Source of the DNA: a virus
Strand: one strand, 5' to 3'
Length of the DNA: 40,075 nucleotides
Virus record (IMG/VR): IMGVR_UViG_3300017964_000032
Span: 1 to 40,075 of that record
Both the position numbers and the translations under genes were made by a program. The notes beneath the pieces are model-generated. The model saw only the letters and a list, made by a program, of their open reading frames with translations. It was not told the DNA's origin and searched no databases. Of this stretch, positions 1 through 40,075 are shown in pieces (positions within the stretch are counted from its first letter, which is position 1; each line of letters starts with the position of its first letter).

Positions 1-248
1 TAATTGCAAAAGCCAAGGAAGCATATGAATGGGCAATTGAAAATGGTATTGCCAAAGAACAGGCTCGTGCTGTACTACCGGAAGGATTAACAAAGACTCG
101 TTTATATATGAACGGTACTTTGCGTAGTTGGATCCATTATATTCAATTGCGTGGTGCTAACGGTACACAAAAAGAACATATGGAAATTGCTCATGAGTGT
201 GCCAAAGTAATTGCAGGAATCTTTCCTATGGCAAAGACAATGGTATGA
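1..248 (+). CDS. thyX: Flavin-dependent thymidylate synthase ThyX, C-terminal part
   Basis: The open frame enters from the left edge and ends at a TGA at 246-248, giving about 81 C-terminal residues. ThyX makes dTMP from dUMP using FAD, NADPH and methylene-tetrahydrofolate. The visible part carries the family pattern around the nucleotide site: QARAVLP, then N and R in MNGTLRSWIHYIQLRG, then a Q/E pair in GTQKEHMEIAHE, and the usual short tail ending near a Pro (IFPMAKTMV). The 5' part, including the FAD-binding RHR-type motif, lies outside the window. The stop overlaps the start of the dCMP deaminase gene in ATGA, so the two are probably translationally coupled and supply thymidylate for phage DNA synthesis. 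ThyX is the common thymidylate synthase in marine T4-like phages, whereas T4 itself uses the unrelated Td enzyme. Confidence 0.92.
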   Translation, partial: IAKAKEAYEWAIENGIAKEQARAVLPEGLTKTRLYMNGTLRSWIHYIQLRGANGTQKEHMEIAHECAKVIAGIFPMAKTMV

Positions 249-703
249 AACAAAGATTTGTAGATACCTACATGGACGTTGCAAAACGTTTTTCACAACT
301 ATCCTATGCTGTAAGATTACAAGTTGGTGCTGTTATTGTGAAAGATGATCGTATCATCGCATACGGATATAACGGTACTCCATCAGGATGGGACAATACT
401 TGTGAAGACTTAATTAGAATAGATGACGTAGGATCTCCTGTTTTAAAAACCAAACCAGAAGTACTTCACGCGGAATCAAATGCCATAGCCAAATTGGCAA
501 AAAGTCCGGAAAGCGGAGATGGTGCTACTATCTTTATCACACATTCTCCCTGTATTGAATGTTCAAAACTAATCTACCAAAGTGGAATAAAACGTGTTTA
601 TTTTGGAGAGCAGTACCGCAATACGGACGGAATAGACTTTTTAAAAGCGTCTAAAATAGACGTTGTTAAAGTCGATAAGCAAAGTATCGCACAAGAAGTT
701 TAA
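245..703 (+). CDS. dCMP (deoxycytidylate) deaminase
   Basis: The 152-residue protein belongs to the zinc-dependent cytidine/deoxycytidylate deaminase family, which turns dCMP into dUMP, the substrate of the ThyX encoded just upstream. Zinc ligands and the catalytic glutamate are visible as HAESNAIAK (His and Glu) and SPCIECSKLI (the PCxxC pair). The N-terminal stretch RLQVGAVIVKDDRIIAYGYNGTPSGWDN is the usual substrate-side segment of dCMP deaminases; length is close to other phage forms. I start the gene at 245 rather than at an in-frame ATG at 197: the later start gives a four-base ATGA overlap with the thyX stop and the typical family N-terminus, while the earlier one would add 16 unmatched residues and overlap thyX by 52 bases. 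Confidence 0.93.
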   Translation: MKQRFVDTYMDVAKRFSQLSYAVRLQVGAVIVKDDRIIAYGYNGTPSGWDNTCEDLIRIDDVGSPVLKTKPEVLHAESNAIAKLAKSPESGDGATIFITHSPCIECSKLIYQSGIKRVYFGEQYRNTDGIDFLKASKIDVVKVDKQSIAQEV

Positions 704-736
704 ACACGCTGTAGGACCCTTAAAATGCGTTTAAAC
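698..736. terminator. Inverted repeat at the convergent gene junction, possible bidirectional terminator
   Basis: Two copies of the octamer GTTTAAAC, at 698-705 and 729-736, are each self-complementary and flank about 23 bases; the inner bases GC and GC can extend the stem past a two-base bulge. The element covers the dCMP deaminase stop and the short gap before the end of the leftward fibre gene, where transcription from both sides meets. There is no T-run, so a classical intrinsic terminator is not shown. The placement is the main argument. Confidence 0.33.
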
Positions 737-740
737 AGCC

Positions 741-2489
741 TTATACAACTACTTCTACTAGTTTAATTCCTGCTTCTGGATTGTCTTCAATTGCTTTACC
801 AATTACGCAAATTGAATTTGGTAATGCACTATCTTTGGTAAGTGCTGTTCCTACACCTGCTGTAAGACTTGTTACAATTAAATCACCTTTGGAAACTGGG
901 CCTTCTACCTTGCAAGGAACCCTTCCTCTAAGTGCTACCGCTACACCATCAATTGTGCTGTTCATCAAATATGCAGGATCTGTCGATACTACTCCTGCTA
1001 TTCTGTGATCACAAAACATTGTGGTTGTTGTAACTTCTGCGTCTCCTCCAAATATTAATACCGTACCTGGATCATAATGTTTGTCGCTGGCATACATTTC
1101 TGCCAAGTCAGCAAACTGAGCCGCTGTTGCTGTACCTTGAAACTTACGTGCAATCAAGTCTCCGTTTGTATCACGTTTTGCAATGGTGTTTGCTGTTTGT
1201 GTAATATCTGCCGCGGAACCATCTAATTGTTGTGAATCTGTTGCTGTACCGTTGAATAGATTAGCAGTAATATCACCGTTGCTATCTCTACCTGCAATAC
1301 TATTTGCAGTAGCAGTTGTAACCGCGGCAACACCAGCACCACCGTCTAACTCAACCAATTCAGCAGTAGTTGATGTACCAACCAATGAACCTGTAATGGA
1401 TCCTGTGATTGTTAAGTTGTTAAGTGTGCTTGTTCCTGACGTTGCTGTAATATTACCAGTAACATTACCTGTTACATTTCCAACAACATTACCTGTATGT
1501 AAACCAATTGTGTTACCGTCTAATGCACCGTTATCATCTAAAGCAATATCATAAGCAAATATATTACGCCATTTGGATGATAGAGTACCTATTGAACCTG
1601 TATTGTCTGATGCCGGAATAAATGTTGCATTTTCGAACCTTGCAATTTCTTGTGCACCTGCACCCGAGTTAACACCTATTTTGATAACATTACCTATTTC
1701 GTTTGTAATGTTAACTTCGTCGCCGTTGGTAATATATAAATGCAAATCACTACCAGCACCAATAAGTATACCATTATCATTATTAAAGTTAACTAGATCA
1801 CTAAAAATTTGATTTCCACTATCTAAAATATATTGAGAAGCATCAATGCCTCCTAATTGATCAGAGTTTCTTGCAGTTCCCCAATATTTGATTGCAGGAT
1901 ATACTGCTTCGCTGGCTAAATTAAATCCTTTGTTAACAAGACTAAATCCTGGAATAGGATTTCTAGTATCGTCAATTGTAAATTCAACTTTTGAAATTAA
2001 TGCAACAACATCGTCTTGAATTGTTACTTTTAAAACTGTTCTGTCATTGGCAAGTGTATCTTTGATTGTAATCGCCGATAATTGTGAAACACCTTCTCCG
2101 CCTGTTGCAACAGGACCAACTAGAATAAAATCTTGACCATTGTAAACATATAACTGCTCACCGTCTTCTTCCCACCACATATCACCTTTGGCTAATCCAG
2201 TAGGAGCAGTAGAACCTATTTCGGCTCCGCCTGCAATTCTAAACTTATTACCATCATAAAATTTTAGAACTTTGTTTGCTGAATCAAACCAAACCTGTCC
2301 TGCTACTGCATTAGGTGGTTCAGATGCACCGGCAAAATTTTCTAAAAGATAAACTAAGTTCTCGTTTAGAATTTCTCCAAATCCTGCATAGTTCTTACCG
2401 ATAAGTTTAAGGTCAGTTGTTTGATCAATAGTACCGTCGTTTACTATTGTAATTTGTTGACCGTTATATGTGTTTACAATGTATGGCAT
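741..2489 (-). CDS. Tail fibre protein, paralogue A (last gene of the late block)
   Basis: The 582-residue protein shares its first 125 or so residues with three other proteins in this window: LIGKNYAGFGEILNENL, LLENFA, GQVWFDS, then GD-W and QLYVYNG. I infer that this shared module docks the fibres to the baseplate or to each other. The middle is a low-complexity stretch of GN(V/I)TG-type tetrapeptides encoded by a 12-base repeat (1444-1503), preceded by a SSKWRNIFA segment also seen in paralogue B. The C-terminal part (about 455-582; DLAEMYASDKHYDPGTVL, VPCKVEGPVSKGDLIVTS) is of a type I recall from marine myovirus fibres; I cannot assign it a fold with certainty. It is transcribed last in the block, 15 bases after the small gene upstream. 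A precise receptor role is not visible. Confidence 0.75.
   Translation of the reverse strand: MPYIVNTYNGQQITIVNDGTIDQTTDLKLIGKNYAGFGEILNENLVYLLENFAGASEPPNAVAGQVWFDSANKVLKFYDGNKFRIAGGAEIGSTAPTGLAKGDMWWEEDGEQLYVYNGQDFILVGPVATGGEGVSQLSAITIKDTLANDRTVLKVTIQDDVVALISKVEFTIDDTRNPIPGFSLVNKGFNLASEAVYPAIKYWGTARNSDQLGGIDASQYILDSGNQIFSDLVNFNNDNGILIGAGSDLHLYITNGDEVNITNEIGNVIKIGVNSGAGAQEIARFENATFIPASDNTGSIGTLSSKWRNIFAYDIALDDNGALDGNTIGLHTGNVVGNVTGNVTGNITATSGTSTLNNLTITGSITGSLVGTSTTAELVELDGGAGVAAVTTATANSIAGRDSNGDITANLFNGTATDSQQLDGSAADITQTANTIAKRDTNGDLIARKFQGTATAAQFADLAEMYASDKHYDPGTVLIFGGDAEVTTTTMFCDHRIAGVVSTDPAYLMNSTIDGVAVALRGRVPCKVEGPVSKGDLIVTSLTAGVGTALTKDSALPNSICVIGKAIEDNPEAGIKLVEVVV
1444..1503. repeat. Degenerate 12-bp tandem repeat inside fibre gene A
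   Basis: About five 12-base units of the form CC(T/A)GTTACATTA (plus-strand reading) run in frame, with units beginning at 1456, 1468, 1480 and 1492. On the coding strand they encode a four-residue periodic segment containing GNVTGNVTGN. The same unit family occurs in fibre gene B (4777-4860), and a related one in D (8373-8432). Confidence 0.7.
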
Positions 2490-2504
2490 AACTGTATTTA
2501 CCCT

Positions 2505-2984
2505 CTATGCTTTCCCTAGTTTTTTATCTTTAGCAAGTTTAATTTCTTCTTTGCTTAAGAAAATATATGAACTGTCTGTTTGTTTATACACTTCTTTACG
2601 TGCCGAATTTCTTTCTCTTTCGTTTGTAATGTAATCATACATCTTTTGGAATTCTTCTGTGTTAGAAATTGTTGAAGCATTTAACATTTCCATCATTATG
2701 TTTAATTGTTTATGCAATGGATATTCTGCTTCAATGTTATCTTTAACATTTAAATTTAAAAGTTCTTCATCAATAAGGGGAACATCTGCTTTGATTTCGT
2801 CAATAGCAACAACCTTACCGTCATGAAATGTTCCAATGTAAACCTGAGTATCTGGATCATACTCTACTACCTTGGTCATTACTTCATTGCCGTTAAGACC
2901 TCTTATTTTTTGTTCAGCAGGTAAATCTCCAATCAACTCACCGTTGCTTTTATTGAACATCAATACCATATTCTTTTTTGCCAT
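2505..2984 (-). CDS. Small protein of unknown function in the fibre cluster
   Basis: The 159-residue protein was not recognised. It is mildly charged, starts MAKKNMVLMFNKSNGELIG, has a small beta-rich first half (YDPDTQVYIGTFHDGKVV) and a mainly helical second half (LHKQLNIMMEMLNA, then a Lys/Glu-rich tail). No signal peptide, membrane segment or catalytic motif is visible. It lies between the 2OG-Fe(II) oxygenase gene and fibre gene A with gaps of 4 and 15 bases, so it is almost certainly co-transcribed with the fibres. A fibre assembly chaperone or attachment protein is a guess from position and size alone. The ATG is preceded by a GGAATAAAG purine stretch that can act as a ribosome binding site. 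Confidence 0.6.
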   Translation of the reverse strand: MAKKNMVLMFNKSNGELIGDLPAEQKIRGLNGNEVMTKVVEYDPDTQVYIGTFHDGKVVAIDEIKADVPLIDEELLNLNVKDNIEAEYPLHKQLNIMMEMLNASTISNTEEFQKMYDYITNERERNSARKEVYKQTDSSYIFLSKEEIKLAKDKKLGKA

Positions 2985-2988
2985 GTCT

Positions 2989-3477
2989 TTATTCCCATAT
3001 TAGACAAAGACTATACTTAGGGTCTTCATCTGTTTCCATTTTTGTTACTTCGTGCCAAGTATCAATCGGCATATCAAACATAGCACCTTTTTTCTCTTGT
3101 ACTAAATGTTCTCTATCCTCTTGGTCCCAATATTTAAAATGTGGTTTACCTTCTGTCAAATAAACTAATTTAAACTTCCAATAACCACCAGCACTATCCT
3201 GATGTTTTACTAGCCAGTCACCTGGAGCATATTTGTTAACTACAACTTGACTGCACCATTTACGTTCAGTTGGTATAGTTTTCCAAATAGTTTCTACTAA
3301 ATCATCATCCATATCTTTTTGAAACAATGAACTAAAATGACTTTCACCATATTTTGTTCCGTGTTTTTCTTCTCCGCCGATACCACGAAAAGTAAATTTT
3401 CCTTTTTCTTCGTGCTGTTTTACTTTAAACATAATATCATCAACATTCGTAATATAATTTTCAACTATCTTATACAT
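2989..3477 (-). CDS. 2-oxoglutarate/Fe(II)-dependent oxygenase
   Basis: The 162-residue protein has the layout of a compact 2OG-Fe(II) dioxygenase. A facial-triad HxD lies at His92 and Asp94 (NKYAPGDWLVKHQDSAGGYW), and the distal histidine at His142 (MFDMPIDTWHEVTKM) is followed by the final strand DPKYSLCLIW. In this strand Lys154 stands where many family members carry the 2-oxoglutarate-binding Arg. Enzymes of this family hydroxylate protein side chains or other substrates; the substrate here is unknown. The start codon overlaps the stop of fibre gene B by one base and the next gene follows after 4 bases, so it is expressed late with the fibres. That context suggests modification of a virion or host protein, but this is inference. 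An AlkB-like nucleic acid repair role is less likely from position. Confidence 0.78.
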   Translation of the reverse strand: MYKIVENYITNVDDIMFKVKQHEEKGKFTFRGIGGEEKHGTKYGESHFSSLFQKDMDDDLVETIWKTIPTERKWCSQVVVNKYAPGDWLVKHQDSAGGYWKFKLVYLTEGKPHFKYWDQEDREHLVQEKKGAMFDMPIDTWHEVTKMETDEDPKYSLCLIWE

Positions 3478-5852
3478 TAGATATAAGTTTTAAATACCCA
3501 TTGAGCGTTTGTTGTTACTGTTGTTAAACTGTAATCATAAACTTCAAAGGATACACCAACTCCTCCTATTGTTGCGGTAGTTTCATAATCTTCTACCAAT
3601 GCTCGTTGATAATTGTTTGTGTTATCATATAAAATTGTTGTGTTAGCAACACTAGAATAATCTCTAACTATTCCATTTTCAACAGCAATTACTCTTGCAT
3701 TTACTATCGCAGGATCGCCAAAGGCGTTTGCAACTGCTTGTGGAATTGGATTATCAAATTCAATCCAACCTACAAACGTTCTATTTGTAATTTGTGAAAC
3801 AATGTTTCCTGCATCTGAACTATTGTTCTTTGCTTCATTTTTAACAATAGGTGTTCCACCTGCTTCACGTTGGAATAGATAACCTGTAAATCCGCTCTTA
3901 GCAGTTAAAACTTCTGTGGATGATGTGTTTGAACTTGTTGTTCTACCACCAATGTATCCAATACCGTATCTTGTTGGCCCTTGTCCATAAAATATAACAT
4001 ATCGTTTATTACCATTGTAGTCTCTTGCAATGTTGTTATAATAATGTGAACCTAAAATTCTTGCTCTAGTACCTTCTGGATATTCTAAAGGAGGAGCAAT
4101 TCTTGTTAATTGTGTTTTAACATCATCAACTGTCATATCCTTGTTATCAATATGGAACTGAATGTCGCTAACAACATCGTCAACCTTAGCGTCAATGTAA
4201 TTTTTAATTGCCAACGCTGTCATTACTGTTGTGTTATCAGCGTTTGCAAATGTGTCATCATATGAAATCTTAGTAAACGACTTACCAGTTGTATCATAGT
4301 AGATATTTGAAACTACTTTTTGTACCGGAATAGTATCACCGATTGATGCACCATTAATTTTTGTTCCTTCTCTTAATTCGCCACCTTTAAACAATGTTGT
4401 TGTAATTTCACTGCCTTCGATGTTTGCTGTGTCAATTACTACATCTCTTGATCCTAGTGTTATAGGTGAAGCAGGATTAATGCCTGATGTATTACCAATT
4501 TTAACTTTTTTAATTTGAGAATTAAGATGCTGAGATGTTCCGTTTAATAATGCTGTACTATTAACTACCAACGGACTTGAATTTATTGTAACTCCGCCTG
4601 TAAATGTTTTATCACCTGTGATAGTTTGTGCATTATTTCTATAAACACCATAATCAACATATTTTGCAGTACCTTCAAAACGTCCTGCCACTGTTCCTGC
4701 TGTGCTATCTAATTCAGGAGTAGAAGTAGTTGCATCATTGTCTACAATTACATTACCCGAAGTTGATTTTAATGTACCTGTTACCGCTCCTGTTACCGCT
4801 CCTGTTACATTACCTGTTAAATTTCCTGCAACATTACCAGTAAATGAACCTATTGCATCACCAACAACGTTTGCATATATGGCATCAGCATAAATGTTTC
4901 TCCATTTAACTGTTGGAGCACCTAAATTAACTTCATTGTCTGCATAAGGTTTAAAACTTTTTCCATCTATTAGAACAACCGTTTTATCACCCGTGTTACC
5001 TACATAGTCAACACCCAATCTTAGTGTTGTTCCTGACTCATTAACCAATATTGGTTGATTAGTATTTTGAACTTTTAATGAAACTTCTTGTGAATCACCA
5101 ATTACGATACCTGCATCTGTTACAAATCTCCAGTCGCCTGTGATATCTTCGTTATCACTTATATAAGCATAACCGTTTGCAGGTCGATCACCTAATCTTT
5201 CTGAGTTACTTGCAGTTCCGTGAAATCTTGTTGTGGTTGTTAATCCTGTTGTTGTGGTTCCGTCTAGGGTCATACCACGTTTAATGTCTGTAAATCCTGC
5301 TAAAGGTGTGACCGCTTGATCTATTGTAAAGTTAGAATCTGCTAAAACCACGTATGCTGTGCCATCAATATAACCAATTGTTACCGGATGTTCAACAGCA
5401 GAAGTATCTGTTAGTTTTGTTGTTACCCAACGTGTTGTTCCAAAAGGTTTAATGCTTTCAGGTCCAATTAAAATGTGTTTATCACCATCTGCCGTCCAAG
5501 CATATAACTGATTGTTATCTGAGTCCCACCAAAGATCTCCTTCTTTTCTTGTCTGAGGTTCAATTGTGCTTACTTCTAATAACGAAAGTTGACGCCATTC
5601 GACACCGTCGAATACAGCAGGTCTTAATTTATTAACATTCTTATCAAACCAAACTTGACCAACCAATGCTTTGCTAGGTGGTATGTCTGCTCTTGCAAAA
5701 TTTTCTAAAAGTTTTACAAAGTTTTCGTTTTGAATCTCACCATATCCAGCAACATTTCTACCTACTAATTGTAAATCAGTAGAAATATCAACAACACCAT
5801 CTGCTAGTGTTACTAATCTTGTTCCGTCTGTTTTATCTATTTGATATGGCAT
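3477..5852 (-). CDS. Tail fibre protein, paralogue B
   Basis: The 791-residue protein begins with the same N-terminal module as fibre proteins A, C and D (LVGRNVAGYGEIQNENF, LLENFA, GQVWFDK, GDLWWDSDNNQLYAW). A spacer follows, then a segment LGAPTVKWRNIYADAIYA, then a TG-rich tetrapeptide repeat (GNVTGAVTGAVTG) encoded by the 12-base array at 4777-4860. The C-terminal 250 residues (from about RARILGSHYYNN) differ from the other three proteins and are probably the distal, host-contacting part. The gene lies 9 bases after fibre C and overlaps the oxygenase start by one base. No collar domain or protease motif was seen. Function as a fibre or fibre-like adhesin rests on the shared module, the repeats and the position next to baseplate genes. 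Confidence 0.75.
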   Translation of the reverse strand: MPYQIDKTDGTRLVTLADGVVDISTDLQLVGRNVAGYGEIQNENFVKLLENFARADIPPSKALVGQVWFDKNVNKLRPAVFDGVEWRQLSLLEVSTIEPQTRKEGDLWWDSDNNQLYAWTADGDKHILIGPESIKPFGTTRWVTTKLTDTSAVEHPVTIGYIDGTAYVVLADSNFTIDQAVTPLAGFTDIKRGMTLDGTTTTGLTTTTRFHGTASNSERLGDRPANGYAYISDNEDITGDWRFVTDAGIVIGDSQEVSLKVQNTNQPILVNESGTTLRLGVDYVGNTGDKTVVLIDGKSFKPYADNEVNLGAPTVKWRNIYADAIYANVVGDAIGSFTGNVAGNLTGNVTGAVTGAVTGTLKSTSGNVIVDNDATTSTPELDSTAGTVAGRFEGTAKYVDYGVYRNNAQTITGDKTFTGGVTINSSPLVVNSTALLNGTSQHLNSQIKKVKIGNTSGINPASPITLGSRDVVIDTANIEGSEITTTLFKGGELREGTKINGASIGDTIPVQKVVSNIYYDTTGKSFTKISYDDTFANADNTTVMTALAIKNYIDAKVDDVVSDIQFHIDNKDMTVDDVKTQLTRIAPPLEYPEGTRARILGSHYYNNIARDYNGNKRYVIFYGQGPTRYGIGYIGGRTTSSNTSSTEVLTAKSGFTGYLFQREAGGTPIVKNEAKNNSSDAGNIVSQITNRTFVGWIEFDNPIPQAVANAFGDPAIVNARVIAVENGIVRDYSSVANTTILYDNTNNYQRALVEDYETTATIGGVGVSFEVYDYSLTTVTTNAQWVFKTYI
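4777..4860. repeat. 12-bp tandem repeat inside fibre gene B
   Basis: Seven consecutive 12-base units start at 4777, 4789, 4801, 4813, 4825, 4837 and 4849. The first two are identical (CCTGTTACCGCT) and the rest diverge gradually. The array is in frame and encodes four-residue glycine/threonine repeats. The two perfect copies suggest recent duplication by slippage. Confidence 0.8.
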
Positions 5853-5861
5853 ATCCTATTC

Positions 5862-7670
5862 CTATAAATCCTGTATAAAGGTCCAATTGTTATTAACAAT
5901 TCTAAATAATTTTGCAGTTCGTGTTACACCAATTGCACTACCTGACAATGTAATACCAAGTGGGAAACTAAAATCTTGTACCGCACTAGCACTATTTAAC
6001 ACTCCGCCTTTGTCAACAGCAACGTCACTAACAACTACTTGGTTAGTTACACCTGTTCCTGCTCTTACAACATCAATTGCTGTTGCACCACCACCCAATG
6101 ATAGTGTTTCACACAATACTCTGGCTTCGGTGCCTGGTTGATATTGACCTACAGGTGCAATAGTTCCCAACCATAAAGGAATATCAGTTCCATCTGGGTC
6201 AAGCATACCTGTAATGTTCAAAGTTAATGCTAAAGATTTTGAATTTACTGTTGCATCAACATATGATTTATTTGCACCGTCATTGGCATCAGTTGGAGTT
6301 GCAACATCTTTTATTTGACTATTGCTAAATCTTACTGCACCAGTACCGTTAGGATCTAATGTAATATCTACGTTACTAACATTAGTACTAATAACACCAT
6401 CATTAATATAAATGTCGTCTACTTGTAATTCTGTAAGTGTTCCAACATTTTCTAAATTAGAATTAACAACAGAAGTACCAAGTGTTGTTGCACTTAACAC
6501 ACTAATATCATTAACTCTATATTCTTTTCCTGAATCTACACTGAAGTTTTCTGTTGTCTGCCAACTATCCTGTGCATTGCTCCAAGAAATAATATGATCT
6601 GTATCACCTTTTAATGTAATACCGCCACCATCTGCAAGTACATCAGTTGGTGTATCGCCGTATGCTAACTCAATATTTTTATCTCTGGATCTAACATTTT
6701 GAGTATCCACATAGGTTGTATCACCATTTACTGTTAAGTTTCCGTTTACAACCATATTACCACCAGTAACAACCGTACTATTAAGTTGTCCTGTGAATAC
6801 ATCCATTCTTAATAATGAAGTATCAATTGATATTGCATCTAAAATACCTGTAACATCGTTGTTTACTTGTAATTTAAAATCTCTATTTTGTAGGTTGTTT
6901 TTAACAATCGTGTTTGAACCGCTAATTGTAATTGATAAATCCGAGTCTTCACCTATCGTTAGTCCGCCGTCGTCTTGAATACTCAACGGAGCATTGGCAC
7001 TTGAGGCAATATCTGCTCTTAAGAAGTTACCTGGATCGATACCAGCAATAGTATCTGCTGAAGTTGCCGCACCGTGTAGTTTTAATCCTGAAACATTTGT
7101 GCTAAAATTTAATCCTACTTGGATTGATGAAAAACCTGTAATAGGTGTTCTCGGTGTAAATGCAAATCTACTTAAAATTCCAACCAATAACCCGTTAACG
7201 AAAAGTTTAGAAACAACACGACCGTTGTTACCATTATCTACAATAGTTTCTACTTTCCAACCATTTACATCTTGTGCATTAGAATATATTGGTCCTGCTA
7301 ACGTTAAATCAATACCATCATAGAAATATAATTGGTTGTTTAATGAATCAACCCAAAGATCTCCTTTAACAAGACCAGAAGGTTGTGTATCTTGAACTAA
7401 CGGACCACCAGTTGGTTTAAATTGTGTTCCTGTATAAACTTTTAAACGTCCTTCTAGTGTATCATACCATATTTGTCCGGCGATAGGATTGTTCGGTGAT
7501 ACATTATTTGCAAAACTTTCTAAAATTTTAATAAAGTTTTCATTTAGAATTTCACCGTAACCACTAAACTTTCTTCCTACTAATGAAATATCAGTAGAAG
7601 TTGTATCAACTGTACCGTCGCCGACGATTGTTAATACTGATCCGTCTGTTTTATTAACTGTATAACTCAT
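5862..7670 (-). CDS. Tail fibre protein, paralogue C
   Basis: The 602-residue protein carries the shared N-terminal module (LVGRKFSGYGEILNENF, ILESFANN, GQIWYDT, KGDLWVDSLNNQLYFYDG). The middle differs from A and B: it has VNGDTTYVDTQNVRSRDKNI and then DGGGITLKGDTDHIISW, a combination I know from marine phage fibre and structural proteins. It has no long TG-repeat array. The C-terminus is a compact beta-rich region ending RIVNNNWTFIQDL. Its start codon overlaps the stop of fibre gene D by one base and its stop lies 9 bases before the start of B, so D, C and B form a tandem set. It is probably one component of a multi-part fibre or one of several alternative adhesins. Confidence 0.74.
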   Translation of the reverse strand: MSYTVNKTDGSVLTIVGDGTVDTTSTDISLVGRKFSGYGEILNENFIKILESFANNVSPNNPIAGQIWYDTLEGRLKVYTGTQFKPTGGPLVQDTQPSGLVKGDLWVDSLNNQLYFYDGIDLTLAGPIYSNAQDVNGWKVETIVDNGNNGRVVSKLFVNGLLVGILSRFAFTPRTPITGFSSIQVGLNFSTNVSGLKLHGAATSADTIAGIDPGNFLRADIASSANAPLSIQDDGGLTIGEDSDLSITISGSNTIVKNNLQNRDFKLQVNNDVTGILDAISIDTSLLRMDVFTGQLNSTVVTGGNMVVNGNLTVNGDTTYVDTQNVRSRDKNIELAYGDTPTDVLADGGGITLKGDTDHIISWSNAQDSWQTTENFSVDSGKEYRVNDISVLSATTLGTSVVNSNLENVGTLTELQVDDIYINDGVISTNVSNVDITLDPNGTGAVRFSNSQIKDVATPTDANDGANKSYVDATVNSKSLALTLNITGMLDPDGTDIPLWLGTIAPVGQYQPGTEARVLCETLSLGGGATAIDVVRAGTGVTNQVVVSDVAVDKGGVLNSASAVQDFSFPLGITLSGSAIGVTRTAKLFRIVNNNWTFIQDL

Positions 7671-9688
7671 TACGGTAACGCCCTTATAATATAATTCACT
7701 GTTAAGAACGGATTCATCACGTTTACTTGTGTATAAACTCCCGATCCTGATCCACTTGGTCCTTGACTTCCAGTTCCAACTGAATTAGATGTCAAGTTAA
7801 CAATCTCATTACCACCCGATCCAGCAAGTGACTGTGCATTAGTATCTGTTACTCTACCTGCAACACCTCCACCAGCATCAACTGGTAAGTTATTTGTATC
7901 CTGTACTGTTCTATTATTATCCATGTTATCCTTACCTAGTGCAAATCTACCACGTAGGTCTGGAAGTTTAAATGTAGCAGGGTTAATACCTGTACCATAT
8001 GTGTTACCAATTACTTGATATAACTCGTTAAAAACAGCAACAGGAACTTCTGACCCGTCACATAACAAATATCCTGTTGGTGCAGTTTGCCCTGCATATG
8101 GCATAATACCACCAAGTGGAACAGTTGCCGCTCCAGTAAAGAAGTTTGCATATGAAATTTTCTTTAATCCTGATCCATCTCTAGCAACTAACACCATATC
8201 ATCAACTGCTGTATCAGTAACTTCTGATTGATCAGTAATTGCGTCCTGTGTTAATGTAACATCAAATGTTTTTGTTGTACCACCAGTTTGACCATCGAAA
8301 GAAAATCCTGTTGAATCTGAAACGTGACCGCCAATTTTAAATACCGTACTAGCAACTAGTCTGTCTGCTGTACCATTAACGTTACCGTTAACATCACCAA
8401 CCATAGTTCCTACTAATCTTCCTGTAAATGTTTCAGAATAGATATTAGAAAATCTTCTTATTCCGTTACCATCACCTGGATCACCACCAATGGTTAAGTT
8501 GTTTGTTGTTCTTGGTAATATCGCTATTCCGCCGCCGCCACCTATTTCACCTAAAACTAAATGGCCTTCAAAGGTTGCATTGCCGCCTACTTGTAAACCT
8601 TTACCAACTCCAACACCTCCTGTAACTTTTAATGCACCAGATGAACCTGATAGTTGTGTTGTATCAACATCAGTTGACGAACTTACTATCAATGCATCTG
8701 AAAAGTGTCCTGACCCCGTAACATCTAGGTCAACCGTTGGAGATAAATTGTTAATACCTACACGTTTATTTCTACCTTCAACACGTAGTACTGTTTTAAC
8801 TACTTTGTCAAAATCAGGATAAACTTTGAAATCAATATTTCCGTCAATATCACTATTCTTTAATACAATAGAATTACTCGATCCTGCGTATTCAAATGTA
8901 CCCGATTGATTAGAACCAATTGTTAATCCACCATCATTTCGAATATAAAGTTGTCCACTTGTTGTATCTGTAATATCACTTCTTAAAAAATTGTTAGCAT
9001 TTACAACTTCAATAGCAGGCTGTGTTACATTAAGAGCATCTGCCTTGGTTGCTGTTGCATGAAGTTTATTAAGAACAATACCATTTCCATTAAAATCTGT
9101 GTTTGAAATATTAACACCAGGATATAATTCCGAAAATCCTTCAATAATCTGTCTTGGAATAAATTGATCTTTTGAAATAATTGTTACAACTTTGTCTGCA
9201 ACATAGTTTTTAATTACTGTATGTGTTACACCTTTAGTGTCAACTACTTCTTCTGCTTGAGCACCTGATTGTAAGCCACCTGCAAAGTTTGGTCCTACCA
9301 ATTGGAATTGAGCACCTGTGTAAAGATATAATTGATTGTTTGTAGTATCTACCCAAACATCACCTTTGAGTGGGTTGGATGGTTCTACCGCTTCAACATG
9401 AACTCCGCCTGCTGGTCTCCAATTACTTGCTCCTGCTGTGGAATCATTTAATTTTAATCTGTTAGTACCACTATCAAACCATAATTGACCTTCAATAGGA
9501 TTGTTTGGTGGTGTATCATTTGCAAAATTTTCTAAAACACGTACAAAATTTTCTGCAATGGCTTGACCATAACTTGGTTCATTACGACCAATCAGTGTTA
9601 ATGATGTATCAGAAGTATTTCTACTGTTATCATCGACAACAATTGGTGTCTTTTGTACGGAGTTTGAAAAATTAACGGTATAAGCCAT
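7670..9688 (-). CDS. Tail fibre protein with tail-collar domain, paralogue D
   Basis: The 672-residue protein starts with a slightly longer version of the shared module (LIGRNEPSYGQAIAENFV, VLENFAND, GQLWFDSGTNRL, KGDVWVDTTNNQLYLY). The middle holds beta-rich fibre sequence and a Gly-rich tetrapeptide segment (GDVNGNVNG). At about 522-590 there is a clear phage tail-collar domain: GGIMPYAGQTAPTGYLLCDG, then TFKLPDLRGRFALG, and the protein ends in NPFLTVNYIIRALP, typical of collar-domain short fibres. This makes it the best candidate here for a short tail fibre or distal fibre of the T4 gp12 or gp37 sort. It lies 2 bases after the 220-residue gene and overlaps fibre gene C by one base. Confidence 0.83.
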   Translation of the reverse strand: MAYTVNFSNSVQKTPIVVDDNSRNTSDTSLTLIGRNEPSYGQAIAENFVRVLENFANDTPPNNPIEGQLWFDSGTNRLKLNDSTAGASNWRPAGGVHVEAVEPSNPLKGDVWVDTTNNQLYLYTGAQFQLVGPNFAGGLQSGAQAEEVVDTKGVTHTVIKNYVADKVVTIISKDQFIPRQIIEGFSELYPGVNISNTDFNGNGIVLNKLHATATKADALNVTQPAIEVVNANNFLRSDITDTTSGQLYIRNDGGLTIGSNQSGTFEYAGSSNSIVLKNSDIDGNIDFKVYPDFDKVVKTVLRVEGRNKRVGINNLSPTVDLDVTGSGHFSDALIVSSSTDVDTTQLSGSSGALKVTGGVGVGKGLQVGGNATFEGHLVLGEIGGGGGIAILPRTTNNLTIGGDPGDGNGIRRFSNIYSETFTGRLVGTMVGDVNGNVNGTADRLVASTVFKIGGHVSDSTGFSFDGQTGGTTKTFDVTLTQDAITDQSEVTDTAVDDMVLVARDGSGLKKISYANFFTGAATVPLGGIMPYAGQTAPTGYLLCDGSEVPVAVFNELYQVIGNTYGTGINPATFKLPDLRGRFALGKDNMDNNRTVQDTNNLPVDAGGGVAGRVTDTNAQSLAGSGGNEIVNLTSNSVGTGSQGPSGSGSGVYTQVNVMNPFLTVNYIIRALP
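8373..8432. repeat. Degenerate 12-bp repeat inside fibre gene D
   Basis: Five 12-base units beginning CC start at 8373, 8385, 8397, 8409 and 8421 (for example CCATTAACGTTA and CCGTTAACATCA). They are in frame and encode a four-residue glycine-containing periodicity around GDVNGNVNG. The array is more diverged than those in fibre genes A and B. Confidence 0.55.
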
Positions 9689-9690
9689 TC

Positions 9691-10353
9691 TTAAATCTCA
9701 CTTATGTTTGTCAAACTTTGAATTCTAATTGTGTAATCGATCTGTATTAATCTGTTTAATGATTTTTGTACAGGATGGAAGATAACGTGTGTCAACAATC
9801 TTCCTTGATTAGCACCGCTTGGCGAATATGCTTTTAATCCTAATTCATCAAATACATAATTCCCATCCATATCTGTTGAGTTGTCAAACGCTTGTTGTCC
9901 TGTAGGCTCACCGTAATCAAGCAAACAACTTATTAGAATATCTGTGTATGTTGTTCCCAGGGTATGTCTAGTTTCAATAAAGTTACGTGCTGGGTCTGTA
10001 TTGTTTGTGTTATTATCATCAACTGTTTTATAATATGTCTGATTATATAAGGAAGCGTTAACACCTGCATTGTTTGGTGTTAGATATGTAATAATTCCTG
10101 TCGGATCAACAGTAGTTCCACCATTACCAAAAGCCATTTCTACAATATTACCCTTGCCTTCGTTACCTAGTGATTCTGCCAATGAGATACTCATGTTTTC
10201 ATAATGTATAGCATTACGCTTATCTATAAAAACTTCTTTGGTTTCTGGATCAAATATCTTAATGTGACCCTCCATCATTACTCCTGAGTTTTCATTGGGT
10301 TTTTTAGTCTCTGTTTGCACCTTATTATCCTTACTGTTTTCGTTATTAGACAT
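9691..10353 (-). CDS. Virion-type protein of unknown function (220 aa)
   Basis: The protein begins with a polar, probably disordered 25-residue stretch (many Asn, Lys, Glu). A conserved-looking core follows: MEGHIKIFDPETKEVFIDKR, then NAIHYENMSISLAESLGN and IVEMAFGNGGT, and a beta-rich remainder. I recall this arrangement from marine T4-like phages next to baseplate and fibre genes, without a proven function. It does not resemble T4 gp8, gp9, gp10 or gp11 in anything I can see, although position between the giant baseplate-side gene and the fibres would fit a fibre adaptor or wedge accessory protein. It starts 4 bases after the giant gene ends and stops 2 bases before fibre D begins. A purine-rich AAGGAA lies at a suitable distance before the ATG. 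Confidence 0.6.
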   Translation of the reverse strand: MSNNENSKDNKVQTETKKPNENSGVMMEGHIKIFDPETKEVFIDKRNAIHYENMSISLAESLGNEGKGNIVEMAFGNGGTTVDPTGIITYLTPNNAGVNASLYNQTYYKTVDDNNTNNTDPARNFIETRHTLGTTYTDILISCLLDYGEPTGQQAFDNSTDMDGNYVFDELGLKAYSPSGANQGRLLTHVIFHPVQKSLNRLIQIDYTIRIQSLTNISEI

Positions 10354-10357
10354 ATCG

Positions 10358-13300
10358 TTATTCCTTAATATTTATTACAGGTAAACCAGAGGTTCTCTCT
10401 AGTAAGAATTTAGCCTCTTTTGTTTCTGCTCTTTGCAGTGTGGCACCGTTTGACGCGGTTCCTAAGCCTTGTTCGTACCAAATTCTTCCTTGTTTTTGAA
10501 CTACTTTTAGTTCTAAACCATCTTGAGGTTCATCACGTAATACTAATTTATAATACCCTTTACCAGTGCTATCTCCTACTGGTTCTATGGTAAATTCTGG
10601 AGTTTGTACAACATCGCTTGAAACTCCTAAACTGTTAGTTTCTTCACTGTCATAGGCGATTTCAATGTTGTGTTTTTTAATTAAGTTAGTACTTGGCGTT
10701 GGTTTTTGTAGTTTTCTGCCGCCTAAATACACTTCAACCTGATCATGTGCTTCTACTCCAGAAGCAACGTTAATAGTTTCTAACACATGAACAGATCTAC
10801 CATTAGGTAAACCAGGACGTATAATGCTTTCATAAACATTTGTTGTATCTGTATATGGCATAGTTTGATTAACAGAAGCATCTTCAACAGATGTTCCTAC
10901 AGGATAATCGTCTTTAACTCCTGTTCCTAATGTACCTCTAGTAATTTGTTTTAAAGTATTTCCTGATTTTTCATAATATTCAATACGTTCCCTATCGATG
11001 AATATAACTCCAGGTATTTTTCTTTGTTTGCTAGGTTCTGGTAAGAAACTTGCATCAACAAGATTAATTTCTTTATCATTTTTGTTTAATGCCTGCGAAA
11101 GCGTTGTTCTGTCTTGAGCACTAATACGTTTAAAGTGAACCCTGTTTATCATATCTTTGAATATATGATAACCAACAGCATCATATGATATTTCTTCACT
11201 GAATGTCATTGCAACAACTCTGCTTGTTTGTAATTGCTCAAATTTATCATCAATATAGAATGTTTGTCTATCATCTAAAACTTTATAATCAATATCAGCA
11301 ACCAACGGTTTTCCGTCTAGTTCAACCCAAACATAATTTGTATCTACTGCTTTTCTTGATAGTGTATAAGTTCCGCCAACATTACCTTCAAACACTTCTT
11401 TTCTTATTAAGTTAGTGTCATGATTTGTAAATGTTGTTACACTTATTATATCTCCATTATTAATTACAGACGGTGATGGTACATCTAAATTCAAATAACT
11501 TGCACGACTGCTATCTGCTAAATTCTGTAAAGAAATTTCATACTGATGATTTCTTAAAATTGTAATTGCAATAACATCGCCTGCTTGTAGATTACCTTGA
11601 TAGAAAGTTAACAAGTTAGTTGTTGTATCAAATTGATAATCTGCAATCGCTGTTAGTCTTGTACCATTTTGATAAACTTCTAATTCACCAAGTGCCAAAC
11701 TAAATGTCGGATAAGCAGGGTTTTGACTTACTGGATAATCTAATGTAATACCATTAGAAACATAGTAAACCGTATCCGGTGCTCTTAATCTTCTTGTTAC
11801 ATTTGTATTTTGATCTGTAACTTCAACAATAACCATCGAATGCAACGGTGCAATATTTGCCGGTTGTTCACTTAGTGTATATTCTGTGCTACCGTTATAT
11901 GTAAATTGTTCTTTCTTAATTTCACTGTATGTTTTTTCTACAGATGTCATTACAACAATTTGTATTGCATCACCAGATGCGGCAGTGTATGAAATGTCAA
12001 CAATAACAGAACCGTTGTTTGCTTTTCTTAATACATAATTTTTGCTTACACCGTTAACTGTAACGAAAGCACTTTTTACATCATCATATTTTGCTGTTAA
12101 TAAGAATTCAGTAGTTGATCCGTCACCTGTAAATGTTGCTCTTTCTAATATTTTGCTACCGGAAATATTTAATGTTTGTACAGTTACCATATTATCAACT
12201 GCTGGTGTACTGCTTAAAGAAACTTTTTTATCTTTCCAATTAATAGTGTATTCACTGTCTTTCAAATAAGTTCCGTCAACTGTTACAAAAATACTTGCTT
12301 CTGTTCCAGGTAATTGTTCAAATGCAAACTCGTTTGTTGTGCCAGATGCAAAATATCTATTTGTTTTGATAATCGGAGAACCATCAGCAGGTGCATTATA
12401 AATTTTCATTGATATCGTATCAAATACTTGACCTGGTACTACTTCTTCTGGTGCATGGCTTGTGTCTGGCGTAACAAACCCGTCGCCATCGATTTCAATA
12501 TCTTCTGGATTCTGTCCTATTGCTGTATTGAATGCTCCATTGGTTACTGCAAAAGTACCACCACTTAATAATGTATCTAAGTTGTTAACATCAGTTGGTG
12601 CTAATGATCCGTCTGATGTATCTGGTCGGAATACAACTAATACTCCGTCTGCTGGTGTAACGTTTAGCGTATATGTTGCTAGAGTCCCGTCACCAACGAT
12701 AGTAGGAGTGTTTGTTGGGTCTTGTCTTACTCCGTCAAAATAAACATTGATGTTTTGATTTAACTCAGGAGTATAAGGCAATGTAAATGTATTTGTATTT
12801 CCATCTGCACGGAAGGCATAATCAATATTAGATCCTGAGAATGTGTCCCAACCATGACTAAACCACGGTAATCCATCCCAACCAACACTTACACCAAATT
12901 CTAAACCTTGTATATTAACACCGTCATACTCGACACCTGTCATTAACTGTGCTGGATCTTTGCCTGGCATTCCTGCTGTTGGCTCATAGTAGTAATCAAT
13001 TCTATCAGTTGCCTGCATTAAAGCAATTGACTTTTGATATGTAATTGTTACTACCGCACCTTCTCCAGGAGGTGTATTAAAGATAATGTATCCTTCTTGT
13101 GCTTTATATGTTGCATTTTCTTTAGTTGCAATACTAATATTGTAACTTTCGATATATGCTGTTTCGTTATTAACATTAATAGTAAATCTACGTTTATCTA
13201 ATGTAGGAACATATGTTAATTTAAACTTAACTTGTCCTGCTGTTGCTGTAAATGTATCCACTGCTGTTTGTGTTTGAATAACTTTTTGACTTGAAAGTCT

Positions 13301-16300
13301 GTCAAACTTCATATTAATTGTGTTAATACGTACTTTTTTATTTTTAAGAATTGGTACTGCCTTAGCAACTTCTGTGATTGTATCACTACCGCCGCCACCT
13401 ACAATAGAAACAATAGGTGCAGTTGTATATCCTGATCCTTCTTTAATTAATTTAATTTCTCTTAATTGTCCTCTAGCAATATATGCCTCAGCAATCGCAT
13501 CCTCTTGAATTCCAGTCGGTAATGTATAATTTCCGTTTGGTAATAAAGGTACTCCGTAGTACGAAGGACCAATAATATAAGGATAAACTGCTTCGTCTAC
13601 ATTGTTAGGATTAACAGTAACAAAGTATGCATATGTTCCATTTGGATATTCCGGAGTAACTGTATATCTACCGTTGTGTTCATCCAAGTCGCCTAATCCT
13701 GCTACATATTCAAAATCTTCAATATAACGTCCATTAGGAATAGAACCATCCGCACGTGGTGTTGTTTTTAATCTATAACTTGAAGTTATAACTTTGATAG
13801 CACTAGGACCATTTACATTTTCATAACCATATGGTCCGTATATCGGATATCCATCTAGAGAGTATCCAATGATAGGCGAATGCGTTGTTTTATCTTTTTC
13901 ATACATCAATCTAGGATCAGAATGATAATGGTAAACACCTTCTGCTTGTGAGTGTCCCGATCCGTCATCAATTCCTAACTCCTGATGTGAAGCAACTGCA
14001 TTGATTTGATATGCAACACCGTTTCTATTTTCTTTCTCAAGTGCTTTAGGATTAAACATAACAACACCGTTTGTTGCGATAGCAATCGCTCCTAATTGTG
14101 TGCTTACTTTTGTTGTTGCTTCTACTGGTGTTCTTGTAATCTTGAATATGAAATTCTGTCTAACAAGATTTTCCGCATCAAAGTTATGATTTGGAATATT
14201 ATTAGTTTTAATATAAAAATGTGTTGCGTCATAATCTTTATCAACAAGAGTTAAGAACGGTCTTGTTTGTAATAGATCAGGTTTTACTTCTCTACCGCCG
14301 GTAATAACTACCAACGGATTCTGTCTGTAACCTTCACCTTTATTACTAATTCTGATCTCACCAACACTGTATTGGTAATTGTCAAACCAATTTACATAAG
14401 GCTGTTCAGATATTTTAATACTATTTGTATCCAACACTTCAAACTTCTTGGTTACAGGATTGTAGTAACTAGGTAAATCAAAGTCAGTATTTCCAATATT
14501 GCTTTCTTCTAATGTGTCATAAGATGTTATGAACTCTCGTATGCTTGAACGATACGGTTTAACTTCTTTAATATATTCTTCAATGTATGCAGGATCATTT
14601 AGATTGTAGTTTAATTTTCTACTAAATCCTCCAAGTTTATTTTTAATGTTTACAAAACTTGTTTTAAATACCCAGTCAACAAACAACTGCTCACTTAAAG
14701 CATATTTTATAGCAATAAAAAATAAATCATTCCACTTAGAACGTAATTCGTCAACAAATATATTATTTTGAATTACTTCTAATATTAATCTAGTTTCTGT
14801 AATTGGCTGTTCGTCAAACAAGTTAATGTCAAAATTTTCTGCACCTGCAAAGCCAAAGTTTAATCGTGCATAATCGTATAAATTTTCATTAAATTTAATT
14901 GTGCTGTTTTGTTTGTAAACTAAATTGTATTCGTTATTGTAACTACCATCTGATTCTACACGTTGTAAAATCATAACATTACCGTCGCCAGCATTTTCAA
15001 TTCTTACATAATCACCAACTGTTGGTTCAATAGTATCTAATTGATATGGTGCTGAAATTTTATAGTTTATTACAAAGTCTAAATCAAATGTTGGCAGTAT
15101 AAAATCTGCATATGACCAAAAACGTGATAAATCATAAGTTTGTGTATTTGTTCTTACCCATAAATTAGTTCCAGTATTCCACTCATACATAGTCCAATAG
15201 TTGTTGGCAGTTTCGTCGACATCAACAAGAACTTTAAATGGTCTAACTTGCATACTACAACTTGTATAATTTTTTCCTGTTTTTAACACTTCTACCGAAG
15301 TTACTCTACCGTTGCTGTCTATTGTTGATTGTGCTCTTGCACCCACACCATCGCCCTGTACTATAATTTCAGGAGCAATTTTATAACCAAATCCTGCATT
15401 GTCAATTTGTACACTACTTAAACGGCCGTTCTTTAGTATAGGAGTTAGTTTGCATTGTAATAAATCCTGTGTTCCAATTAAACTAATATCACTAAAGTTG
15501 TCGATCTTAATATCATACTTTCCTGATATTGCTGTCGGCTGTGGATCATTTTGTCTTAATTTAGAAATGTCTTTTGTATCAACAATTCTAGAATTTGACA
15601 TAGTGTCATTAACAAAGGTTAAAATAAGTTTTAGTGCCTGCAATCTATCTTTAAACATAGATTGTCTTGGTCGAATCTGTAATCCATATTTTCTTTGACT
15701 TGGTAGATCAGGATCCGGCACTGCATTACCTTGATTATCGAATCCTACTAAACTATCATATAATTTTTTAATTAATAATGTATGATCAATCTTAGCGGTT
15801 TGATTTTTTCTCAACAATAACCATTCATTGTGTTCTGGTAAATCTGTCTCAACGTTAGAATAGTAAATTGCTACACTAATGTTTTTATCTGCTAGTGTAG
15901 TTTTAATGTTTGATAAACTAATACTATCCTTACTTAAAATCTGTAAACTCTTAATTCCATATGCTATCGGATTTGCTATAATATTTGCAACTTCAATTGC
16001 AGGAATATTTCGTGTAGTAGCATCATCAGGAACAATAACTGTGTTTCTAACCCAATAATAATATCTTGTTTGGAAAGTATTTGTTGTTGCACTGTAGACT
16101 CGTTTAAATGCTACTGTATTATTATCATATTTTGATTGTCCACTAAAACCTATAGCAACACCTTCGTTTGTATCAGCAATTTCGTTCCATTGTTCAGGTA
16201 ATAGGTCTGACTCTACCCATTCGTAAACATCAATGCTTGACCCAGGAAATAGTGTTCCCCAGTTATTAGTTCTAAATTCTGTATCACCTTGTTCATAATA

Positions 16301-19300
16301 TACATAACGAACAGTATCTAAATCCCACCATAGTTCTCCAACGTGTTCGTCGGTCCATGGTTTGTTTTCATTAACATTTACATTTTGATCGCTAACACTA
16401 TAAATTGCAGGGTCTACATTTGATTTGTATGACAGTTCTGCTTCTGCCAAATATGGAATTTTTCCTTTTGCAGGATCAATTATTTCTAAATAATCTTTGA
16501 CTTCACTCTTTGTGGTATCGTATGTAAACGCACTTTTAATCTTATACGGATTAGTAAATTCTTTTTCTTGTCTTAATAAGTTCCAACCAGCAGTTTTTTC
16601 TTTTTGGTAAACATATAAAGTACCTGTTTGTTCTCCGCTATCAACATTTCCTTGCGGTGCACCAATAAACACACTGTTGGTAGAATAATCTAATCCTTGA
16701 CCAAATCCATCGTTGGTTGTAATATCGTAACTAACAAGTTTTTGACCAAACACAAATTTAGTTCCAAGTTTAGTATATGAATAAACTGTTCCTGTTGCTT
16801 GTGTAAAGTCTTTAATTTTTGTTGTGTTAGCATCAAACGTTGTTGCAAACTCATTCTCTCCGCTTGACGGATTGTTTGGTGTAATATATAAATCAAATAC
16901 TGTTTCAGTTTCGTTTCTACCACCCTCTGCATATACCACAAAGGAATCACCCTCAGGATTTAAAGAAATGTTAGATCCAAAACGTTCTCCTAGTAATTTT
17001 TCTGGAGATAAAATAACCTGTTCAAGCACAAATGTATTATTAACTTTCTTAAAGTAATACACAGCACCATTATTGTTAGTTTTAACATCGCTGTATGGAG
17101 AACCAACAACCAAAACTGTTCCGTCAGCATTTAAAGATATTGACGTTCCAAATTGATCGCCTGTTGCAATACCAACTCCCAACGTGGATGATGTTATGGA
17201 CTGTAATAAATCATATGTTGATGTTGTATTGTTGTATGTATATAAATGTACTGCACCTTCTCTTTTGTCGTATGTGCTATCCTCAACAGTTTCATATCCT
17301 GCAGAATTTACAGCAATAGTTGATAGATCACTTGAAGAAGCAATAACTTCACCAAATCTATCGCCTGATCTTGCATTAGAAAAACCTATTTTATAATTTG
17401 TAGCAACACGCCAATCGTTGTCAACTTTTTCATAAACAAACACATTACCTTGATCATTTGTTTGACCAGGTGCACCGACTAACATTCTTGTATCCGAGAT
17501 AGCAACTGAATAGCCAAACTCTGCATTTGATTGAGGGTCTGGGGAGCCTATAACATATTCTGTTTCAAACAAGTTAGTTAATGTGTTGTATTTTGAAACT
17601 TTTACAACACCTGATTTAATACTTCCTTGTGGTGTTGAATTTATATTACCATAGAAGAACTTAGGTTTGCTCGGAGTTGAAGTTGATTTAAAGTTTGATG
17701 CAAACGGGGCACCTGCTACTAAATGTGTATCTGTTGACGACAGTGCTAAACTCCAACCAAACTTAGGACGTCCGTCAATTAAGTTATCAAGTGGATTGGC
17801 ACTAAGAGCAAAACCTTGTACACCGCCAAGTGTTGATATATTAGTGTTAAACTTTCTTCTTAAAACATAAACAGTACCTTCGTCGCCACTATCTGGTGCA
17901 CCGACCACTATTAGTCTTCCTGCATCACCAGAGACAATAGATTGGCCAAAGGCTTGGTCTGGTGTTGTGTTAACACAACCAAATTTATTTCTTACAAATG
18001 CTGTGGACTTTTCGTAAACTCCCCAGTCGCCATTAGAGTCGTTATCTGCAAAAATTTTACTACCCACAGCAAATTCTGTTACTTCTTTTAAATCGTTTAA
18101 GTCATCAATGTTTTGTAATCTAATAGAAACAAATTCTAATAAACTACCAGTCGAACTATCAGACTGTAAAGGCAATGTATCTAAATCTGTTTGTATTGTA
18201 AATGTATCAGAACTTAGTACACTATTAACTTCGTATACATTATCAATTAAAGGATCAAAATCTTTAATTGAGATTATTGTTCCTTGTGATAACCCGTGTG
18301 GCAAATCTGTATATAATGTAACGACACCGTCATTATCAATGCTAGGGTCTTTATTTTCTGTTTGTATTAATCTAGATCTTAACCCTGTTAATCTCAAGAC
18401 ATCCCAATCTTTTCTCTTATTCTTAGCAAGCCATATTGTGTCTCCTTCTTTAAGAGCATTCACAACAGCATTGCCTAAAATATCGTCATAGTTAAACAAA
18501 GTAATTGTTACATCATCGAGCCTTGGTGTTCCTGCAACAGGAAGTTTTTGAATATAATCAATTGTGTTTTCTGACGTTGATCGATCATATAACGGCCATG
18601 GTGTTGTATTATAATCACTTGGTTTTACTGCAATGTCTTTTGGTAATAATTTAATAATGTTACTACTTGTAACTTCTGCATTTCTTTGTGAAACAAAGTC
18701 ATACCCTTGAGGATTATCAACATTTAATTTTTCATCTAATGCAAATTCAATTTCTTTAACTGTTGAATTGCTTCCTAGACTTCCTACTTTAAACGCCCAT
18801 TCTTCATCAATGTCAATGTTTGTATCAACCCCTTCAAGTCGTAGACGTTGAATTTTTTCAATTGAATTTTTTGTTCCTTTTTCTTTAATAAATCCTTGAT
18901 AGAATTTATATTGAGAAGTTTCGTCTTGAATTAAATTATCAAGATAAGTTCTTTTCTGATAACCAATTAAGTGTTGTGCAAATTTAGTTTGATCAACATC
19001 AAAATTTTCACTTTCTAAACTGTAAAAATCTTCAAAAGAACTTGCTTTATAATCTAAGTTTGGTAATAGTTCAGCAACAGGTTTAGTTCCTAAATATAAC
19101 CAATCATTGATATCAAATGTTTCTGTACCAGGAATAAATTTCTTAGCACTATAATAAATGTTTTTATACCTTACTACTTCTCCTAAGTAATAATCTTTAA
19201 ACTGATACCAATCAGTAATTTGTGCTTCATCATATATAAAGCCTGGAGAGTAGTAATCGCCATTCCATTCGCTGGTTTTAAATCCTAGTAATTTAATACG

Positions 19301-22300
19301 CTTTGCTCTGTATCCTGCTTCTTGGTCATATAAAATATCACCGAATTGACTTTTATCATCGAATACAATTACGTGTTCTTTTTGTACAAGATTTAATTGA
19401 ATAAAATAAATTCCGTTATTTGTGTCTCTCGGACGTATCGTAAATACTCCGTCCTGTCTTGTTGTACTAAAATTATCGCGAGGTAATACACTCCCACTTG
19501 CTGTTAAAATAGTGTAATCATAAAAACTGTTTAATACGTTATCAACTTGCCCTGCACTAAAACTAAATTTAATTCCATCAGCGAACGGAGCCAAAGCAAT
19601 AACACTTTCTGATGACCAACCTTGTGTGGTCCAGAATAAAAATTCTTTTCCAGAAAATTCCCAATTTTGTATTTCAAGCAATTCAGGTAGATATTTGTCA
19701 AAAACAAATCCTTCTGATTCTAACCATTTTCCATATCCTAATATAATGTCATACACATCTTGTATTTTAAGATATGTTGATCCATAAGCAATAATCTTAG
19801 GTGTAGGCTTCCAACGAGTTGCTTTTTGAACTTCTGCACCTCCTGTTAACGGAAGCGAAGGTAATGAAGTAAACTTAGTTTGATCAAATTCTGTTGTGCT
19901 AGTATGCTGTTCTTTACAACGATAATATCTACCGCCGGCTTCAACTATTTGTCCTACGCCATAAAACTTTTCTTGTGTCCATAAAACATATTTGGCACTA
20001 GTTCCCCCAACATTGATTACTGGGTCATCTTTTTGATGTATAGGTTCGTAAACTGTAAAGAACGGTTGTAAATTATCGTATCCTCTAACCAGATAACCTC
20101 TATCTGTTTTTTCAACAACTATACCACTTAATTTTGCAGATTTAACTGGATTAGAAGTTCTAAATTTTAATTCATAATTTTCTGAAGGTAGAAAAATGCT
20201 TGTTTCTTTACTATCAGGATTTGAACTTTCTAACAAAACACGAAGTCTATTTTTAGCCGCAAAGCCTCCTAGTTTATAAACTAAGTTCATACTTGTTTTA
20301 GAAATCTTTAAGTAGTAACTAGAATCAATTGGTTTGTCTAAACTTTTTAGGTATTCAACAACAAAAACATGATACCCTAAACCTATGTGTTTTGTGTTAT
20401 CATAAGTTAATGTATGAATTCTTGCATCGGTTAAATCTAGAATTTTACCTGTGGCTTTGTATAACAAACTTCCACTAGGTGCTATTTCATTTTGTCCTGT
20501 GTCAAATAAACTGCCATGGTACTGTGCAGGCTTAGTTAATGCTAACGCAATTTGTAATGCAAAAGGATACCAACTAGATGTTCTCCAAGATATCTCTGCT
20601 GGATGATGATCTCCGAAAACAAAATCTTTTCTTAATGTTGATTCGTTGATTTCGCCAACTATTCCGACCCTAACTGGATCTAACAACTCGCCGTATTCAT
20701 TAACAGGAATTATCTTTGATAATCCCGGTCTTGCATAAACAGAATTAATTTGTTCGCCTGATGTGTATCTAATTCTTCCTAGTTCTAGGTCGGACCATAG
20801 TTTTTTGTTTCCGTTTGTATACGGTGCTGGACCGTATTCATCTTCCCACCATGTAGGCTTTTCTGAAAATCCTAAACACTCCCAAGGAGCAACATCGGGT
20901 CTCCAAGTGCCGTAAAATTTACTGTAAATTCCTTTCCAGTAACCTGGAAGATATTCTTGACTAAATGTGTCTCTTATAGAATTATAATTTAACGTAAAAA
21001 GATTATCAACATCTGTTACGTCATTAGTTGTAATATCAACACCATACAACGATGCCCATGAACCAAAGTCATTACGCATTATTCTATTAAATTCTTCTAA
21101 AGAGTAATCAGTTTCTCTAAAAGCACCAGGCGTATATTCATTAATATCAAAAACATCTCTGTTATATGAAACTTTGATATTATTATAAATTCTTTTTTCA
21201 AACTCTAATAAAAGGTCATCTCTTATGTCGCCGTAGGTTGCTGTAATTGATCCGTCGTGACCACGTAACATTTCTCTTGGTGTTACATATGAAGTGTCCA
21301 AATATATTTCTGGTTTAAATTTAGGATATAGACCTAATTTAGTTGGTGTTTGTGGAATAACATTTCCAACAGTGTTGTAATCTTTAATAGTGACTTTATC
21401 ACCAACTGCTATTGCTTTTTTAATAGTTACACCGTTGTCAACTGCATCAAAAACATAATCTTGATCGTGGTATAACTGTACACCGTTTACATAAACATAA
21501 ACAGATCGATTTTGCAAAGATGTAATATCAAAACTAGAATCCAACCCAAACGTTTGTTGTGTTGGTGCTGTTTTAGTGTATTCTCTAACAGATAGTTTTT
21601 TACCAAAGCCTGCCATATCTGAATAATAATAAGGCGACGATGTTTTTCTATCTAATGACAACGCATATAGAATATCATCAACATCTGTGCTAATATCACC
21701 AGATAAGTTAATACCTAAACCCTTAACTAAAAACTGCTCTTTAAAAAGATTATAATCTTTTGATTGTTTTCTAATTGCTTTTATAATATTAGTATCATAA
21801 TCAACTAAACTAAAAATACTGTTTAGTAAAGATCCGCCGTGCTTAACATAACGCAGGCCGCTTTTATGAATATCAATTAAGTCTCGAGAATTATTAGGAC
21901 CAAAAGTTACTCCACTAATATTAATATTATTTTCAAAAATAGTTTTAAAATGATCACTTATACTACCTAATGTAAAAGCAGTCAAGTCATTATTCTCTGC
22001 ATTGTTTGTTAAGTTAAGTGGTGGTTCATAAAAACCATTTGCGTTTGGTTTTTGTTTTGTATGTACCTTTAAGACAGTTCTTGTATTTGCAGGAATTGTC
22101 TTTGATGCAAATACCAAAGACACATTATTAGTAACTTCGTTTACAATAATATTAAAATCGGATACAGGTTTATGCACAACATCGTTAAACTCTACTGTGA
22201 TTTCCATATCATTTAGATAAAGATGAGGATTATCAATACAGACAATATTTAAAGTATCTGTTTCTTGAATTATGTCATTTAATTGTATAATTCCCTGTCT

Positions 22301-24274
22301 TGTTCTTTGTTTTGTTTTTTGCCAACCACTTTCATAACGACTTGTTGTTTCGTTAGAGAAGATTTTAACGTATCCGCTGGCTGTGTCAACTGCTTTAATA
22401 GTTGTGTTATCTGTGTAATTAAATGTATTATCGTCCCAATCAAATTCAAAAACAATATCACCAACGTTGTTTACGTTTTGATAAGAAATAGGAAAACCTA
22501 AAATTACGTCATTATTTCCTGTACCAACTTTGTAACTTACAAGTTCGTTACCTGTAAATGTAGTACCACTATAATATGTTTCGTCAGCAAAACTATTGCC
22601 TGCTTTATCAAATAATTCAAACTTAGGTGCTTGATTCAAAGATGTTTTTTGTTGTCCTTTGATCCATGCTCCATCATTATAGAACCAACTTGTTCCTTGG
22701 TTGCTTTCTCCGTCGATGATTACAACCGTATCGTCTGTGATAGGAACATATACTTCATTTAAATGAATTCTATTTTTACCTTCAAATTCAACAAAGTCAA
22801 CTTCGTAAATTTTTCCTTTTACTGTTATATCAGGGTCTGCGTTAAAAATTACACGCATACCTTTCTTAAGAATAACTTCGTCAACATAATATCCCAACGA
22901 ACCTTCGACATCACTCATAACGTCAGTAGTTTGTGTGTCAATTACATCAATGTAATCTTTGCCTACTGATCCAAAATTATAAAGTTTAATATTAGGATTA
23001 AATTCAATAATAGGTCTTTTAGCACGTTGATTTTCATCGAGAACAATCGTTGTGTTATTATATGTTGCTGATGCTTCAATTACGTCTTTGTGTATCCATC
23101 TATTATATCTTGACCATGGATTTTTATCTTGAGAACTTCTGTTGATTGTAATATATTCTTGTTTTGTTGGATAATTTGAAACATCGTCAAAAGGCGTATC
23201 ATCATATTCTTCAACGTCAAACTCGTAATCAAAATTCGAACTGTATATTTCAGGTGTTTGTAATTGGTCTTCTGGAATTAATTTAATCTTATTTCCAACA
23301 CCTTCTACATAAAAGTTTTTATTTTTGTATGTTGCTGGTGTAACTTCCCCTTCAAAATTAACTTTAAGACCGTTAGTAAATTTAACACCATTAGCACTTG
23401 TGTATTCTTTTTTGTCTAATATTTCTGTATTAATATTAACTGATAATTCTTCTTCTGCATTTTTAATTTCAAAAAATCCTTGCATAGACTGATGTCTACC
23501 GCAAACATAAAACAATTTGTCCGGGGCACTTGATGGTACTGTAAATGTAACCACACCCACTTCTGCACCGTTGTTTTGAACTCCTTCATTGTATTGATCT
23601 ACTGCACCAAGTTCTTTTGAAACTTTTAGATAGAAAGGATGTCCTAATGCATTTACATCAAACACATAAGTTGCACCCCTATACAATGTAACAATAGGAT
23701 TTTTACTAAAACCGTTTGGCGTAAACACCCATGCTTCGTTTCCGCTATTCGTTACTTGATAAGTGCTTGACGTACCTTCGGAATTTCCTGTTACTGTAAC
23801 AGGACTAGGACCGTTTGGCAACCAATAGTATTGACGATAATTTACAAATTTATCAAAATCAATAAGAGGATTCCAAACATAATAATCGCTCGAAGTTAGT
23901 CTACTATGATTTGTTGTGTCACCATTAAAATAGTTAATTTGATTTAAAAGATCGTCATACGTTCCTACCCATTCTGTTTTATCACTAAAGTCATCACGTA
24001 TTACAGCACTAGGTAAAAAGTTATATCTTCTTCTATTGTCTGTTGGCTCTTGAACATAAATGTCAGATGGTTTACTGTTTTTAGAATATCGTGAACCAAC
24101 ATATCCATTTAATCTTTCTAAATTACCTTTAGAAATTAAACTATCAAGTGTTGCACCTAAAAACTTTTTGTTTGCCTCGGTTCTAAAATATAAAGGCAAC
24201 AAGTCCGCACTGTTGCGGTGTGTGTCTTTGTTGTCAACACTTACTGGTGTTTGATTGTCTTCGCTATATGCCAT
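10358..24274 (-). CDS. Giant virion structural protein (4638 aa), baseplate/fibre-associated
   Basis: One uninterrupted frame of 13.9 kb follows gp6 in the late block, where marine T4-like phages often carry a very large baseplate-side gene. The N-terminus (NSADLLPLYFRTEANKKFLG) is of a kind I recall from such proteins. Domains visible by eye: a cupredoxin-like segment at about 180-272 with candidate copper ligands His212, Cys258, His261 and Met264 (FYVCGRHQSM); about seven FG-GAP-like blades at about 2110-2550 (VVGAPDSGDEGTVYVL, LVGAPGQTNDQGNVFVY, FIGAPQG); three G-GY--P--(I/V)-GG segments; a YHYH-like domain at about 3390-3575 (GVYHYHSDPR, IIGYSLDGYPIYGPYGY); and repeated beta-sandwich units in the last 1000 residues (TGDGSTTEFLL, FVTVNGVSKNYVL). 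No enzyme motif, signal peptide or membrane segment was found. The start at 24274 has an AAGGTAA-type binding site. The role is probably a long baseplate-attached scaffold or host-contact fibre; the exact T4 counterpart (gp7 or none) is uncertain. Confidence 0.85.
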   Translation of the reverse strand: MAYSEDNQTPVSVDNKDTHRNSADLLPLYFRTEANKKFLGATLDSLISKGNLERLNGYVGSRYSKNSKPSDIYVQEPTDNRRRYNFLPSAVIRDDFSDKTEWVGTYDDLLNQINYFNGDTTNHSRLTSSDYYVWNPLIDFDKFVNYRQYYWLPNGPSPVTVTGNSEGTSSTYQVTNSGNEAWVFTPNGFSKNPIVTLYRGATYVFDVNALGHPFYLKVSKELGAVDQYNEGVQNNGAEVGVVTFTVPSSAPDKLFYVCGRHQSMQGFFEIKNAEEELSVNINTEILDKKEYTSANGVKFTNGLKVNFEGEVTPATYKNKNFYVEGVGNKIKLIPEDQLQTPEIYSSNFDYEFDVEEYDDTPFDDVSNYPTKQEYITINRSSQDKNPWSRYNRWIHKDVIEASATYNNTTIVLDENQRAKRPIIEFNPNIKLYNFGSVGKDYIDVIDTQTTDVMSDVEGSLGYYVDEVILKKGMRVIFNADPDITVKGKIYEVDFVEFEGKNRIHLNEVYVPITDDTVVIIDGESNQGTSWFYNDGAWIKGQQKTSLNQAPKFELFDKAGNSFADETYYSGTTFTGNELVSYKVGTGNNDVILGFPISYQNVNNVGDIVFEFDWDDNTFNYTDNTTIKAVDTASGYVKIFSNETTSRYESGWQKTKQRTRQGIIQLNDIIQETDTLNIVCIDNPHLYLNDMEITVEFNDVVHKPVSDFNIIVNEVTNNVSLVFASKTIPANTRTVLKVHTKQKPNANGFYEPPLNLTNNAENNDLTAFTLGSISDHFKTIFENNINISGVTFGPNNSRDLIDIHKSGLRYVKHGGSLLNSIFSLVDYDTNIIKAIRKQSKDYNLFKEQFLVKGLGINLSGDISTDVDDILYALSLDRKTSSPYYYSDMAGFGKKLSVREYTKTAPTQQTFGLDSSFDITSLQNRSVYVYVNGVQLYHDQDYVFDAVDNGVTIKKAIAVGDKVTIKDYNTVGNVIPQTPTKLGLYPKFKPEIYLDTSYVTPREMLRGHDGSITATYGDIRDDLLLEFEKRIYNNIKVSYNRDVFDINEYTPGAFRETDYSLEEFNRIMRNDFGSWASLYGVDITTNDVTDVDNLFTLNYNSIRDTFSQEYLPGYWKGIYSKFYGTWRPDVAPWECLGFSEKPTWWEDEYGPAPYTNGNKKLWSDLELGRIRYTSGEQINSVYARPGLSKIIPVNEYGELLDPVRVGIVGEINESTLRKDFVFGDHHPAEISWRTSSWYPFALQIALALTKPAQYHGSLFDTGQNEIAPSGSLLYKATGKILDLTDARIHTLTYDNTKHIGLGYHVFVVEYLKSLDKPIDSSYYLKISKTSMNLVYKLGGFAAKNRLRVLLESSNPDSKETSIFLPSENYELKFRTSNPVKSAKLSGIVVEKTDRGYLVRGYDNLQPFFTVYEPIHQKDDPVINVGGTSAKYVLWTQEKFYGVGQIVEAGGRYYRCKEQHTSTTEFDQTKFTSLPSLPLTGGAEVQKATRWKPTPKIIAYGSTYLKIQDVYDIILGYGKWLESEGFVFDKYLPELLEIQNWEFSGKEFLFWTTQGWSSESVIALAPFADGIKFSFSAGQVDNVLNSFYDYTILTASGSVLPRDNFSTTRQDGVFTIRPRDTNNGIYFIQLNLVQKEHVIVFDDKSQFGDILYDQEAGYRAKRIKLLGFKTSEWNGDYYSPGFIYDEAQITDWYQFKDYYLGEVVRYKNIYYSAKKFIPGTETFDINDWLYLGTKPVAELLPNLDYKASSFEDFYSLESENFDVDQTKFAQHLIGYQKRTYLDNLIQDETSQYKFYQGFIKEKGTKNSIEKIQRLRLEGVDTNIDIDEEWAFKVGSLGSNSTVKEIEFALDEKLNVDNPQGYDFVSQRNAEVTSSNIIKLLPKDIAVKPSDYNTTPWPLYDRSTSENTIDYIQKLPVAGTPRLDDVTITLFNYDDILGNAVVNALKEGDTIWLAKNKRKDWDVLRLTGLRSRLIQTENKDPSIDNDGVVTLYTDLPHGLSQGTIISIKDFDPLIDNVYEVNSVLSSDTFTIQTDLDTLPLQSDSSTGSLLEFVSIRLQNIDDLNDLKEVTEFAVGSKIFADNDSNGDWGVYEKSTAFVRNKFGCVNTTPDQAFGQSIVSGDAGRLIVVGAPDSGDEGTVYVLRRKFNTNISTLGGVQGFALSANPLDNLIDGRPKFGWSLALSSTDTHLVAGAPFASNFKSTSTPSKPKFFYGNINSTPQGSIKSGVVKVSKYNTLTNLFETEYVIGSPDPQSNAEFGYSVAISDTRMLVGAPGQTNDQGNVFVYEKVDNDWRVATNYKIGFSNARSGDRFGEVIASSSDLSTIAVNSAGYETVEDSTYDKREGAVHLYTYNNTTSTYDLLQSITSSTLGVGIATGDQFGTSISLNADGTVLVVGSPYSDVKTNNNGAVYYFKKVNNTFVLEQVILSPEKLLGERFGSNISLNPEGDSFVVYAEGGRNETETVFDLYITPNNPSSGENEFATTFDANTTKIKDFTQATGTVYSYTKLGTKFVFGQKLVSYDITTNDGFGQGLDYSTNSVFIGAPQGNVDSGEQTGTLYVYQKEKTAGWNLLRQEKEFTNPYKIKSAFTYDTTKSEVKDYLEIIDPAKGKIPYLAEAELSYKSNVDPAIYSVSDQNVNVNENKPWTDEHVGELWWDLDTVRYVYYEQGDTEFRTNNWGTLFPGSSIDVYEWVESDLLPEQWNEIADTNEGVAIGFSGQSKYDNNTVAFKRVYSATTNTFQTRYYYWVRNTVIVPDDATTRNIPAIEVANIIANPIAYGIKSLQILSKDSISLSNIKTTLADKNISVAIYYSNVETDLPEHNEWLLLRKNQTAKIDHTLLIKKLYDSLVGFDNQGNAVPDPDLPSQRKYGLQIRPRQSMFKDRLQALKLILTFVNDTMSNSRIVDTKDISKLRQNDPQPTAISGKYDIKIDNFSDISLIGTQDLLQCKLTPILKNGRLSSVQIDNAGFGYKIAPEIIVQGDGVGARAQSTIDSNGRVTSVEVLKTGKNYTSCSMQVRPFKVLVDVDETANNYWTMYEWNTGTNLWVRTNTQTYDLSRFWSYADFILPTFDLDFVINYKISAPYQLDTIEPTVGDYVRIENAGDGNVMILQRVESDGSYNNEYNLVYKQNSTIKFNENLYDYARLNFGFAGAENFDINLFDEQPITETRLILEVIQNNIFVDELRSKWNDLFFIAIKYALSEQLFVDWVFKTSFVNIKNKLGGFSRKLNYNLNDPAYIEEYIKEVKPYRSSIREFITSYDTLEESNIGNTDFDLPSYYNPVTKKFEVLDTNSIKISEQPYVNWFDNYQYSVGEIRISNKGEGYRQNPLVVITGGREVKPDLLQTRPFLTLVDKDYDATHFYIKTNNIPNHNFDAENLVRQNFIFKITRTPVEATTKVSTQLGAIAIATNGVVMFNPKALEKENRNGVAYQINAVASHQELGIDDGSGHSQAEGVYHYHSDPRLMYEKDKTTHSPIIGYSLDGYPIYGPYGYENVNGPSAIKVITSSYRLKTTPRADGSIPNGRYIEDFEYVAGLGDLDEHNGRYTVTPEYPNGTYAYFVTVNPNNVDEAVYPYIIGPSYYGVPLLPNGNYTLPTGIQEDAIAEAYIARGQLREIKLIKEGSGYTTAPIVSIVGGGGSDTITEVAKAVPILKNKKVRINTINMKFDRLSSQKVIQTQTAVDTFTATAGQVKFKLTYVPTLDKRRFTINVNNETAYIESYNISIATKENATYKAQEGYIIFNTPPGEGAVVTITYQKSIALMQATDRIDYYYEPTAGMPGKDPAQLMTGVEYDGVNIQGLEFGVSVGWDGLPWFSHGWDTFSGSNIDYAFRADGNTNTFTLPYTPELNQNINVYFDGVRQDPTNTPTIVGDGTLATYTLNVTPADGVLVVFRPDTSDGSLAPTDVNNLDTLLSGGTFAVTNGAFNTAIGQNPEDIEIDGDGFVTPDTSHAPEEVVPGQVFDTISMKIYNAPADGSPIIKTNRYFASGTTNEFAFEQLPGTEASIFVTVDGTYLKDSEYTINWKDKKVSLSSTPAVDNMVTVQTLNISGSKILERATFTGDGSTTEFLLTAKYDDVKSAFVTVNGVSKNYVLRKANNGSVIVDISYTAASGDAIQIVVMTSVEKTYSEIKKEQFTYNGSTEYTLSEQPANIAPLHSMVIVEVTDQNTNVTRRLRAPDTVYYVSNGITLDYPVSQNPAYPTFSLALGELEVYQNGTRLTAIADYQFDTTTNLLTFYQGNLQAGDVIAITILRNHQYEISLQNLADSSRASYLNLDVPSPSVINNGDIISVTTFTNHDTNLIRKEVFEGNVGGTYTLSRKAVDTNYVWVELDGKPLVADIDYKVLDDRQTFYIDDKFEQLQTSRVVAMTFSEEISYDAVGYHIFKDMINRVHFKRISAQDRTTLSQALNKNDKEINLVDASFLPEPSKQRKIPGVIFIDRERIEYYEKSGNTLKQITRGTLGTGVKDDYPVGTSVEDASVNQTMPYTDTTNVYESIIRPGLPNGRSVHVLETINVASGVEAHDQVEVYLGGRKLQKPTPSTNLIKKHNIEIAYDSEETNSLGVSSDVVQTPEFTIEPVGDSTGKGYYKLVLRDEPQDGLELKVVQKQGRIWYEQGLGTASNGATLQRAETKEAKFLLERTSGLPVINIKE
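10369..10376 (-). promoter_or_regulatory. Late-type box AATAAATA before the 220-aa gene (weak)
   Basis: On the minus strand AATAAATA lies 16 bases upstream of the 220-residue gene, inside the 3' end of the giant gene. It matches the ATAAATA core of T4-type late promoters. A transcript starting at the normal distance would begin inside the ribosome binding site, so the element may be chance or may serve poorly. Confidence 0.22.
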
Positions 24275-24288
24275 CTTTCAATTACCTT

Positions 24289-27200
24289 CTAGTAACCACT
24301 GCTTGATGTTGTAGTTCCAGAAGCAATTGAAACACCGCCGGTAACTTGATCAATTGAAGTAATAATGTTACCGTCTGCTTTTAAATTAGCGGCTGTTATA
24401 CTATCAATGACCTCAACATTATCTACAGTTGCAGTACTAATAAAAATTTCGTCTGATCTGCTCGATACTTGAAATAGCGATCCAAATGTTTGACTGCTAC
24501 TTCTTGGAACAATTACAAAGTTTGCAACATTAGGAATCATTTTAGTTTGTACATAAGTTGCTAACTCTGTAAAATAAAAACTATCACCAAAGTTCCAGTT
24601 ATCAATAGTGAAGAATTCATTAATTGCATCAATAACACTTGATCTTATTTCATTGTCGCTTAATGTAATTCCTGAAGATTTAACAACTTTAAATGTTGCT
24701 TGTAGAGACGATTCAGCGTCTGTACCAAATAAAGATTTATATCTTACACTATGAAAAATAATTTCATCACTGATTGCCTTAACTTTATTAAGACTATCTT
24801 CGAACTGCATACTAAGTTGTTCCGTTGTTGGAGGAGTTGGTTTTATACCACCACCATTAATGTATGATCTAAACTCTCTATCATAATTGTCAGTTAATAC
24901 ATAAAGATCAATAAGGTTTGTTTTACTTGGATCTAAACGTCTATCATTTTCAGCATTATGAATGTATTGAAATTTAATTCCATCTCGTCCAGGCTTTGCA
25001 TAGTAATCAGTTTTTAATACTAACGAACCAAGAGTTGCATCATATTGTTTTACAACATCTTCTGATTGATCATAAAAGTAAAATAATTGTCCGTCTGTAA
25101 AATTTGCAAGTGTTACTTTTTCTTCTTTATCAAAAACTACAAAGTTTGATGAGTCTATTTTACTTGTAACAGTGTTATTTCCAACTATTACAGATTGGAA
25201 AAATACAAATTTATCTTTGTATCCTCTAACATCAACGTTTTCGGGTTTCACAATATTAATAAACGAATCTGGATCATCAATCATTCCGTCGTCGTCTGAA
25301 TCGTAAAAATTAACTGCAATTTTATTTGTTTCTTGATAACCGTCAACACTTGTTACAGCAGAAATAATCTCCCATTGAAAGTCTTTTGCAAGAATTGTAT
25401 CCGACACAGGATCTTCGTTAACTTTAAGAACTTTAACTTGATCTTTAATAACTTTTCCTGTTTCACTATTAAATTTTTTGCTACCAATATCAACAAAAAA
25501 CTGAATTAAATTTTCACTTTCAAATCTATAATCTAGTCCGCGATATGTAACTGTATATGTTTCTCCGTCATTGGAGAATAAAACAAACCAACTTTTATCT
25601 GATTTGGTACCTGTTGTATCACCCTGACGATCTAAACTAAAACCTTCTCTTGTGTTTAGATTAGCATTAGCAATAATTTTCCAAGTTAAACTAGATTGAT
25701 CATATCTTAAACCAAATGTCTTATAGTTAAACACTAAATCAACAATTTCAGTTTCAATATCGGTTGGTAAATCTGTAATAATATTAGGAATAACTTCACT
25801 AGGTATTGCTAATGAAGGAATATTTTCACTTAAAATAACTGGACCTGTATCATCATCTAGATTTCCTTGACCACCATTAGACCCATCACCAACAACGTTA
25901 ATAACTTTTGCCCATATATAACTTGAAGTATTTTTAGTAGCGGTAGTAGTTAGTGTTCCATTTGGTAAAAAGTATCTACCACTAGGTGGAACAAATTTAA
26001 TCATAGAGTCTGCTTGTACAAATTTAAAGTTGTTACTTGTAAATGTGCCTACTGTAATAGGTGCGTCATTTACATTGTTACGGAAATATCCAGTTGAAGA
26101 ACTAGATGACGAAGTTGCATGAACCCAATCAATGTTAATTCCGCTGGTGCTAACTCTTGGAAACTTATCATAATAAAACGCTTTTGTTGGCAAACTTGTA
26201 ATGATCGGTTCAATTGAATTTCTAAGAACTCCTAATACATCATTACGTGTTTGAAATGTAAATGTAAAATCTGTTTCAAAATCGTTTTTATAAAGTATAC
26301 CGTCATCAGCAATAAGATTAGTTGTTGAATATTTTCCTGTAGGATCTGCAATATCGTATTGTCTAGAAATCCCCGAACTTGCTCTATTAACTGCTTTTGC
26401 TTTAATAATAGATTGATTTGATGTTAATGGAAAAGTATTATAGTCCTCTCCAGTAATCATTCTATTCTGTGTGTAAAATGCCTGTGGTGCATTTTCTCTA
26501 ATCGAATCAACATCTTCTGTAGGAGATGAATTAGTTACAGACGATTGCAATCCCATTTGTATAATCATTGTATGTGAAACACCATTTTTATTAACATATG
26601 GAACTTCAATAACAATATTTTGCATATTGGTAGGTAAGATTGTATAATTTAATCCGTTTGATGTTCTGTAATACAAACGGAAATCTCCTTTTGGTAATTC
26701 ACCAAAATTTCCATCAGCAAAATTTAAACTTATTTGATCTTCATCTCTTGAAACAACACTATAAATTGTTCTTGTTTGTTGGTTAATAGAATTGTAAACA
26801 ACGTTGCTACCATAAACAGAATCTAATTTTGTCCACAAATTTGTATAATTTCCAAATCTATCTAATTGCCATAACCAAAGATCTGAATTGTTAATATTAG
26901 GAACATCAACATTTACAATTTCATTTGGACTAGGATCTCGTAAACTAAAAGCAGAACTTTGTAATTGTCCTTGTTTAAAGTGAAAGAAGAATCCTGTATT
27001 AGGTGAACTATTTCCTCTTTTATCATTTCTATATAAAAATCCTACACTGTTTCCTAGTACCGGAGTTTCTTCTGTAATATTTGTGTTATCAATGCCAGCA
27101 CTAATAATTTCAAAATTAATATTTCTGCCTTGAATTGATTTAGAAAAGTTGAATAACGGCACATCAGTATTTGTTGTGTTAAACTTATATTGCTCTGTTT

Positions 27201-27747
27201 GAATTCCTCCAACAACAGCCGACTGTGCTGGTTTTCCAATAACCATCTGGCCTGGCATTGCTGAATTTAGTACTGACTGAAATTGTTCGAGCCAATTGGT
27301 ATTAGTTTCGTCATTCCATACAATAAATCTATTTGCAAGACTAACACCTAGACTATCTTGCACACCTTCTGTTGTTTGAACTCCTATAACTTTTAATAAT
27401 CCTGATGCACCTTGATTACGTTTTGTATTGTAACCTACTAGTCGTGCAAGTCTTAGAATACTATCTTTTTGTTCTGCTAATTCAATAAAGTTTTCTCTAG
27501 CATTTAAATCAATTCTATAAGAAATACTTTGTCCTAGAAAAGCGATAAGATCTATAAGAGCAAGGTACTCTGAACTTTCAATGTAATCGTTAAAATCCTC
27601 TGGATAGTTGTTACGAAGGTAGTTAATCATTGTCCTACGAAGTGTAGGAAAATCATATGATGTAAAATCAGCATCAGTAAAAGATCGATAAATTTTACTC
27701 CAATCTTCGTTTGCTAATAGTGAATTTTGTCTGTTAGTACTTGCCAT
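24289..27747 (-). CDS. gp6: Baseplate wedge protein gp6
   Basis: The 1152-residue protein is a T4 gp6 homologue, the wedge subunit that forms the ring holding the baseplate together and rearranges on sheath contraction. The N-terminal region is characteristic: WSKIYRSFTDADFTSYDF, then YIESSEYLALIDLIAFLGQS, ARENFIELAEQKDSILRLAR and GYNTKRNQGASG. The C-terminal part (about 970-1120) has NWNFGDSFYFTELATYV and FGSLFQVSSRSDEIF, as in the gp6 dimerisation region. T4 gp6 is 660 residues, so this version is much longer, with most of the extra length in the beta-rich middle (about 480-960). It follows gp25 after 32 bases and precedes the giant gene by 14, the usual gp25-gp6 order. Confidence 0.93.
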   Translation of the reverse strand: MASTNRQNSLLANEDWSKIYRSFTDADFTSYDFPTLRRTMINYLRNNYPEDFNDYIESSEYLALIDLIAFLGQSISYRIDLNARENFIELAEQKDSILRLARLVGYNTKRNQGASGLLKVIGVQTTEGVQDSLGVSLANRFIVWNDETNTNWLEQFQSVLNSAMPGQMVIGKPAQSAVVGGIQTEQYKFNTTNTDVPLFNFSKSIQGRNINFEIISAGIDNTNITEETPVLGNSVGFLYRNDKRGNSSPNTGFFFHFKQGQLQSSAFSLRDPSPNEIVNVDVPNINNSDLWLWQLDRFGNYTNLWTKLDSVYGSNVVYNSINQQTRTIYSVVSRDEDQISLNFADGNFGELPKGDFRLYYRTSNGLNYTILPTNMQNIVIEVPYVNKNGVSHTMIIQMGLQSSVTNSSPTEDVDSIRENAPQAFYTQNRMITGEDYNTFPLTSNQSIIKAKAVNRASSGISRQYDIADPTGKYSTTNLIADDGILYKNDFETDFTFTFQTRNDVLGVLRNSIEPIITSLPTKAFYYDKFPRVSTSGINIDWVHATSSSSSSTGYFRNNVNDAPITVGTFTSNNFKFVQADSMIKFVPPSGRYFLPNGTLTTTATKNTSSYIWAKVINVVGDGSNGGQGNLDDDTGPVILSENIPSLAIPSEVIPNIITDLPTDIETEIVDLVFNYKTFGLRYDQSSLTWKIIANANLNTREGFSLDRQGDTTGTKSDKSWFVLFSNDGETYTVTYRGLDYRFESENLIQFFVDIGSKKFNSETGKVIKDQVKVLKVNEDPVSDTILAKDFQWEIISAVTSVDGYQETNKIAVNFYDSDDDGMIDDPDSFINIVKPENVDVRGYKDKFVFFQSVIVGNNTVTSKIDSSNFVVFDKEEKVTLANFTDGQLFYFYDQSEDVVKQYDATLGSLVLKTDYYAKPGRDGIKFQYIHNAENDRRLDPSKTNLIDLYVLTDNYDREFRSYINGGGIKPTPPTTEQLSMQFEDSLNKVKAISDEIIFHSVRYKSLFGTDAESSLQATFKVVKSSGITLSDNEIRSSVIDAINEFFTIDNWNFGDSFYFTELATYVQTKMIPNVANFVIVPRSSSQTFGSLFQVSSRSDEIFISTATVDNVEVIDSITAANLKADGNIITSIDQVTGGVSIASGTTTSSSGY

Positions 27748-27779
27748 AGCAATATTTACCTTTATAGTTAACTACCCAG

Positions 27780-28220
27780 TTAATTCGAGATAAGTCCATT
27801 GTCTCTATCAAAATTTAACTGTAATGTTTCACTTATGTTATAAGTTTTATATGTTACAGAAGCAAGTACCTGTAATCCATAGTCTTTTTCAACTATATTA
27901 AGGCTGTCTACTGTAATTCTTGGTTCACTGTTTAAAATATCAGCAACATCACTTGCTACTGCTTCTTTAACAACGTTAGTAAATGGTTCAAACAAAATGT
28001 TCCATATAATAGTACCAAAATCTGGATTGTATATTTTCTCACCTTTTCTAATATGAAAGTGATTTATGATATCCTGTCTTATAAGATTGATATCATAGGT
28101 GCTAAAACTTCTATTATCAGGATTAACCGTGCTAACACCTCGATAGACCTGGGTTCTTCTTTCCTGGTTTCCTTTTGTGTTAGGATTTGGTTTAATTCTT
28201 AAATCATTATATCTTGCCAT
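27780..28220 (-). CDS. gp25: Baseplate wedge protein gp25
   Basis: The 146-residue protein belongs to the gp25/GPW family, the wedge core piece that contacts the sheath and helps start its polymerisation. Family features visible are DINLIRQDIINHFHIRKGEK, then the NPDFGTIIWNILFEPF segment with its conserved Gly and Pro, and a C-terminal strand region (VASVTYKTYNISETLQLNF). Length is close to T4 gp25 (132 residues) and to type VI secretion TssE. It lies between gp5 and gp6, with short gaps of 19 and 32 bases. Confidence 0.94.
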   Translation of the reverse strand: MARYNDLRIKPNPNTKGNQERRTQVYRGVSTVNPDNRSFSTYDINLIRQDIINHFHIRKGEKIYNPDFGTIIWNILFEPFTNVVKEAVASDVADILNSEPRITVDSLNIVEKDYGLQVLASVTYKTYNISETLQLNFDRDNGLISN

Positions 28221-28239
28221 GCTTGTATTTAACCCCTAT

Positions 28240-30168
28240 CTAATTCCCCGAATCTCTGTCAGTGCTTGATGTTGAACTTCTAGTTTTAGAAACGTTTTCA
28301 TGGTTAACCCACGGTTCATGCACTGGTTTTCTTTTAACTATATCAAACGTTTCTGGTACTTTATACCAATTAAATTCATCCCACTGTGCTGTTGGATTTG
28401 TATCAGGATTTGACCAAACTGGCAAGTCTTGTGTAGGCTTTCCTGGTGTTGCTAATGCTTGACTTGATTCTAATGCAGTTGAAGCCGGTATTGCTCCAGG
28501 TAAGTTTAAGTGTACTGCGGCAGTACCGTCGATGAACACCGTTGCTGGAGTTTTTACATTAATGTTGTCATCTGTTGAAACATAAATCTGTCCATTGGTC
28601 AGCATATGTATTTGACCAGGTATTGCTCCTGAAGAATCTAATCTAATGTCGTATCTTGGTAATCCCTCGACTTCGGTAGTAAATGATTCTTCCCACGGAA
28701 CAACTTCCCAAAAATCTGCGGCACCGTCGTCTCCTGGATTTATTATTTTTCTTTCAGGATACTTAATATTTCTATCAGTACATTGGTAAATGTGGAAGCC
28801 ATCATATCCATCTGCTATAACTTGGAAGCCAGGATGGTATACTCTACCAACAACATGATCTGATGCAAAAGATTGAGGAGTATTTGCACTTAAATCAATA
28901 TTTTCTGATGCTGTAACTCTTGCTGTGTTAACCGCCGAAAGATCGAAGTTTGCAGTTTTTACTCTTAATTTTTTTCTATTAACCCAGTCGGTGTTAAGAG
29001 TATTCACGTGCAAGTGATTAACGTCAACTTGTGTATCTGTTGCACGAATATCAATTGGTCCTCGTACTTCAATCGTAGCATCATTTCTTGCTAGTAATCT
29101 TAAGTTACTACCTTCCATATAAAATCTATTTGCGGCTTTATAATTAATATTTCTTTTTGCTTCAAAGTTGATATCTCTGTCTGCAACAAAGTTAAAATCT
29201 GCTTTCGAATGAACACTAACACTGTCAGATGCAAATATATCAATTTTTCCATCTGCTGTTAATTCTACCCAAGCAGTTCCTTTGGCATTTCCTATATAAA
29301 TTAAATCATCAGTATCATGTAATAATATTTGATGTCCTGATCTAGAACGCAATCTTACTAGATTGTTGAGACCTTGCTCGTCACCATCATCCATGGTAAA
29401 ACTATGTCCTCCTAAAGGTGTAACCTTAAACGGAGATTTACTTGCACCAACCATTTTTTTATCAAACGGATCGTTGCTTAATGAACCAGGTGTGTTAATA
29501 CCAAAAATTCTGCTAGAAGTATCTCGAGAAAAACTTGAGGTTGTAGTTCCTCTAACTGTATCAACTAATAGTCCTTGTGCTTTTAAAATGTTTGCAAATG
29601 GATGAATAGGTCTTCTCTCGTCACCGTTTGCAACTTGTCCTATTGCTTGTTTTTTAAGATATTCACCAGCAGGTAAACCAGTTGGCGAACTATAAGAATT
29701 ATAAGTTTGATTGTCTGCTGTAATATTTGTAGAATTAGCATAATCAGGTATTGCATGATTCATTCCATCTTCATGCAAGTAACCGCACCAATACCCACTC
29801 GATGTATTTCCGTCTACTAAAAGTACAATACCTTTTGTTCCTATTTGTGGTGCCGGAAAGACCATTCCATATGCTTGTTGTGAGTCACCAAATCTTTGAG
29901 GATCATCACCGGAGTTTCTATAATCCTTTAAACTATAAAAAGGAAATAACATTCTAACAGATGCTTGACCAATTGCTTGTGTTCTATCTGTTTGTTTTGA
30001 TGAAGAAAATAAACTAACTCTAAACGAACCGCTTTTTGTAAAGTCAGTTGTTGATTCAACTACACCAACAAGAATTGAACTGTCGGTTAATTTTTGTTTA
30101 TTGTCTAACCGATTCTGTCTCGCCGCTGTTACCTTGCCCGACTTTGCTGACCTATCATAAAATGGCAT
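28240..30168 (-). CDS. gp5: Baseplate central spike protein gp5, without a visible lysozyme domain
   Basis: The 642-residue protein combines an N-terminal OB-fold segment (about 30-150: ILVGVVESTTDF, GMVFPAPQIGTKGIVLLVDG, GYWCGYLHEDGMN) with a long repetitive beta region (about 255-440: DDLIYIGNAKGTAWVELTAD, DINFEAKRNINYKA, DIDIRATDTQ-type strands). That is the gp5/VgrG plan: a trimeric spike at the tip of the tail tube, with the beta-helix forming the needle. T4 gp5 carries a lysozyme domain between these parts; no T4-lysozyme-type motif is visible here, so cell-wall digestion must be done by another protein or is not needed. A second short beta stretch (GQIYVSTDDNINVKTP) and a Pro/His segment KRKPVHEPWVNHEN lie near the C-terminus. 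The gene follows the hub gene after 10 bases. Confidence 0.86.
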   Translation of the reverse strand: MPFYDRSAKSGKVTAARQNRLDNKQKLTDSSILVGVVESTTDFTKSGSFRVSLFSSSKQTDRTQAIGQASVRMLFPFYSLKDYRNSGDDPQRFGDSQQAYGMVFPAPQIGTKGIVLLVDGNTSSGYWCGYLHEDGMNHAIPDYANSTNITADNQTYNSYSSPTGLPAGEYLKKQAIGQVANGDERRPIHPFANILKAQGLLVDTVRGTTTSSFSRDTSSRIFGINTPGSLSNDPFDKKMVGASKSPFKVTPLGGHSFTMDDGDEQGLNNLVRLRSRSGHQILLHDTDDLIYIGNAKGTAWVELTADGKIDIFASDSVSVHSKADFNFVADRDINFEAKRNINYKAANRFYMEGSNLRLLARNDATIEVRGPIDIRATDTQVDVNHLHVNTLNTDWVNRKKLRVKTANFDLSAVNTARVTASENIDLSANTPQSFASDHVVGRVYHPGFQVIADGYDGFHIYQCTDRNIKYPERKIINPGDDGAADFWEVVPWEESFTTEVEGLPRYDIRLDSSGAIPGQIHMLTNGQIYVSTDDNINVKTPATVFIDGTAAVHLNLPGAIPASTALESSQALATPGKPTQDLPVWSNPDTNPTAQWDEFNWYKVPETFDIVKRKPVHEPWVNHENVSKTRSSTSSTDRDSGN

Positions 30169-30178
30169 TATCTAATTC

Positions 30179-33100
30179 CTATACTTGTTCGTTTGATTTT
30201 GCTTTATCAACAGCACTTGCTACTGTTTTATCACCAAAACTATTTTGTCCTGATACACTAGTTATTTGTCCTGTGACATTGCTAGACGCACCTTTGACTG
30301 TGTTAACAATATCGCCTATTGTTCCTGTTATTGCACCTCCAACCTTACCAACAACAGTTGCGGCACCTCCCGCAACTTGACTTATTCCAGACCCAATCGA
30401 TGATGCTGTATCTGAAATAAAGTTTGCTCCTGCTTTTAATGGTCCTACTTCTGATGCTACATCTTTTTGAGCGGTACTTAATCGATCTGCTTTTCCTTTT
30501 AATTCTGTTACTGGCTTAGATTTCATTTTTTCTGATTCAGCAGGATCGCCCACATCAAGTAACGGGTTTTTAACAGATTCTAAAACAACCGTTGCTTCTT
30601 CTACAGGTTGTTCATAATCTAACTTTTGATTTGGTCTTCTAAGCAGTTGTAGTGTTTGTTTAAATTCACCACCACCTAAATAATTTTCAACAGTTGCAAC
30701 TTGGTAAAGTCCGCTGTATTTAGAATTTATAGGTTTAGCAACAAATGTTTTATCTCCTTCGAGTTCTGCTGATGTTGGATAATCTCCAGGAAATCTAAAA
30801 TTAAAAATAATATCACATTCTCGAGAAAATATATTTGCTTCACCTTTATCTGTTTCTTTGCCCGTAACGTTTGCTCTAGAATCTATACCCGAACCAATTA
30901 GATAAACAGGATCTCCAATGATTTGTAGGGTTGCATTTAATAACCCTTTCTCAGTTGCATTATATAAACTATCATGTAATATTTGTGCTATCTGTGTTCC
31001 TGTATCTGTTGGCATTCCACTAGCACTATTACCCGATGACTGTGGTAATTCTTGTGTGGACGCACCAGCACCACCAGTAACCATATTCAATTCAGCAACT
31101 ATTGATTTTAATGCATCTGTATTGTAAACTGGTTTTGGTTTTTCTTCTGACTGCGGTGCACTTTCACCTTTGGCCTGTTGGTCTTCTCCCTTTGTGCTGG
31201 CTTGAAAAAATAAATTGTTATATTCTAAATCAAAGTTTAATACATCTATATTTTTTCCTGTGAATATATAATTGTATTCTCTAACAGCATTTTTAAGTGC
31301 TTTTTCATAATTGTACGAACCTGAAATTCCGTACTGTGCGGCAATCTTACTGTAATGTAATTCATATGGAGTAACACAGTAATGAAACTCATACACAGGC
31401 TGATTATAATATGTGTCATACCCACGCTGTATAGCATACTTTTCAATCCTATACCAAGGTATGTAGTGACTTGATTTAATTTTGTTTAAAAGTTCTCCTG
31501 ACTTTTGTAACTGTGTTGCATACGTACTATCTAAAATAGTCATATGAATACATTGATCTAAAGTTGTTCCTTTTTTCCAGTTCCAAGTTTTTGCGTTGTC
31601 TCCATAACGCTTGTATTTCTGTGTTGTTTGAGTTTCAACCGTCTTCTTGACATTATCGACCCTAGAGGTAAGACTCGAAATGTCTCTTTCTGCTTTTGCT
31701 AATCGTTCTCTTTCAGTGTTTAGTTTATTAATTAATTCTTGTAATTTTTCTCTTGCTTCATAGACCGTTGGCTGTTTTACATCACCCGGATCGCTGTTTG
31801 TATATTGACTACCTTTTGATCCTTTTAACACTGCTTCTGGGTCATTACCAATAGCATAATATGATCCACCTTCTTCTTGTTCGAATGTAACACTGTAACC
31901 AGTTTTTATACTTTCATCGTTTATTTCTTTTTCTAGTATTGCAATTTGTGTTTTTGCCAGGGTTGCTTCATTTTTTGCTTTTTCTAATTTAGGAGCAATA
32001 TCTTCCTTAACAACTTTCTTTTGTTCTTCAACAAATGTTTCAATATCAGGAACTTCAAAGTGCCCTGAATATGTAAACTCATCTTCTCTCATTGAAGAAT
32101 CGCTAAATTTATTTTTGTATGCTAACTCAAACTTCAACTGATTTTCTTTGCTATTAAATTGATTATATGTTTTTTCTTTAATGTTCACTAGATCCACTTG
32201 TGCTGTGGCCCATCGAGCATAACTTAACCCTGGTAGTTTAAAAGCAGATTCTGGCTGATATTCTTCCGGAAACCATACGCACCATCTATTTCCTAAAAAC
32301 GGTCCGACCTTTAATCCTGCGTCTTTGGCCGCGGCGGCATCTGCTTCTCTTTTAATTTTAACTTTTGCATCAACATTTTCAGGTTTCTTAAAACCTAGTG
32401 TAGATTCACCTTTTGCATCATCCATTCTTTTTATTTCTTGCATATTATATTTGAAGAATAGATCATACAACACCAAGCCAACGGTTTGTTTAACTGTTCC
32501 AGGACCATTAACATTGTCTTTTAGTTGTGTTACTGTGGCTTTATTTGATTCTTGATGACTTCTTGAAACAAAGTTTACGTTATATCTGGCTCCTCCGGCA
32601 TCAACCTTCATGCTACTTGATGTAATCATTATAGGAAAGTGTCTTGTTGATTTAGGAACATTTTCTATTGTCGTAATATCGCCACTGTTTAGTTGTGTTT
32701 TTCTTCCTATAAACTCAATGCTTAAAAGAAATGGTGCCGAAATGTAACTCTTGTGTCCGGCAAATTTTGCCGCGGCATATAGTTGTTCGTAAAATCCACC
32801 AACACCATGTGGTTCAATAATTTCAAATGTACCGGTGGTCATATTACTACCAGTAGGTCCATTAACTCCCATAAATGTTTTAAATTGTAAATTATCTATA
32901 AAAAGATCAACGTCTTTATTTGCTCCATCTTTTAGTCTATTTTTGTCTATCCACCAAGTAATACTGCCGTCATCATTTCCTGTACCGATATCAAGGCTGG
33001 GGTCATCGGATCTTGCATATCCTCCAGAACGTGTTATGATATATGTATCTGAAAGTTCTTTGCCGGCTGTGCTGGCTTCATATGATCGTGGATCTTTTAT

Positions 33101-33475
33101 TTGACTGGATGTTAAACTTTGAAGTGTGATAACATAGTTGTACAAATTATAATTGTGAAGAACATTATAACCCCCTGCCATTTCCATGTCAAAGTCTGCC
33201 ATATGAACATCTCGATCAAGTGTGAGTGTCTCGCCTGTTTCTTCATCTGTAACTGATTTAGTCCCGAATGGATTTCGTTTATCAACACTAATTGATTTTG
33301 GCATTGATATTGCTTCGCCTGTATTTGTTTGAACATTGCTCATTGTTCCAACTGATTTAGTGGAATTTCTTAACGAACTTACTGCACCCGTAGAACCTTT
33401 GCCAACCGAATTGGCTTTGTCAATAAATCCTGCTTCTTTTGATCTTCCGGATGCACCTGCGATCTTTTGGGACAT
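30179..33475 (-). CDS. Large baseplate hub protein, probably gp27-like
   Basis: The 1098-residue protein sits directly upstream of gp5, where T4-type phages place hub components. Sequence supports a hub role: a beta-barrel-like stretch (FLLSIEFIGRK, HFPIMITSSSMKVDAGGARY), a later segment TGKNIDVLNFDLEYNNLFFQ, a GDPVYLIGSGI motif, and SGLYQVATVENYLGGGEFKQ, which resembles the parts of tail hubs that contact the spike and tube. A coiled-coil insertion at about 490-625 (EKEINDES, KLQELINKLNTERERLAKAE) and a small-residue-rich C-terminal tail (GSGISQVAGGAATVVGKVGG) are additional. T4 gp27 is only 391 residues, so this is a greatly enlarged form; marine phages often have a comparably large hub. 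It overlaps the gp53 stop by one base. Confidence 0.62.
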   Translation of the reverse strand: MSQKIAGASGRSKEAGFIDKANSVGKGSTGAVSSLRNSTKSVGTMSNVQTNTGEAISMPKSISVDKRNPFGTKSVTDEETGETLTLDRDVHMADFDMEMAGGYNVLHNYNLYNYVITLQSLTSSQIKDPRSYEASTAGKELSDTYIITRSGGYARSDDPSLDIGTGNDDGSITWWIDKNRLKDGANKDVDLFIDNLQFKTFMGVNGPTGSNMTTGTFEIIEPHGVGGFYEQLYAAAKFAGHKSYISAPFLLSIEFIGRKTQLNSGDITTIENVPKSTRHFPIMITSSSMKVDAGGARYNVNFVSRSHQESNKATVTQLKDNVNGPGTVKQTVGLVLYDLFFKYNMQEIKRMDDAKGESTLGFKKPENVDAKVKIKREADAAAAKDAGLKVGPFLGNRWCVWFPEEYQPESAFKLPGLSYARWATAQVDLVNIKEKTYNQFNSKENQLKFELAYKNKFSDSSMREDEFTYSGHFEVPDIETFVEEQKKVVKEDIAPKLEKAKNEATLAKTQIAILEKEINDESIKTGYSVTFEQEEGGSYYAIGNDPEAVLKGSKGSQYTNSDPGDVKQPTVYEAREKLQELINKLNTERERLAKAERDISSLTSRVDNVKKTVETQTTQKYKRYGDNAKTWNWKKGTTLDQCIHMTILDSTYATQLQKSGELLNKIKSSHYIPWYRIEKYAIQRGYDTYYNQPVYEFHYCVTPYELHYSKIAAQYGISGSYNYEKALKNAVREYNYIFTGKNIDVLNFDLEYNNLFFQASTKGEDQQAKGESAPQSEEKPKPVYNTDALKSIVAELNMVTGGAGASTQELPQSSGNSASGMPTDTGTQIAQILHDSLYNATEKGLLNATLQIIGDPVYLIGSGIDSRANVTGKETDKGEANIFSRECDIIFNFRFPGDYPTSAELEGDKTFVAKPINSKYSGLYQVATVENYLGGGEFKQTLQLLRRPNQKLDYEQPVEEATVVLESVKNPLLDVGDPAESEKMKSKPVTELKGKADRLSTAQKDVASEVGPLKAGANFISDTASSIGSGISQVAGGAATVVGKVGGAITGTIGDIVNTVKGASSNVTGQITSVSGQNSFGDKTVASAVDKAKSNEQV

Positions 33476-33777
33476 TATGCTCCTCCGACTACTTGTCTAA
33501 TAGCATCTATTGTAGGGATTCTAATTTTTGTTCCTGCAACAAAATCAAATATCGGATCATCAATTGCAGATGGATTTCTATTTTTAAACACCCACCACAA
33601 ATTAGGATCATCATATAAGTCACTTGCTAATAGATCCGGTCTATATGTATATTGAGGTAATATTGTGTATTCAACATCAGTATCTCTTTTAGGTATTTCG
33701 ACATAATCTAATATGTTTAATGCACCGTTAACCTGTCGTGTTGTTGAATATAAACTTGTGTTTTTGTAAACAGCCAT
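33475..33777 (-). CDS. gp53: Baseplate wedge protein gp53
   Basis: The 100-residue protein resembles T4 gp53, the wedge piece that helps join wedges around the hub. Visible are YTYRPDLLASDLYDDPNLWWVFKNRNP and a LysM-like ending, DFVAGTKIRIPTIDAIRQV. T4 gp53 is 196 residues, so this is the short form usual in marine phages. It lies one base after the tube-cap gene and overlaps the hub gene by one base, so the three are probably translationally coupled. Confidence 0.8.
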   Translation of the reverse strand: MAVYKNTSLYSTTRQVNGALNILDYVEIPKRDTDVEYTILPQYTYRPDLLASDLYDDPNLWWVFKNRNPSAIDDPIFDFVAGTKIRIPTIDAIRQVVGGA

Positions 33778-33778
33778 A

Positions 33779-34618
33779 TTAGATAAATCCTTTTCCTTTT
33801 AGTCCACCTTTGGCAAATGCATTTATTGACCATGTTGCTTGATCTCGTCTTGAAAATGCCGGTAAACATTCAACGGTAAATTCTGAACGAGATGGAACCA
33901 TAACATTGGCTCCGTCGATTTCTGTTGCAATGTAATCAACATCATCGTTCATTGTATAAAAGAAACTTGAAATAACCACTGGCATATTATTAAACACATA
34001 GTCTCCATATCCGTGCAATCTACATACAGGAGGTGGAGCACCTGCAAAGTCGCTTGAACCAAAATGCATTTTTGTAACTGTTCTTAATGCGTGAATGGCA
34101 CCCATAACTGTTTTTGCATCACCTTGGTTCTGTGCTGTAAAAGTACCAACTATCGATATAGCATCAATTTGTGAGTTCTGGTAGGCATAGAAAGCATAAT
34201 TACTATGCGTAGGATGAATCGGAGTATAATTTGCTCTCGATTGTAAAACTATTTGTGGAGTATAAGGAAACACAACTGCATTATCACCAATTTCTTGTAA
34301 ACGCTGTGCAGGGCCTTGCAAATATAAAACTGGAATTTTAATTTTGACTCTGAAATCATCAGTAAAAGCAGTATTAGGCATAACAGGACCTGCTTCTTCT
34401 TCTTTACCACCTTTTTTTAATAATCCAGCAAGTCTACCAAGAGCAGGACTTAGACCGGTTGCTTGTATGGCCGAACCAGCAACATTACCAAGAAATCCAG
34501 TTACGCCATTGCTAGATGTTCCTGCAATGGTTGTTCCAGCATCACCGTTACCGTTTATTTGTGCAGATTGTACCTTTTCGTTAAAAGTACGATTGGCTAA
34601 GTCTTTTTCTCTATCCAT
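33779..34618 (-). CDS. Baseplate tail-tube cap or initiator protein (gp48/gp54 type)
   Basis: The 279-residue protein is the first gene of the leftward late block. The first 90 residues are low-complexity and rich in Gly, Ala, Thr and Lys. The rest is beta-rich, with FRVKIKIPVLYLQGP, VVFPYTPQIVLQSRANY, THSNYAFYAYQNSQIDAISI, GAPPPVCRLHGYGDYVFNNM and VVISSFFYTMNDDVDYI, a pattern I know from the protein of marine T4-like phages that caps the baseplate and starts tail-tube assembly (T4 gp48 or gp54 role). Which of the two cannot be decided by eye; only one such gene is present here. A late-type box lies 27 bases upstream and an AAAGGAA binding site precedes the ATG. Confidence 0.68.
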   Translation of the reverse strand: MDREKDLANRTFNEKVQSAQINGNGDAGTTIAGTSSNGVTGFLGNVAGSAIQATGLSPALGRLAGLLKKGGKEEEAGPVMPNTAFTDDFRVKIKIPVLYLQGPAQRLQEIGDNAVVFPYTPQIVLQSRANYTPIHPTHSNYAFYAYQNSQIDAISIVGTFTAQNQGDAKTVMGAIHALRTVTKMHFGSSDFAGAPPPVCRLHGYGDYVFNNMPVVISSFFYTMNDDVDYIATEIDGANVMVPSRSEFTVECLPAFSRRDQATWSINAFAKGGLKGKGFI

Positions 34619-34644
34619 GCTATTTTGGTTCCTTTTGTTACAAA

Positions 34645-34652
34645 TATTTATT
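34645..34652 (-). promoter_or_regulatory. Late promoter box (AATAAATA) for the structural block
   Basis: On the minus strand AATAAATA is followed by about 26 bases of leader with an AAAGGAA binding site and then the ATG of the tube-cap gene. T4-type late promoters have only a TATAAATA-like box, recognised by gp55, which is encoded on the other side of this region. The position is right for the first gene of the late block. The box shares two bases with the upstream element of the rightward promoter. Confidence 0.55.
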
Positions 34653-34679
34653 GCTTTTATTAACTGCGTATATTATAAT
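34651..34679 (+). promoter_or_regulatory. Sigma70-type promoter for gp55 (TTGCTT-17-TATAAT)
   Basis: TTGCTT at 34651-34656 and a perfect TATAAT at 34674-34679 are separated by 17 bases. Transcription would start near 34686, just before an AGGAG at 34692-34696 and the gp55 ATG at 34703. The TTGCTT element could be a weak -35 box or a middle-promoter activator box. The same pair with the same spacing recurs at 39506-39534. Confidence 0.62.
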
Positions 34680-34702
34680 AGTACTTATTACAGGAGAAAT
34701 TT

Positions 34703-35557
34703 ATGAAAAGAGTAAAGTATCTTAACAATAGAGATCTGCTTAAAGAAATACATAAGTCAAAAAATTCATTCAGTTCCTATACTGATGATGCTTACTCTAC
34801 TTATGACATTATTTTGGGTAGTTTGGACAAGGTGAATAGGCTTACTATTGCACAAGCAAAGCGTAATAGAGCAGATCGCATTGGCAAACAAGCATATGAA
34901 CTAGCAAGAGAATCGGGTGATAAGAAAACAAAACTAGCAGAAGTAACACCTGATTGGAAAAAGGTCGAAAAGACTGATTTAATCTTTAGGATAATGACAT
35001 TTGATCATGTTCCAGAAGAACCAGGACGTAAACGCAAAACAAAGTCAGTAGCAGACAAACACACCAAAGTTAATTTTCCTCCGTTTCAACATTGGAAATA
35101 TGACGACACCGACAACTTGATGTGTGTTGGTAAAAGTCATTGGAAGGGCGGAATGCTTAATGGACATTTTTCCAAAGAGCATGGAAGAATTACAGAAAAT
35201 TTAGGAATGATGTTTTTAAAACTTGCCGATCGTTATGGCACACGAAGCAACTGGCGTGGTTACACATACAATGACGAGATGAGATCACAAGCCGTATTGC
35301 AACTTTCACAAATTGGTTTACAGTTTGACGAATCTAAATCAGAAAATCCATTTGCTTACTATACGGCGGCGGTAACAAATTCATTTACAAGAGTATTAAA
35401 CATTGAAAAGAAAAATCAAAGCATTCGAGATGACATTCTACAAGAAAACGGACTCAACCCATCCTTTACTAGACAGAACGAAGAATACTTCAGAGAGGAC
35501 AAAGAAAAGTTGGCTGAGTTTTACAAATCAATGCGAAAGCCAAAAGCAGATTACTAA
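34703..35557 (+). CDS. gp55: RNA polymerase sigma factor for late transcription, gp55
   Basis: The 284-residue protein is a gp55-type sigma factor that directs host RNA polymerase to phage late promoters. The T4-like N-terminal motif NNRDLL (8-13) is present. The sigma region-2-like core at about 163-240 contains LGMMFLKLADRY, NWRGYTYNDEM and FDESKSENPFAYYTAAVTN, followed by EKKNQSIRDDIL; T4 gp55 has the matching FDETKYKNPHAYITQA. T4 gp55 is 185 residues. The extra length lies mainly between residues 25 and 160 and includes KHTKVNFPPFQHWKYDD and VGKSHWKGGMLNGHFSKEHG. I recall this long form from some marine myoviruses. A clamp-binding C-terminal peptide (T4: LDFLYE) may correspond to KLAEFYKSM. 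AGGAG lies 6 bases before the ATG. Confidence 0.88.
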   Translation: MKRVKYLNNRDLLKEIHKSKNSFSSYTDDAYSTYDIILGSLDKVNRLTIAQAKRNRADRIGKQAYELARESGDKKTKLAEVTPDWKKVEKTDLIFRIMTFDHVPEEPGRKRKTKSVADKHTKVNFPPFQHWKYDDTDNLMCVGKSHWKGGMLNGHFSKEHGRITENLGMMFLKLADRYGTRSNWRGYTYNDEMRSQAVLQLSQIGLQFDESKSENPFAYYTAAVTNSFTRVLNIEKKNQSIRDDILQENGLNPSFTRQNEEYFREDKEKLAEFYKSMRKPKADY

Positions 35558-35559
35558 GG

Positions 35560-35589
35560 TTGACAAACTAGCAGGAAAGAATGTATAGT
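35560..35589 (+). promoter_or_regulatory. Sigma70-type promoter for gp47/gp46 (TTGACA-18-TATAGT)
   Basis: A perfect TTGACA at 35560-35565 and TATAGT at 35584-35589 (5 of 6 to consensus) are 18 bases apart, immediately after the gp55 stop. Transcription would start near 35596, so the gp47 leader is only about 14 bases, with AAGGAG at 35600-35605. This is the best host-type promoter in the window. Confidence 0.68.
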
Positions 35590-35600
35590 AATATACTATA
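35584..35600. repeat. Perfect palindrome over the gp47 promoter -10 and start site
   Basis: TATAGTA and TACTATA form a perfect 7-bp inverted repeat with a 3-base centre (ATA). It begins with the -10 box and ends at the first base of the AAGGAG ribosome binding site. It could be an operator for a DNA-binding protein, or, if transcription starts further upstream, an RNA hairpin next to the binding site. Confidence 0.55.
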
Positions 35601-35609
35601 AGGAGAGGC

Positions 35610-36632
35610 ATGGAAAATTTGTTTAAAAAAGCGGCAGTTTTCACGGACATACATTTTGGTCTTAAATCAAATTCAAAAATTCACAACGACGATTGTGAAG
35701 CATTTGTGGATTGGTATATTAAAGAGGCAAAAAAAGAAGGTTGTGATGTAGGTATCTTTACAGGAGACTGGCATCATAATAGAAGTGCGTTAAATTTAAC
35801 CACAATGGATGCTAGTTTGCGTTCTTTGGAAAAACTAGGTGCGGCATTTGATAAGTTTTTCTTCTTTCCAGGAAATCATGATTTATATTATAAAGATAAA
35901 AGAGAAATTCATTCAGTAGTATTTGGTAAACACGTTCCCGGTGTTACAGTTGTTAACGAACCAATGGTTATTGGCGATGTTGCACTTGTACCATGGCTGG
36001 TTGGTGAGGAGTGGAAAAAAGTATCAAAGTTGAAATGCAAATATATGTTTGGTCACTTTGAACTTCCTAACTTCAAAATGAATGCCATGGTTGATATGCC
36101 TGACACAGGCGAAATTAAAGCAGATGATTTTCAAAGTCAAGAAATGGTATTTTCAGGGCATTTCCATAAAAGACAAAACAACAAAAATGTTTGGTATATC
36201 GGAAATGCATTTCCGCACAATTACGCAGATGCTTGGGACGATGAACGTGGTATGATGACGTTAGAATGGGGAGGTCAACCTAAATTCATTGATTGGCCCG
36301 ACTGTCCAAAATATCGAACCATGAAACTTTCTAAACTATTGCATGAAACAGATACTCTATTAAGTCCTAGTAACTTGTATATACGTGTTGTTTTAGACAT
36401 CGACGTATCATATGAAGAAGCAACCTTTATGAAAGAAACGTTTTCTAAACAATATAATTTAAGAGAAATTAGTTTACTACCAGATACCGAAAATCAAGAC
36501 AGTGATTTAAGCACAGATCGTGGTGACATAGAATTTGAAAGTGTGGATCAAATTGTAACTGAACAAATTACAAAAATTTCTAGTGAAAACTTTAAAAGCA
36601 GTCTACTGTTAGACTTATATAGGAACTTATAA
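35610..36632 (+). CDS. gp47: Recombination endonuclease subunit gp47 (Mre11/SbcD-like)
   Basis: The 340-residue protein is the nuclease half of the gp46/gp47 complex, which resects DNA ends for recombination-dependent replication. The metallophosphoesterase motifs are all visible: TDIHFG (Asp13, His15), GDWHHNR (Asp53, His55), GNHDLYY (Asn89, His90), a FGHFE segment (His149) and SGHFHKRQ (His184, His186). Length matches T4 gp47 (339 residues). The C-terminal third is the capping part that binds the ATPase subunit. The stop overlaps the gp46 start by one base, so the subunits are coupled in translation. The start is supported by AAGGAG four bases upstream and by a sigma70-type promoter right before it. 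Confidence 0.95.
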   Translation: MENLFKKAAVFTDIHFGLKSNSKIHNDDCEAFVDWYIKEAKKEGCDVGIFTGDWHHNRSALNLTTMDASLRSLEKLGAAFDKFFFFPGNHDLYYKDKREIHSVVFGKHVPGVTVVNEPMVIGDVALVPWLVGEEWKKVSKLKCKYMFGHFELPNFKMNAMVDMPDTGEIKADDFQSQEMVFSGHFHKRQNNKNVWYIGNAFPHNYADAWDDERGMMTLEWGGQPKFIDWPDCPKYRTMKLSKLLHETDTLLSPSNLYIRVVLDIDVSYEEATFMKETFSKQYNLREISLLPDTENQDSDLSTDRGDIEFESVDQIVTEQITKISSENFKSSLLLDLYRNL

Positions 36633-38416
36633 TGTTTAAAATTAAAACTATTACAGTAAAAAACTTTATGAGTGTGGGTAATTCGACCCAGGCTGTTGAC
36701 TTTGATAAAGATCACTTGACTCTTGTGCTTGGCGAAAACATGGACCTAGGTGGCGACGATGCAGGGTCACGTAACGGTACGGGTAAAACAACAATTATTA
36801 ATGCAATCAGTTACGCATTTTATGGTGAAGCACTTACTAAAATTAGAAAAGACAATCTTGTAAACAAAACCAACGGTAAGGATATGTTGGTTACTGTTGA
36901 ATTTGATGTTAATGGTAAAAACTATCGTATAGAAAGAGGCAGAAAGAAAAATTTATTAAAGTTCTATATTGATAATTCAGAACAAGTAGCAGATGACATA
37001 GATGAATCACAAGGTGATTCACGTAAAACACAAGAAGAAATTGATAGATTACTTGGTATGAGTCATACCATGTTCAAGCATTTGGTGGCACTTAACACGT
37101 ATACGGAGCCTTTCCTTTCCTTAAATCCAAATGCTCAACGAGAAATCATTGAGCAACTGTTAGGTATCACCATCTTATCTGAAAAAGCAGAAAAACTTAA
37201 AGAACAAATGAAACTTATTCGTGATGAAATTACGTCTGAGGATGCTAAAATTCGTTCAATTGAATCTGCAAACCAGAAAGTCCAAGAATCAATTGATAAC
37301 TTGGATATTAAAAGTAAAGCATGGGATAGTTCAAGACTTGATGAAGTTACTAGACTATCTCGTGCTATTACTGAACTTGAACAAGTGGATATTGAAAAAG
37401 AAATTACAGCACATAAAGATCTAGAAAAATGGAATTCGTCAAATAACGAACTTACAAATTTAAAGAAAGAAAAAGCAAGTCTTGAATCTAGTTTGTTACG
37501 TGCTGATCGAGAAGTTAAAAAATATCAAAAAGAATTAGAAGAAATTAAAACTAAAAAATGTTTTACTTGTGGTCAAGAATTACATGACGAATCACACGCA
37601 ACATTACTTGCTGAAAAACAAAATGATGTAAAAGAAAGTGAAACTTATTATAACGGCATTCAACTACAAATAGATGATGTTGTTAAAAAGATTGATGATA
37701 TAGGTGATATTAATGGAAAACCTACCACATATTATGACTATGCCGAAGAAGCATACAATCACAAAAATAATTTAAAGAGTTTACAAGAACGTAAAGTTGA
37801 AAAAGATACAGAATTAAACCCATATGCTGAACAAATGAAAGAGTTACAAAACACTGCGTTGCAAACTGTAACTTGGGATCATATGAATTCGTTAACTGAA
37901 ATCAAAGAACACCAAGAATTTTTATATAAACTGTTAACATCAAAAGATTCGTTTATTCGTAAGCGTATTATTGATCAAAACTTATACTTCTTAAACAAAA
38001 GATTAAAATATTATCTAGAAACACTAGGATTACCACATCAAGTTGTATTTCAGAACGATTTAACCGTCGAAATTACAGAACTAGGACGTGACTTAGACTT
38101 TGATAACCTCAGTCGAGGTGAACGAAATAGACTCATTTTATCTTTAAGTTGGACGTTCCGTGATGTTTGGGAAAGCCTATATCACAGCATTAACCTATTG
38201 TTTATTGATGAACTTATTGATAGCGGTATGGATGCCGCAGGTGTTGAAAGTTCTATTGCTGTGCTTAAAAAGATGGCACGTGAAAGACAGAAAAACATCT
38301 ATTTGATTTCACACAAAGAAGAATTGAGTGCAAGGGTTAATAATATATTAAAAGTAATTAAAGAAAATGGATTTACATCCTATTCCAACGATACAGAAAT
38401 AGTCAATGTCAAGTAA
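36632..38416 (+). CDS. gp46: Recombination endonuclease subunit gp46 (Rad50/SbcC-like ATPase)
   Basis: The 594-residue protein is the ABC-type ATPase partner of gp47. The Walker A region runs from Gly34 to Thr54 and ends SRNGTGKTT; it contains the extra Gly/Asp stretch seen in phage gp46. Long helical coiled-coil arms flank a zinc hook, CFTCGQEL (Cys310, Cys313). The ABC signature is LSRGERNR (493-500) and Walker B is LLFIDELID (522-530, Asp526, Glu527), followed by an ISHKEEL switch segment. T4 gp46 is 560 residues. The protein overlaps gp47 by one base and the following small gene by eleven bases. Confidence 0.95.
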   Translation: MFKIKTITVKNFMSVGNSTQAVDFDKDHLTLVLGENMDLGGDDAGSRNGTGKTTIINAISYAFYGEALTKIRKDNLVNKTNGKDMLVTVEFDVNGKNYRIERGRKKNLLKFYIDNSEQVADDIDESQGDSRKTQEEIDRLLGMSHTMFKHLVALNTYTEPFLSLNPNAQREIIEQLLGITILSEKAEKLKEQMKLIRDEITSEDAKIRSIESANQKVQESIDNLDIKSKAWDSSRLDEVTRLSRAITELEQVDIEKEITAHKDLEKWNSSNNELTNLKKEKASLESSLLRADREVKKYQKELEEIKTKKCFTCGQELHDESHATLLAEKQNDVKESETYYNGIQLQIDDVVKKIDDIGDINGKPTTYYDYAEEAYNHKNNLKSLQERKVEKDTELNPYAEQMKELQNTALQTVTWDHMNSLTEIKEHQEFLYKLLTSKDSFIRKRIIDQNLYFLNKRLKYYLETLGLPHQVVFQNDLTVEITELGRDLDFDNLSRGERNRLILSLSWTFRDVWESLYHSINLLFIDELIDSGMDAAGVESSIAVLKKMARERQKNIYLISHKEELSARVNNILKVIKENGFTSYSNDTEIVNVK

Positions 38417-38627
38417 AAGCACACACGAGTTATTGGTTCAAGCAGTTATGGATTACTATAACGCACAAGAACGTTTTGAAGTTAAGGGTTTTGACGAAAC
38501 TGGACGCAAGGCTCGTGTAATTTTAAGTGACATAAGACGTTTGGCAACCATTAGACGCAAAGAAATTCAAGAAAAACGCAAAAAAATTAAGGCTCAAAAA
38601 AGGGAAAACCAGAATTTAGAAGGCTGA
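38406..38627 (+). CDS. Small basic protein of unknown function
   Basis: The 73-residue protein overlaps the end of gp46 by eleven bases, so it is probably translated from the same message. It starts MSSKSTHELLVQAVMDYYNA, is predicted mostly helical, and is strongly basic in its second half (RRLATIRRKEIQEKRKKIKA). I recall similar small proteins in marine T4-like phages near gp46 or structural genes, without a proven role. The charge pattern would suit binding of nucleic acid, but no named domain is visible. Confidence 0.7.
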   Translation: MSSKSTHELLVQAVMDYYNAQERFEVKGFDETGRKARVILSDIRRLATIRRKEIQEKRKKIKAQKRENQNLEG

Positions 38628-38651
38628 AATTAGTACTCGGTAAGTATCATT

Positions 38652-39092
38652 ATGCAGTGGACCTACCGTGGAAAATCAATTGACACAATACCCGAAGAAA
38701 TCGAAGGTTTTGTGTATCTTATTACAAACACAACCACTGGACGCAAGTACATAGGCAAGAAATTAGCAAAGTTTAAAACTACCAAACCCCCACTCAAAGG
38801 CAAAAAAAACAAAAGACGTGGACACAAGGAAAGTGATTGGCAAGAATATTGGGGATCATCAGATGCTCTAATTGCCGATGTCCAAGCATTGGGTCCAGAA
38901 AACTTCACAAGAGAAATACTTTATTTTTGTAAATCAAGGGCAGAGATGTCCTACATAGAGGCAAGAGAGCAGTTTGACCGCCGTGTATTAGAAACGGATG
39001 AATATTACAACGGAATTATTAATTGTAGGGTTGGCGGATCAAACAAACTGCGACAGGCACTTATAGAGCAGGCAAAACAATCCAACACTTAA
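38652..39092 (+). CDS. GIY-YIG family endonuclease (Seg-like)
   Basis: The 146-residue protein has the GIY-YIG core near its N-terminus: GFVYLITNTTTGRKYIGKK (19-37), a variant in which FVY replaces GIY and KYIG supplies the second half. A basic loop (PPLKGKKNKRRGHKESDW) follows, then WGSSDALIADVQALG and YIEAREQFDRRVL, where Glu103 is the likely metal-binding residue. T4 Seg proteins and the intron-coded I-TevI use this domain to nick or cut DNA for homing; related free-standing proteins are common in marine T4-like phages. It has no obvious separate DNA-binding domain. It lies 24 bases after the small basic gene and ends directly at the non-coding structured region. Confidence 0.78.
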   Translation: MQWTYRGKSIDTIPEEIEGFVYLITNTTTGRKYIGKKLAKFKTTKPPLKGKKNKRRGHKESDWQEYWGSSDALIADVQALGPENFTREILYFCKSRAEMSYIEAREQFDRRVLETDEYYNGIINCRVGGSNKLRQALIEQAKQSNT

Positions 39093-39494
39093 GGTTGGCG
39101 GGCCAGTTTGTAATACCGCTGAGTAAAAGGTACCCCTGAGAAGGACACTCGTACACGTTAATCGACCCCCACTGGGAGGTAAGCCATCAAAAGAATTGGG
39201 CCTACTGGTTAGCGTAGATTGTATGTTGGCAGTCAAAAAACACAGAACAGTTCATAAAAACTCCTTGCAAAGGAACGAAGCGGGAGGTAGCGGAGAATCC
39301 GCGAAGCGGTTCGCGAAGCGAAAAGCCGGTTTAGCAGATTTTTACGTGATGTCGATGTAGGTTGGGGAAGGTCAGAACCCATTGAACTTGTGTATAAACA
39401 AACACCTACTTCCAGTCTTGGCTGTGACGAACTCACATGATGTTCAAGATTAGATGGAACCCTTAACAGGTTCCGTCTGACTGAAACAATCTAC
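39093..39494 (+). ncRNA. Candidate structured non-coding RNA, about 400 nt
   Basis: This stretch has no convincing gene on either strand, and many segments pair. Proposed helices: 39098-39107 with 39204-39213 (one mismatch, two G-U pairs); 39165-39170 with 39174-39180 (one bulge); 39214-39222 with 39486-39494 (9 bp), followed in register by 39230-39234 with 39479-39483 (5 bp); 39262-39266 with 39270-39274; and 39452-39461 with 39469-39478 (10 bp with one G-U). A three-way junction is closed by 39357-39362/39404-39409, with arms 39363-39366/39378-39381 and 39388-39391/39398-39401. The junction linker 39382-39387 can pair with 39442-39447, a possible pseudoknot. Single helices of this size can occur by chance; the nested, adjoining arrangement is the argument. 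The strand is inferred from the neighbouring genes. It does not match tmRNA, RNase P RNA or a tRNA by eye, and no own promoter was found. Confidence 0.45.
39290..39328. repeat. Cluster of GC-rich hairpins with GAA loops
   Basis: Overlapping short hairpins share GAA loops: GCGGA-GAA-TCCGC (39290-39302), CCGC-GAA-GCGG (39299-39309) and TTCGC-GAA-GCGAA (39310-39322). The alternative hairpin CGCGAA-GCGG-TTCGCG spans 39300-39315. The word CGAAGCG occurs three times, at 39276, 39302 and 39314. Composition is strikingly GC-rich against the AT-rich surroundings. The hairpins exclude one another in part, so they could switch or act at the DNA level. Confidence 0.6.
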
Positions 39495-39505
39495 ATGATG
39501 CTAAA

Positions 39506-39534
39506 TTGCTTCGCAATTATCTTTCATATATAAT
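39506..39534 (+). promoter_or_regulatory. Second TTGCTT-17-TATAAT promoter
   Basis: TTGCTT at 39506-39511 and TATAAT at 39529-39534 are 17 bases apart, the same boxes and spacing as the gp55 promoter. The upstream box lies in a small perfect hairpin, AATTGC-TTC-GCAATT (39504-39518). It would start a leader of about 115 bases for the gene at 39658. Confidence 0.5.
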
Positions 39535-39570
39535 AAGAAATAAATGTGTTTGAGCGATTAGCGAAAACAC

Positions 39571-39590
39571 AAGTGATCTTTAGATCACTT
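39571..39590 (+). terminator. Perfect 8-bp hairpin in the leader of the last gene
   Basis: AAGTGATC and GATCACTT flank a four-base loop TTTA. A T-run does not follow (the next bases are CTTAACATAC), so it is not a standard intrinsic terminator. It lies between the sigma70-type promoter and the late-type box, where it could end early transcripts or protect the leader. A second inverted repeat (TGTGTTT/AAACACA, about 39545-39572) lies directly before it and touches its first bases. Confidence 0.35.
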
Positions 39591-39629
39591 CTTAACATAC
39601 AACAAATAATCAATGTTAACTATCTAGGT

Positions 39630-39637
39630 GATAAATA
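39630..39637 (+). promoter_or_regulatory. Late promoter box (GATAAATA) for the last gene
   Basis: GATAAATA matches the ATAAATA late core and lies 20 bases before the TTG start, with AAGGAG at 39645-39650. A transcript from the normal position (near 39643) would start just before the ribosome binding site, giving a very short leader. This gene thus appears to have both an early-type and a late-type promoter. Confidence 0.5.
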
Positions 39638-39657
39638 GAATTATAAGGAGTAATACA

Positions 39658-40075
39658 TTGAAAATCGAAGATCTAACAGTGCAAGAAGGACCAGTCGGAG
39701 ACTTTGTACAAGCCACAAAAGCCGCAGTAGGTGGTGCTAAAAAGGCTTTTACACAGACCCGTGCTAAACAACGCAGTGATCTGGGCAAACAGATCCCTAA
39801 GGGTACAAACGTTATGGGCATGGACAACAAGACCTACGTATGGCATGGTGCACAATGGATTGGACAGGATGGCAAGGTTGCTAGAAAAGATATTGCTCCA
39901 CAACTAACGCAGGCCGCTATTAGACAGGCCGACAGTGGAATCATGAAGGGTATCGGAATGGTTGCAAAAGGACTGGGCAAGGGCGTTGGTAAAATTGCTA
40001 AGGGTGTGGGCAAGGGCGTAAAATCTGCCGCGGGTGCTACCGCACAGGCCTATCAGGGCACTGTGACCGGCATGA
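39658..40075 (+). CDS. TTG-initiated gene of unknown function, 5' part
   Basis: An open frame runs from a TTG at 39658 to the window edge (139 codons so far). The start is chosen because a strong AAGGAG (39645-39650) lies 7 bases upstream and coding character begins at once: MKIEDLTVQEGPVGDFVQAT. A segment NKTYVWHGAQWIGQDGKVAR resembles a short Trp-containing motif I recall from uncharacterised marine phage proteins. From about residue 105 it becomes a Gly/Lys/Val-rich repeat (GKGVGKIAKGVGKGVKSAAG). Codon choice is richer in GGC, GCC, ACC and AAG than in the neighbouring genes, suggesting high expression or a different origin. No known domain can be named; a virion or DNA-associated protein is possible. 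Confidence 0.75.
   Translation, partial: MKIEDLTVQEGPVGDFVQATKAAVGGAKKAFTQTRAKQRSDLGKQIPKGTNVMGMDNKTYVWHGAQWIGQDGKVARKDIAPQLTQAAIRQADSGIMKGIGMVAKGLGKGVGKIAKGVGKGVKSAAGATAQAYQGTVTGM

Follow-up and report, generated by a model that had tools for sequence, protein, structure and literature searches.

The conserved locus

The window, which is the whole 40,075-nt stretch of viral DNA analysed here (positions 1 to 40,075 of IMG/VR record IMGVR_UViG_3300017964_000032), ends in a block of genes that recurs in a fixed order: gp55, gp47, gp46, a small ORF, a SegE-like GIY-YIG gene, a structured RNA, tandem hairpins, usually a late-promoter-like site, and a variable gene. The block lies on the plus strand, as do all features of the window described below unless stated otherwise. 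It starts with a gene for a gp55-like late sigma factor (34703..35557; phrog_12791, E 1.5e-83), followed by those for the gp47-like (SbcD) subunit (35610..36632; phrog_100, E 3.4e-67) and the gp46-like (SbcC) subunit (36632..38416; phrog_77, E 3.4e-103); the SegE-type GIY-YIG endonuclease gene (38652..39092; PF19835, E 5.8e-34) is directly 5' of the RNA, whose place in these viruses is next to the recombination genes. Elsewhere in the window, the minus strand carries a single 4638-aa ORF (10358-24274) amid the tail and baseplate genes.

From 39093 to ~39657, between the GIY-YIG ORF and the next plus-strand gene, no gene is evident, as the preliminary description had proposed, and the lengths of the homologous RNAs are spread evenly across the three residues modulo 3, as expected for a noncoding RNA. 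Likewise in keeping with a noncoding RNA, the GC content of the RNA is 46.7%, compared with 34.7% for the contig. The conserved RNA begins at about 39071-39093 and ends at 39499. Just 5' of its fold is a conserved GGCAA (39071..39075), present in 59 of 78 class A and 19 of 19 class B loci (see below), mostly 20 or 10 nt ahead of the first conserved RNA motif; it is possibly a processing or start signal.

Three hairpins follow the RNA. The first, AATTGC-TTC-GCAATT (39502..39519), is apparent from the sequence and has counterparts at the same place in homologues, with sequences that vary between viruses. The second (39546..39570) contains GAGCG..AGCGA, and a GAGYG..ARCGA element is found within 250 nt in 111 of 129 loci. 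The third, AAGTGATC-TTTA-GATCACTT (39571..39590), was also recognized from the sequence, with a scan match on the minus strand of the same palindrome. Beyond the hairpins is a late-promoter-like GATAAATA (39630..39637; T4 consensus TATAAATA). Among the homologous loci, the T4 late-promoter-like NATAAATA occurs within 350 nt downstream of the RNA in 85 of 128, against 22.7 expected; a stretch of the same length upstream of the RNA has it in 0 of 124.

The last gene of the window has a TTG start at ~39658 and runs off the contig (39658..40075); the N-terminus of its product resembles a capsid-targeting sequence. Across ~100 loci, the proteins encoded by the first gene after the RNA mostly begin with M-K-[IV]-x-[ED]-[IVL], and a start of the form M[KRNQE][IVLM]..E lies within the first 70 aa of 84 of 101 of them. 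Single-linkage clustering joined 69 of 84 downstream proteins, so part of their variability falls within one loose family. The internal proteins of T4 are described as a highly diverse set in which the capsid targeting sequence is the sole shared feature (PMC3012670). By analogy, the variable downstream genes may encode capsid-targeted, internal-type proteins, and the slot is possibly a cargo slot for host-takeover proteins.

Distribution of the RNA and its association with the GIY-YIG gene

A search with the GIY-YIG protein returned 80 viral loci, about 70 of which run on into sequence resembling the gap, and a motif search independent of the GIY-YIG gene identified at least 120 viral contigs with a homologue of the RNA. 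Profile searches (nhmmer) matched the RNA in most fetched loci, yielding 87 non-redundant full copies at 95% identity, with a mean pairwise identity of 67%. The window belongs to the family of RNAs sharing this core (the A/B core), having a profile match, compensated helices, the pseudoknot P5 and the paired repeats described below. A divergent homologue on a short contig (L111:6690-7040) has no GIY-YIG gene nearby; its surroundings include an HNH endonuclease upstream, a weak terminase-small-subunit match downstream, and TATAAATA after the RNA.

The GIY-YIG gene is directly upstream of the RNA in 96 of the 105 loci with room for it, and in 8 further loci an insert of ~300 bp, which appears to hold an ORF, lies between the two. 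Homing nucleases are often of the GIY-YIG type. This near-constant association with a SegE-type gene raises the alternative that the RNA is related to a self-splicing or homing element that accompanies the endonuclease, or is what remains of one, a reading also favored by the location of phage nuclease genes at genetic-exchange boundaries (PMC10448857). We consider it improbable: the RNA interrupts no gene, the window has no group I or group II intron match at E<=10, large contigs carry a single locus each (some copies being reported as two pieces of one), and the RNA of the eight loci above is separated from the GIY-YIG gene by the ~300-bp insert. The strict synteny could reflect shared ancestry rather than function.

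Contigs of the GIY-YIG set (L003-L082) end within 400 nt after the GIY-YIG gene in 28 of 80 cases, and 3 start within 400 nt upstream of it. Since contigs end after the gene far more often than they begin before it, the conserved RNA probably breaks metagenome assemblies.

No covariance model in Rfam matches the window at the gathering threshold or at E<=10, including those for tmRNA, RNase P, group I and group II introns, GOLLD, ROOL, OLE, HEARO and other large bacterial RNAs, in agreement with the preliminary description, which had found no resemblance to tmRNA, RNase P or GOLLD-type RNAs. ARAGORN predicts no tRNA or tmRNA gene in the window. Seven related loci lack Rfam matches at gathering, and two others (L029, L058) gave sub-threshold chance matches only. 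Comparison of the window, the class A, B and C RNAs and one further 5' domain (that of L036) with phage isolates by blastn found nothing credible, and the core is absent from the E. coli genomes searched. The gp55 closest to that of the window among isolates (48%) is from phage PA5oct, in which gp55-gp47-gp46 is present and the RNA is undetectable in 18.8 kb. A short core pattern matched bacterial genomes 11 times, where we estimate from the pattern length and database size that ~7.5 matches would arise by chance; these near-chance matches were set aside, except for two contigs of a Neomarinimicrobiota MAG (PBPT01000016, L208; PBPT01000082, L210). Both bear the RNA, and their gp46 shares 61% identity with that of the window, so these are viral contigs that were binned into the MAG.

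Fold and covariation

The preliminary description had drawn a structured RNA of about 400 nt between the GIY-YIG gene and a new promoter, and comparative analysis upholds this: compensatory changes exceed a simulated null, and the late-promoter-like site lies downstream. We scored the covariation of four-pair stacks on an alignment built from sequence only, with 40 tree-simulated alignments as the null. None of these 40 reached the scores of ten stacks, which lie almost entirely in separate helices and include stacks of P2, P3, P4, P5, P6 and P7. In a second test, on a separately made alignment of 35 sequences drawn largely from the same source loci as the first, 98.4% of cells are paired and both partners have changed in 17 pairs. 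The fold has a covariation score of 0.270 versus 0.138 in shuffles (0 of 500 reached it); cells changed on both sides number 164, compared with 50 in shuffles. When the structure is slid along the alignment, the paired share drops to 33-43%.

The window's RNA has a 5' domain that we call class A, joined to the common 3' core. The P1 hairpin (39097-39101/39116-39120) is 98-100% paired, one of its pairs changing from GC to AU in five cases and to CG in one. P2 (39121-39123/39148-39150 with 39130-39131/39145-39146) has UA/AU, GC/CG and CG/UA exchanges in stacks that exceed every null. P3 (39155-39161/39209-39215) encloses a variable inner hairpin and is 99% paired, with three double-changed pairs. 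The P4 hairpin follows (39217-39221/39230-39234; 98% paired, with a UA/AU exchange). The long-range helix P5 (39250-39254/39383-39387) occurs in 52 distinct strand combinations; a run of at least five Watson-Crick pairs is found in 87% of cognate pairings and 20% of non-cognate ones, and the exceptions, judged by eye, are mostly sequences in which the script picked the wrong A-run. As P5 crosses P8 (39357-39362/39404-39409), it is a pseudoknot. The P6 hairpin (39261-39264/39283-39286) encloses a conserved GGAACGAAGC and has three double-changed pairs. P7 (39290..39347) varies in length and sequence, its basal strands (39290-39294/39343-39347) covarying beyond all 40 nulls. P8 and its inner helix P9 (39363-39366/39378-39381) form a near-invariant core (39357..39409; 99-100% paired); being nearly invariant, they are supported by conservation and offer no covariation test. 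A further hairpin, P12 (39452-39461/39469-39478), lies between the paired repeats and is 96% paired. At the 5' edge, a CCAAC/GTTGG pairing was rejected by eye on the alignment, many homologues having C-A mismatches there.

This fold revises the one drawn from the single sequence. The 10-bp hairpin at 39452-39478 is P12 and stands, as does the outer stem of the proposed three-way junction at 39357-39409, which is P8 (100% paired, nearly invariant, with no covariation test). The three closing helices (39098-39107/39204-39213, 39214-39222/39486-39494 and 39230-39234/39479-39483) and the suggested pseudoknot (39382-39387/39442-39447) are jointly 73.6% paired, equal to shuffles. They fail because their strands belong to P1, P3, P4 and P5, with 39383-39387 pairing with 39250-39254 instead; the drawing of two coaxial domains is therefore wrong in detail, the actual fold consisting of several local hairpins and a different long-range pseudoknot. 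Single-sequence folding energy does not reach significance for the window (z = -1.07), and the effect among homologues is modest (median z -1.45); folding energy alone would wrongly dismiss the RNA, and comparative evidence is needed.

A conservation acting only on the DNA, with the segment serving as a recombination anchor beside a variable cargo gene, would fit the variability of the downstream gene, the P7 hairpin variants common to divergent RNAs, and the frequent contig breaks at this point (28 of 80 contigs). Pairs that change in compensation, those of the rewritten pseudoknot among them, require selection at the level of RNA structure, and the covariation largely refutes this explanation, which we regard as very improbable. 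The segment 39093..39499 is almost certainly a genuine structured RNA.

P7 variants (39290-39347) are nearly or fully identical in otherwise divergent RNAs (L055/L029; L018/L027/L063; L007/L024/L052), suggesting that single helices recombine between RNAs.

Paired repeats at the 3' end

The RNA of the window ends with a second copy (39493..39499) of the 7-nt sequence ACATGAT found upstream in the core (39435..39441), so that the 3' hairpin is flanked by direct repeats. In both core classes, A/B and C, such repeats flank the 3' hairpin and change together, with at least 16 variants. The first six bases of copy 2 are found again upstream in 198 of 198 A/B-core loci, in 10 variants (ACATGAA, ACATGAT, ACATAAT, ACGTGAA, ACAGGAA, GCATGAA, GCATAAA, GTATGAA, ACATGAG and ACATAAA); since these 198 loci partly overlap, some coming from the same contigs, and the commonest variant accounts for 151 of them, the argument draws its strength from how many variants there are. 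The repeats of class C agree in 84 of 91 distinct loci, in seven variants (GAATAAT, ACATGAT, AGATGAT, AGATAAT, GAATGAT, GGATGAA and GGATGAG). In a few cases the last base differs between copies.

Pairing of the two copies as an antiparallel CAUG/CAUG helix was considered and rejected: CAGG, CATA and most class C variants keep identity and break the pairing. As identity is kept and complementarity is not, the copies do not pair with each other. A complement of the repeats was not enriched within -3/+1.5 kb, which argues against a partner in cis. The identity of the repeats shows coordinated change, suggesting that a single co-evolving partner, a putative reader, recognizes both copies.

Modular organization

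The RNA is modular: one genomic slot holds unrelated types of 5' domain and at least one different core. Class B RNAs have the same 3' core as the window, joined to an unrelated three-way junction with compensatory changes of its own, and a GIY-YIG gene precedes all 24 of the 24 distinct class B RNAs. GIY-YIG loci lacking the A/B core have another structured RNA, class C, in the same slot. Class C is found in at least 120 contigs (among them L019, L036, L039, L071, L073, L079 and L274-L352), with the GIY-YIG gene upstream in 66 of 72 distinct loci with room for it. Its consensus fold has 45 pairs altered on both sides, a count for a fold that RNAalifold itself chose, with no null and with at least one stray sequence in the set. 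P12 is replaced by another hairpin.

The 5' domains of class C are class B-like (L019, L079), of a third type (L039), or, in nine loci, the Polynucleobacter-1 RNA of Rfam (RF01718). The last were matched at 60-80.5 bits, against a gathering threshold of 37 bits (L036, at 547-687, and L281, L319, L357, L373, L378, L393, L394 and L395); the window has no RF01718 match even at E<=10. L319 also contains a match to the Rfam freshwater-2 RNA (9942-10018; 61.4 bits, gathering 49.9). A GIY-YIG gene lies 5-42 nt upstream in eight of eight RF01718 loci with upstream sequence, with gp46 further up where the contig reaches. The slot after gp55-gp47-gp46-GIY-YIG is thus common to the window's RNA and the RF01718 loci, a property found here that is outside Rfam's definition; sampling RF01718 in six genomes was uninformative. 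Because RF01718 directly follows the GIY-YIG gene and precedes a class C-type core, it belongs to a longer RNA in these viruses, and Polynucleobacter-1 appears in these loci to be one piece of a larger viral RNA rather than a free-standing bacterial RNA.

Proposed function

At this locus a lineage of T4-like viruses thus encodes a noncoding RNA that is large and structured, and we propose that it most likely acts in trans as a ribonucleoprotein RNA. It would be transcribed together with gp55/gp47/gp46/GIY-YIG as the 3' portion of their transcript, be released or ended at the tandem hairpins, and serve as a scaffold that offers its two identical loops to a single viral partner co-evolving with them; a dimeric or bivalent protein would be the simplest candidate. 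We favor this explanation as a whole with somewhat better than even confidence, a judgement that blends near certainty that the RNA is genuine with a more tentative view, below even, of the mechanism of duplicated loops and a common partner.

An element acting in cis, either a 3' UTR stabilizing or terminating the gp46-GIY-YIG transcript or a leader or riboswitch for the downstream gene, would account for the position of the RNA between genes with hairpins after it, and large conserved aptamer-like cores are typical of riboswitches. Moreover, the source table for Polynucleobacter-1 (PMC2864571) enters a lower-case 'y' in its second evidence column, which we read as possibly cis-regulatory. However, most loci (85 of 128, within 350 nt) have a late-promoter-like site after the RNA and ahead of the next gene, and that gene varies strongly, in contrast to the conserved RNA; because the following gene usually has its own promoter-like site and is so variable, the RNA is probably not its leader. 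Nor would a terminator or mRNA stabilizer need a core of 400 nt, interchangeable domains and a recognition loop in duplicate. We therefore consider a cis-acting role unlikely.

Returning to the trans-acting RNA, a broader possibility, which we regard as less likely than not, is that it is a new modular viral RNA machine: T4-like viruses would combine unrelated structured domains, the Polynucleobacter-1 module included, on a shared plan in which a pair of identical short loops co-evolves with a partner that varies. The setting could be an arms race or a virus-specific ribonucleoprotein beside a variable gene for putatively injected proteins. Precise predictions follow from the co-varying loops and from the compensation in the pseudoknot, so that partner capture and mutational swaps could reveal the function.

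Comparison with known systems

These results show that uncultivated T4-like viruses widely carry a large structured RNA that is absent from Rfam, the phage-isolate collection and the literature searched, with a 2023 survey of phage structured RNAs outside the comparison. A structured RNA is known from a marine T4-like phage: Melnitz, like its relatives, has a two-piece tmRNA (PMC9004378). Melnitz also has the nearest isolate homologue of the window's GIY-YIG protein (67%), but its GIY-YIG gene is elsewhere and is followed by no such RNA, and tmRNA was not found in the window.

Like GOLLD and ROOL, large ornate RNAs of phages and prophages (PMC12286853), the RNA is large, highly structured and phage-borne; ROOL likewise has pseudoknots, and has no identified protein partner (PMC12286853). 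It is shorter (~400 nt), has no match to their covariance models, and is fixed to the gp46/GIY-YIG locus, whereas ROOL is often near tRNA islands (PMC12286853). The contacts between chains of ROOL, GOLLD and OLE include base pairs and symmetric kissing loops (PMC12286853); the RNA described here has a duplicated identical loop.

A third comparison is with Polynucleobacter-1 (RF01718; Weinberg et al. 2010, PMC2864571), a motif without an assigned function whose model spans only 141 nt of the longer RNA. Sister viruses have it in the slot described here, 5-42 nt downstream of the GIY-YIG gene, as the 5' domain of an RNA whose core is of class C type; the co-varying repeats and the hairpins further downstream are of the same kind as in the window. 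The RNA of the window differs in its unrelated 5' domain and its core and has no RF01718 match, so that locus and 3' design are common to the two, and the RF01718 sequence is not. As the 5' domain of one variant was already catalogued, the RNA is not categorically new. Class C deserves a covariance model of its own, and Polynucleobacter-1 gains a genomic context in which it seems to be one exchangeable domain within a longer viral RNA.
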